Positions 1-47,501 of a DNA stretch of 47,501 nt are shown here, one piece after another. Position 1 is the first letter of the stretch. Every line of letters begins with the position of its first letter. This DNA comes from Akkermansiaceae bacterium (lineage in GTDB: Bacteria; Verrucomicrobiota; Verrucomicrobiia; Verrucomicrobiales; Akkermansiaceae): NCBI GenBank assembly GCA_903906515.1, contig CAIVKO010000105.1, positions 1 to 47,501 on the forward strand, read 5' to 3'. The notes beneath the pieces are model-generated. The model made no database searches, was not told where the DNA came from, and was given only the letters and a program-made list of their open reading frames with translations. Both the position numbers and the translations under genes were made by a program.

Positions 1-1443
1 GCCGTGGCCCTGACCCTCGGAAATAGCAATATCTCCAATGGCAGCGGCACCAACCCCAACACCCTCAACCCGACCTACTCGGGTATTCTCAGCAACACCA
101 ACGGTTCCGCCAGCTTGACCAAGACCGGAACCAATACCCAGACTTTAACAGGCGCGAACACCTATAGCGGCCTGACCACGGTCAGCGGCGGTGCTCTAAT
201 CATCGGCAGCAGCGGCAGCCTTGCCAGCGGCAATGCCCTCACGGTGGGTTCGGGCGGCACGGCCGACTTTCAGAATGCAAACCAGAGCCTCGGAGCGGTG
301 AGCAATGACAACACGGCGACCAATGCTCTGAACTTCAGCGCCGCCACCGGCACGGTCACCCTAGCCAGCCTGAGCGGCACGGGTAACACCCGCTTCGGCA
401 GCGCCGGCACGGTCACAGGCGGCATTTCTAGCGGAACCGTCACTTCCATCGGTGCTCTCAACGCAGCCATCTCCGGCGGCACGGTCGGTGCCGCCTCGCT
501 GAGCGCCACCACGGTGAGCGGCGGAACCAACACCATCAGCGGCGCGGCGGGCATCACCACCGTGAGCAGCGGAACCACCACGGTGGGCGGGGTGGCCACC
601 ATCGGCACGCTTTCCGGCGGCACCGCCAACTTGAACGGCGCGACCAGCACCATCACCACCTTGAACGGCGGCACGGTGAACCTCGGTGCCTCGACCGCGC
701 TCACGGTCAGCGCCGGCACCAGCGCCGGCACGATCACCGGCGGCGGCAGTTTGACCAAGAGCAGTGCCAGCACGCTCACCCTCACCGGCACCAACACCTA
801 CACCGGCGCAACTCTCATCACCGTCGGCACGCTGGCATTGGGCGCCGCCGGCACCATTGACAACACCAGTGAAGTGTCCCTTGGCACCGTCGGCACCTTC
901 GATGTCACCGCGAAGGGCTCCGGCTACACGGTTGGCACCCTCAAGGGTTCCGGCAACGTGACGGGCGCGCTGACGGTTTCCGCCCAACTCTCCATCGGTA
1001 ATTCCCCCGGTATCACCAACTTCAGCAGCAGTCTCACGCTGGGTGCGGGATCCACCTACCTCTACGATCTCACCGGCGGCGTGGTCCCCGGTGCGGCCGA
1101 TCTAGGCGACATCGCCGGCGATATAACCATCACCGCAGGCTCGATTCTGGATTTGGTTCAACTTGGAACCTACACCGCAAACAACAAGTTCACCTTGTTC
1201 GCCTACGATGGCGTGCTCAGCGGAACCTTTAAGGACACTCTCCTGAATGTTCTAGCAGACGGCGCAACCTTCACCGATGCCGGAGGCAGCTGGAAGATCG
1301 ACTACAACGACGCAAGTGCCGGAGTCAATGGAGGAGTGAGTGCCAGCAATACCTACGTCACCATCACCGCCATCCCCGAGCCGAACGTCGCGGCCTTGAT
1401 CGGCGGTCTCGGCTTCCTCACCCTACTGCGCCGCCGGAGATGA
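1..1443 (+). CDS. Autotransporter-associated beta-strand repeat protein with PEP-CTERM tail (5' end cut by window)
   Basis: The reading frame is open from the first base, so the start lies outside the window; the GTG at 4 is probably internal. The protein is almost entirely low-complexity Thr/Gly/Ser/Ala/Asn beta-strand sequence. Two clear copies of the autotransporter-associated beta-strand repeat are visible: one around bases 115-235 (LTGANTYSGLTTVSGG) and one around 750-880 (LTGTNTYTGATLITVG). The last 24 residues form a PEP-CTERM sorting signal: an IPEP motif, a hydrophobic stretch, then four arginines. Known for the family: such proteins are exported by Sec, sorted by an exosortase and end up at the outer surface or in exopolysaccharide. 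Inferred role: a surface or matrix adhesin-like beta-helix. There is no autotransporter barrel domain. A long GC-rich antisense frame here is a composition artefact. Confidence 0.85.
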   Translation, partial: AVALTLGNSNISNGSGTNPNTLNPTYSGILSNTNGSASLTKTGTNTQTLTGANTYSGLTTVSGGALIIGSSGSLASGNALTVGSGGTADFQNANQSLGAVSNDNTATNALNFSAATGTVTLASLSGTGNTRFGSAGTVTGGISSGTVTSIGALNAAISGGTVGAASLSATTVSGGTNTISGAAGITTVSSGTTTVGGVATIGTLSGGTANLNGATSTITTLNGGTVNLGASTALTVSAGTSAGTITGGGSLTKSSASTLTLTGTNTYTGATLITVGTLALGAAGTIDNTSEVSLGTVGTFDVTAKGSGYTVGTLKGSGNVTGALTVSAQLSIGNSPGITNFSSSLTLGAGSTYLYDLTGGVVPGAADLGDIAGDITITAGSILDLVQLGTYTANNKFTLFAYDGVLSGTFKDTLLNVLADGATFTDAGGSWKIDYNDASAGVNGGVSASNTYVTITAIPEPNVAALIGGLGFLTLLRRRR

Positions 1444-1449
1444 GGAGTC

Positions 1450-1577
1450 GGTGTTTCGGTAGCGGCTGCGCCGCCCTGTGTTTCGGTGTTCCAGTAAGAG
1501 CAAAGCGAAAGACCCGGCGCGCAGGAACGGATCCTTTTTCTCTTACCGAAACACCGCGCCAAAGGCCACCGAAACAC
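1450..1577. repeat. Nested inverted repeats of a GTGTTTCGGT element
   Basis: The 10-mer GTGTTTCGGT occurs at 1451-1460 and 1478-1487, and its reverse complement at 1545-1554 and 1568-1577. The outer pair extends to a perfect 12-base inverted repeat (1450-1461 with 1544-1555). The inner copy also pairs with the segment at 1540-1554 through GTAAGAG (1494-1500) and CTCTTAC (1540-1546), with a bulge. The transcript could fold into alternative long hairpins just after the PEP-CTERM gene. It may act as a terminator region or be a miniature palindromic repeat element; there is no U-tract directly after it. Confidence 0.6.
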
Positions 1578-1585
1578 CTAATTTT

Positions 1586-1610
1586 CCGGAGATAAAGGGT
1601 TTTTCTCCGG
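1586..1610 (+). terminator. Hairpin, possible weak terminator
   Basis: CCGGAGA (1586-1592) pairs perfectly with TCTCCGG (1604-1610) around an 11-base loop. The T-rich stretch lies inside the loop rather than after the stem, so this is not a textbook intrinsic terminator. It sits between the PEP-CTERM gene and the GH36 gene and could help separate the two transcripts. Confidence 0.35.
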
Positions 1611-1617
1611 GATCCCA

Positions 1618-1649
1618 AGGTGCCGCCGACTGGAGGGTCGGTGGCACCT
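1618..1649 (+). promoter_or_regulatory. Strong 13-bp hairpin upstream of the CAZyme run
   Basis: Bases 1618-1630 (AGGTGCCGCCGAC) pair with 1637-1649 (GTCGGTGGCACCT) around a 6-base loop; the only non-Watson-Crick pair is one G-U wobble. It lies 90 bases before the ATG of the first carbohydrate-active gene. It could be a terminator stem without a U-tract, an mRNA-stabilising structure, or a dyad operator; the sequence does not decide between these. Confidence 0.5.
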
Positions 1650-1739
1650 GCATCGCTCCGCTTGTCACCTCTGGATGCGCAATGAAAAGTCTTCGAAGAA
1701 ATTGCGGCTCCCTATCCCCGCACGGCGACCTTCCTTCAA

Positions 1740-3632
1740 ATGAATATAAAGAAACCAAAACTCACATCGAGCTGGCTGGCGCTGCCATTGGGCGGCTGGA
1801 TCATGCTGCAAGGGCTGGCGCTTGCGCAAACCCCATCCACCATCGCGCTAACAGCCAGTCCGATCGCATCCCTGCAAGCCCGCATCCTCCAGGCGAAACC
1901 CGCCGTCGTTCTCGCAGATGGAAAAATCGCCTCTGACGTCATCGTCGAGAGAGGCTGGAGTGATGGCACTTGGTCTGGCAGCGTGCGCAACACCTCCGGG
2001 AAGTCGCAGTCCATTCGCGAGATCGTCTTGTTTGAACTGGATCACGGTCTGACCGCCGAGACCCCGGTGTATGGTGAATCGTTCCAAATGCTGGCGCAGA
2101 TCACCGGCACCCTGGCCCAGCCCGAGGATCTCGGTGCCTACCCGGACCGCAAACACTATCGCATCCCCGAACCTGAGGGCTACCGGACCGCCTCGGGCTT
2201 ACTCACCATTTCACCCGCGCACGAAGCATCGCTCGCCCTCGCCTTCACCTCCTGCAACAAGTTCATCGGCCGGATCGGCTTCAACCAAAGCCGCGTGAAA
2301 GCCTACCTCGACACCGAAGGACTCACCCTGCCGCCGGGAGTCACATGGAAATTGGAAAACTTCGGGGTGTTTACCGGGGCGAACCGGGACGAGGCGCTTG
2401 AGGCGGTGGCGATGAAGCTCCAACAGAATCACCCGCGCTCACTGCCCGCCAAGCCTCCCACAGGCTGGTGCTCTTGGTACACGTTCTATGAGGAAGTCAC
2501 GGTGCCCGACATCGAACGCAACCTGGCATTCTCCAAGGCAAACCTCCCGCAACTCCGCTACATCCAGATTGACGACGGCTATCAATCGAAGATGGGAGAC
2601 TGGTTAGAAACCGGCATGGCCTTCGGTGGCAATATCCAAAACGTCCTCAAGCAGATCAAGACCGCCGGCTTCGAGCCCGCGATCTGGGTGGCCCCGTTCA
2701 TTGCCGAAAAGACCTCCGCCATTTTCCAACACCACCCGGACTGGTTCGTCAAAGATAGCGCCGGCAATCCGCTAGACTCAAGCACCATCGGCTTCGGCGG
2801 CTGGAGATGCGCCCCGTGGTATGTGCTCGATGGTACCCACCCGGCAGTCCAAAAACACCTTGAGCATGTTTTCAGAACCATGCGCGAGGAATGGGGCGTC
2901 ACCTATTTCAAACTGGATGCCAACTACTGGGGTGCCATCCACGGCGGCGTTCATCACAACCCGAATGCCACCCGCATCGAAGCCTATCGCCAGGGCATGG
3001 CCGCCATTCAAAAAGGAGCTGGCGGCTCGTTCATTCTCGGTTGCAACGCGCCGATCTGGCCGTCGCTCGGCCTGGTCGATGGCATGAGGACCTCGGGCGA
3101 CATCAACAACGATTGGAAATCGATCAAGGGCTGCGCCTTGGAAAACCTCTCGCGCGCATGGCAGAATGGCAAACTCTGGTGGAATGATCCCGATTGCATC
3201 CTACTAACCGAAAATACCCAGAAGAACATCAGGCACAAGCTGCCACCCAAGGATCCCACGTTATCGGAAAACGAGTTCAAGTTGCATGTTGCCTCCATCC
3301 GGGCCACCGGCGGCATGGTGCTCAGCGGCGATGAAATGCCACAGATCCGCGCGAACCGCTTCAAGGTGCTCGCGAAGTTGCTCACGCCCACCGGCAAGGC
3401 CATGCACTTCGCCAGTCCGGGATTTCTGATAGGCAGGGTGACTCTGAACCCTCAACTGGAAGAAGTCGCCCTGTTCAATTGGGACGACACTCCTCTCACG
3501 CGTTCCTTCACAACCGGGGCGGGCTCAACGATCACCGATTTCTGGACCGGTGAATCCAGAAAAGCCGAAGGCACCACCACCACCTGTGAAATTCCGCCCC
3601 GTTCGGCGGTTCTGTTGGGGATCAGTAAATAA
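1740..3632 (+). CDS. Secreted GH36-type alpha-galactosidase
   Basis: Probable exo-acting alpha-galactosidase (clan GH-D) working outside the cytoplasm: residues 1-29 form a signal peptide ending in LALAQ. Residues about 35-230 are the beta-rich N-terminal domain typical of GH36. A TIM barrel follows, with the GWCSWY motif at 242-247 and IDDGYQ at 277-282. The predicted nucleophile is D393 (KLDANY) and the predicted acid/base is D454 (RTSGD). A small beta domain ends the protein near 560-630. The length of 630 residues suits the family. The start is the ATG at 1740, chosen because the signal peptide begins there; no Shine-Dalgarno is visible. It is the first gene of a compact run and is followed after 8 bases by a GH29 fucosidase. 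Substrate beyond an alpha-linked galactose-like sugar cannot be read from the sequence; other clan D activities remain possible. Confidence 0.88.
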   Translation: MNIKKPKLTSSWLALPLGGWIMLQGLALAQTPSTIALTASPIASLQARILQAKPAVVLADGKIASDVIVERGWSDGTWSGSVRNTSGKSQSIREIVLFELDHGLTAETPVYGESFQMLAQITGTLAQPEDLGAYPDRKHYRIPEPEGYRTASGLLTISPAHEASLALAFTSCNKFIGRIGFNQSRVKAYLDTEGLTLPPGVTWKLENFGVFTGANRDEALEAVAMKLQQNHPRSLPAKPPTGWCSWYTFYEEVTVPDIERNLAFSKANLPQLRYIQIDDGYQSKMGDWLETGMAFGGNIQNVLKQIKTAGFEPAIWVAPFIAEKTSAIFQHHPDWFVKDSAGNPLDSSTIGFGGWRCAPWYVLDGTHPAVQKHLEHVFRTMREEWGVTYFKLDANYWGAIHGGVHHNPNATRIEAYRQGMAAIQKGAGGSFILGCNAPIWPSLGLVDGMRTSGDINNDWKSIKGCALENLSRAWQNGKLWWNDPDCILLTENTQKNIRHKLPPKDPTLSENEFKLHVASIRATGGMVLSGDEMPQIRANRFKVLAKLLTPTGKAMHFASPGFLIGRVTLNPQLEEVALFNWDDTPLTRSFTTGAGSTITDFWTGESRKAEGTTTTCEIPPRSAVLLGISK

Positions 3633-3640
3633 CAACGACC

Positions 3641-5479
3641 ATGAAAACCACCCACTTGAGATCCACTCTGGCCTCGATACTCACCTGGAGCGCCGCCTCA
3701 TCCCTGGCGCTTTACGCCGAAGAGTCGATGAACCAAATGTGGGGGGATGCAGCCACCAAAGATGGCGTCGAATCCAGCGAACGCGCCGCGCTGCTGCGCG
3801 ATGGAAACTATGGCATGTTCATCCACTGGGGACTCTTTTCCAGCCTTGGCGGGCAGTGGAAGGATCAAACGTTCTATGGTATCGGCGAGTGGATCAAGCG
3901 GCAGATGAAAATCTCCGATGAGGAATACATGGGGCTGGCCAAGGATTTCAATCCAAGTGAGTTCGACGCCAAGGAAATCGTCCGCATCGCCAAGGAAGCC
4001 GGCATGAAATACATCGTGATCACCTCGAAACACCACGAGGGATTCGCCATGTTCAAGTCCGCGCATGCATTCAACATTGTCGATGCCACACCGTTTCATC
4101 GCGATCCGATGAAGGAACTCTCCGTCGCCTGCCGTGAGGCCGGCCTGGGATTCGGCTTCTATTATTCGCACTTCCAGGACTGGACCTCACCCGGTGCCGA
4201 GGGCGGACCCAAGACCAACCCGGATGGATCGCCCGCCACGTTTAAAAAATACTTCCGTGAGAAATGTTATCCGCAGGTGGATGAGATCTGCTCGAACTAT
4301 GGCCCGCTTGCCTTCATCTGGTTTGACACACCCGGGAATATGTCGAAGGAGGACCTCGTTGCCTTGGAGCAACTCGTCCGTAAAAAACAACCCAACGCCA
4401 TGCTCAACTCGCGCATCGGCCAGGGCCTTGGCGACTATGAAAGCCTTGGCGACATGGAAGTGCCGCGCCGCAATCATCAGGGACTGTGGGAATCCCCGGA
4501 CACCACCAACGACTCATGGTCCTATGCCTGGTATGACCAGAACTGGAAAACACCCAGGGAAATCCTCCACCGCCTCGTTGCCACGGTTGGCCGAGGCGGC
4601 ACCTATCTCCTCAACGTCGGCCCGGATGGCAAAGGCCGCATCCCCGCTCCCGCCGCACGCTATCTGGTGGAGGCCGGGCAATGGGTGAAACAACATCCCG
4701 GCGCGGTCTATGGTGCCAGCGCCTCGCCATGGGGAGTCGCCCAGCCATGGGGTGATATCACCCGAACCGGCAATACCTTGAATGCCGTGGTCTTTGATTG
4801 GCCTGCCGATCGCAAAATCTATCTCTCCGGTTTGGTTGGCGAAATTGACAGCGTCACCCTGCACCAGCAGGATGGCATCCTTCTCCCGCTGGCTGCTTCC
4901 AAATCCGGAACCTGGACGGTGATCGACGCCGCCGCCGCCGATGCCGGGACCGTTGCCTCGTTGGCCGGCCTGATAGAAATCAAGCTCGCCGCCTCCGCCA
5001 AGGTGGATCAAACACCCGGCATCCATCCTAACATCCCGACCATGCTCTATGGCGAGTTCGCGACCGCCCGTAATGCCGAATCGAAAGTCATCAACTGGAT
5101 GGAGAAATTCGGAGAATGGAAATTCGCCCATCAAATCAGCGACTGGAAATCCGGTGGCGTCGCCGAATGGAATGTCGATGTCGCCGCCGCCGGGGATTAT
5201 TTTGTCGAACTTACCTACAGGGGTGTGGAGCGCCTGGTCTGGGCCGTCACCACCTCGGAAGGCGCGAAGATCCAGAACCAGCAGGCCGCCAGCCCGATTT
5301 ACAAGGCCTATCCCACCGGAATCCTCCACTTTTCCAAACCCGGCAAACACACGGTGAGCGTCTCGCTGCTCGCCGGCGACCCTAAATCATCGAGTCTCCA
5401 GGCCATCCGCTTTTCACCCGTTGGTGAGTCCATCGGAAAACCCGGTTCAAACATCAGTCTCTCGTTAGATGAAAAATAA
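3641..5479 (+). CDS. Secreted GH29 alpha-L-fucosidase (class A type) with C-terminal carbohydrate-binding-like domain
   Basis: Predicted retaining alpha-L-fucosidase. A signal peptide covers about residues 1-26 (cleavage near LYAEE). The catalytic barrel spans roughly 45-365 with the GH29 landmarks FIHWG (60-64), HHEGF (131-135) and IWFDTP, where D229 is the expected nucleophile, and the TYLLNVGPDG segment near 330. Residues about 370-460 look like the usual C-terminal beta-sandwich; about 465-605 form an extra jelly-roll, CBM6/35-like region. This is one of three GH29 enzymes in the window and is most like the one at 32102. It starts 8 bases after the GH36 stop, and its last 11 bases overlap the next gene, which suggests one transcript with translational coupling. 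The acid/base residue cannot be assigned safely by eye in this class. Confidence 0.92.
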   Translation: MKTTHLRSTLASILTWSAASSLALYAEESMNQMWGDAATKDGVESSERAALLRDGNYGMFIHWGLFSSLGGQWKDQTFYGIGEWIKRQMKISDEEYMGLAKDFNPSEFDAKEIVRIAKEAGMKYIVITSKHHEGFAMFKSAHAFNIVDATPFHRDPMKELSVACREAGLGFGFYYSHFQDWTSPGAEGGPKTNPDGSPATFKKYFREKCYPQVDEICSNYGPLAFIWFDTPGNMSKEDLVALEQLVRKKQPNAMLNSRIGQGLGDYESLGDMEVPRRNHQGLWESPDTTNDSWSYAWYDQNWKTPREILHRLVATVGRGGTYLLNVGPDGKGRIPAPAARYLVEAGQWVKQHPGAVYGASASPWGVAQPWGDITRTGNTLNAVVFDWPADRKIYLSGLVGEIDSVTLHQQDGILLPLAASKSGTWTVIDAAAADAGTVASLAGLIEIKLAASAKVDQTPGIHPNIPTMLYGEFATARNAESKVINWMEKFGEWKFAHQISDWKSGGVAEWNVDVAAAGDYFVELTYRGVERLVWAVTTSEGAKIQNQQAASPIYKAYPTGILHFSKPGKHTVSVSLLAGDPKSSSLQAIRFSPVGESIGKPGSNISLSLDEK

Positions 5480-7436
5480 CAGCCTATCAATCACCTTAGC
5501 CGCACTTGCGCTGATAGGCGCCGGCCAGATCATGGCACAGGATTCCCTGCCTCCGTTGGATGGTCGCCCGGCACCCACCAACCTCACCGAAATGTGGCAG
5601 GGCTTCGACCCGTTGCGCGATCCCCTCGAAACCGAAATTGTCCGGGAATGGCAGGAGGCTGACGCCACTTTTCGCTATGTGGTCTTCACTATAGGGACTT
5701 TCAAAGGCCAGAAGTCCCGGGTGGCCGCGTTTTACGGTTTTCCCAAGAGCGACAAGAAGTTGCCGGGCATCGTCCAGTTGCATGGCGGCGGACAGCGTGC
5801 CTCCACCTCCAGTGTGAGGGTAGCGGCCAAGCAGGGTTATGCCTGTGTATCCGTCAACTGGGGCGGGCGCGAGATGGAAGGCGCCAAACCCGGCGATAAG
5901 AATACCGACTATCATGCGATCAACCTCGGCTTCTCGGCATACAATTTCGACAAGGCCAAGACCTTGGATCCGGCCGGCTCGCCCCGCAATAGCGGCTGGT
6001 TCATGGCGACGGTGGTGGCGCGTCGGGCGATCACCTTTCTCCAGCAGCAGCCGGAAGTGGATCCGCAGAACATCGGCGCTTACGGGCATTCCATGGGCGG
6101 GAAAATCACCACCGATCTCGCCGGAATTGATCCGCGCATCAAGGCGGCCGTCCCGTCTTGCGGCAGCAGCGGTACAATTGCCTATCAGGGTAAAATCTGG
6201 AATATTCCCAATTCCATCGGCAAAATGAAAAAGGGCGTGACGTTGGAGGACCAGACGGTTGAAACCCAAGCCTACCTGCCCACCCTGACTTGTCCGATCC
6301 TGAATTTGAATCCGACCAATGATTACAACAGTCCGCTGGATGTGGTTACGGAGAACTGGGAAAAGATCGGCAGCAAGGAGGTCTATCAGTCCAATGCCGT
6401 TCACCGGTGTCACCTGCACAACCCGGAGAACGAAGTCTGCACATGGCTGTGGTTTGCGCAATGGCTGCAGCATGCTTTCAAAATGCCCAAGAACCCGGCA
6501 ATCACGGTTGATTTCAAGTCGGACAATGGCGTTCCCCGAGTGATCGTCAAGCCGGACGCATCCATCAAAATCCAGGCGGTGGATATCTATTATTCGACCG
6601 AACCGCATATCATAACCCGGTTTTGGCGGGACGGTGAGGCCAAGGCTATGGGCGTCACCTATCAGGCCAATTGCCCGATCCTCGATCTAACCAAGCCGTT
6701 TTATACGTTCGCCAATATCACGTATGCATTGGACGATCCGATGCGCTCAAAGTTGGGGGCGGATCGCTTTCAGATCACCTCCAAGGAGTTGATCATTCTT
6801 CCCGGGGATCTGGTCAAGGCGGGGGCCAAGGCCACCGACCAAGCGACGCGGGTGATCGAAGATTTCGCGCGGGGCTGGCATGACTGGTATGGGAACTGGG
6901 ATCAGACCGGCGGCAAAATGACTTCCTATAAAATCAAGGACCCGAAATGGCGGGCCACGGATGGTGACCGCTTTTGCTTGGAAGTAAAATCCAGCAAGGC
7001 GACCAAGGTCGACCTGATCTTCAGTTACAACCGGTGGAATTGCTTCATGGGTGGCAACGAGCCCAAGGCCAAACCCGGCAGCTATAAAGTCAGCACGGAA
7101 CTTAAAGGCAGTCCGGATTGGCAGACCGTCTCGGTCGGGGTGAAAGACCTGCAGGCAGATTCCAAGGGTGTTGCAGCCTCGCCGGTGGGTAACTGGCAAT
7201 ATATCGCCGACGTCACCGTTTCGGCCAAGGTGGATGGCATTCGCAAAATCTACTGGGCCAAAGGGACAGAAACCCCGGGTCCTGTCAAACCGGACCATCC
7301 GCCGCGTGTGAATCAGACGGCGAAATCCCAAACAGACGATTTGCCGGAACTCTCAGGACAGAGCGAAGAGTTCAAGGATGCCGTTAGAAAATCGCTGGAG
7401 GAGGAAAAGAAACAGGAAGAAGCCAAAGGAAAATAA
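5469..7436 (+). CDS. Large secreted alpha/beta-hydrolase esterase, paralogue 1 (acetylxylan-esterase/dienelactone-hydrolase-like)
   Basis: Predicted extracytoplasmic carbohydrate esterase. A signal peptide covers residues 1-23 (IMAQD cleavage). The alpha/beta-hydrolase domain spans about 30-345: an oxyanion-type LHGGGQ loop near 105, the nucleophile elbow GHSMGG with S208, a probable acid D285 (NPTNDY) and a histidine candidate in the HRCHLH segment (H315 or H317). A second region (about 350-450) with the LTKPFYTFANITYAL segment is beta-rich, and about 460-610 resembles a galactose-binding or CBM11-like jelly roll (ending in a SPDWQTVSVG-type segment). The tail is charged (EEEKKQEEAKGK). Two paralogues with the same layout lie at 14456 and 16606. 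The ATG overlaps the GH29 stop by 11 bases. Deacylation of the polysaccharide is inference; the bond cleaved is unknown. It is not a CE15-type enzyme, since GCSRNG is absent. Confidence 0.8.
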   Translation: MKNNSLSITLAALALIGAGQIMAQDSLPPLDGRPAPTNLTEMWQGFDPLRDPLETEIVREWQEADATFRYVVFTIGTFKGQKSRVAAFYGFPKSDKKLPGIVQLHGGGQRASTSSVRVAAKQGYACVSVNWGGREMEGAKPGDKNTDYHAINLGFSAYNFDKAKTLDPAGSPRNSGWFMATVVARRAITFLQQQPEVDPQNIGAYGHSMGGKITTDLAGIDPRIKAAVPSCGSSGTIAYQGKIWNIPNSIGKMKKGVTLEDQTVETQAYLPTLTCPILNLNPTNDYNSPLDVVTENWEKIGSKEVYQSNAVHRCHLHNPENEVCTWLWFAQWLQHAFKMPKNPAITVDFKSDNGVPRVIVKPDASIKIQAVDIYYSTEPHIITRFWRDGEAKAMGVTYQANCPILDLTKPFYTFANITYALDDPMRSKLGADRFQITSKELIILPGDLVKAGAKATDQATRVIEDFARGWHDWYGNWDQTGGKMTSYKIKDPKWRATDGDRFCLEVKSSKATKVDLIFSYNRWNCFMGGNEPKAKPGSYKVSTELKGSPDWQTVSVGVKDLQADSKGVAASPVGNWQYIADVTVSAKVDGIRKIYWAKGTETPGPVKPDHPPRVNQTAKSQTDDLPELSGQSEEFKDAVRKSLEEEKKQEEAKGK

Positions 7437-7441
7437 TATCT

Positions 7442-8818
7442 ATGCGCATTAATACAGACATCGTGAAGAGTCATCGATTCGGAAACGTATGCCGATTCCG
7501 GTTTCGAATACCATGTGTCTTCGGACTCTTTACTTTGTTGTCTCTTGTCTCCAAGGCTGAGGCCGCGGACTTCTTCCTGCACGACGGTGACCGGGTGGTG
7601 TTTCTCGGCGATAGCATCACCGAGCAGCGAATGTATAGCAACTTCATCGAGGCTTATGCCTTGACGCGCCATCCCCAATGGCAGCTCACGTTCCGCAATG
7701 CAGGATGGGCCGGCGATACCGCCTTTTTCCGTTCCCGCTGTCATCCCGACGGGAGCCATGTGGTGGGCGTGGAGGAACAGGCCCAGGCCCCCATGATTGA
7801 CAAGATGATCCGGCGCAGCCTTGGCCGTGATGTTTTGGCGCTCAAACCGACGGTGGTGACCATTGATTTCGGAATGAACGATGTGGGTGTTAGCCCGACC
7901 GCTGACGCCTATAACGCCTATGTCCGCTGCCTCACCCGAATGGTCACCGTGCTTCAGGAAAACGGCGCCCGCTCCGTCTTGTTGACCCCTCAGCCGGTGG
8001 AAAACAAACGGCCGGACCCCGAGCTCGATGAAAAAAACCTGGCGCTGCGCCAATTCTCCGACGGACTCAAGGAGGTCGCCGCCAAAACCGGGGTGCCCTA
8101 TGTCGATCAATTCGATCCGTATCTGAAAATTCTGCGGCGCGAACGGGTCGGCAACCCCGATAAATTCATCGGCGGGGGCCGGGATAGCGTTCACCCCGGT
8201 GCCATCGGCCATACCCTCATGGCCTGGACGATTCTCAAGGGTCTGGGGGCCACGCCCTTGGTGTCGCGGGCACAGCTTGACTACCAGTCCAAAACCGCAG
8301 TCGCAGCCGAGTCCTGTAAAATTGAGCAACTCAAGATCACTGATGGAGGTCTCGCGTTTGACCGCCTGGACGAGGCCCTGCCCATGCCCATCCACCCGAA
8401 TGCCGAGCCGGCCCTGAAGCTCGCGCCGTTGATGGAGGACCTGAATCAATATGGTCTGCAGATCACCGGTCTGCCACCGGGTGATTATCCATTGAGCATC
8501 GACGGTGTCCTGGTGGTCACCATGACTGCGGCAGAATGGGCGAAAGGCTGTAATTTGGCTTCCTCCGCCGGGCCGATCACCCAACAAGGGCTGGAATTAT
8601 TAAAAGAAATCGGCGGCAAAAACGACCTCTACTTCAAGCGCTGGCGCAATGTCCAATTCGCGCAAAAAAACGAGTGGGTGCCAGCGCCCGATGTGGAAAC
8701 CCGCCGCGCCGCCGAACTGGCCCGGCTTGACCAACAGATTGCCGCGTCCGAAGCGAAGATCAATCAGCTGCGCAAACCGCGTCCGCACCGCTTTGAATTA
8801 ACAACTCACCTTCCTTAA
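7442..8818 (+). CDS. Secreted SGNH/GDSL-family esterase
   Basis: SGNH-fold hydrolase, probably a carbohydrate O-acyl esterase. The N-terminus has an unusually long polar region before a hydrophobic core (about residues 25-41) and an AEA-type cleavage site near 42; an internal start is possible but no better ATG precedes the core. Block I is FLGDSIT (G56, D57, S58 nucleophile), block II is NAGWAGDT, block III is DFGMNDVG, and block V is DSVHPG with D248 and H251. After the catalytic domain (to about 275) come roughly 180 residues with a beta-rich piece (LQITGLPPGDYPLSIDG) and a C-terminal coiled-coil-like helix (LARLDQQIAASEAKINQLR). It starts 5 bases after the upstream esterase and 7 bases before the next one, consistent with an esterase block in one operon. 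Confidence 0.85.
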   Translation: MRINTDIVKSHRFGNVCRFRFRIPCVFGLFTLLSLVSKAEAADFFLHDGDRVVFLGDSITEQRMYSNFIEAYALTRHPQWQLTFRNAGWAGDTAFFRSRCHPDGSHVVGVEEQAQAPMIDKMIRRSLGRDVLALKPTVVTIDFGMNDVGVSPTADAYNAYVRCLTRMVTVLQENGARSVLLTPQPVENKRPDPELDEKNLALRQFSDGLKEVAAKTGVPYVDQFDPYLKILRRERVGNPDKFIGGGRDSVHPGAIGHTLMAWTILKGLGATPLVSRAQLDYQSKTAVAAESCKIEQLKITDGGLAFDRLDEALPMPIHPNAEPALKLAPLMEDLNQYGLQITGLPPGDYPLSIDGVLVVTMTAAEWAKGCNLASSAGPITQQGLELLKEIGGKNDLYFKRWRNVQFAQKNEWVPAPDVETRRAAELARLDQQIAASEAKINQLRKPRPHRFELTTHLP

Positions 8819-8825
8819 AATTAGT

Positions 8826-9719
8826 ATGCGAACCAAATCATTAACCGCCCTTCTCGGCGCAGTGTTAAGTATTTCCACCATCCTGGCGGTCCGCGCACAA
8901 CCGCCCGCGCCGACGCAGACCGCCGCGTCTCTAACCATGCCCTTGTGGCCCACCGGCAAAATGCCTGGCAAGGGGCCCAAGGAGGGGGCGGTGGAACATG
9001 CCATGGCCTCGCGGGGTGACAACGTGACCCGCCTGACCGATATCACCGAGCCGTCGCTCACCGTGTTCAAAGCACCCGGCACCACCAAACCCACCCCGGC
9101 GGTGATCATCAGCCCCGGCGGTGCTTACGGCCTTTTGTGTTTCGATAAAGAAGGCACCGAGATTGCCGCCTGGCTGAATTCGATCGGCATCACCGGAATC
9201 GTCTTAAAATACCGGGTGCCGAATAATATGCAGGGTGCATTTCAGGACATTCAACGGGCCATCCGGTTGGTTAGGCAGAATGCCGGCGACTGGAAGATTG
9301 ATCCGAATCGGGTGGGGGTGATCGGTTTTTCGGCCGGTGGCCACCTCAGTGCCCGGTTAAGCACCAATTACGATCAGTCGACTTATGCACCCATTGATGC
9401 AGCAGATAATCAACTGCTGCGGCCCGACTTCACGATCTTGATGTATCCCGCCTATCTGTCGCAGGGCGGCGCGGGACTCTCCAAGGAAATGCGGGTGAAT
9501 GCCAAAACCCCGCCGACATTCATCGCCCACACCGAAGACGATAAATCATTTATTTCCGGTTCAAAACTATACCACGCTGCGCTGGATGCGGCCCAGGTTC
9601 CCAACGAGTTTTTATACCTTGCAACCGGTGGTCACGGTTTCGCCCTGCGCTCAAAAAGTGAAATCAATATATGGCCGCAAAAGTGCAAGGACTGGCTGAT
9701 TAAACAGAAAATCCTTTAG
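8826..9719 (+). CDS. Secreted BD-FAE-like alpha/beta-hydrolase (acetyl/feruloyl esterase type)
   Basis: Compact 297-residue esterase with a signal peptide ending near residue 24 (AVRAQ). Motifs in order: SPGGAYG oxyanion loop near residue 97, GFSAGG nucleophile elbow with S169, acid in the TEDDKSF segment (D238 or D239), and H270 in GGHGFAL. The layout matches bifunctional acetyl/feruloyl-esterase-like proteins (BD-FAE) that are common in plant-polysaccharide clusters. It is the last gene of the first run; the stop is followed by 220 bases without a convincing gene before the next start. A phenolic or acetyl ester substrate is inference from the family. ATG chosen because it gives a clean signal peptide; no strong ribosome binding site is visible. 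Confidence 0.85.
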   Translation: MRTKSLTALLGAVLSISTILAVRAQPPAPTQTAASLTMPLWPTGKMPGKGPKEGAVEHAMASRGDNVTRLTDITEPSLTVFKAPGTTKPTPAVIISPGGAYGLLCFDKEGTEIAAWLNSIGITGIVLKYRVPNNMQGAFQDIQRAIRLVRQNAGDWKIDPNRVGVIGFSAGGHLSARLSTNYDQSTYAPIDAADNQLLRPDFTILMYPAYLSQGGAGLSKEMRVNAKTPPTFIAHTEDDKSFISGSKLYHAALDAAQVPNEFLYLATGGHGFALRSKSEINIWPQKCKDWLIKQKIL

Positions 9720-9743
9720 AGTGCTCTTTGGCATAAATAATCC

Positions 9744-9766
9744 CATCCTATGAAATGAGGATAGGC
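9744..9766. repeat. 23-base repeat, copy 1 (hairpin-forming)
   Basis: The block starts with CATCCTATGAAATGAGG and ends GATAGGC. It matches the block at 40133-40155 at 22 of 23 positions, in the same orientation. ATCCT pairs with AGGAT to give a small stem with an 8-base loop, and CCTAT/ATAGG is a second inverted pair. It is 174 bases upstream of the gene at 9940. The rest of 9767-9939 shows only a short antisense open frame of no recognised family. Confidence 0.7.
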
Positions 9767-9939
9767 AGGCTCGGAGAAATGCGTCAGGATATATCGGTAT
9801 TGGCGCAACCCACTTTTTCCCGCCGTCCCGCCAATCCGCAGCTTTTCCTAATAAGTCATCACCTCGCAATCCGACACCCCGCTCTTAAAGACGATTTGTA
9901 GCTTTTTCGGCAATTTGACACGATACTGATCTTGAACCC

Positions 9940-12900
9940 ATGTCGCTGAAAGAATCTCAGTTTTCGCATCCCAAAGGCTTCGCACTGGTCGTCACGCTCT
10001 CGCTGATGATCTTGCTGACGGTCATCGCTGTCGGGATGCTGACGCTATCGAGCATCTCGCTGCGCGCGTCCACCCAAGGCCAGGCCATGGCCACCGCGCG
10101 CAGCAACGCCAAACTCGCTATGATGCTGGCTTTGGGCGAACTGCAAAAGAACGCTGGTCCCGATCAGCGCGTCACCGCACGGGGAGATATTCTCGTCACC
10201 AACACCACCAACACCCATTGGACCGGCATCTGGAAAACCGGCACCAACCCGCTCGATGTCCTCAAAACCGGGGCGGACCCGCTGGATCCAGGGTCACAGC
10301 CGCAGCGGATCACCAGCCTCGGTGCCAGTGATGCCACTGACTCACAGAAAAGCACTAAGGCCGCCTGGCTGGTCTCGGGCACCACTCCCGACCCGCTGAC
10401 CTTCATCGGCACCACGACGGGTGCCAATCCCACCGCAGTGGTCCTGGCGAAGAAGCTCGGTAATGATTCAACAACCGTGATGGCACCACTCGTGCCTATG
10501 CAAACCGCCAACGCCGGTCGCGAAGCCTATGCCTACTGGATCTCTGACGAGGGCGTCAAAGCGAAGGTGAACATCAAGGATCCGACCCTTAAGAGCGACA
10601 CCCATCCGGTCGATCCCGTTACAGACCTGGCCAAAAATCAACTCCACTTCGCAGCGCCGCAGGCAATGGCGGCACACAAGATTCTCCCCGACACCCTGGC
10701 CACAGACTTTAGGCAATCCGCCAAAGTGGAGCAAGTTCTCACCCCCCAAACGCTGCCGCTGCTGCCGGAAGTCGCACCCGCCGGCTATGTGAGCAACCGT
10801 TACCTCGCCGACGTCACCACCTACAGTTACGGAGTGCTGGCGGATGTGCGCAACGGCGGCCTGCGCAAGGACCTCACCGCCGCCTTTGAGGACACCGGGG
10901 CCACCGCCGCAAAAAATTACGCCAAGCTCAATCCCAAAAGCACCGCGAATGTTTACACCACCAGTGTGGATGGGATTCCCGCGATCGCTCCGCCGAATCC
11001 GGCGTTTACCGGGCTGCGTTGGATGAACCTGTTTTACTACTATAACCTCTACAAGGCCACCCTGCCCACCGTCAGCAATATGGGCACAATGACTACCCCC
11101 ATCCAGGCGGTTCGCCCGGTCGGCATCGGCGACCCCAACTCGCGCCCCGCCGCCGTCTCGATGCATGCCTTGTGCTGGAGCTCATCCAACGCACCCATTT
11201 TTACCGCGCTCGCCCCGGTTTGCCTGGGGATGCGCTGGGACGTGGCGCTGTCCACCAGGAATACCGGGGCGGGCTATGTGCCGCGTTTGCATTATTACCC
11301 TCAGGTGGTGCTCTATAACCCCTACACCGTTGCCCTTAAAAGCAGCTATTTCAAATTTTCGCAGAATCTGTTAGCATTGTTTCTTAACAAGACATATTCA
11401 ATGAGTGATTTCGTGAATGTGAAAATCGGCAGCACGACTTATTTCGCCGCCATGAACCAGGCCTCGAAGGGTGCGTGGATTTTGCTTCAAACCAAGATCA
11501 ATGAATCCGGTGATTTCGCCCCGGGGGAGATTCGCGTCTATGGCCTGTCAGGGGCTACCAAACAAGACGTGCCCACCGTAGTTGGCGATTATTTGACCAA
11601 CAGCATCGCGACCGCCAGCGGGTTCCCATATTCAACGGCGGACAGCGGGCTGGCCTGCAAAGGCTATGACCCGGCCCTGTGCAACGTTACCGATATGTTA
11701 ACTAACATCGGTGGACCAGCGTCCGGGGGGACTTATGCCGAAATTCCTCCTCAACCAGATGGTCCGGTGACCGTCTCGCTGGCCCAATATGTCATGCAGG
11801 GCAATTATAATGGGCGAGCGTATCTTCCGCGCAAGATCTTTTGGCCCTGCATGGACAAGGCGGCGCAACTCGACGACGCGGATGTCAACAACGATAACCA
11901 GATCATCATGAACGGGGGGCAGCCTGGCTCGTATGATACCGGCTTTGACTCCGGCCCGGTAAAGCTGTCGGGAGGCAGGCCGTTCCCTCCCGAGACGCCC
12001 TGCCTCACCACGTTGTCCAATTTGGATATCGCCAACGGTCATCCGACGCTGCTGTGGAGCGTTTCGATCCGCACCAAGGGCTTGAAGGGAGAGACCTCCG
12101 GTTATACCAATTGTAAGGCGCATCTTCCGATCTTCATGGGCAATACCGAGGCGTTCAATGTGCAGAACGACAAGTTCTACTCGCAATACTGGAGCGAGTC
12201 GTATGTGCGCGATAGCAGCACCCAGTGGAAGCGCTACGATTTCACGGATCTTTTTGATATGAACTTGGGGCTTTCGCCTACCGGGTCATATAGAACCACG
12301 AGTTGGGGTAATCGGAGCACCGGGGTGGATGCCGTGGGAGCAGGTTCGGGTGCCTCCTCGGTGGTGTTATCCGATGTGCCGATCCAGCCGCTGGTTTCGC
12401 TCGGCCAGTTCATGCATCTTCGGCCATACTATGCGCAGAACAACGTCTCGCTTGGTTATGCGTATATGGGGTTTGGGACGATGTTTACAGGGGGCTCCTA
12501 CGCCAACCCCGGCGTGAAGCTGGAGACGACGGTTTACGATTCCGGCACGGACAACAGCTATCTAGTCGACTCTAGTTTCCTCTTTTGCGACCACAGCTTT
12601 CTGGCCAATCAGGCGCTGTTTGATACGTATTTTTTCTCCACGGTGCCCCCGGCCAGTCTGCCCCCGGCCAAATCAAGCGCTCCTAATGCTCCCGATCCGC
12701 TGGCACCGGTGCGCGCTTCGGTTTATCCCGCCAATTGGGTGGCCTTCAACGCCGCCAATCCGGCAGGTGGTTCATTGAAGGACACCAGCATCCCATTTCT
12801 TAATTCACGGATGGTTCCGTATTCTGCCAACGGGATTGCTCCGGTAATGGCCGACTTGCGCGACATGGATAAAGCGGCCACCAACCTGCTGCTCAACGGG

Positions 12901-13713
12901 GCCTTTAACATCAACTCCACCTCGATCGACGCGTGGCGTACCCTGCTCTCCAGCTTGGCCGGCAACGACCTGAGCCTGTGGGATGCCAGCACTCAGGCGG
13001 CGGTCACCTTTCCGGCCGCCAAGCTGCTCAACCCGATCCCACGCTTCTGGACGGCCACCGGCAATGCCAAACTTAACTCCGCCTGGTGTGGAGTGCGTGC
13101 CTTGACCGACACTGAAGTTACCGAATTGGCCACCAAGATTGTGGCCCAGGTGAAACTTCGCGGACCATTCCTCTCCATGGCCGATTTCTTAAATCGTCGA
13201 CTCGGAACCAACGCCAGTGCTTTGACCCTGAGCGGGGCGCTGCAAGCGGCCATCGACACCACCTCGCCCGACATCAATGCCACCGCCAAGGCATCCGGTG
13301 AGCCGGTGAGTGTTCCCAATGTCAAGTTGCCCCACTCGGCCTCCCCGATTGCCGCGAACATGCAAGACTCCAATCTTAAGCCGTGGAATACCGCCGCTGG
13401 CATCCCGGGTTATTTGATGCAACAAGACCTGGTGCAGGCGTTTTCCCCGGTAATGGCGGCGCGCTCCGATACCTTTGTCATCCGCACCTACGGGGAGTCG
13501 ACCAACCCGGTGACCCACAAGGTGGAGGCCAAGGCTTACGCCGAAGCGGTGGTCCAGCGCGTGCCCGACTATCTGGATCTAACCGATAGTGCGACCAGCG
13601 CGCTGGGTGCGGCGACGCCGCTCGCCAGTCTTACGAGCGGTTCGATTAATCAAAAATTCGGCCGCCGTTTTGAAATCGTTTCCTTTCGCTGGCTTTCGCC
13701 CCGTGACCTCTAA
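9940..13713 (+). CDS. Verru_Chthon cassette protein A-type, PilX/GspK-like large minor pseudopilin
   Basis: The N-terminus KGFALVVTLSLMILLTVIAV (residues 12-31) is a type IV prepilin-like signal: predicted cleavage after G13, F14 as first mature residue, and no glutamate at mature position 5, as in GspK and PilX proteins. The following helix is polar (RASTQGQAMATARSNAKLAM). The remaining 1200 residues are a large mostly beta and helical ectodomain; the ADFLNRRLG segment near 1083-1091 recalls the helical repeats of GspK. Length and architecture match the protein A family described from Verrucomicrobium and Chthoniobacter gene cassettes. The usual B, C and D partners are not in the window. Inferred role: tip or minor component of a pseudopilus or type II-like secretion structure. 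It is co-directional with a small secreted protein 9 bases downstream. It interrupts two runs of hydrolase genes. Confidence 0.78.
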   Translation: MSLKESQFSHPKGFALVVTLSLMILLTVIAVGMLTLSSISLRASTQGQAMATARSNAKLAMMLALGELQKNAGPDQRVTARGDILVTNTTNTHWTGIWKTGTNPLDVLKTGADPLDPGSQPQRITSLGASDATDSQKSTKAAWLVSGTTPDPLTFIGTTTGANPTAVVLAKKLGNDSTTVMAPLVPMQTANAGREAYAYWISDEGVKAKVNIKDPTLKSDTHPVDPVTDLAKNQLHFAAPQAMAAHKILPDTLATDFRQSAKVEQVLTPQTLPLLPEVAPAGYVSNRYLADVTTYSYGVLADVRNGGLRKDLTAAFEDTGATAAKNYAKLNPKSTANVYTTSVDGIPAIAPPNPAFTGLRWMNLFYYYNLYKATLPTVSNMGTMTTPIQAVRPVGIGDPNSRPAAVSMHALCWSSSNAPIFTALAPVCLGMRWDVALSTRNTGAGYVPRLHYYPQVVLYNPYTVALKSSYFKFSQNLLALFLNKTYSMSDFVNVKIGSTTYFAAMNQASKGAWILLQTKINESGDFAPGEIRVYGLSGATKQDVPTVVGDYLTNSIATASGFPYSTADSGLACKGYDPALCNVTDMLTNIGGPASGGTYAEIPPQPDGPVTVSLAQYVMQGNYNGRAYLPRKIFWPCMDKAAQLDDADVNNDNQIIMNGGQPGSYDTGFDSGPVKLSGGRPFPPETPCLTTLSNLDIANGHPTLLWSVSIRTKGLKGETSGYTNCKAHLPIFMGNTEAFNVQNDKFYSQYWSESYVRDSSTQWKRYDFTDLFDMNLGLSPTGSYRTTSWGNRSTGVDAVGAGSGASSVVLSDVPIQPLVSLGQFMHLRPYYAQNNVSLGYAYMGFGTMFTGGSYANPGVKLETTVYDSGTDNSYLVDSSFLFCDHSFLANQALFDTYFFSTVPPASLPPAKSSAPNAPDPLAPVRASVYPANWVAFNAANPAGGSLKDTSIPFLNSRMVPYSANGIAPVMADLRDMDKAATNLLLNGAFNINSTSIDAWRTLLSSLAGNDLSLWDASTQAAVTFPAAKLLNPIPRFWTATGNAKLNSAWCGVRALTDTEVTELATKIVAQVKLRGPFLSMADFLNRRLGTNASALTLSGALQAAIDTTSPDINATAKASGEPVSVPNVKLPHSASPIAANMQDSNLKPWNTAAGIPGYLMQQDLVQAFSPVMAARSDTFVIRTYGESTNPVTHKVEAKAYAEAVVQRVPDYLDLTDSATSALGAATPLASLTSGSINQKFGRRFEIVSFRWLSPRDL

Positions 13714-13722
13714 TTCATCATT

Positions 13723-14421
13723 ATGAACTCTATCCGAACCAAATGTCTGTGTGTGTTCTTCTGTGGCTTGCTCGGCACGCTTCACGCGGCCGAGCCCTCA
13801 GGGCATGTGTCCTTTCGGACTCTGGGCGTGGATGTCTTGGCTGACGACATTTACTACACCTCTGGCGGAAAAGACACCCTGGTGACGGTTAACCCGCAGT
13901 GCCGCTCGCCTTACTACCCATATACGGGCACCCTTGCCAAACTGGTTTTTTTCCGATGGATCGTCGGGCCCGACGGGGAAAAAATCCAGCAGCCGGTGGC
14001 GACGGCGAACGTGTCCGCTTTGGGCAAACGGCCGATCCTGATCTTCATCGCTGACCCACAGAACCCCGATGTCTATCGGGTGCTGGGGTTCGCAGATTCG
14101 GTCAAGGACGTGCCGCCGGGCGGCTATCGGTTTTTGAATTTAACCAAGCAGCGTGTCGGGGTGGTATTAGAGAAGGAGAAGCTGCTGATTCCCCCCACTG
14201 GCGAGGGCATCTTGGTGAGCAAACCCAGCGCCGGTGAGACCTCCTGCCAGGTGGTGGTTTACGGCAACATCGACCAGGTGCCAAGGGCGGTTTACAGCAG
14301 TATCTGGACCTGGAATGAGAAACGGCGGAGCATGGTCATTGTGGTGCCGGCCCCCTCGCGCTCGTCTGGCGTTGCCGTGCGTTGCCTGCCCGAAAACGTC
14401 AGCAATATCCCGGCCGAGTGA
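13723..14421 (+). CDS. Small secreted protein of unknown function, partner of the Verru_Chthon A protein
   Basis: 232 residues with a signal peptide of about 23 residues (LGTLHAAEP cleavage). The mature part is beta-rich: VSFRTLGVDVLADDIYYTS, then a YYPYTGTL segment and regularly spaced hydrophobic strands to the end. I recognise no catalytic motif and no named domain. The start is 9 bases after the stop of the pseudopilin-like gene, so the two are probably co-transcribed and may act together, for instance as a periplasmic or surface accessory protein. The frame of the next esterase is open back into this gene, but its true start is the ATG at 14456, after this stop. Confidence 0.7.
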   Translation: MNSIRTKCLCVFFCGLLGTLHAAEPSGHVSFRTLGVDVLADDIYYTSGGKDTLVTVNPQCRSPYYPYTGTLAKLVFFRWIVGPDGEKIQQPVATANVSALGKRPILIFIADPQNPDVYRVLGFADSVKDVPPGGYRFLNLTKQRVGVVLEKEKLLIPPTGEGILVSKPSAGETSCQVVVYGNIDQVPRAVYSSIWTWNEKRRSMVIVVPAPSRSSGVAVRCLPENVSNIPAE

Positions 14422-14455
14422 CCAACTCGCTACGAAAAATCCTCTAAATCAACAC

Positions 14456-16474
14456 ATGAAACTGAACGCTCCCGGTGCCGCAGTGGCTGCCATTCTCGCC
14501 ATAATTGGAACCACCCGCCTTGCTGCGGAAACCCTGCCAACGCTCATGGATAGCAAGGTCCCGCAGACCCTCGACGAATTATGGGGTGACTATGATCCCA
14601 GGAAAGAACCACTCGAAATCGAAGTCCTCAAGGAATGGGAGCAGGATGGCGTGGTCGCGCGGCTGGTTCGCTACCAAGTGGGCACGTTCAAAGGCACCGC
14701 CTCGAAGGTCGCCGCCATCTACTGCTTTCCCAAGGGCGGCACCAAGTTGCCAGGCCTGCTCCACTTGCACGGCGGCGGCCAGTCAGCCAGCCTCGACGGT
14801 CCCATGGCCGATGCCAAAAATGGCTATGCCAGCCTCTCGCTCAACTGGGGTGGTAACAAGATTCCTGTTCCGAAATCGATCACCGCCAGCGGAACATGGG
14901 ACGGCCCGCAGACCGACTGGGGCAAGCTCGACGCCACCCACCCGCCGCAACGCAACAAGGTCAACCATTTTCCCGGTGGTTTCACGCCGGACGACTTTAC
15001 GCTCGATGCCGTCGAGTCACCCCGTAATTCTAACTGGTTCATCGTCCTGATCGCCGCCCGCCGGGGGCTGACATTTTTGGAGCAACAACCCGAGGTCGAT
15101 CCGGCCCGGTTAGGCGTATACGGTCACTCAATGGGCGGTAAACTCACCACCAATCTGGCCGGCATCGACCGGCGCGTCAAAGCGGCTGTGCCGTCCTGCG
15201 GCGGTTGTGGCGAGATCGATGTCAGCCAGACCGACCTGCCCGGATGCATCAAAACCAGCGTCAATCCGCTCCAGCGCGCCTGCATTTCCGACAATGGCTA
15301 CATCCCGCGCATCACCTGTCCGGTTCTTTGGCTTTCGCCCACCAACGATTTTCATGCGACCATCGACCACATGGCGTGGAACTGGCGCAACGTGCCCGAC
15401 TCACAGCTACGGCTCAGCATCACACCCCATCGCAATCATATTCACGATGAAGCCCATGGTCTCACCAAGCACCTGTTTTTCGAGCAACATCTCAAGCATG
15501 CCTTCACCTTCCCGCAAACTCCGCAACTCACCTTGCTCACCAAGACCGCAGACGGCGTGCCGCTGCTCACCGTGACTCCCGACGAGTCGCGGCCGGTCAA
15601 GTCCGTGGATCTCTATTACTCGGTGGACCCGCATCCCACCACCCGCTTCTGGCGCGATGCCAGGGCCGTGAAAAAGGGCAAGCAATGGACTGCTCCCGCC
15701 CCGATCATGTCGTTAGAGCAACCGCTCTTTGCCTACGCCGACGTGACCTACGACACGCCGGAAACCTATCGGAAAATCGCCCATCCGCCTGGCTCCGGTA
15801 ATTCCGAGGTGTTTGCTATCAGTTCGCGCGTGCTTACCGCCTCACCCGCCAATTGGCAGTCCGCCGGCGTGCGTGCCACCGACCTGCCCGAGCGCATGAT
15901 TGATGCAGGGGACCGTGGTTGGCACGACTGGTATCTATCCAACTGGGGTCACCCGCCGCTCTGGGCTGCGATCACCGCCAAACTCAAAGATCCGAAATGG
16001 CGTGGCCCTAACGGTGGTAAGCTGGTCTTTGAAATCCGCTCGACCAGCGACAACACCCTTGCCGTCGTGATCAGCACCAATGCTTGGGGAATTTATGGCA
16101 ACAAGGTGCCCACCGGCGACTATGTGGCAGCCAAGGAATTGAAAGGTTCGCCCGATTGGCAGACCGTCACCGTGAGTCTCGAAGATCTCGTCACCAATGA
16201 CACCAAAATCACCACGTCGCTCGCCGATTGGCAGACCGTGACCGACCTGCGCATCAGTCCCACTTACCAAGGCGGACCCAAAGGCCGCGTCAACGTCGCG
16301 GGCAAAGCCTGGCAGGGCTCGCGCGAGATCCGCAACCTGCACTGGCAAGGTGGCCAATATGTCGCCGTGCAGCCCGTCGGCTCCACGCTCAGTGCCGAGG
16401 AACACCAGCGACAATTCAACGCCGCGATCAATAAATCCCTCGAACAGGAAAAGTTGGAGCGGAACCAAAAGTAG
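14456..16474 (+). CDS. Large secreted alpha/beta-hydrolase esterase, paralogue 2
   Basis: The second of three related esterases (672 residues from ATG 14456, chosen because it begins a good signal peptide ending near residue 22, TRLAAE; the open frame further upstream runs through the preceding gene). The N-terminal segment LDELWGDYDPRKEPLEIEVL is shared almost word for word with the copy at 16606. Catalytic motifs: LHGGGQ oxyanion loop near 105, GHSMGG with nucleophile S225, acid D298 (SPTNDF), and histidines in the HRNHIHDE segment. As in the other paralogues, a beta-rich middle region and a jelly-roll C-terminal region (PKWRGPNGGKLVFEIRS, then SPDWQTVTVSLEDL) follow. The NWFIVLIAARRGLTFLEQQP helix precedes the elbow. 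Expected to remove acyl groups from a polysaccharide outside the cytoplasm; the precise ester is unknown. Confidence 0.8.
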   Translation: MKLNAPGAAVAAILAIIGTTRLAAETLPTLMDSKVPQTLDELWGDYDPRKEPLEIEVLKEWEQDGVVARLVRYQVGTFKGTASKVAAIYCFPKGGTKLPGLLHLHGGGQSASLDGPMADAKNGYASLSLNWGGNKIPVPKSITASGTWDGPQTDWGKLDATHPPQRNKVNHFPGGFTPDDFTLDAVESPRNSNWFIVLIAARRGLTFLEQQPEVDPARLGVYGHSMGGKLTTNLAGIDRRVKAAVPSCGGCGEIDVSQTDLPGCIKTSVNPLQRACISDNGYIPRITCPVLWLSPTNDFHATIDHMAWNWRNVPDSQLRLSITPHRNHIHDEAHGLTKHLFFEQHLKHAFTFPQTPQLTLLTKTADGVPLLTVTPDESRPVKSVDLYYSVDPHPTTRFWRDARAVKKGKQWTAPAPIMSLEQPLFAYADVTYDTPETYRKIAHPPGSGNSEVFAISSRVLTASPANWQSAGVRATDLPERMIDAGDRGWHDWYLSNWGHPPLWAAITAKLKDPKWRGPNGGKLVFEIRSTSDNTLAVVISTNAWGIYGNKVPTGDYVAAKELKGSPDWQTVTVSLEDLVTNDTKITTSLADWQTVTDLRISPTYQGGPKGRVNVAGKAWQGSREIRNLHWQGGQYVAVQPVGSTLSAEEHQRQFNAAINKSLEQEKLERNQK

Positions 16475-16503
16475 TTCTTCTGATCCCATCTAACTACGAC
16501 AAC

Positions 16504-16587
16504 ATGAAACTACTGAAGCTTATTTTTCTGTTAGTCATTCTCGCGCTCACCTGCCTGCGGACTGGGGCAGCCGAGCCCTTACTCTAG
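16504..16587 (+). pseudogene. Orphan 27-residue signal-peptide ORF (relic or leader)
   Basis: ATG at 16504 opens a frame MKLLKLIFLLVILALTCLRT followed by GAAEPLL and a TAG stop. It is a complete Sec signal peptide with an AAE-type cleavage site and only four residues after it. It lies between two paralogous esterases, 29 bases after the first stop and 18 bases before the GTG of the next. The simplest reading is the 5' remnant of a deleted secreted-enzyme gene, or a signal-peptide module whose gene was replaced. A translated leader is the alternative. It is too short for routine gene calling. Confidence 0.55.
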
Positions 16588-16605
16588 CAAAAAATCAAAT
16601 ACCCC

Positions 16606-18501
16606 GTGTTAAAAAAATTCATCTTACTCGCCCTTGTTGCCGCGAATCATCTCCATGGTGCCGAGGAATCCCTGCCTCCGCTGATAGAGTGCAAGGCCCC
16701 GCAAACTTTTGAGGCTCTTTGGGGAAGTTACGACCCCCGCAAGGAACCCTTGGAAACCGAAGTCTTGAAAGAGTGGGAGGAAGACGGGGTGGTGCTGCGC
16801 GTCGTCCGCTATCAGATCGGGGTGTTCAAAGGTAAAAAAACCATGATGGCCGCCGTCTATGGATTTCCCAAAGGAGGCAGCAAACTTCCAGGTTTGGTCC
16901 AGATCCATGGCGGTGGGCAGTTCGCGGATTATAAAGCCCCGCTCACCAATGCCAAACGCGGCTACGCCACCATTTCCATCGCCTGGGCTGGCCGGATCAG
17001 CGCTCCCGGCTACGCAGTGGACAGTAATATCGTCAACCTCTTCATCGAAGGCAAAACCGAGGACCCCGCCTACAAAGTGACGACCGACTGGAAGGGTTTC
17101 AATGGCTATCATGCCGTGGAACGTAAGAATCGCCCACCGGCGGTTTTTCCCGAATGGAAACTCGATGAAGTCGCCGACTCGCCGCGCAACTCCACCTGGT
17201 TCATGTGGGAACTGGGTGCGCGCCGGGCGTTGACCTTTCTTGAACAGCAACCCGAAGTGAACGCGGAAAAACTCGGCGTTTACGGTCACTCGATGGGCGG
17301 CAAGCTCACCGTTATGACCGCCGCCGCCGATGCCCGGGTGAAAGCCGCCGCGCCGTCGTGCGGCGGGGTCAGCTCGCGACCGGCCCCCGGCACGGCTCCC
17401 GCGCCAATCGATGACGGCGTTTCGCTCTCGCAGATTACCTGCCCGATCATCTTTCTGAATCCGGCCAATGATTTCCACGCCCAGGTTGATGATCTGCAAA
17501 CGGCTCTAACGGAGATCCGCAGCAAGGATTGGCGGGCCACCTGCTCGGCCCACGGCAACCATCAGGATCTAGCGGAATTCGAGGTTGCCACCCAGTTGTG
17601 GTTTGACCAATACCTGAAAGGCACTTTCCAATTTCCCGCGACGCCGACCACGCGCCTCGAGTTAAAGACGGCCAATGCCGTCCCTTTCTTCACCGTTACC
17701 CCGGATGCTTCGCGGGACATTCAGGCGGTGGATATCTATTATACCCAACAAGGCCGCTTAGTGGGAACGAAGGCCGGGATGTTTCATACAATGAACCGTT
17801 TCTGGCATCGCGCCAAAGCTACCCGCAATGGTGCCACTTGGACTGCGGAGTTGCCCGTGTTGTCTATCGATAAGCCGCTCTGGGTCTATGCGAATGTGCT
17901 GTATGTTTTGGATCAGCCGGTGACGGGTGCGGGCTATTATTACGGAAAGTATACGACCCAGGCGTTCAATCTTTCGTCGCGCATGGCGATTGTCTCTCCC
18001 GACGATCTCAAAGCCGCCGGAGTCCGGGCGACGGCGCAACCGTCGCGGTTGATCGAAGCCTTTGATGTCGGCTGGGAAAAAGAGTGGTTCACATACGATG
18101 CTTCCAAATGGGCCCGTTCCACGCATAAAGTTTATGATCCCCAATGGCAGGCTCCGGAGGGCGCTCAACTCGCGTTCTCGGTCCGCAGCGCACAGGCTAA
18201 CAAACTGGTGGTGAGTCTGGATGGTAAGGTCTCCGAGGTGAGCCTGTTAGGAAACAACCAGTGGCAGCAGGTGGTGTTGTCGTTGCATGACTTCCGCGAT
18301 GACAAAGCGGGTGTCATGAAGGATTGGCAGGGGATAAAAACCCTGGGATTGTCAGCCAAAGAGACGCTCAAAGCCAAGGTGGACGGGGCGGAGAAAAAAC
18401 TCGAACTCGGAGCCGAGTGGCGCGGCCAGAACCCCGAGTTCAAAGACCTACGCTGGGTCGAGGTGGTACCCGTCAATGCCGCGGTGCCGGCGAAAAAGTA
18501 A
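16606..18501 (+). CDS. Large secreted alpha/beta-hydrolase esterase, paralogue 3
   Basis: Third esterase paralogue, 631 residues, with a GTG start at 16606 that begins a short signal peptide (LLALVAANHLHGAEE). The shared block LWGSYDPRKEPLETEVLKEW lies near 38-57. Catalytic features: IHGGGQ loop near 103, GHSMGG with nucleophile S229, acid D289 (NPANDF), and histidine candidates in the SAHGNHQD segment. The region 350-460 holds the VDIYYTQQG and NRFWHRA motifs common to all three copies, and the C-terminus is the same jelly-roll-like region (LKDLRWVEVV-type end). It is closer to paralogue 2 than to paralogue 1 in its opening block, so the pair 14456/16606 probably arose by a tandem duplication. 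It is followed after 21 bases by a GH29-B gene. Confidence 0.8.
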   Translation: MLKKFILLALVAANHLHGAEESLPPLIECKAPQTFEALWGSYDPRKEPLETEVLKEWEEDGVVLRVVRYQIGVFKGKKTMMAAVYGFPKGGSKLPGLVQIHGGGQFADYKAPLTNAKRGYATISIAWAGRISAPGYAVDSNIVNLFIEGKTEDPAYKVTTDWKGFNGYHAVERKNRPPAVFPEWKLDEVADSPRNSTWFMWELGARRALTFLEQQPEVNAEKLGVYGHSMGGKLTVMTAAADARVKAAAPSCGGVSSRPAPGTAPAPIDDGVSLSQITCPIIFLNPANDFHAQVDDLQTALTEIRSKDWRATCSAHGNHQDLAEFEVATQLWFDQYLKGTFQFPATPTTRLELKTANAVPFFTVTPDASRDIQAVDIYYTQQGRLVGTKAGMFHTMNRFWHRAKATRNGATWTAELPVLSIDKPLWVYANVLYVLDQPVTGAGYYYGKYTTQAFNLSSRMAIVSPDDLKAAGVRATAQPSRLIEAFDVGWEKEWFTYDASKWARSTHKVYDPQWQAPEGAQLAFSVRSAQANKLVVSLDGKVSEVSLLGNNQWQQVVLSLHDFRDDKAGVMKDWQGIKTLGLSAKETLKAKVDGAEKKLELGAEWRGQNPEFKDLRWVEVVPVNAAVPAKK

Positions 18502-18502
18502 A

Positions 18503-18600
18503 GTGCATTAGTAAAAAATCCTATGTCCATGAAACCAATAATCAATGCTATCACGGTGATCCTTTTGCTTGCGGCGGGCATGCCGGTCAGCGGTGCGGAG
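18503..18600 (+). repeat. Recurring 5' module (spacer plus signal-peptide DNA), copy 1
   Basis: The spacer right after the upstream stop (AGTGCATTAG, then an A-rich run and CCT before ATG) and the signal peptide (MKPIINAITVILLL) resemble those of the gene at 33979, whose spacer reads AGTGTCATAG, A-rich, CCCCT, ATG, and whose signal reads MNIKQTLKAITLILSL. The signal of the gene at 32102 (MKPTIKALALILSL) belongs to the same set. The mature proteins are a GH29-B, an unknown protein and a GH29-A, so only the 5' ends are alike. Confidence 0.55.
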
Positions 18601-20598
18601 ATTCCATCAGATAAGGCGGTCGAACCGGCAGGCGCGCCCGCCCCGTTCGGGCCCACGCCCAATGCTCGGCAACTGCGGTGGCAGGGTTTGAAGGTTTACG
18701 CTTTCATTCATTTCGGCATGAATACCTTCACCGGTAAGGAGTGGGGATTTGGGGATGAATCCCCAGATCGGTTTAACCCGACGGCATTTGACGCCGATCA
18801 GATCGCACGCACCGTCAAGGAAGCCGGCTTCGCTGGATTAATCTTTACGGCCAAACATCATGACGGTTTCTGTATGTGGCCCTCCGCCTATACCGAACAC
18901 AGCGTTAAGAACAGTTCGTGGAAACAGGGGAAGGGGGATGTCGTCAAAGAAATGGCGGAGGCCTGCAAACGCCAAGGAATCCTCTACGGACTCTATCTTT
19001 CGCCATGGGACCGTAATCGCGCTGATTATGGCAAACCGGAATACGTTGCCTATTATCATAATCAACTGCGCGAATTGCTGACTCACTACGGCCCGGTCTT
19101 TGAGCTGTGGTTTGATGGTGCCAATGGCGGAAGCGGCTATTATGGCGGAGCCAACGACAAGCGGACCATTGACGGAAAAACTTATTATCAATGGGACAAA
19201 ACCGTAAAACTCATCAATGAACTGCAACCCGAGACGGTTGTCTGGGGTGCCGAACCGTATGGGGATGTCACGTGGGGACGCAGTGAAGGGGGCACCGTTC
19301 CGGATCCGGCTTGGAAAAATGGGGGAGGTCTCCGCCAAGGCAATCGCTGGGCACCCTACGAAGCTGATGTTTCAATCCGCTCGGGCTGGTTTAGCGGTGG
19401 GATGAAGACGCCCAACCAACTGATGGACATGTATTTCAAGTCCGTGGGGCGCACCGGTAACCTGCTCATCAATATTCCGCCAGACCGCCGCGGCATCATC
19501 AATGAGAAAGACATCGAAGTGCTTCAGGCATGGCACCAGATCATGACCCAGACCTTCGACAAGGATCTGGCATTGGGAGCAAAGGTGAGCGCTACTAACA
19601 CCCGTGGCAACTCGCCCCGCTATGCTCCGTCACAGGTGCTGGCCAATACCCCCGATGCCTACTGGACAACCGATGATAACCAACTTACGCCCGAGCTGGT
19701 TCTAGACCTGGGAAAACCCACCACCTTTAACGTGATCGAACTCGGCGAATATTTACCCCTCGGCCAGCGGATCGAAAGCGTGGCGCTCGATTATTGGAAC
19801 GGCAAGTGGGTGGAATTGGCCACCGCCAACATCGTTGGCAGTCAGCGATATATCCGGACACCCGACACCACCACCACCCAGCTGCGGTTGCGGGTGACCA
19901 AAGCCCATGCGTGTCCGGCGATAAAGAAGTTCAGTCTCTATCTCATGCCCCATCTGCTGGTGGAGCCCCAGATCACCCGTGGCATTGACGGCACCGTGAA
20001 AATTCTCCCGGAGACGTCCGGTTCCTCTTTTCATTACACCACGGATGGATCTGATCCGACCGAAAAGTCGCCGACTTATTCCCAGCCATTTCCCATACTG
20101 CGAGGCGGGATGGTGAAAGTTCGCTGCATTCCTTCAAGCGGGCAACCGGGTGCAATCGTCAGTGCGCCCTTTGGCTTGGCTAAAACCCAGTGGAAAGTGG
20201 TGAGCTCCACCGGCAACCTCTCCGAGGCTCGCCGGGCCATCGAGGAGAGCACCACGCGTCGTTGGCGCGCGCCCTTGTATAAAGCTCCTCAGGCCCCTCA
20301 GGAAATCGTCGTTGATATTGGCAAAGCGGAAAAGGTCACCGGGTTCACTTATCTGCCGGATGTAAAGGGCGCGGACGGGAACGTGACTCATTATGAGTTT
20401 TATCTCAGCCAGGATGGCAAGAGTTGGGGCGAGCCCGCTGCCAAGGGGGAGTTTGGCAACATTAAGGCCAGTCCCATCCTGCAGACGGTTACCCTCAGTC
20501 AGCCGACCCAGGCCCGTTGCTTCCGCTTCGTCGCCACCCATACCGTCGCCGACAAAGGCGAGGTCGTTATTTCCGAGCTAGGCATTCTGGCCGAGTAA
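18523..20598 (+). CDS. Secreted GH29 alpha-L-fucosidase, class B (1,3/1,4-type), with two discoidin domains
   Basis: The sequence around AFIHFGMNTFTGKEWG (about residues 60-75), TAKHHDGFCMWP (H112, H113) and LYLSPWDRN is characteristic of GH29-B fucosidases, which act on alpha-1,3/1,4-linked fucose on branched glycans. Predicted nucleophile D198 (ELWFDGANG), predicted acid/base E255 (WGRSEGG). A signal peptide covers about 1-25; the second Met (18529) is an equally good start. After the barrel (to about 345) come an F5/8 type C (discoidin) domain (about 350-475), a chitobiase-C/Fn3-associated domain (about 480-560, FHYTTDGSDPTEKSPTYS) and a second discoidin domain (about 570-690). The extra domains should bind glycan. 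This is the only class B copy of the three GH29 genes here, so it probably removes a differently linked fucose from the other two. Confidence 0.92.
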   Translation: MSMKPIINAITVILLLAAGMPVSGAEIPSDKAVEPAGAPAPFGPTPNARQLRWQGLKVYAFIHFGMNTFTGKEWGFGDESPDRFNPTAFDADQIARTVKEAGFAGLIFTAKHHDGFCMWPSAYTEHSVKNSSWKQGKGDVVKEMAEACKRQGILYGLYLSPWDRNRADYGKPEYVAYYHNQLRELLTHYGPVFELWFDGANGGSGYYGGANDKRTIDGKTYYQWDKTVKLINELQPETVVWGAEPYGDVTWGRSEGGTVPDPAWKNGGGLRQGNRWAPYEADVSIRSGWFSGGMKTPNQLMDMYFKSVGRTGNLLINIPPDRRGIINEKDIEVLQAWHQIMTQTFDKDLALGAKVSATNTRGNSPRYAPSQVLANTPDAYWTTDDNQLTPELVLDLGKPTTFNVIELGEYLPLGQRIESVALDYWNGKWVELATANIVGSQRYIRTPDTTTTQLRLRVTKAHACPAIKKFSLYLMPHLLVEPQITRGIDGTVKILPETSGSSFHYTTDGSDPTEKSPTYSQPFPILRGGMVKVRCIPSSGQPGAIVSAPFGLAKTQWKVVSSTGNLSEARRAIEESTTRRWRAPLYKAPQAPQEIVVDIGKAEKVTGFTYLPDVKGADGNVTHYEFYLSQDGKSWGEPAAKGEFGNIKASPILQTVTLSQPTQARCFRFVATHTVADKGEVVISELGILAE

Positions 20599-20609
20599 TC
20601 CAAATCACG

Positions 20610-20615
20610 AAGGAG
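20610..20615 (+). promoter_or_regulatory. Strong Shine-Dalgarno AAGGAG
   Basis: AAGGAG lies 7 bases before the ATG at 20623. It is the best Shine-Dalgarno match in front of any gene in the window, most of which have none. It fixes the start of the GC-rich GH-D gene and suggests a different origin or a higher translation rate for it. Confidence 0.8.
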
Positions 20616-20622
20616 AATCTTT

Positions 20623-22737
20623 ATGAAATACCTGTCCCGCTTGTTGTTCAATCATTTACCCCCGAGGCCGTTAAAGTTCAGTTTTCTGTCCGTCCGCGTG
20701 TTCGCTCCGCTTGCACTCGCCGTGCTTGCCCTCGCGCCGATTATCGAAGCCGCCGTCCCGGTGCAGGCCGTCGCCGACATCGTGTATGATGCAGCCGCCC
20801 CCGGGGTGGCGAAATGCGTGAAGGCCGGCGACGTCGTCACGCTCTCGAATGGCACGCTGGCGGCCTCGTGGACCTTTGCCGGTGGCACGCTCAAGCCCGT
20901 GGCACTGGTCGAGGTCGCGTCCGGCAAGCGTCACGACCTCTCGTCCAACGAGGTGTTCCGACTCGGCGTGAGCGATGTGCCGGGGCTACCCCAATGCGAG
21001 GGGTTTCTCCCGGTGAATCTCAAGGCGTCCGAGTTTTCCGTGAAGGGCGTGCCGCAGCTCACACCTTTGCCTGCGAATCCGAACGCCGTGAAACTTGCCG
21101 AGCGCTCCGGTGGCTGGTGTGTCTCTACCCTGCTGGTGCATGCCGCGTCCGGCGTGATGGTGGAGTGGTCGGCCGAGCTGCGCGACGGTTCGCACTACGC
21201 ACGCCAGACGGTGCGAGTGACGGGCGTCAATGGCGAGCTCACCGCCGTCCAGGCAGTCGATTTCGCCATCACCGGTGCCAGGGAGATCGGCGCCGCCGTT
21301 GCGGGCAACCCGGTCGCCACGGATACGCTCTTCTTCGGTGTAGAGCTGCCCATGGGCAAGAACTCCCTCAAAGGCGTCGTGCGCACCGGTATCGCCTGCA
21401 AGCTGCCGCTCGCCGCAGGTGCGGCCTACGAGATTTCGTCGGTCGTCGGCGCCTACCCGCAGGGGCAGTTGCGTCGCGCCTTCCTGCGTTATCTGGAGCG
21501 AGAGCGCGCTGCCCCGTACCGCCAGTTCCTTCACTACAACGGCTGGTTCGACTTTGAACACAATGTAACCGAAAAGGGCACCATCGACAGCATCGAAGCC
21601 TACGACCGCGAGCTGATGAAGAAGCGTGGAGTGCCCGTGCAGGCTTTCGTCATCGACGATGGTTGGGACGACTTAGAATCCGGATTCTGGGCTGTGAACC
21701 GCAAAAAATTCCCCCATGAATTCCAGCCCATAGGCAAGACGCTCGACGCCGTGGGCAGCCGCTTCGGCATCTGGATTTCGCCGCTTGGAGGTTACATGCG
21801 CCCCGGCCAGAAGCGCCTCGCGCTCGCCGCCAAGGAAGGACTCATGCAGGAGGGCAAGAAAGAACTCGATCTATCGTATCCTCCTTACTACAAGTGGTTT
21901 CTCGACAAGACCACCAAGCTCGTCACCGAAGAAAAGGTCGCCTACTTCAAGTTCGACAATGCCGGCAACGGCGTGAACCCGCACTTCCTCGCGCTGCTCA
22001 ACATCTGCCGTGAGCTGCGCAAGTCGGATCCCCTCCTGGTGGTGAACATCACCGTGGGCACCTGGCCGTCGCCGTTCTGGCTCAATCACATCGATTGCAC
22101 CTGGCGCGCGGGCCAAGACATGGGCTGGGAAGGCCCGGGCGACGACCGCGAATCGTGGATCACCTTCCGTGACGCCCAGACCTGGCGCGGCGTGGTCAGC
22201 AAGGGCCCGCTGTATCCGCTGAACTCCATCATGACTCATGGCGTCGTGCTCTCCGACGGCTCTGCTTTCGCCAAACGCGCGCTCAAGGCCGGCACGGACA
22301 TGAAACACGAGGTGCGCAGTTTCTTCGGCTCCGGCACGCTCATGCAGGAACTGTATGTGAAACCCGCAATAACGCCGCCCGAATCGTGGGACCAGATCGC
22401 CGAGGCCGCCAAGTGGTCCGCCTCGCACGCGGATGTGCTCGTGGACACACACTGGATCGGCGGAAATCCCTCCAAGGGTGCCGTTTATGGCTGGGCGGCC
22501 TGGGTGCCACGCAAGGGCGTGATCACCCTGCGTAATCCCTCCGACAAGGAGGCGACCTACGCGCTCGACATCGCGGCGGCCTTTGAGCTGCCGTCTTCCG
22601 CTGCCAAGACCTACTCGGTGAAGGGCGCTTATGCCGACGCTCCGTCGCCGTTCGTCTCGGTCACGGCAGGCAAGCCGGTGGATATCATGCTCAAGCCATT
22701 CGAGGTCTTGGCGCTCGAGTTCACTCCGGCCAAGTAA
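20623..22737 (+). CDS. Secreted clan GH-D (GH27/GH36-like) glycoside hydrolase, GC-rich
   Basis: 704 residues with a long signal peptide (positive n-region to about residue 27, core to 44, EAAVP cleavage). The first half (50-290) is a beta-sandwich domain. The barrel shows VIDDGWDD (D345, D346), the predicted nucleophile D445 in FKFDNAGNG and the predicted acid/base D499 in TWRAGQDMG, the usual clan D arrangement. It differs from the GH36 at 1740 in lacking the GWCSWY motif (here YNGWFDF). Similar proteins are often misnamed 'enterotoxin' in databases; nothing here suggests a toxin. Substrate: probably an alpha-galactose-like residue, unproven. Two 60-base spot counts (20701-20760 and 20821-20880) gave 68% G+C against 50% at 18841-18900 in its neighbour, and it has a strong Shine-Dalgarno, so it may be a later arrival. 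The first five residues (MKYLS) match the next gene. Confidence 0.8.
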   Translation: MKYLSRLLFNHLPPRPLKFSFLSVRVFAPLALAVLALAPIIEAAVPVQAVADIVYDAAAPGVAKCVKAGDVVTLSNGTLAASWTFAGGTLKPVALVEVASGKRHDLSSNEVFRLGVSDVPGLPQCEGFLPVNLKASEFSVKGVPQLTPLPANPNAVKLAERSGGWCVSTLLVHAASGVMVEWSAELRDGSHYARQTVRVTGVNGELTAVQAVDFAITGAREIGAAVAGNPVATDTLFFGVELPMGKNSLKGVVRTGIACKLPLAAGAAYEISSVVGAYPQGQLRRAFLRYLERERAAPYRQFLHYNGWFDFEHNVTEKGTIDSIEAYDRELMKKRGVPVQAFVIDDGWDDLESGFWAVNRKKFPHEFQPIGKTLDAVGSRFGIWISPLGGYMRPGQKRLALAAKEGLMQEGKKELDLSYPPYYKWFLDKTTKLVTEEKVAYFKFDNAGNGVNPHFLALLNICRELRKSDPLLVVNITVGTWPSPFWLNHIDCTWRAGQDMGWEGPGDDRESWITFRDAQTWRGVVSKGPLYPLNSIMTHGVVLSDGSAFAKRALKAGTDMKHEVRSFFGSGTLMQELYVKPAITPPESWDQIAEAAKWSASHADVLVDTHWIGGNPSKGAVYGWAAWVPRKGVITLRNPSDKEATYALDIAAAFELPSSAAKTYSVKGAYADAPSPFVSVTAGKPVDIMLKPFEVLALEFTPAK

Positions 22738-22782
22738 ATCGCCATGCCCCTATCCGGTTTCAAAACTATCTAAAGAATCCCG

Positions 22783-25626
22783 ATGAAGTACCTGTCCCTC
22801 TCATTATTGGCGTTTTTTATCGCCACCTCCTCATTCGCGGCGGGCGACTCGCTCAAAGCCGGAGCAAGCCTGTCCCTAGCCGGTTCCTGGAGCGTGCAGC
22901 TTGATCCCAAGGACGAAGGCTTGGCGCAAACCTGGTTTGCGGCAGCGCATCCGTTTGCCGGTTCCATGACCCTGCCCGGAACCACCGACGAAGCGGGACT
23001 GGGCACACCTGCAAAAAAACCGAATTCCGTGCTGCGCGGGCTTCAGCGGAAAGTCACCTATGAGGGTGCCGTCTGGTTCCGCCGCTCGATCGATATTCCG
23101 GCGGACTGGGCCGGAAAACTCGTCACCCTGGAGTTGGAGCGGGTGCTCTGGGAGAGCCGGGTCTGGTTGGATGGCAAGGAGATGGGGATGGAGAACTCGT
23201 TGAGCACGCCCCATTGGTTCACGTTGAGCGGATGCAAGCCCGGACGTCATGAACTGGTCGTGCGGGTGGATAACCGCAAGCAAATCGAGGTTGGCAAATC
23301 CCATGCCTATATCGATGACACCCAGACCAAGTGGAACGGGATCGTGGGGCGGATTGAACTGCATGCGGAACCCCTGGTTCGCATCACGACCCTCTGGTTA
23401 AACCCCGACCCGGTAAAACCCTCTGTTCGGGTGAATTTGGAGAATGGGACCGACAAGGCGGTTACCGGTACGATTAACGTTTCTCTCGCGTCGGGCTCGA
23501 AGCCGGCGGCGGTGGAGCTGCCGGTGAACGCGCCTCCAGGCGCAAGCTCGATGGAAATTCCGCTCGATAAATGGGGCCCCTTGCCAAAGTGGGATGAATT
23601 TCAGCCGAATCTCTCCATGGTTCAGTTTAACTTAAAAACCAGCCTGGGGGAACAGACCCGGAAGCTGACCTTTGGCCTGCGCACCATCCAACGCGACGGA
23701 CAGATTCTCCGGATCAATGGCCGGCCGCTTTTTCTCCGCGGCACGCATGAGGGATGTTCTTTCCCTTTAACGGGTTATCCTCCGATGGACGTTGCCGGTT
23801 GGCGAGCGGTGTTTAAGACGGTCAAACTCTGGGGCTTGAACCATGTTCGCTTTCATTCCTATTGCCCGCCCGACGCCTGTTTTACGGCGGCCGACGAGGA
23901 GGGGGTGTATCTCCAGATCGAACTGCCGCTGTGGGTGGGCAAGATCGGGGCGGCGGGCGATGACAAGCGGGCCAACTGGATTCATGCCGAAGCTCTTCGC
24001 ATGCTGACCCTTTATGGCAATCATCCCTCGATTCTCATGATGGCTCTGGGCAACGAGCTTGAAGGTGAGTTTTCCTACCTCGGGCCGTTGGTCGAGGAGC
24101 TCAAAAAGCTGGATCCACGCCGTCTTTACTCCCTGTCCTCGAATCGGTTGTATGCCAAAATCCCCGCCAATGCAGGGAGCCCCGGTGGGCCGACGCTTGC
24201 GGATGAATTCAAGGTGGAGCGGCTCCTCAAAGTGGGCTTGCGCGGGCAGAGTTATTTCAACAGCGAGCCAAATACGGTAACCCAATTCAGCGCGGGACTT
24301 AAGAACGAGCGTTGGCCCGTGATCACCCACGAAGTGGGGCAATGGTGTGTGTTTCCTAACATGGCAGAAATCCCGAAATACACCGGGGTGCTCCGCCCGG
24401 TTAATATCGAGGCGATTCAGCAAGATTTGAAGGACAAGGGCCTGCTGGAACAGGCGCCCGACTTCACCCGATGCTCGGGTAAACTCGCGTTCGAACTCGA
24501 CAAGCAAGAACTCGAACTGGCGATGCGGAGCCGTCCGCTCAGCGGCTACCAGTTGCTGGATTTGCACGATTACCCGGGGCAGGGGACCGCTCACGTTGGC
24601 GTGCTCGATTCGTTCTGGCAGAACAAGGGTTTTGCGACCCCCGAACAGTTCCGGGAGGCGTGTGCCCCGGTGGTGCCTTTGGCGCTGCTGCCCAAACGCG
24701 TGTTCACTGCGGGCGACACTCTGGCTATCAAGGTGGAAGGGGTGAATTACTCTGCAGCTAACCTTAGCAATATCACCCCGGTTTGGACGTTGGTCTCGGC
24801 AAGTGGCCAGCCCTTGCTGAATGGCAAACTGGCGGCGGTGGAGATCCCCGTCGGCGCTGGTACTCCGTTGGGCGAAATCCAGGTCACCATTCCGGACGTT
24901 GCCAAAGCCACGGAAGCTGTCCTGCAAATCCGCCTCCAGGGAGAAGACTGCATGAATTCCTGGCGGATCTGGATCTATCCAGTGGCCTCCAAGACGGCGG
25001 AAAACAAGGATGAGGTGATTACCACTTCGTTTAATGAAATGCTTGCCCGTCTCAAGCAAGGCCGGCGGGTTCTTTATTGTCCGCCCCGCCCGGGGATCAA
25101 GGCGCAGCATGACGTGGTATTCCTGCCCGCCTTCTGGAGCCCGGTCTATTTTTCCAAACAGGCCGGCACGCTCGGCCTGTTGATTCATCCGCAACATCCG
25201 GCCCTAGCCGATTTTCCCACCGCCGAGCATTCCGACTGGCAATGGTGGTATCCCTTGAACCACACGGCCGGTGCCGTCGTGCTCGACGGGGTCAATCCCA
25301 AGCTCAAGCCGGTGGTTCAGGTCATCCCTTCTTTTGCTAAACTAAAGAAGCTGGGATTGATATTCGAGGCCCGCGTTGGCAACGGACGACTGTTGGTTTG
25401 CACGATCGATCTAACGGGCGGTTTGGAGGCCGATCCAGTTCGCCGGCAACTGCGGCAGAGTCTGCTCGCGTATTTGGCGAAGCCTCTGGCTGGCGACTGC
25501 GCTATATTAAGCGAGTCGGAGTTGGGAACGCTTTTTCAGGAGGCGGCAGCCGGTGCGGACCCAGGAACTAAACCAAAGTGGTCCAAGGATCTGGAACCGC
25601 CAAAGGCAAATAAAACGGCTCAATGA
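22783..25626 (+). CDS. Secreted GH2 glycoside hydrolase (beta-galactosidase/glucuronidase-like)
   Basis: 947 residues; signal peptide 1-20 (SFAAGD). The GH2 sugar-binding jelly roll (about 30-190, with AVWFRRSIDIP and the WLDGKEMG strand) is followed by the Ig-like domain (195-310) and the TIM barrel (310-600). The predicted acid/base is E425 in the GNELEG motif and the predicted nucleophile is E517 in THEVGQW. The barrel entry motif is LRGTHEGCSFPLTGYP. About 300 further residues follow, including a region (about 750-900) with PAFWSPVYFS and LGLLIHPQHPALADFP that resembles the extra C-terminal part of other bacterial GH2 proteins. The linkage and sugar (galactose, glucuronate or other) cannot be told. 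It shares its first codons with the upstream gene. The tail is Lys/Pro rich. Confidence 0.88.
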   Translation: MKYLSLSLLAFFIATSSFAAGDSLKAGASLSLAGSWSVQLDPKDEGLAQTWFAAAHPFAGSMTLPGTTDEAGLGTPAKKPNSVLRGLQRKVTYEGAVWFRRSIDIPADWAGKLVTLELERVLWESRVWLDGKEMGMENSLSTPHWFTLSGCKPGRHELVVRVDNRKQIEVGKSHAYIDDTQTKWNGIVGRIELHAEPLVRITTLWLNPDPVKPSVRVNLENGTDKAVTGTINVSLASGSKPAAVELPVNAPPGASSMEIPLDKWGPLPKWDEFQPNLSMVQFNLKTSLGEQTRKLTFGLRTIQRDGQILRINGRPLFLRGTHEGCSFPLTGYPPMDVAGWRAVFKTVKLWGLNHVRFHSYCPPDACFTAADEEGVYLQIELPLWVGKIGAAGDDKRANWIHAEALRMLTLYGNHPSILMMALGNELEGEFSYLGPLVEELKKLDPRRLYSLSSNRLYAKIPANAGSPGGPTLADEFKVERLLKVGLRGQSYFNSEPNTVTQFSAGLKNERWPVITHEVGQWCVFPNMAEIPKYTGVLRPVNIEAIQQDLKDKGLLEQAPDFTRCSGKLAFELDKQELELAMRSRPLSGYQLLDLHDYPGQGTAHVGVLDSFWQNKGFATPEQFREACAPVVPLALLPKRVFTAGDTLAIKVEGVNYSAANLSNITPVWTLVSASGQPLLNGKLAAVEIPVGAGTPLGEIQVTIPDVAKATEAVLQIRLQGEDCMNSWRIWIYPVASKTAENKDEVITTSFNEMLARLKQGRRVLYCPPRPGIKAQHDVVFLPAFWSPVYFSKQAGTLGLLIHPQHPALADFPTAEHSDWQWWYPLNHTAGAVVLDGVNPKLKPVVQVIPSFAKLKKLGLIFEARVGNGRLLVCTIDLTGGLEADPVRRQLRQSLLAYLAKPLAGDCAILSESELGTLFQEAAAGADPGTKPKWSKDLEPPKANKTAQ

Positions 25627-25632
25627 TATAGC

Positions 25633-25669
25633 ATGACTCAATATTCAACAAAACGGAGATAACATGAAA
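25633..25669 (+). repeat. Duplicated 37-base leader with Shine-Dalgarno, copy 1
   Basis: This block in front of the GH95 gene matches 29601-29637 in front of the GH141 gene at 32 of 37 positions. It contains TCAATATTCAA, the Shine-Dalgarno GGAG (25655-25658) and the ATG at 25664. An ATG at 25633 opens a 9-codon frame (MTQYSTKRR) that ends just before the main ATG, so it could also be a leader peptide. Confidence 0.75.
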
Positions 25670-27925
25670 CCATTTAATTTCACATCCTATCATATCGCCT
25701 GCCTACTGCTCAGTTCGCTTGTTTTAGCCCAGCCCGGTTTGGGCGCGGCTCCCCTGCTTCTTCAATACACTGAACCCGCCATGGAGTGGGAAATGGAAGC
25801 CTTGCCCATCGGCAACGGACAGATGGGGGCCATGATTTTTGGCGGCGTCCAGAAAGAGCAAATGCAGTTCAACGAGGAAAGCCTCTGGATCGGCGACGAG
25901 AACGATACCGGTTTTTATCAGGCCTTTGGTGATATCTTTGTTGAGTTCGCGGATCCCGCCACTCCACCCGGATCCAAAGTCGCCACGCCAGCCGATTATC
26001 ACCGTGAACTCGACCTCGAGCGCGCCGTTCAAACCGTGACTTACGAAAAGAACGGGGTTCACTATCGGCGCGAAGCCTTTGCCAGCTATCCGGCCAAGGT
26101 GATCGTCTATCGCTTTACCGCAGATAAACCCGGGGCGCTCACCGGCACGGTCGTGTTGACCGACATGCACAAGGCGGCGATCCGTGCGGTCAACGACACC
26201 CTCACCTCGGTTGGCACGCTGCCTGTTAATGGAGACGCTAAAAAAAATAAACCCGGCAGCCCCGACATCAAGCCGCCGCTCAATTTTGAGGCTCAAGTCC
26301 GCGTCCTCCACGAGGGTGGCACACTCCAGGTCAACAAGGATAAAATCGTCTTCACCAACGCCACCTCCATTACCCTGCTTCTCGCGGCGGGAACCGATTT
26401 TCTCCAGGATCGCGCCCAGCAATGGAAAGGGGAGGCGCCCCATGCGAAAGTCACGGCCCGGCTGGAGGCCGCGGCCAAGCGCAGTTGGGATGATCTGCTG
26501 GCCGAACATCTCCGCGACTATCAGAATCTGTTTAAGCGGGTAAGTCTCGACCTCGGCACCAGCCCGGTCGCGGCTCTGCCGACCAATGTTCGTCTGGCTA
26601 ACTTCAAAAAAACCAAGGAGCGCGATCCCCAGTTGGAGTCGCTGCTGTTTCAATTTGGCCGATACCTGACGATCGCCTCGTCCCGTCAGGGCGGCCTGCC
26701 CGCCAATCTACAGGGCAAGTGGAATAAAACCAACCGGCCCCATTGGCGCTGCGATTACCATACCGACATCAATGTTGAGATGAACTACTGGCCCACCGAC
26801 GTGGCCAATCTTTCGGAATGTTTCGAGCCGTATTCGGACTGGATTGAGTCGATCCGCGCGGTACGAATCGCCGACACGCTCAAGACCTTTCAAAAACCGG
26901 GCTGGATCGTACGCGGCGAGTTCGGTCTGTTTGGTGGCTGCAGTTGGAAATGGGTACCCGGTGCCAGCGCTTGGCTCCTGCAAAACAGCTACGACCACTA
27001 CCGGTTCACCGGCGACAAGGAATACCTGCGTAACCGGGCCTACCCGGCCATGAAAGAAGTGTGCGACTACTGGGTGGCCAGTCTCATTGCCCAGCCCGAT
27101 GGCACCCTGGTTACCCCCGAAGGCATCAGTCCTGAACAGGGACCGGTTGAAATGGGAATTTCCTTTGATCAACAGCAAGTGTGGGAGCTTTTTAACAACA
27201 CTATTGAAGCCTCTACGGTGTTGGGTGTGGATGCCGAATTGAGGAAGGTGTTGATCGAGAAACAAGCGCACCTTCTGCCGCCTAAAATCGGAAAGTGGGG
27301 GCAGTTGCGGGAGTGGATGATCAACCAAGACGACCCGTCGAATAAACACCGCCACCTTTCACACATGATAGCCCTTTTCCCCGGTCGGCAAATTTCACCC
27401 GCCAAAACTCCGCAACTGGCAGAAGCGGCTCGGGTTTCGATGAATGCCCGCGGCGATGTGGCCACCGGTTGGAGCACCGCCAACAAGATCAACCTGTGGG
27501 CCCGGCTCCAGGATGGGGATCGCGCTTATAAACTTATTGTCAATTTTCTGAATTTGATCAAATCCCCAAAGCCGAGCATGAGCGATGGCGGCGTTTATCA
27601 AAACCTGCTCTGTGCTCACCCGCCGTTCCAGATCGATGGCAACTTCGGTTACACCGCCGGCGTCTGCGAGATGCTCATTCAAAGCCATCTCGATGAAATC
27701 CACCTACTCCCGGCCCTACCCAAAGTCTGGGCCAATGGCAGCGTCAAAGGCCTGCGTGCCCGTGGCGGATTCACGGTGGATATCGAATGGAAGGACGGGA
27801 AAGTCACCCGTTATCACATCACGTCCGCAGAACCCAAAGAAGTCAGGGTTCGGGTCAATGGCGAGCAGAAAACGGTGAAAGCTGAAAAACAGAAATCTAA
27901 CTCAACAGAAAACAACCATGAATAA
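25664..27925 (+). CDS. Secreted GH95 alpha-L-fucosidase / alpha-L-galactosidase
   Basis: Inverting GH95 enzyme, 753 residues, signal peptide about 1-28 (GLGAAP). The N-terminal super-sandwich carries the family signature [16 protein letters not shown] and ESLWIGDE. The (alpha/alpha)6 barrel starts near 310 ([16 protein letters not shown]). Predicted general acid E491 in SPEQGP. D658 in the [11 protein letters not shown] motif corresponds to the aspartate that assists the catalytic base. The conserved segment that usually reads N-I-N before E-M-N-Y-W reads D368-I-N370 here, so the first of the two active-site asparagines is aspartate. Family members cleave alpha-1,2-fucose, or L-galactose in some pectin and xylan systems. 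A Shine-Dalgarno GGAG precedes the ATG. The end overlaps the next frame by 8 bases. Confidence 0.9.
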
Positions 27926-29540
27926 CATTAAAACCATACGCCAGTCCTATGCTGACTTTTCGGTATTTATGGAGAACGGGTATATGAAGTCCGTTCGCCA
28001 TGTGTTCCGCTGTGGTATTTTCGTTGCGTCGTTGTTTACAGCGGGTACGGGCGGGGCGGTACCGGCCGATGATCAGCATCCCGTTATACCCGGGCAGGCT
28101 CTTCCAGGTTTGGTGGTATCTTCGCCCAAACTAGGCGATGCCGATTTCCCGAAGCCGTCACCCTCCGGGCGGCATAACGGAAAAGTGAAGGCGGTTCAGT
28201 CTGGAGACTATGAGCTGGTGATGATCGGTGACTCGATTACACAGTGTATTGGCGACAGCGGCGGTGAATGGGAGCCGATCAAGGCTGTCTGGAAAAAACA
28301 TTACGAACCGAGGAAAGCAATCAACCTCGGCTATAGCGGTTACCGCACCGAAAATATCCTGTGGACTTTGTCTAACGGCGAGTTGGAGTTTAAGAAATCG
28401 CCCAAGGTCTTCCGTATTCTTCTGGGTACCAACAATCTAGACGATCAGCATTATCCCCAAATCCATTCGGCTGAACAAGTGTTCGCAGGAACCCGGGCGA
28501 TCGTCAGCCTGATTCGCGGTAAGTTTCCCGATTCTAAAATTTTGATCCTGCGCATTTTGCCGTCAGGCGGCTCAAAGGATAAAACCGATTATCATCGCGT
28601 CTATTGTCGCTCTAACAAGGCGGTGCAGGCGCTTCGTGACGCCGGGGCGATGACTTCAGCGCTTGCAGACGGTGAGCATGTTTTCTGGCTGGATATCAAC
28701 CATGTTTTCATTAGACCGGACGGGACGATCAATTCCGATCTGATGCCTGATCTGATTCATCCTAATGCCGCCGGACATGAGGCGATGGCACAGGCCCTTG
28801 AGCCCGAGTTGGCCCGCTTGATGGGAGACAAGCCGATTGTAGATGAACCGGCCAACACGGCCGTCGTCCCTGCCTCAAAGCTGGAGGAAAACGGCTACGA
28901 CTGGTTGGGTCGGCATAATGAAATCATCAAGCTCGGAAAGCAGGTCGACCCCGAGGTGGTCTTCATCGGTGATTCCATTACCCATGGCTGGGGAGGGCAA
29001 CCCGTCGCCAGTTTCAGGCATGCCAGAACCCATACGATGGATCAGGTTTTTGGAAGTATCAGAACTCTCAATCTGGGTTTTGGCTGGGACCGTACGCAGA
29101 ATGTCCTGTGGCGCATTGATCATGGTGAACTTGACGGCATCAAGCCTCGTGCCGTGGTGCTCCACATCGGCACTAATAATACCTCTGGGACGAAGAAAGC
29201 GCGCCAGAATACCGCTGTGGAAATTACGGAGGGCATCCGGGCCTGCGTGATGCGTATCAGGGCAAAGCTGCCCGATGCCCGGATTATCCTGATGTCGGTC
29301 TTTCCCCGTGAAGCAAAGCCGGACCATCCGCGTCGCAAACTGATCGATGAGGTCAATAAAGTCCTTGCTGTCGAACTCGGGAACGTTCCGGGTATTACCG
29401 TTATCGATCTGGGCCCCAAATTGTGTAATTCAGATGGCACGCTTTCGCGGGACGTCTCGTTTGATTTCTGCCACCTGACGGACAATGGCTATCAATTATG
29501 GGCTGATGCGCTCACACCGATCTTGGCGCAGAAACAATGA
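27918..29540 (+). CDS. Secreted tandem SGNH hydrolase (two GDSL domains)
   Basis: Two SGNH esterase domains in one chain. Domain 1 (about 95-295): IGDSIT with S106, NLGYSG block II, LGTNN block III, and the [10 protein letters not shown] block V. Domain 2 (about 330-540): IGDSIT with S353, [17 protein letters not shown], and [11 protein letters not shown]. Both look catalytically complete, and the layout resembles platelet-activating-factor acetylhydrolase-like esterases. The first ATG (27918) overlaps the GH95 stop by 8 bases. The signal peptide ([18 protein letters not shown]) begins at an internal ATG at 27984 that has GGAG at 27971-27974, so 27984 may be the true start. Expected to deacylate oligosaccharides released by the neighbouring glycosidases; an internal gene duplication is the likely origin. 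Confidence 0.85.
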
Positions 29541-29600
29541 TTAAAATCGCATGGTTGGCATCACCAAGTGGAAAAAATTGGACGGAACCTAAAATAATGA

Positions 29601-29637
29601 ATGATTCAATATTCAATAAAGCGGAGACAGCATGAAA
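29601..29637 (+). repeat. Duplicated 37-base leader with Shine-Dalgarno, copy 2
   Basis: 32 of 37 bases match 25633-25669. GGAG lies at 29623-29626, 5 bases before the ATG at 29632. The upstream ATG (29601) opens a frame beginning MIQYSIKRR, the counterpart of MTQYSTKRR in copy 1, but here it runs on out of frame into the GH141 gene. Confidence 0.75.
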
Positions 29638-32049
29638 ATAGCAAAATCCATATACCATTATCTCGCTTGTGGGCTGTTCTGCCTGCTCGATACGCCGCGT
29701 GCTGGGGCACTGGAGATTCACGTCTCGCCGCAAGGACAGGACAGCAACCCCGGCACGTCTGTTGCGCCGCTGCAAAGCTTTGCCGCCGCCCAGCAAGCCG
29801 CCCGCCGCCTGGTCGCTCGCGAACCGGTCACGGTGACCTTTGCTGACGGGGTTTATTATCTGCCGCAGACCGTGGTGTTCACTGCCGCCGACTCCGGCAC
29901 GGCCGCCGCTCCGGTTGTCTATCAGGCCGCCACCGAACGCGGCGCAGTCCTCAGTGGCGGGGTTAAACTCGCCCTGACTTGGACGCCCTACAAGGACGGC
30001 ATCCTCCAGGCCCAGGTCCCGGCGGACCTCGACACCGAGGAGTTGTTTGTCAATGGCGAGCGGCAGGTTCTTGCCCGCTACCCCAATTTCGACCCGGCCG
30101 CCCGTTACCACAACGGACTTGCCGGGGATGCGCTCAGTCCGGAGCGGGCGGCGCGTTGGGCCAACCCCGCCGGCGGCTACTTCCACACCATGCACCCGTC
30201 GCTCTGGGGCGGCTTCGCCTTTCGGATCACCGGCAAAAATGCCGCTGGTGAGATCGTCAAGGAAGGCGGATGGCAAAACAACCGCGGTAAAGGAACCGGC
30301 CAAAAAGCCGGCTTCGTCGAAAACCTGTTTGAAGAACTCGACGCCCCCGGCGAATGGTTTCTGAATCGCACCACCCGCACCCTTTTCTATTATCCGCCCG
30401 CTGGACTCAACCTCGCCACCGCCTCGGTCGTGGCCAGTCGCCTGCGCACCCTCGTCGAGTTCTCAGGCAACGAAAAGAACCCGGTGCGCTTCGTCTCCTT
30501 GCGCGGGTTCACCTTCCAACACGCCGCCCGCACGTTCATGGATACCAAGGAGCCGCTGCTGCGCACCGACTGGGCAATCTACCGTGGCGGCGCGATCTTT
30601 TTCAACGGCGCTGAGGACTGCGCGCTCACCGACGCCCTGATCGACCAAGTCGGTGGCAACGCGGTGTTTGTCAATAATTACAACCGCCGCATCACCGTGC
30701 GTGGCTGCGAGATCCGCAAGGCCGGTGCCAGCGGTATCTGCTTCGTCGGCGATGCGAAAGCAGTACGCAATCCGCTCTTTAATTATTACGTCAAGCCCCT
30801 GAAGCTCGAAGCGATCGACCGCACGCCCGGCCCGCTGACCTCCAACTACCCCGCCGACTCGCTGGTCGAGGACTGTCTGATCTACCAGATCGGTCGGGTT
30901 GAAAAGCAGACCGCCGGCGTGGAGATTGACATCGCACAGTCCATCACCGTGCGTCACTGCTCGATCTACGACATTCCGCGCGCCGGCATCAACATCGGCG
31001 ACGGTGCCTTTGGCGGCCACCTCATCGAGTTCTGCGACGTGTTCGATACCGTGAAGGAAACCAGCGACCACGGCAGTTTTAACTCGTGGGGCCGCGACCG
31101 CTTTTGGACCCCAAAAATCGACGAGATCAACGCCCGCGTGCTGGCCGCCCCGGAGTTGCCGTTGCTCGACGTGGTCAAGCCTAACACCCTGCGCAACAGC
31201 CGCTGGCGCTGCGACCACGGCTGGGACATCGATCTTGACGACGGCTCCTCGAACTACGTCATCGAAAATAACCTGTGCCTTTCTAACGGAATTAAAAACC
31301 GCGAGGGCTATCACCGTACTGTGCAGAACAATATCATGGTGAACAACACGTTCCATCTGCACGTCTGGCCGGTGTCCAGCGGGGATAAGTTCCGGCGCAA
31401 CATCATTTTTGCCAACTACCTGCCTAAATACATGCCGCCCAAACCCGTGGGCCTGGAACTGGATTATAACCTGGTCCACCAGCCCGGGCTCACCGCGGTT
31501 CAACCGGCGAGCGAGTTGCAAAACCTGAGCGGACGCGATGAGCATTCCGTGATGGGCGATGCTTTGTTTATCAACCCGGCGGCGGGCGATTATCGGGTCA
31601 AGGAGGGTTCTCCCGCCCTGGCCCTCGGCTTCAAAAACTTCCCGATGGATCAGTTCGGCGTCAAAAAACTCGCGCTCAAGGCCATCGCCCGCACGCCCTC
31701 GTTTGGGACGGGGAAAGCCGCCGCAAAACGCGATCCCTCTGCGAAAATCTGGCTCGCGGTCCGGGTGCGCAACCTGATCGACCAAAATGAAATGTCCGTT
31801 TACGGGACGCCCGGGGTGACCGGCGTGCTGGTGCTCGACGTTCCCGCAGGCAGTGCGCTGGCAAAGGCCGGACTTCAAAAAGACGACGTGATTTTATTTC
31901 TCAACAACAAACCCGCTGACGACCTCGGACAGCTCCTCCGCCTGAGCGCCAAGCTCAAAGCTGGCGATGCCGCCACGATCGGCATCCTGCGCAACCAGAA
32001 AGCTCTCAAGCTTAACCTGACCTTCGCTGATAAGGCCCCAACCCCCTGA
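29632..32049 (+). CDS. Secreted GH141-type right-handed beta-helix enzyme with C-terminal PDZ domain
   Basis: 805 residues; signal peptide about 1-26 (RAGALE). The start of the mature protein (EIHVSPQGQDSNPGTSVAPL, then AAQQAARRL) and the segment TEELFVNGERQVLARYPNFD are typical of GH141, as is a parallel beta-helix running to about 640 with repeated turns (GCEIRKAGASGICFVGD, HCSIYDIPRAGINIGDG). Known GH141 members include an alpha-L-fucosidase from a rhamnogalacturonan-II system and xylanases. Residues about 716-800 form a PDZ-like domain (GVLVLDVPAGSALAKAGLQK, then DDVILFLNNKP). PDZ on a polysaccharide hydrolase is unusual; it may anchor or tether the enzyme. Catalytic residues cannot be assigned by eye. 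The leader is a duplicate of that of the GH95 gene. Confidence 0.85.
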   Translation: MKIAKSIYHYLACGLFCLLDTPRAGALEIHVSPQGQDSNPGTSVAPLQSFAAAQQAARRLVAREPVTVTFADGVYYLPQTVVFTAADSGTAAAPVVYQAATERGAVLSGGVKLALTWTPYKDGILQAQVPADLDTEELFVNGERQVLARYPNFDPAARYHNGLAGDALSPERAARWANPAGGYFHTMHPSLWGGFAFRITGKNAAGEIVKEGGWQNNRGKGTGQKAGFVENLFEELDAPGEWFLNRTTRTLFYYPPAGLNLATASVVASRLRTLVEFSGNEKNPVRFVSLRGFTFQHAARTFMDTKEPLLRTDWAIYRGGAIFFNGAEDCALTDALIDQVGGNAVFVNNYNRRITVRGCEIRKAGASGICFVGDAKAVRNPLFNYYVKPLKLEAIDRTPGPLTSNYPADSLVEDCLIYQIGRVEKQTAGVEIDIAQSITVRHCSIYDIPRAGINIGDGAFGGHLIEFCDVFDTVKETSDHGSFNSWGRDRFWTPKIDEINARVLAAPELPLLDVVKPNTLRNSRWRCDHGWDIDLDDGSSNYVIENNLCLSNGIKNREGYHRTVQNNIMVNNTFHLHVWPVSSGDKFRRNIIFANYLPKYMPPKPVGLELDYNLVHQPGLTAVQPASELQNLSGRDEHSVMGDALFINPAAGDYRVKEGSPALALGFKNFPMDQFGVKKLALKAIARTPSFGTGKAAAKRDPSAKIWLAVRVRNLIDQNEMSVYGTPGVTGVLVLDVPAGSALAKAGLQKDDVILFLNNKPADDLGQLLRLSAKLKAGDAATIGILRNQKALKLNLTFADKAPTP

Positions 32050-32101
32050 CCGGGTCATTCCGGCTCAACCACTTCCCGCTTTATCCAATCCTGGAATCCT
32101 A

Positions 32102-33952
32102 ATGAACATGAAACCAACTATCAAAGCCCTCGCGCTGATCCTATCACTCTCGGTCGTGCTGCCGGCCTTCGCTGCGGAGACCCCCGCAGGGAAAACCACT
32201 CCGGCAAAAACCACTCCGGCGGAGATCACTCCGACGGAGTCGATTACTGAGGACGCCTCCCCGGAGGTCGCGGAAACCCCGGAACAAAAGAAGCTCAGGG
32301 ACCAGCGGATGAAATGGTTTCGTGAGGCCCGGTTCGGTCTGTTCATCCACTGGGGCGTGTATGCCGTACCCGCCGGTGAGTGGCAGGGCAAAGGGGTCGT
32401 GTCAGCCGGAGAATGGATCATGTATACCGGCAAAATCCCTGCGGCCGAATACCGGGAGTGCGGCAAGGGCTTCACCGCCGCCAACTACGATCCGAAGGCC
32501 TGGGCGCGCCTGGCCCGCAACGCCGGTATGAAATATGTGGTGATCACCAGCAAGCATCATGACGGTTTCGCCCTGTTTGACTCGGCGGCGAGCGACTGGA
32601 ATGCGGTCAAGGCCTCCGCCGCAGGCCGCGATCTGCTCGCCCCGCTGGCCGACGCCGTGCGCGCCGAGGGCCTTAAGTTCGGCTGCTACTACTCGCAGGT
32701 CCAAGACTGGGTCAATCCGGGTGGCACGTTCTTCAAGGGCGGCAAGCAGTTTCCTCCGACCCAGCCTGGCCCATTCGACGAGTATCTGAAAAAGACCGCC
32801 TTGCCCCAGGTCCGGGAAGTTCTGGACCGTTACAAGCCAGACATTTTCTGGTGGGACACTCCGGGTAGCATCAGCAAGGAGCGCGCCCAGCCATTTGCCG
32901 ACCTGCTCGCCCAGCACCCGTCGATCATCAGCAACGACCGCCTTGGCGGGGGCTTCAAGGGCGACACCCTGACCCCTGAACAGCACATCCCGCCGCGCGG
33001 CTACCCCGGCAAGATGTTTGAGGTCTGCATGACCATGAACAACACTTGGGGATTTAAAACCAGCGACACCCATTGGAAGAGCGTGCGCGACCTGCTGCGC
33101 AATCTTTCCGACATCTCCAGCAAGGGCGGCAATTTCCTGCTCAACGTCGGCCCGACCGCCGATGGACGCATTCCCGAGGCAAGTGTGGAACGGCTCGAAG
33201 CGGTCGGCCGTTGGATGCAGGTCAATAGCGAGGCGATCTACGCCACCGAGGCCACCCCCTTTCTGCGCCGCCTGACGTGGGGACGCATCACCCAAAAAGC
33301 CGGTGACAATGGCTCGACCACGCTCTACCTGCACGTCTGGGATTGGCCGAAAGACGGTCGCCTGGTTTTGCCCGGTCTTCACTCGGTGCCCAGCGCGGGC
33401 AAGCTGCTCGCCAATGGGGTGGAGGTTATCGCCCAGTTGACCGCCGACGGTCTGGTGGTGACGTTGCCCGCCGAGGCGACCGACCCCATGATCTCGGTGG
33501 TGCGCCTGCAGTTCCCCGGCGCGTTGAGTTTGAATGAGTATCCTCTCGACGCTGAGGGCCGCATCGCGCTGACCGGTTTGGATGGCGACGGGACGGGCGG
33601 GCGTCACGGGAATTTTAAAATTCGAGGCAGCGGTGCCGATACTTATCTGACGGACTGGAAGGACTCGTATTGGACTCTCGATTACCGGGTCAAGGTGCCG
33701 ACCGCCGGAAGCTGGCAGGTGAGCGCCGAATTCGCCTCGGCAGAGCCGGCCAAGCTCATCCTGAGCAGCGGCAAGCTCAGCGCCAAGACCACCGTGCCCG
33801 CCGGGGCCGACGCGAAGGCCTGGCACACCGAGGTTCTCGCCACCCTCGATCTGCCCGCCGGCGAGCAGACGATCCAGTTGCAGGGCGAGAAAGACGGTTG
33901 GACAGCCGGCCCTGATGTCCGTCGCCTCTGGCTCAAACCGGTGAAGAAGTGA
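32102..33952 (+). CDS. Secreted GH29 alpha-L-fucosidase (class A type), third GH29
   Basis: 616 residues. Signal peptide 1-25 (VLPAFAAET), then a Thr/Pro-rich linker of three five-residue repeats (31-45) and the catalytic domain. Landmarks: FIHWG near 82, SKHHDGF (H152, H153) and DIFWWDTPG with D252 as predicted nucleophile, plus the GGNFLLNVGPTADG segment near 342. Residues about 385-470 form the C-terminal beta-sandwich and about 475-615 a CBM6-like jelly roll (NFKIRGSGADTYLTDWKDSY). It resembles the GH29 at 3641 more than the class B copy at 18523. The ATG at 32102 and the ATG two codons later are both possible starts. Its signal-peptide DNA resembles that of the next gene, whose mature protein is unrelated. 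It is followed after 26 bases by that gene. Confidence 0.92.
   Translation: MNMKPTIKALALILSLSVVLPAFAAETPAGKTTPAKTTPAEITPTESITEDASPEVAETPEQKKLRDQRMKWFREARFGLFIHWGVYAVPAGEWQGKGVVSAGEWIMYTGKIPAAEYRECGKGFTAANYDPKAWARLARNAGMKYVVITSKHHDGFALFDSAASDWNAVKASAAGRDLLAPLADAVRAEGLKFGCYYSQVQDWVNPGGTFFKGGKQFPPTQPGPFDEYLKKTALPQVREVLDRYKPDIFWWDTPGSISKERAQPFADLLAQHPSIISNDRLGGGFKGDTLTPEQHIPPRGYPGKMFEVCMTMNNTWGFKTSDTHWKSVRDLLRNLSDISSKGGNFLLNVGPTADGRIPEASVERLEAVGRWMQVNSEAIYATEATPFLRRLTWGRITQKAGDNGSTTLYLHVWDWPKDGRLVLPGLHSVPSAGKLLANGVEVIAQLTADGLVVTLPAEATDPMISVVRLQFPGALSLNEYPLDAEGRIALTGLDGDGTGGRHGNFKIRGSGADTYLTDWKDSYWTLDYRVKVPTAGSWQVSAEFASAEPAKLILSSGKLSAKTTVPAGADAKAWHTEVLATLDLPAGEQTIQLQGEKDGWTAGPDVRRLWLKPVKK
32191..32235 (+). 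repeat. Three 15-base tandem repeats in a linker
   Basis: Three 15-base units sharing a CACTCCG core encode KTTPA, KTTPA, EITPT just after the signal peptide of the GH29 protein. Such repeats change length by replication slippage and set the distance between membrane or anchor and catalytic domain. Confidence 0.7.
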
Positions 33953-33978
33953 AGTGTCATAGCAAGGGAAAAACCCCT

Positions 33979-36900
33979 ATGAACATCAAACAAACCCTCA
34001 AAGCCATCACGCTGATCTTGTCACTCGTGGTTGGCCTGGCAGCCATCGGCGCGGAAGGCCCGGCGGAAATTACCGCCGGAAAGATATCGCTGAAATTCAC
34101 GTCCGACGGGAAACCAAAATCCTTCAAGGTGGGTGATAAAGAGCTGCTGAACGAACAAAACCCAGGCATCGGCTTTGAGATTCAAGGCTTCGCTTATAAC
34201 TATGGAAATCCCTCGACGATTCGTTTCAAGGATTTGCAGTATGATGGCAAAACATTGGTGGCGAGCATTGGCGCCAATCTACGCGTTACTCTGGAGGTCA
34301 AAACAACTGACCGTTATATCGCGTTTAAGATCAGTCGGGTGGAAGGGCTTCCCCGTAAAAATCGGCTTGGGCTGCGTTTCAATATGAACGTCGCCGACAC
34401 GGTGAAAGTGCTGCCCCTGGATGCGGCCACCAAGACGTCGGCCACCGGTTGTGACATTCGCTGGCCATGGCTGTGGATGCGTTCCGACAACGTTCCCCTC
34501 GGCGGCTTTGCCCTTTATGATTCCGCGCAGGAAAAAGACGCGGCGGCCTTATTCCTTCATATTTGCCAGACCGAAAACATCGCCAAGCCTTCCGACCTCA
34601 AGGGTGAATGGGATTTGGCTGCCGCCAAGCATTTCTTTACCGACTGTCAGGCCCAGTGGGCGGACCCCGATCTGGCCGAATTGAAAAAGGCCTCCAGTCC
34701 AGGAACCGCTTCTGCCGTTGAAATTAAAGCGAATAAAATTCAATTAAAATTTTCAGCCACCGGCAAGCCAGCCGCATTTATAATCAACGGCAGCGAGGCG
34801 CTTAACGCCAAGGATCCGGGTGCCGGATTCGAGCTCTGCGGCTTCGATTATGCCGAAGGTAAGCAGGTGACTTTCCCACTCAATCAGCTCCTCTATGACG
34901 GGAAGCAACTGATTGCTTCGAATGGACGAAAGGTTAGGGTCACCTTTGAGGTCTCCATCACCGATCGCTATGTCGCATTTAAAATGAAAAGCATGGAAGG
35001 GATTTCGCCAGAAAGCCGTCTCTGGCTCCAATTCCGCATGAATACTGCGGTAAAAACCAAGGCCCTGGCCCTCGACTACATGTGCGGGGTGGGCAGGCAG
35101 GGAAACGCGATCGCGATCAACTGGTACTGGCTATGGGATAACTCTGCTAATCATCCGTTGGGCGGGTTTGCCCTCTACGCACCCACCAATGGCGAGGACG
35201 AAGACGAGACCCTGCTGCATCTGTGGGCAAACGCAGGTCTGCCGCACCCCAAAATCAAAGGGGAGTGGAATGTCGAGACCGCCCGCAAATGGCTGCTCGA
35301 CTGGCAGACTCAATTTGCCGATGTCAGCAAAATGGTGATTTCAGCCAAAACCACTGCCGAACTCTATGCGCTGGCCGACTATGCGGCCAAGATGGACATC
35401 AAGCGCCTCTATATGCACACCGACACCTGGCGTGGAGAATACTGGCCGAATAAATTCAGCTTTCTCCATCTGAACCCTGCCACCTTCCCGAAAGGCGAGG
35501 AAGACTTCCAAAAGTTTGCCAGCTATACCCGAGCCAAGGGCCTGGGACTTACCATCCATGACGTTAGCTGCTCCATTGGCAATCAGGATCCCGATTATGT
35601 GGTTGGTAAAATTGATCCACGCCTGGCCAAGTGGATTCAGGGTACCTTGGCCCAAGCCGCATCCGCGACGGACAAAACAATTTATTTCAAACCAAATCCG
35701 GGCGAAGAAATGCCGATCACCCTCGATCGAAGCATTACCGGCCCTTCTCAAACCAGCCCCCAGAACAACATTAATATCATTTGTGTTGATAGCGAATTGA
35801 TCGAGGTCGGCCAGTTTACGGACACGGACAAGGAAATGTGGACCCTCAAAAACTGCCGCCGAGGCAAGCTGCAAACAACTCCCGCCCCGCATGAGGCCAA
35901 AGCACCGCTTGCCGGCCTGCTGCGGCCCTATGGCCAGGTCTTTACCGCTAACAACGACACCACTCTAGTCGAAGAACTCGGCCGCCGCATGGCTGAATTC
36001 TACAACCGCAACAATATCGTCCACTGTATCCAGGATAGTGCCGAATCGCATACGGTCAATCATCCCTGGGGCTACGCCAAGTTTGCCCAAGCGGTCTATA
36101 CGAATTTAGATCATCCCACGACGAGCAATAATTCCGGTGGCACACCGATGCCGTGCCATTTTGAATATAAATTTAACAGTTCGAAAAAGGCCATGCGAAC
36201 CAGTGCCGACGATGAGGTCGCCAGCACGAACTCCAGCGATCAACCCGCACCCCTGACGCCCACCGAAAGAAATGGCCTCACCATCCCGCTGACAATTGCC
36301 CGAAATGGACGCCCTGCCACAACGCCTTATGAAATGTTTTCGCTCGTCGGAAAACCCGTGGCCGCCGGGCTAAGAAGTATTGGTATTTATAAACCGGAGC
36401 CGATGTTTGGCATTACCATGGAAACTCTCCAAAATCAGGGTCTGTCCGCCTACGCCGCCGCAGTTGTTGTCAATTGGAAAAAAGCCGGTCAGCTCCTGAC
36501 TGAAGCGCAAAGAGAAATGATTCTTGCCAGCTCGGACCATGTCATTTTTCGTGCTGCCAATGAACAGGGCCGTTTGAGCGTTACCCCACTGCGGATGCTC
36601 TATCGCGAAGGAATTGACATCCCCTGGAGAGAAGGTTCTGAGTTCGGCCCGATCGTACCCCGGCAATATGTGAAAACCGGCGATAACCTTGAAGTTGTAA
36701 ATCCATACGCCGATCAGGAGCCGGAATTTATCATTCACGTGATGAATGCCCTTGACGCATCCCCGGCGGCGACGCTGAGAGCCCCTCAACCAGCCACGGC
36801 CAGCGGCAAGGATGGAAGCATTATTGACAGCTATAACATTGGCGCGGGAATCAAAACTTCAGAAGGCTCTCGGGCCTCCGCGGGAAGCGCCAAAGCAGCT

Positions 36901-37650
36901 GAAATTGCGATTCAGCCACTGGCCGACAAAATCAAAAACCGCGGGGACCATTCTTTCACCCCGGATGGCAATGCGGTCAGAATTCAATTTAACAACAAAA
37001 GAAATGAAATCGTCACCCATGAGGAAAAACTGCCATCGTGGAGCTGCGATTCCGACATGACCCAAGCCCGTGGTATTGGGCTCACTGTGGATGGAGATGG
37101 CAGCGGTGCCATACTTGTTATTCAGCCTAACAGCCGGGGTCGACGCGACTATATTGTTCCCTTGGATTTTAAGGGCGAGCGCAACATTATCATTCCCTGT
37201 GGCGAAGCCGCCTGGGCCGATGCCCGCTGGGGGTGGCGAATGGAGACCAAGGGAAGTCAATATACCGGGCTTAAAAAAGTATCGATGGCGATCGGCAAGG
37301 TTCCCCCCAAAACCAGTGTTGATATTAAAGTTAGCAATTTGCGGGTGCTCCCGGAAATTCCGACGGTCGTGATTAATCCGATCATCAACATCAGCTCAGG
37401 CTCCATGTGCATCACCGGCAAAGTTTACAGTGAATCCTACCTGTGGTTTCAAGGCGGCGATACCGTAGGCGTTTATGACTTGAATTGGAACAAGATCGCA
37501 GATCTGCCGGTCAAAAAGCAAAACTTCATTGCCCCCAAAGGTGCCGTGAAACTTTCGCTGGCCTGTCACGATGCGAATCCCGCACCCTGGCTGGAGTGGC
37601 AATTCTTTGTCAAAGACACGCCGATGGTGTTAGGCGATCACAAGGAATAA
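33979..37650 (+). CDS. Very large secreted protein of unknown family with duplicated N-terminal module
   Basis: 1223 residues from the ATG at 33979, chosen because it starts a clean signal peptide (MNIKQTLKAITLILSL, AIGAE cleavage); a GTG at 33949 gives only a 10-residue extension. I recognise no named family. Residues about 31-229 and 248-447 are tandem copies of one beta-rich module (PGIGFEIQGFAY/PGAGFELCGFDY, TDRYIAFK/TDRYVAFK, PLGGFALY in both). About 448-600 looks like the start of an alpha/beta barrel (KRLYMHTDTWRGEYW, GLGLTIHDVSCS), interrupted near 570-650 by an inserted beta domain (VDSELIEVGQ, then RRGKLQTTPAPHEAKAPL). The barrel-like part resumes (IQDSAESHTVNHPWGYAKF) to about 850. 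The C-terminus (about 1000-1223) is a jelly-roll, carbohydrate-binding-like region. Its place between GH29 and a DUF5703 protein suggests a candidate glycoside hydrolase or lyase; this is inference. Confidence 0.75.
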   Translation: MNIKQTLKAITLILSLVVGLAAIGAEGPAEITAGKISLKFTSDGKPKSFKVGDKELLNEQNPGIGFEIQGFAYNYGNPSTIRFKDLQYDGKTLVASIGANLRVTLEVKTTDRYIAFKISRVEGLPRKNRLGLRFNMNVADTVKVLPLDAATKTSATGCDIRWPWLWMRSDNVPLGGFALYDSAQEKDAAALFLHICQTENIAKPSDLKGEWDLAAAKHFFTDCQAQWADPDLAELKKASSPGTASAVEIKANKIQLKFSATGKPAAFIINGSEALNAKDPGAGFELCGFDYAEGKQVTFPLNQLLYDGKQLIASNGRKVRVTFEVSITDRYVAFKMKSMEGISPESRLWLQFRMNTAVKTKALALDYMCGVGRQGNAIAINWYWLWDNSANHPLGGFALYAPTNGEDEDETLLHLWANAGLPHPKIKGEWNVETARKWLLDWQTQFADVSKMVISAKTTAELYALADYAAKMDIKRLYMHTDTWRGEYWPNKFSFLHLNPATFPKGEEDFQKFASYTRAKGLGLTIHDVSCSIGNQDPDYVVGKIDPRLAKWIQGTLAQAASATDKTIYFKPNPGEEMPITLDRSITGPSQTSPQNNINIICVDSELIEVGQFTDTDKEMWTLKNCRRGKLQTTPAPHEAKAPLAGLLRPYGQVFTANNDTTLVEELGRRMAEFYNRNNIVHCIQDSAESHTVNHPWGYAKFAQAVYTNLDHPTTSNNSGGTPMPCHFEYKFNSSKKAMRTSADDEVASTNSSDQPAPLTPTERNGLTIPLTIARNGRPATTPYEMFSLVGKPVAAGLRSIGIYKPEPMFGITMETLQNQGLSAYAAAVVVNWKKAGQLLTEAQREMILASSDHVIFRAANEQGRLSVTPLRMLYREGIDIPWREGSEFGPIVPRQYVKTGDNLEVVNPYADQEPEFIIHVMNALDASPAATLRAPQPATASGKDGSIIDSYNIGAGIKTSEGSRASAGSAKAAEIAIQPLADKIKNRGDHSFTPDGNAVRIQFNNKRNEIVTHEEKLPSWSCDSDMTQARGIGLTVDGDGSGAILVIQPNSRGRRDYIVPLDFKGERNIIIPCGEAAWADARWGWRMETKGSQYTGLKKVSMAIGKVPPKTSVDIKVSNLRVLPEIPTVVINPIINISSGSMCITGKVYSESYLWFQGGDTVGVYDLNWNKIADLPVKKQNFIAPKGAVKLSLACHDANPAPWLEWQFFVKDTPMVLGDHKE
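34069..35320 (+). repeat. Coding tandem duplication: two 200-residue modules
   Basis: 34069-34665 and 34720-35320 encode two diverged copies of one domain. Shared positions include GKP near the start, the PGxGFE motif, YDGKxLxAS, RVTxEV, TDRYxAFK, xxEGx, the LRFNMN/LQFRMN strand, two Trp residues and PLGGFALY. Identity is visible at protein level but low at DNA level, so the duplication is old. Confidence 0.75.
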
Positions 37651-37657
37651 TGGAACC

Positions 37658-39910
37658 ATGAAACCCATCGAAGCAACGTTCGTTTATGCACATATCTATT
37701 GCGCCGCATCAGTCAGCGTAGCCCTGGCGTTGCTTTCAGCGTCCTGCGCCGCCTCGGAGGTGCAAGTGAAATCTGGCGTGGATAACTCCAATGTTGTCTG
37801 GGATTCGCCGAGCACAGACTCCCGAGGGTCGATGCCGATCGGCAACGGCGATATCGGTGCAAACGTCTGGGTCGAACCCACGGGTGACCTGCTGTTGTTG
37901 TTGTCCAAAACCGATGCGTGGGATGAAAACATGCGGTTGGTCAAACTCGGCCAGGTGCGCATCCGTCTGGAGCCCGCCTTGGATGTTCAGTCTGGGTTCC
38001 GTCAGGAATTGAAACTCCGTGATGGTGCGATTGAAATCCAGACATCGCGGGCCACCCTTCGTGTCTGGATTGACGCCCATCATCCGGTGGTGCAGGTGGA
38101 TGGCCGATCATTAGACAACAAGCCGCTGGCGGTTGTCGCCGACCTTGAGGTATGGCGCAAGGGAAAGAAACCGTGTGATCCAGGGTATCCCAATTTTGTG
38201 GAGCCCGCGCCATTTTCCTGGCCCGACACCGTGATGAAGGCCGCCGGGAATGAAGTGGCCTGGTATCATCGTAACGCTGTCTCGCCCTGGCTATCCAACC
38301 TCAAGATTCAAAAGTTGGAAGCACTGGCGAAAACAGAGCAAGACCCGATTCAAGACCGTACCTTTGGTGCCGTCATGAAGGGGGATGGTATGATTGCCAC
38401 CTCCGACACCCAACTCAAAACTGCCAAGCCCCTGTCCGAGTTTTCCCTTCGCGTTCATGCACTCACGCAACCCAACGCGACGGCAGAGGAGTGGCGCGCC
38501 TCCTTGGCGAAACAGACCGCCACCACGGAGGTGGTTCCGTCTGCAGAGCGTCTAGTGGCCCACCGCCAGTGGTGGGCGGCGTTTTGGGACCGAAGCTGGA
38601 TTTCCCTGAGTGGTGATGCGAAGGCGGTGGCTGTATCGCGCGGGTACACGCTACAACGCTGGGTCAGCGCCTGCAGCGGTCGCGGCGCGTATCCGATCAA
38701 GTTCAACGGCTCCATCTTTGTCGTGGACCAGGCTGGCAAGTTTGGCGACGGCACCGATTTCCGGAAATGGGGAGGCTGTTATTGGTACCAAAACACGCGG
38801 TTGTCTTACTGGCCGATGCTGTTGTCGGGAGACGGTGACATGATGCTACCCTTTTTCAGCCTTTACCAGAAGGCACTGCCGGCACGCCGTCTCGCCACAC
38901 AAACGTATTACGGACATGCCGGCGCGTTTTTCCCGGAAACCATGACCCTCTGGGGCACCTACAATGACAAAAACTATGGGCCCGACCGCACGGGAAAACC
39001 GGATGGACTGACCGACAACGCCTTCATTCGTTATTACTGGCAGAATGGCCTCGAATCCATCATGTTGATGCTTGATTACTACGATTTCACACAAGATGAG
39101 ACCTTCCGCGACAACATGCTGATTCCGTTTGCCACCGATATTCTGGCCTTCTTCGACCAGCATTGGCAGCGGGACAGCAACGGCAAAATTCTCTTCACCC
39201 CTTCTCAATCGCTGGAAACCTGGCACAGCACCACCAATCCGCTGCCGGAGATCGCGGGTCTGCGCTATGTCCTCCCTCGGCTGTTGGAAATCACTGCGAA
39301 TTCAACGCTGAAAGCCGCCTGGCAGAAGCTGCTTGCTGACCTGCCCCTCGTCCCATTGAGCCCCAAACCCAATCAGCGCATCCTTCCAGCGGAAAAGTTT
39401 GACAAAAAATGCAACACCGAAAATCCTGAGCTTTATGCCCTGTTTCCCTATCGGCTTTACACCTTGGCTGCCGGCGAGGATGCACTTGCTATCGGAAAAA
39501 ATAGTTACACCGCACGACGTCACAAGGAAAATGACTGCTGGCGGCAGGACCCCATACAGGCTGCGCTCTTGGGATTAAGTGCCGAAGCGCGCAACGGTGT
39601 AGCCGGAAGAGTTTCCCGTGTTGCGCCGGGCTTCCGCTTCCCTGTCATGTGGGCCGCCAGTTGTGACTGGATGCCAGACCAAGACCATGGCGGTGTCCTG
39701 CAGGTCGCTCTACAATACATGCTCCTTCAGTATGAGGGCAACCGTATGCTCCTCCTCCCTGCCTGGCCGAAGGAATGGAACGCTAGTTTCAAGCTACACG
39801 CGCCGAAAAACACCACGGTGGAAGGCCGCGTGGAAGGCGGCAAGCTGATGGATATCAAGGTCGTGCCGGAGTCGCGGCGTAAAGACCTCGATATCCGTGA
39901 TGCGCAATGA
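37658..39910 (+). CDS. Secreted DUF5703-type protein, GH95/GH65-like putative glycosidase
   Basis: 750 residues. A hydrophobic signal region covers about 10-32 (ALLSASCAAS; the Cys could make it a lipoprotein). The N-terminal domain (NVVWDSPSTDSRGSMPIGNG, then DIGANVWVEPTGDLLLLLSK) matches the DUF5703 N-terminal signature and parallels the GH95 super-sandwich opening. From about 310 the protein is rich in helices and Trp (RQWWAAFWDRSWI, KWGGCYWYQNTRLSYWPML), as in an (alpha/alpha)6 barrel. A conserved-looking ETMTLWGTYND segment and SQSLETWHSTTNPLPE near 530 could hold acidic catalytic residues, but I cannot assign them. It lies 7 bases after the unknown 1223-residue gene and ends the second run. 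No activity has been assigned in what I know of this family; a glycosidase role is inference. Confidence 0.75.
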   Translation: MKPIEATFVYAHIYCAASVSVALALLSASCAASEVQVKSGVDNSNVVWDSPSTDSRGSMPIGNGDIGANVWVEPTGDLLLLLSKTDAWDENMRLVKLGQVRIRLEPALDVQSGFRQELKLRDGAIEIQTSRATLRVWIDAHHPVVQVDGRSLDNKPLAVVADLEVWRKGKKPCDPGYPNFVEPAPFSWPDTVMKAAGNEVAWYHRNAVSPWLSNLKIQKLEALAKTEQDPIQDRTFGAVMKGDGMIATSDTQLKTAKPLSEFSLRVHALTQPNATAEEWRASLAKQTATTEVVPSAERLVAHRQWWAAFWDRSWISLSGDAKAVAVSRGYTLQRWVSACSGRGAYPIKFNGSIFVVDQAGKFGDGTDFRKWGGCYWYQNTRLSYWPMLLSGDGDMMLPFFSLYQKALPARRLATQTYYGHAGAFFPETMTLWGTYNDKNYGPDRTGKPDGLTDNAFIRYYWQNGLESIMLMLDYYDFTQDETFRDNMLIPFATDILAFFDQHWQRDSNGKILFTPSQSLETWHSTTNPLPEIAGLRYVLPRLLEITANSTLKAAWQKLLADLPLVPLSPKPNQRILPAEKFDKKCNTENPELYALFPYRLYTLAAGEDALAIGKNSYTARRHKENDCWRQDPIQAALLGLSAEARNGVAGRVSRVAPGFRFPVMWAASCDWMPDQDHGGVLQVALQYMLLQYEGNRMLLLPAWPKEWNASFKLHAPKNTTVEGRVEGGKLMDIKVVPESRRKDLDIRDAQ

Positions 39911-39953
39911 AGCGCCTTTCTCCTTTATAAAATAAGGGTAGTGAACCGCGTCC

Positions 39954-40112
39954 CTACCTTGTAATCAAATTCAGAATCGACTTCTGGACGTGCAATCGGT
40001 TTTCAGCCTGATCAAAAATGGTAATGCTGGGGGGCAGGGCGAGTTCTATCAATTTGGGTTGTTCGCGAAGCCGCTGAAAAAGGGGGCGCGTCGTTACATG
40101 GATACATCGCGC
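39954..40112 (-). pseudogene. 3' relic of ornithine carbamoyltransferase (argF/argI-type)
   Basis: Read on the minus strand, the frame between a TAA (40113-40115) and a TAG (39954-39956) ends in FDQAENRLHVQKSILNLI followed by TR. The core FDQAENR(L/M)H is the hallmark C-terminal helix of ornithine carbamoyltransferases. The residues upstream do not show the expected HCLPAHRG motif, so only about the last 25 codons are recognisable. The fragment has no start and is antisense to every neighbour. It is either debris of a deleted arginine gene or the displaced 3' end of a gene hit by an insertion or rearrangement. Confidence 0.7.
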
Positions 40113-40132
40113 TTAAAAAGGTGCCTGGCCGG

Positions 40133-40155
40133 CATCCTATAAAATGAGGATAGGC
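40133..40155. repeat. 23-base repeat, copy 2 (hairpin-forming)
   Basis: The block starts with CATCCTATAAAATGAGG and ends GATAGGC; 22 of 23 bases match 9744-9766 in the same orientation. ATCCT (40134-40138) pairs with AGGAT (40147-40151). It sits 93 bases upstream of the gene at 40249, as copy 1 sits upstream of the gene at 9940. Confidence 0.7.
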
Positions 40156-40248
40156 GATCATGGGCGGAATTGACTACGATGTGGGTCTTCGATCAGTTAT
40201 AAGCTGAGGCCAAATTTAAAAACCTTTTTCCCCTAACGATACTCCTTG

Positions 40249-43200
40249 ATGAAAATCCTCACTTCCCATCTGTCCGCGCCCCGCATAATTCTCATCGCTG
40301 CGATGCTGGGCTCGTTGCTTGGTTTCCAACGGGCGTATGCCGCCGCTGAGCGTGCGGATAATTACGAGATGGCCATGGCACGGGCGAAAGCCGCCGGCAA
40401 GGACATCGTGGTGTTCCAGCGCGGCAGTGACTGGAACCGGCTCGGCGAGATGCTCTATCAGGATGTCTGGTTGAAGGATGAATTTGCCAAGGAACTCGGC
40501 GACGGTTTCGTGCTGGTGGCGGTGGATCGGCCGGAGGCCGCTACGGGGGCGGCGGCGTTGCGGCTCGCGAATTTGTCGGATGCGAAGACCCCGCTCCCGT
40601 CCAACGAAGTGACAGCCGTGGAATCGGATGCGAAGGTTCCTTTCGCCGCACGTCCTGACGGTGCCTTCCTGGCGAAGGCCAGTCCCAATCCAGACAAGGA
40701 TACGTTGACACTCAAGCTCAAAGTCAAAGGCGGTGGTCGCGTCCTGCGTCTGGATTTTCCTACCGACTCCAGCCTGCCAGCCACCGGCCCGGGACGGGCG
40801 ACTAACGGAAATTTCTGCGTCTCCGAAATCGTAGTTCGCAATGCAGGCAAAGCACTCGCCATCACCGCCGCCTGGGCCAACTCCGGTAGGCCTGAACAGG
40901 GTGCCTGGCGGGCCATTGATGGCATCGAGGACCAACCGGACAACTTCTGGAATGCGCTGACCAATGACGGTCATCGCAGAACTCTGTTTCTACTTTTAAA
41001 AGACGCCCTCCAGCCTGGAGTAATCCTTTCAATCCAGCTCCAATGCCTCAGCAACAGCAAACAACATGTGCCGGGCTGTGTGCGTGTGGCTTCCCTCCAT
41101 GACGCCGCGACGGAAGCCGATTTGCGTGCCTGCACCGAGGATGAGCAGAAGGCCGCGTTGAACGTGAAATACACCTGGTGGGATACCACCATCTGTCCGC
41201 GCGTCGCCCTGCTGGACCGCGAGGGCCGAGCTGTCGCCTGTGAGAACAAGCCACGCCTCGGTCTAACACCCAAGACCATGGCGGCACGGGTGAAAGAATT
41301 GCGGACCATCCGCGAAAACCGCGATGCCTTGTGGGCCAAGGCGGACGCGGCGCAAGGCCCCGCCCGGGCGGAGTTGTTGCGCCAGGGACTCGACGCGATG
41401 GCAATCGCCAACTGGCCGGGCAACGACAAATGTTATATGCTCGTTCACGACAAGATCCGCGTGGCCGACCCCAAGGACGAGAGTGGCGCTGTGCGCTGGC
41501 TCACCTTCGGCGGCGATCCGCGCGATGGCTTGAAGTGGGCTGAACCGAGTTGGTCGCAGGCCATTGCGAACAAGCCACTCACCGACAAGGATTTCATGGA
41601 GGCCTTGGCGCGCATCGACAAGGAACTCAAGGACCCGCGCAACAAGGTGCTCGACCACGAGCGCATCCAGCGCATCATGATCGCCAAATACCTGGTTTAC
41701 AGCCGCTGGCCGAAACATCAGGAACAACGATACGACATCCAACGCGAAATCGCGGCGCTCGATCCCGATACGTTCTGGGGGATCGGCGCGATTGGCGACC
41801 TCGCCATGCACCATCAAACCGCGACGCCGATGTTGACCTACGGCTGGGCGGCAAATCAGGTGAAGCCCGGACCCAACACATGGGACATGGCAGATACATC
41901 CTATCTTTTCGACCATGCCGGCTCTTACAAAATCCGACTGGTTGTCAAAGGCGGCAAGGGAGCCCTGACGATCCGGCGCATTGCAATGCTGGACGGCACG
42001 AATGTTCTATCAGAAGCGAGGCCGGAGTTCCGTCTCGGCCAGGGCAATACCACCGTGGAAGTGGACTTGAACCTGAAGGAATGGCGTGCCGCCCACCGCT
42101 TGGTGCTGCGTCTGGAGGTGGATGCAGGTGCCGGCCAAACCGATATTGCGGGTGAAATCGTGGTCGAACCGCAATTGCCTGTCTTGCCCGCCATCACCGC
42201 CAAACCCACGGCGACCGATGAAAAAACCCGGATGTTGAACGGCGGCTTGATTCCCGAGCTCCAACAGAAGCTGGACGCGATTCTGACGGCCGGAACCACG
42301 AGGGACGGGCCCATTACCATCGCTCCGGATGTGCAGGCGGCCTTGGCGCAAGCCACCCTGATCCGCCTCTGCGGCGCGGAAAAGGTCGGAAACATCGCCA
42401 AACGTGACGGAGGCGCGATGTTTCTCCAGTCCTTGTTCAAGGATCCGGTGTGGCTGGATTCGTTGCTGGCCTCCGGCAAGGCGGATTGGCCCCAGTCACT
42501 GGAGAACCTTTATCTACTGAGGAGATATGGCAAAGGATGGGAGCAGCCTTTCCTTCAGCGGCTCGCCACCGCGCTCGCACTGCAATGGGGCAAGAGATCG
42601 TCCTATCAATTGGTGGACCGCTTCGCCCATATCCAACAGGCTTTGCGTGACGGATTGATGCATGTCAGTTTCGAGAGTTTGAACGTGCGGGAACTGCGTT
42701 GGGCGGTTTACACGGATGGCACCGCCAGGGACTATCAGTTTCTGCTGGATGACCGGCAGACCCGCCTGCGGGACTACCTCGGGGCGCATGGTGGCATTCG
42801 CTATGTCAGCTTCAATGCCTACGGAGTTTCGGTTCAGGACGGCTGGAACTATCTTGCTCCCTGGGCGCATGTGTATGGTGGTCGTTTCATAATCCACAAA
42901 AAGGTCGGTGGAGTGTGCGGGGCGGTCTCTACCTATGCCTCGGTCACTGCCAGAGCTCACGGCATCCCCTCCATCGATATCGCCCAGCCCCGCCACTGCG
43001 CGTTCATCGTCCGGTCCGGTCAGGAATGGCCGGTAGGCAACAGCGTGAACTGGCCAAGCTCGGTCACCGCGCCCGGTTGGGACGGCACGAGTTATGCCAC
43101 CCAGAACCGTTTGTATGAACCGGTCAATCAGGACCACGAGCGCTTCATTGCGGCCACCCGCCTCGGTTGGTTGGCGCAATGGCAGGCGGAGCGCGCCAAG

Positions 43201-44361
43201 GCCGGCACCGACTGGATGAAAACCTATCAACAGGCGATTGCCGCGCAACCGACCAACTACGGAACCTGGCTCGAAATCATCAAACTGCTGGAAGCCGCCA
43301 AGGATACGCCGGCCGCGACATGGCTCGATCTGGGACAACGGGCCGCGCGCACGTTCTCCGCCTACAACGAAGCGGGCTGGACATTGACCCGGCGTTGCCT
43401 GGATAAAGCGTTTCCGGCAATGAAGCCCGCCGCACGGATGGAGGTCCTGCTCGCGTGCAACCGGGAACTGCGGCAGGAAAACTGGTATAAGCCTGATAGT
43501 TTTCCATACGACGGAATTCTCGACTGGCAGAACAAGAGCCTCGGAGATCCGGCGCTGGGTGTGGAGTTGTTCGGAAAGCTGTTAGTCATTCATTATAGCG
43601 ACAAGCCGAACTGTAACTTCATTTTCGGCAACGTGATGAGCTGGGGTTCGAAGCGATTCGCCGGCAATCCGGCAACGGCTCCGGCTTATGCCAAGGCAAT
43701 GGCGGCGTTCTTCCAGGCCAAGGGCGCGTCCATCGACGAGAATCTGCTAGTCACCACATTGAAGACGAGCATCCGCAAGGCCAGCGAGGCTGGCGACATC
43801 GTCAGCTATCATCTTTGGACCGATATGGCGGAGAAATTGCTGCCGCCGCCCAAGCCCGACGATGTATACCTGAAACCGGCCCAGGTGGCGGCCTATCCGA
43901 AATACCAATCATTTCCCGGTAACCTGCTGAGTCAGGACGGAATGCTGCAAACCAGTAGCGCTCACGCGGACGACCAACCGCTGTCATACCGGCAGGTCCT
44001 GAGCGGCGGGTCTATCGGTTGGTTCGACACCGCCAGCGACAAGAAGCCATGGGCGCAGGTGCAGTTGCCCGGCGAGGGCGAACTGGCCGGTATCGTCCTG
44101 GTCGGCCGCCATGAATACCCGCGGAACCATGTGGGGTACAAGGCGGCACCGCTCAAGGTGTCGGTCTCGCTGGACGGTAAGACGTGGACGGAAGTCGCCT
44201 CGTTTGAAAAGGACGAGATGGTTTTCCGCGTGGATCTGCAAGGGCGGAACCTGCTGGCGCGTTATGTGCGGGCCGAGCGTGTTCCCGGGCCGCAGGAGAC
44301 CAAGTCATTCGAGCGCTTCAATCTCCGCGGCTTCATGGTTTACGGGAAAAAGTTGTATTAA
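40249..44361 (+). CDS. Giant secreted multidomain protein: degenerate thioredoxin-like, discoidin, transglutaminase-like, discoidin
   Basis: 1370 residues from the ATG at 40249 (a TTG three bases earlier is in frame but unnecessary). Signal peptide 1-31 (FQRAYAAAE). Residues about 35-100 follow the secreted thioredoxin-like pattern (AAGKDIVVFQRGSDWNRLGE), but both cysteines of the usual C-x-x-C are missing, so no redox role is expected. About 150-265 is discoidin-like (RAIDGIEDQPDNFWN). About 790-935 is a transglutaminase-like core: C890 in GVCGAVSTYASVTARAHGIP and H916 in RHCAF; the third residue is unclear (N931/N934 lie where Asp is expected). Helical repeats follow to about 1200, and 1228-1369 is a C-terminal F5/8 type C domain. 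Possible roles: cysteine-peptidase or cross-linking enzyme on glycan-bound substrate, or a non-catalytic scaffold. It stands alone, in front of the kinase gene. Confidence 0.75.
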   Translation: MKILTSHLSAPRIILIAAMLGSLLGFQRAYAAAERADNYEMAMARAKAAGKDIVVFQRGSDWNRLGEMLYQDVWLKDEFAKELGDGFVLVAVDRPEAATGAAALRLANLSDAKTPLPSNEVTAVESDAKVPFAARPDGAFLAKASPNPDKDTLTLKLKVKGGGRVLRLDFPTDSSLPATGPGRATNGNFCVSEIVVRNAGKALAITAAWANSGRPEQGAWRAIDGIEDQPDNFWNALTNDGHRRTLFLLLKDALQPGVILSIQLQCLSNSKQHVPGCVRVASLHDAATEADLRACTEDEQKAALNVKYTWWDTTICPRVALLDREGRAVACENKPRLGLTPKTMAARVKELRTIRENRDALWAKADAAQGPARAELLRQGLDAMAIANWPGNDKCYMLVHDKIRVADPKDESGAVRWLTFGGDPRDGLKWAEPSWSQAIANKPLTDKDFMEALARIDKELKDPRNKVLDHERIQRIMIAKYLVYSRWPKHQEQRYDIQREIAALDPDTFWGIGAIGDLAMHHQTATPMLTYGWAANQVKPGPNTWDMADTSYLFDHAGSYKIRLVVKGGKGALTIRRIAMLDGTNVLSEARPEFRLGQGNTTVEVDLNLKEWRAAHRLVLRLEVDAGAGQTDIAGEIVVEPQLPVLPAITAKPTATDEKTRMLNGGLIPELQQKLDAILTAGTTRDGPITIAPDVQAALAQATLIRLCGAEKVGNIAKRDGGAMFLQSLFKDPVWLDSLLASGKADWPQSLENLYLLRRYGKGWEQPFLQRLATALALQWGKRSSYQLVDRFAHIQQALRDGLMHVSFESLNVRELRWAVYTDGTARDYQFLLDDRQTRLRDYLGAHGGIRYVSFNAYGVSVQDGWNYLAPWAHVYGGRFIIHKKVGGVCGAVSTYASVTARAHGIPSIDIAQPRHCAFIVRSGQEWPVGNSVNWPSSVTAPGWDGTSYATQNRLYEPVNQDHERFIAATRLGWLAQWQAERAKAGTDWMKTYQQAIAAQPTNYGTWLEIIKLLEAAKDTPAATWLDLGQRAARTFSAYNEAGWTLTRRCLDKAFPAMKPAARMEVLLACNRELRQENWYKPDSFPYDGILDWQNKSLGDPALGVELFGKLLVIHYSDKPNCNFIFGNVMSWGSKRFAGNPATAPAYAKAMAAFFQAKGASIDENLLVTTLKTSIRKASEAGDIVSYHLWTDMAEKLLPPPKPDDVYLKPAQVAAYPKYQSFPGNLLSQDGMLQTSSAHADDQPLSYRQVLSGGSIGWFDTASDKKPWAQVQLPGEGELAGIVLVGRHEYPRNHVGYKAAPLKVSVSLDGKTWTEVASFEKDEMVFRVDLQGRNLLARYVRAERVPGPQETKSFERFNLRGFMVYGKKLY

Positions 44362-44442
44362 GCGGTACACAGTGTAATCCATTACTCATGCGCAACTATC
44401 CATCTCCGATGAAATATCAATCAAATATACCAAGGCCATTGT

Positions 44443-44464
44443 TTGTGCCGCACTGTGCGGCCAA
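44443..44464 (+). terminator. Hairpin between the transglutaminase-like and kinase genes
   Basis: GCCGCA (44447-44452) pairs with TGCGGC (44456-44461) around a 3-base loop, and TTG/CAA extends the stem past one bulged T. No U-tract follows, so termination or attenuation is only a possibility. The rest of the 198-base gap shows no gene. Confidence 0.35.
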
Positions 44465-44559
44465 TATCACTCCTCTCGCCCTATGAATTTATGTCTGGGG
44501 TTGACGGGAGCCACCGATGGACTGGGACTCCAGAAGTTCGCGAGATTTCTCATCGATTA

Positions 44560-46554
44560 ATGAGAATGCATGCCATCCGGATCATGGGTGCCGCTCTGCT
44601 GCTGGTGGGAATGCTCCCCGGTAGGGCTGCATCAGCGCAACCCGGAGTGCCGCTCACCACACTCTCCACAAGCGCGCTTGAGAAGCGTTTGGGGTCGATC
44701 GACGCCGAACTCGCGCAGCTTGCCAGCTACAGCCTGCTGAGTGGGGTGGGCTCGGTGGGCTACCGGTCAGATACCCACAAAGACAGAGCCCACGTGGAAT
44801 GGATTCAAATCGAGCTGGGCCAGGAGGAGACCATCGACCAAGTCATCCTGGTTCCAGCCATTTGGCGTGACACCAAGATCGGCTTTCGGGCAGACGGCTT
44901 CCCTTTGGAATTCCGCGTCGTCGTGGGAACCGGCCAAGACACCAAAGGCACCGTGGTGGCCAGCTTCGGTGAGCAGGACCACCTGCTGCCTCGGATCTCT
45001 CCCGTCGTGGCGTCCTTCCCTGCGACCCACGCGTCCTGGGTGCGGGTCGAGGCCTCGGTGTTGTCACCCCGCGCATGGGACGATCTCTTCATTTTCCAGT
45101 TGTCCGAGATCTTAGTGTTTAGCGGCGAGGAAGATGTCGCCCTGCAAAAGCCGGTTAAAACCTCTTCCCCCGAGCAGGACAAAGGCGCGGCAAGGGACAA
45201 AAAATTCCTAGTGGATGGATTCGTGCCTTACCTGATGGATGCCGCCCAAGGGGATCAAAGTCTGGCGTTTTTGAGCAAGATCGGCATTGGCGACCAACCC
45301 GCCCTGATAATAGACCTCGGCACCAGCCAGCCATTGAATAGGATCCACCTGCATGCCTTGGATCTGAGCGACACCGTGCCCCAGTCCGCCCCCTCCGATT
45401 TTTGCACTCCCCGCCGACTCATCGTCGAAGGCGCGAACAGGCAGGATTTCTCCGACGCCGTTCGCTTGATCGAGTATCACATGGAATCTATCTATAATGC
45501 GGGGCCGATCATCATGCGGAGCTTTCCGGAAACTTCATGCCGCTATGTGCGCCTGACCGCCATTGAGCCCTTCATCAATGTGCTGGGTGAGCCCTGTGGA
45601 TCACAGATCGGGTTTTCGGAAATCGAGATTTTCTCCCAAGGCCGGAATGTCGCCCTTGGCAAACCGGCGCAAGCGAACTTCTTCGTAAAAGACATGGAAC
45701 GTTCGTTTTCCGCGCTGACTGACGGCCGCAATCTATATGGTCGCATCCTGTCAGTGCGGGATTGGTTGAGTGAACTGGCCCGGCGCCATGATCTGGAAGC
45801 CGAGCGGCCTCTGGTGGTGGCCGAATTGGGTCAACGTTATGCCCTCCAAAAAACCAACCTGAAACGGATGGGCTGGCTGGCGACGTTGTTGGCCGCCGGA
45901 ATCATCTTCACCATACTGATCGACCGGATCATCCGAATGCGACATATTGCCCGTATCAGGGAGCGTCTGGCCGCCGACTTGCATGACGAGTTGGGGGCGT
46001 CAATCCATACCATTGGATTGCTCAGTGATCTCGCCGAAGATGCCAGAGGCACCCCGCAGGAACTGTCTACTCTTCATCGCCGAATCCGCGCGGAAACAGA
46101 GCGGTCCGGTGCCGCCGTGCGCCACTGCACCGACATGTTGCAAGCCGACGATCTCTACACGGATCTTCTGGCGGACATGCAACGGGCGTCCAACCGGATC
46201 ATGGCCAGACTGGAACACGACATCTCCATCGAAGGTGAAAATTTCCTAAATCAGTTGAAACCGCGCACTCGAGCCGACTTGTTTCTTTTTTACAAGGAAT
46301 GCATGATCAACATTAGTCGCCACTCTGAAGCTACCCGGTTCACGACGCATCTGAAGGCCACCCACAACAGGATTCATCTCAGAATCAGCGATAACGGTCG
46401 TGGTTTGGTGCGGTCCGGGGAAGAAGGTATACCATCCTCTATCAAGCGCAGAGCCCGATTGCTGGGCGCAAAAGTCACCGTAGATAGCCCGGCAACCGGC
46501 GGAACCTGCATCGACCTGAAACTCCGAACCCGCAACTGGGGCTTTCGAAAATAA
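44560..46554 (+). CDS. Membrane sensor histidine kinase with discoidin-type periplasmic sensor
   Basis: 664 residues from the ATG at 44560, which begins the signal peptide (MRMHAIRIMGAALLLVGMLP); in-frame starts upstream (TTG 44443, ATG 44491) would bury it. The periplasmic part (about 27-430) contains two F5/8 type C-like units (about 40-190 and 195-365, each ending in a SEI-V/I-F strand) and the beginning of a third (NVALGKPAQANFF). One membrane helix lies at about 438-458. The cytoplasmic part is a HisKA_3 dimerisation domain with phosphorylated H475 (AADLHDELGA) and a HATPase domain with N584 (CMINISRHSE), DNGRGL and a GGTCIDL end. Known for the family: it phosphorylates a NarL-type regulator, encoded next, 7 bases downstream. 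Glycan sensing is inferred from the discoidin fold and the neighbouring hydrolase genes. Confidence 0.9.
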   Translation: MRMHAIRIMGAALLLVGMLPGRAASAQPGVPLTTLSTSALEKRLGSIDAELAQLASYSLLSGVGSVGYRSDTHKDRAHVEWIQIELGQEETIDQVILVPAIWRDTKIGFRADGFPLEFRVVVGTGQDTKGTVVASFGEQDHLLPRISPVVASFPATHASWVRVEASVLSPRAWDDLFIFQLSEILVFSGEEDVALQKPVKTSSPEQDKGAARDKKFLVDGFVPYLMDAAQGDQSLAFLSKIGIGDQPALIIDLGTSQPLNRIHLHALDLSDTVPQSAPSDFCTPRRLIVEGANRQDFSDAVRLIEYHMESIYNAGPIIMRSFPETSCRYVRLTAIEPFINVLGEPCGSQIGFSEIEIFSQGRNVALGKPAQANFFVKDMERSFSALTDGRNLYGRILSVRDWLSELARRHDLEAERPLVVAELGQRYALQKTNLKRMGWLATLLAAGIIFTILIDRIIRMRHIARIRERLAADLHDELGASIHTIGLLSDLAEDARGTPQELSTLHRRIRAETERSGAAVRHCTDMLQADDLYTDLLADMQRASNRIMARLEHDISIEGENFLNQLKPRTRADLFLFYKECMINISRHSEATRFTTHLKATHNRIHLRISDNGRGLVRSGEEGIPSSIKRRARLLGAKVTVDSPATGGTCIDLKLRTRNWGFRK

Positions 46555-46561
46555 CAAAATC

Positions 46562-47233
46562 ATGACTCAAAAAATCCGCATCATGCTGGTCGAGGATCAT
46601 CCGGAATATCGGGAAATCGTCGAGCTCGCCTTGGGGCGTGAACCCGATATGGAGATGACGAGCCAGTATGGAACCGCCGAGCGAGCACTGCGCAGCTTGC
46701 TGGATCGCAACGCGCCAAATCATCCGGACATCATCCTGCTCGACCTGAACCTGCCGGGCATCAACGGCTTGGAGGCGATCCCCGATTTCATCGCCACCCT
46801 TAGCAGTGCCAAGATCATCATTCTCACCCAGTCCGACCGGGAGACCGACATCCTGCAGGCCATCATGCTCGGCGCATCCGGATACTTCTTGAAATCCACC
46901 ACCGTGAGGCAACTCACCGAAGGCATCCGGACCGTCATGGCAGGAGGGGCCTCGCTGGATGCCAAGGTGGCCAAGTTCGTTCTCAACACCCTGAAAGCCA
47001 AGCTCCCGCAACGTGACATCGAGCAGCTTCTCACGAAGCGTGAAATAGAAATCCTCACCCAGATTGCAGAAGGCCAGGTGAAAAAGGAAATCGCCGAGCG
47101 ATTCGGCATCAGCATCACCACCGTGGTTACCCACGTCAGTAACATTTACGAAAAACTCAACGTCAAGAATGCGCCGGCCGCCATCGCCAAAGCCTTTCAG
47201 ACAGGAATCCTCCAGGTCCGCAAAATGGATTGA
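46562..47233 (+). CDS. NarL/FixJ-family response regulator (receiver plus LuxR-type HTH)
   Basis: 223 residues. Receiver domain 1-125: acidic pair E11/D12, phosphoacceptor D61 (ILLDLNLPG), T89 and K111 (GYFLKS), all in the expected places. LuxR-type helix-turn-helix about 155-212: LTKREIEILTQIAEGQVKKE, then ISITTVVTHVSNIYEKLNVK. All key residues are present. It starts 7 bases after the kinase stop, so the pair is one operon. It probably controls a transcription unit in response to the discoidin kinase signal; the nearby polysaccharide genes are the natural candidates. No operator motif shared by the gene starts was identified well enough to call. Confidence 0.93.
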   Translation: MTQKIRIMLVEDHPEYREIVELALGREPDMEMTSQYGTAERALRSLLDRNAPNHPDIILLDLNLPGINGLEAIPDFIATLSSAKIIILTQSDRETDILQAIMLGASGYFLKSTTVRQLTEGIRTVMAGGASLDAKVAKFVLNTLKAKLPQRDIEQLLTKREIEILTQIAEGQVKKEIAERFGISITTVVTHVSNIYEKLNVKNAPAAIAKAFQTGILQVRKMD

Positions 47234-47501
47234 TCTGCACCCGACGGGCAGTTCCTAACCCCGGAATCCGCCATTCACCCTCCAGCGGACGGAAATGCGC
47301 GATGAAGGTCTTTCCAATTCGGCATGTTTGCATAGTGGCGGCATCCCCTGTCGACCGCGCATTGCCTTCGGCCATGCCAATTTGCGCTGCGCGTTGGGAA
47401 TGCTTGCTCGCGAGGCTCGCTCCTGCATTCAAACCCGTAGCTACGCAGGGGTTCTCATCCCTCCCTTAGTTTTAAGGTTCGAGGAGGTTTGGGTTCGTGG
47501 A
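47234..47501. other. Gene-free tail with short palindromes
   Basis: No supported gene. Visible items: an 8-base inverted repeat AATGCGCG (47294-47301) / CGCGCATT (47356-47363), the palindrome CGTAGCTACG (47436-47445), a small CCTTA/TAAGG stem (47464-47477), and GAGGAGG at 47481-47487, which could be the ribosome binding site of a gene starting at the GTG at 47497; the window ends too soon to tell. Confidence 0.4.

Follow-up and report, generated by a model that had tools for sequence, protein, structure and literature searches.

Fucose-rich polysaccharides are hard to degrade. The locus analysed here, a stretch of 47,501 nucleotides from an Akkermansiaceae bacterium (the window), raises the question of what a large protein, P0001, does between a fucosidase gene and a GH95-like gene. 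Verrucomicrobiota are presented, in PMC8857213, as specialist consumers of methyl-pentose polysaccharides, and a passage of PMC5615132 gives the same specialisation for freshwater MAGs of the phylum. A preliminary description had proposed a new glycosidase or lyase family. We conclude, with a probability of roughly 0.7, that P0001 belongs to a glycoside hydrolase family undescribed in Pfam, NCBIfam and PDB and distantly related to alpha-galactosidase-type enzymes, and that it is secreted and cuts an acylated, fucose-rich glycan.

A purine-rich AAGGGA lies about 10 bases upstream of the ATG at 33979, and a GTG at 33949 is an alternative start. The signal peptide reported earlier is recognisable by eye (Table 1), and the protein would act outside the cytoplasm. 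We used two AlphaFold models (pLDDT 85 and 86), of which the longer comprises residues 236-1223 and starts after the first copy of a duplicated module; it contains a beta sandwich, a barrel (7 strands by DSSP) and then C-terminal beta domains. The barrel-like centre with its inserted beta domain, as first described, is confirmed in the models: the insert, which covers approximately residues 546-655 and contains the RRGKLQTTPAPHEA stretch, separates strands 3 and 4 of the barrel. The C-terminal region, earlier called a jelly roll, is modelled as beta domains.

Table 1. Features of P0001 and of the surrounding window (window positions; residues are those of P0001)
Feature	Position	Strand	Basis or remark
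PATR-repeat protein	1-1443		
Prepilin-like protein	9940-13713		
AXE1/DLH-like esterase	16606..18501	+	one of the cluster's three; 15 kb from P0001
GH29 alpha-L-fucosidase, directly upstream	32102..33952	+	PF01120, E 4.6e-85
P0001 gene	33979..37650	+	uninterrupted ORF, 1223 aa
Signal peptide, residues 1-25	33979..34053	+	by eye: charged start, hydrophobic core, small residues at presumed cut
Module copy 1, residues 29-240	34063..34698	+	44% identity to copy 2; dN/dS 0.18 vs ortholog
Second module copy (residues 241-445): beta sandwich, linker helices	34699..35313	+	AlphaFold model; dN/dS 0.16
Barrel strands 1-3 (residues 446-545; FPxG motif, H527)	35314..35613	+	models; GH36/GH27 profile match
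Beta insert separating strands 3 and 4 (residues ~546-655)	35614..35943	+	models; weak Rcc01698_C match, 21/41 members
Insert motif C626-R628-G629...H638	35854..35892	+	R628, G629 and H638 invariant, 41/41
Rest of the barrel: strands 4-7, closing helices (residues 656-850)	35944..36528	+	models
D686, candidate nucleophile	36034..36036	+	invariant, 41/41; end of strand 4 in model
E689, candidate general acid	36043..36045	+	Glu 36/41, Asp 3/41
E785, alternative candidate general acid	36331..36333	+	Asp/Glu in 19/20 clade-A members
Beta domain after barrel, residues 851-935	36529..36783	+	model
Beta domain, residues 1000-1132, putatively CBM11-like	36976..37374	+	placed via conserved columns 1032-1084
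Terminal beta domain, residues 1133-1220	37375..37638	+	model
DUF5703/GH95-like, directly downstream	37658..39910	+	PF18961, E 1.6e-71; PF22124, E 1.2e-9
1371-aa protein	40246-44361		F5/8 C match
Histidine kinase	44443-46554		
Response regulator	46562-47233		by eye; follows histidine kinase

Among 20 other long frames scanned in the window, 18 matched Pfam at 1e-3, and 15 of these 18 suggest work on polysaccharides or esters. The cluster includes a GH2 that resembles the exo-beta-1,4-galactosidase BT4151 (E 5.8e-219; 730 bits, under the model cut-off of 1500) and two Melibiase-like genes; no sulfatase was found among the 20 frames scanned. The fucose-type setting proposed for the cluster is supported. 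The earlier statement that all recognised neighbours are polysaccharide enzymes does not hold, as PATR-repeat, prepilin-like and histidine kinase frames are also present. The partners of P0001 would be the GH29 and GH95 fucosidases and the AXE1-like esterases, and its substrate an acylated, fucose-rich glycan.

Searched alone against Pfam, NCBIfam and PDB, P0001 gave nothing significant and no full-length match to a characterised enzyme, in line with the preliminary description. The Pfam models for Melibiase and for GH101 (PF12905) gave no match at E up to 10 with HMMER filters on, and neither did those for GH31 (PF01055), GH27-type enzymes and GH13 match P0001. Our family set has 41 members and includes clades A and B; with the E limit at 0.1, Melibiase matched two of the 41, the better one at 0.0061. 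With a limit of 10, a profile of the 41 barrels reached 12 PDB sequences. A single GH36 galactosaminidase supplied the best three entries (E 1.9e-5). Of the remaining nine, all at E > 0.01, eight were enzymes of the alpha-galactosidase, beta-L-arabinopyranosidase or alpha-N-acetylgalactosaminidase type and one was an alpha-L-fucosidase. The profile match spans about 50 residues and stops short of D686, and a smaller, 14-sequence profile gave a best E of 0.0074. Profile-profile alignments covered strands 1-3 only, with probabilities of 7-12% for 20 GH36 sequences (2% with the insert removed) and about 1% for three GH101 sequences. A rhamnosidase signal (NCBIfam, two of 41 members) was set aside; judging from the sequence, its probable source is a jelly-roll insertion like that of L016. 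No description of the family appeared among the papers listed in our literature searches, a weak negative for a family without a name to search.

That no known CAZy signature is recognisable was thus too strong a statement: the family profile reaches alpha-galactosidase-type enzymes, and the fold agrees. By profile and predicted model, P0001 looks distantly related to GH36, GH27, GH31 and GH101, and the glycosidase half of the earlier proposal probably stands. The lyase half found no support; some lyases are also large, multidomain and secreted, but the earlier suggestion is all that speaks for this one, and with the informative fold and profile matches all to glycoside hydrolases we consider a polysaccharide lyase highly improbable. 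K-x-D-x-N, the strand-4 nucleophile motif of GH36, occurs in 16 of 20 GH36 sequences of the phylum but in none of the 41 family members; it is present in L071. Because the motif is missing in all 41, we regard P0001 as a relative of GH36, not a member.

Compared with known structures, the barrel model gave Z scores of 15.3 for GH36 (5m0x; rmsd 4.2, 265 aligned), 14.4 for GlgE, 13.5 for GH27 and 13.3 for GH31. The barrel alone cannot choose between clans, because a GH36 Z of 14-15 barely exceeds the GH13-type 14.4. In the predicted model a GH36-like N-terminal beta super-sandwich precedes the barrel, and the long model aligned with GH36 8x1b from model residue 12, sandwich through barrel (Z 14.0, rmsd 6.0, 411 aligned). 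In Foldseek, the top match of the long model was GH101 (E 4e-13; TM 0.27 over the query, rmsd 28). Pyruvate kinase, first for the barrel alone (TM 0.20-0.27, rmsd 13-17), was rejected and read as shared placement of an inserted domain. A viral structure library returned tail, capsid and other proteins at TM 0.04-0.16 over the query.

These comparisons bear on how P0001 might act. It is quite possible, if short of probable, that it is an exo-acting enzyme of the alpha-galactosidase or beta-L-arabinopyranosidase type, stripping side-chain caps off a fucosylated galactan, RG-I or an algal polysaccharide: 11 of the 12 PDB profile matches are of the alpha-galactosidase-type kind, and the GH2 and Melibiase-like genes of the cluster would suit such a role. 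However, two Melibiase-like genes are already in the cluster, the GH36 nucleophile motif is missing, and the insert would reshape the cleft.

GH36-type families carry their nucleophile at the end of strand 4, the predicted place of D686 in a predicted fold. P0001 reads D-S-A-E after strand 4, against the usual D-G-x-E; GH31 likewise shows D-x-x-E behind strand 4. Position 689 is acidic in 39 of the 41 members. At the end of strand 6 no acid is common to all 41, and D/E785 lies after that strand. The catalytic assignment rests on model position and conservation, because the GH36/GH101 profile alignment covered strands 1-3 only. D686 and the acid at 689 are consistent with hydrolysis through conserved carboxylates; most likely an alpha-type glycosidic bond would be cut, with D686 as nucleophile and E689, or E785 in the P0001 branch, as general acid. 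A catalytically dead glycan-binding protein, with two binding modules on a hydrolase scaffold, might show the departure from D-G-x-E and the surface added by the duplicated domain. We judge this improbable, as D686 and E689 are kept and the barrel is among the parts best conserved against an ortholog of 79% identity (L020:9787-13440); its two parts are 88% and 84% identical, with dN/dS of 0.10 and 0.15. In the insert, E606 is likewise invariant (41/41).

The preliminary description had reported two copies of a 200-residue module at the N terminus. Residues 30-229 and 248-448 are 44% identical over 202 columns (E 2e-56), which argues that the duplication of this module, of about 205 residues, is not chance. 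One copy is present in 16 of 19 relatives scanned, and two in P0001 and its ortholog. Both copies are under purifying selection (Table 1). What has been doubled is the N-terminal domain of the enzyme itself, present in the single-copy relatives too; of the two readings offered earlier, the super-sandwich therefore fits, and a pair of glycan-binding units is unneeded, although the extra copy could be taking on a binding role. Toward the C terminus, CBM_11 matched 10 of the 41 when the E limit was 0.1, and did not match P0001 itself; the domain at residues 1000-1132 (85.7% identity to the ortholog, dN/dS 0.07) is the only part with a dN/dS below that of the barrel.

Relatives of P0001 were also found near fucosidases, so homologues are not confined to loci outside polysaccharide clusters. 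A GH29 lies within 10 kb of at least 8 of 16 clade-A loci (11 genomes, positions compared by eye), against 1.10 expected; the test was chosen after the loci had been seen and assumes random gene placement, and its probability of 2e-6 overstates the case because sugar genes cluster anyway. The count set aside L008, L036, L037, L039 and L041 (clade A; roughly 800 residues long or shorter at the C terminus), further copies in G269, G319 and G337, clade B, and relatives in G379, G383 and G413. Among the matches listed, no GH29 lies within 10 kb in G305 (three loci) or in G110, G215, G036, G029 and G199 (one each); the G029 contig is under 4 kb. The neighbour scan covered 64 of 70 frames picked (at least 240 aa, within 7 kb, 11 loci). 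AXE1-like esterases recur near relatives in the nearest clade, homologues of the 16606..18501 esterase adjoin relatives in G183 and G303, and the order GH29, P0001 relative, AXE1-like esterase is repeated in two further families within the phylum.

On the 22.6-kb G183 contig, similarity to window proteins is limited to one GH29, the single-module P0001 relative (L022) and four AXE1-like esterases, which could leave the relative as the only chain-cutter besides GH29. This would suit an endo-acting, endo-fucanase-like P0001 that cuts an acetylated, fucose-rich backbone while GH29 trims the ends and the esterases unmask the chain, as would the GH101 matches at the top of the whole-model Foldseek search, which are endo-acting, and the lack of a sulfatase among the scanned window frames. 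Even so, we hold this to be unlikely: the contig is short, begins 6 kb ahead of the gene and had only some of its other frames scanned individually, which leaves room for further partners; no match to a fucan-cleaving family turned up; and GH36, nearest by profile and Z, is exo-acting.

P0001 had no match in a plasmid collection; L015, a distant-relative query, matched two Embleya plasmids. One phage-collection match, on an unverified stool contig, was judged a bacterial fragment; the matching stretch holds no frame of 150 aa. Sigma-factor-like and FecR-like frames were seen by eye beside it. We offer tentatively, and with some doubt, a wider picture: P0001 would be a large double-domain form whose sandwich and barrel are of the alpha-galactosidase type and whose insert resembles that of GH13. 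Its clade A, partnered by fucosidases and esterases, would depolymerise acetylated, fucose-rich polysaccharides and would have spread through Verrucomicrobiota by horizontal transfer.

On the hydrolase reading that we prefer, this family, which has no Pfam or NCBIfam model and sits beside fucosidases and esterases, would put a name to a cutting step that is missing. Its confirmation would yield a new CAZy family and a probe for acylated fucose glycans, with P0001 an example of enzyme growth through copying of an accessory domain of its own.

Domain B of GH13 sits after strand 3, the place of the P0001 insert, and GH13 enzymes (GlgE and others) approach the barrel with Z up to 14.4; P0001 differs from them by its N-terminal super-sandwich. 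The insert itself weakly matches Rcc01698_C (PF23666; gene-transfer-agent/phage tail), with a best E of 8e-6 in the family and 18.4 bits in P0001, under the curated cut-off of 27; the Embleya relative lacks the R-G motif of the insert. GH27 and GH31 gave weak profile matches to the family. GH101 endo-alpha-N-acetylgalactosaminidases (5a57, 3ecq, 2zxq) are, like P0001, large multidomain secreted enzymes, but the TM-scores are just 0.2-0.27 or so. GH36, including FpGalNase (8x1b, 9ayu, 5m0x), shares with P0001 the order of N-domain, barrel and C-domain, given for FpGalNase in a passage of PMC11762096, whereas P0001 has in addition the beta insert, a second N-domain and extra C-terminal domains.

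P0001, the secreted protein with a doubled N-terminal module, probably represents a new family of glycoside hydrolases that stands close to the alpha-galactosidase-type enzymes; its N-terminal domain is duplicated, and its function is predicted. The fold is already known and the chemistry likely so; the family and the domain make-up are probably new, "undescribed" being judged against Pfam, NCBIfam and PDB only. As the preliminary description held, the frame is open over 1223 residues and encodes a doubled module and a barrel-like centre with a beta insert. The AlphaFold model of residues 236-1223 (mean pLDDT 85.2, pTM 0.84) comprises a beta sandwich, linker helices, the barrel, the beta insert and C-terminal beta domains; a second model covers residues 398-872 (pLDDT 86.5, pTM 0.87). 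The likeness between the starts of P0001 and the upstream GH29 protein is mostly that of the signal-peptide region. In 21 of 41 relatives (E up to 0.1) the insert resembles Rcc01698_C, a domain from the C-terminus of a gene-transfer-agent tail protein; this sequence likeness could reflect either common origin or a shared small fold.

Features of the window, of P0001 and of two other records
Feature	Position	Observation
P0001	33979-37650 (+)	Open frame
P0001, first 61 residues	33979-34161	36% identity over 69 columns with start of upstream GH29 protein, E 2e-4
Start of upstream GH29 protein	32102-32308
Module copy 1	residues 30-229
Module copy 2	residues 248-448
Barrel strands (DSSP, model)	starts at residues ~451, 476, 523, 680, 715, 767, 801	Seven strands; eighth without assignment
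Beta insert (model)	35614-35943; residues ~546-655	Between barrel strands 3 and 4
Prepilin-like protein	9940-13713	1257 aa, inside sugar cluster; weak GspK and Verru_Chthon_A matches at N-terminus
Overlapping frames	13723-14421, 14234-16474
Protein otherwise without clear family	40246-44361	1371 aa; C-terminal F5/8 C matches, weak Trx7/PDZ match
Histidine kinase	44443-46554	Weak F5/8 type C (sugar-binding-like) match before kinase part
Response regulator (by eye)	46562-47233	At cluster end, after histidine kinase
Frames without counterpart in 40 kb of G051	from 18523 to 32102, from 37658 to 40246
Distant clade-B relative (G193)	L069:8489-10672	Another genus of the window's family
Fragment similar to P0001 family	L100:1397-1741 (MT835657.1)	Record labelled bacteriophage from stool

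The two module copies align over 202 columns at 44% identity (E 2e-56), and from this identity with copy 2 we infer the fold of copy 1. In a module-profile scan, ignoring two very weak short matches, 3 of 19 clade-A proteins (P0001, its ortholog L020, and L026) have two copies and the other 16 have one. The copies in L026 are separated by ~175 residues that by eye resemble an F5/8 type C domain, and a relative in genome G379 has a similar two-match pattern. Each P0001 copy shares 52-54% identity with the single module of two relatives, L022 and L023, and is thus closer to these than to the other copy, so the duplication must be of some age; the module tree gives no resolution on one shared duplication for P0001 and L026. 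Comparison of the window with L020 gives dN/dS values of 0.18 (copy 1) and 0.16 (copy 2), so both copies have been kept; the two barrel parts give 0.10 and 0.15, and the insert 0.22. Based on these copy counts, identities and dN/dS values, the module is the enzyme's own N-terminal domain, copied.

P0001 has a match in 8 of 99 genomes of its genus and order (own genome counted). A profile finds matches in 27 of 288 genomes spread over the phylum, and a single-sequence search finds them in 5 of 148 genomes of the class of G183, which belongs to another family of Verrucomicrobiota. The nearest full-length relative, L020 (Akkermansiaceae bacterium isolate Loclat_bin-13236), shares 79% identity and likewise carries both modules; L022 and L023, which belong to other Verrucomicrobiota families, match residues 236-1223 at 59% identity. 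A distant relative lies on a plasmid of the actinomycete Embleya (profile E 1.2e-86, small search). The tree built from 41 barrels has two clades, A (n=20, P0001 included) and B (n=21), and places L022 and L023 together with P0001 and L020 (support 100/99). The full-length branch occurs in 2 of the 61 genomes searched of the window's genus, its own and G051. This patchy presence and the grouping with distant families suggest horizontal spread. The MT835657.1 fragment, flanked by frames that by eye are sigma-factor-like and FecR-like, is probably bacterial DNA, perhaps from gut Bacteroidota.

The window encodes three GH29, a GH95, a DUF5703/GH95-like and two Melibiase-like proteins, a GH2 similar to the exo-beta-1,4-galactosidase BT4151, a beta-helix protein, and GDSL, BD-FAE and AXE1-like esterases; no sulfatase was found in the 20 long frames scanned. 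Among the matches listed, the whole genome (4.48 Mb) has at least 29 to GH29, which ranks it second of the 11 genomes searched. Excerpts of published work describe freshwater Verrucomicrobia MAGs as rich in GH29 and GH95 (PMC5615132) and Akkermansiaceae genomes as holding mostly fucose-targeting families (PMC13174399). The prepilin-like protein, which has a 76% identical counterpart in G051, might connect the cluster with a pilus-type system such as has been described for Akkermansiaceae (PMC13174399). The kinase and regulator, both ~85-87% identical in G051, possibly form a direct sugar sensor. The esterase-like frame with a GTG start at 14234 may truly start further downstream.

Twelve of 22 long window frames recur at 67-94% identity in 40 kb of G051's contig, where the P0001 counterpart follows a BD-FAE gene and not the GH29 of 32102. 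In G051 an AXE1-like esterase lies 2.8 kb from that counterpart; in the window the distance to P0001 is 15 kb, still within one cluster. In G183 the relative is flanked on one side by a GH29 with 57% identity to one of the window's GH29 proteins and on the other by AXE1-like esterases, the closest two of four being 61-62% identical to window proteins; in G303, from another family, the flanking genes are a GH29 (41%) and an AXE1-like esterase (47%). Of the 16 relatives examined, 8 have a GH29 within 10 kb, versus 1.10 expected (among the matches listed). The 64 neighbour proteins of 11 relatives include GH29 (4), sulfatase (4), GDSL (4), AXE1 (3) and GH106 (2), alongside proteins with no plain glycan tie, for example those of cytochrome or HEAT-repeat type. 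Judged by these neighbours, the fucose tie is good for the nearest clade but loose for the wider family.

Five residues are invariant in all 41 members: E606, R628, G629 and H638 in the insert, and D686 at the end of barrel strand 4 in the model. The nucleophile of GH13, GH27, GH31 and GH36 lies at the end of strand 4, and we take D686, as modelled, as the candidate nucleophile. Of the 41 members, 36 have Glu and 3 have Asp at position 689, and clade A also keeps E729 (19/20) and D/E785 (19/20); the candidates for the general acid are E689 and E785. The GH36 motif K-x-D-x-N is missing in all 41 members. For FpGalNase, the GH36 galactosaminidase of Flavonifractor plautii, an excerpt of PMC11762096 places K461 and D463 among the conserved active-site residues and reports D463A as nearly inactive.

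As a single query, P0001 matches nothing in Pfam, NCBIfam or PDB at a significant level. With E up to 10, the 41-barrel profile matches 12 PDB sequences, over ~50 residues around strands 2-3 with an FPxG motif. The best are three sequences of FpGalNase (1.9e-5); the other nine, all at E >0.01, are alpha-galactosidases, beta-L-arabinopyranosidases, an alpha-N-acetylgalactosaminidase and one alpha-L-fucosidase. A 14-sequence profile is weaker (best E 0.0074, with one alpha-amylase in nine matches). Structure comparison with the P0001 models is in agreement: GH36 scores Z 14-15, followed by GlgE (GH13-type), GH27 and GH31; Foldseek places GH101 first for the long model. The structural scores differ little across these families, and a shared fold is no proof of function.
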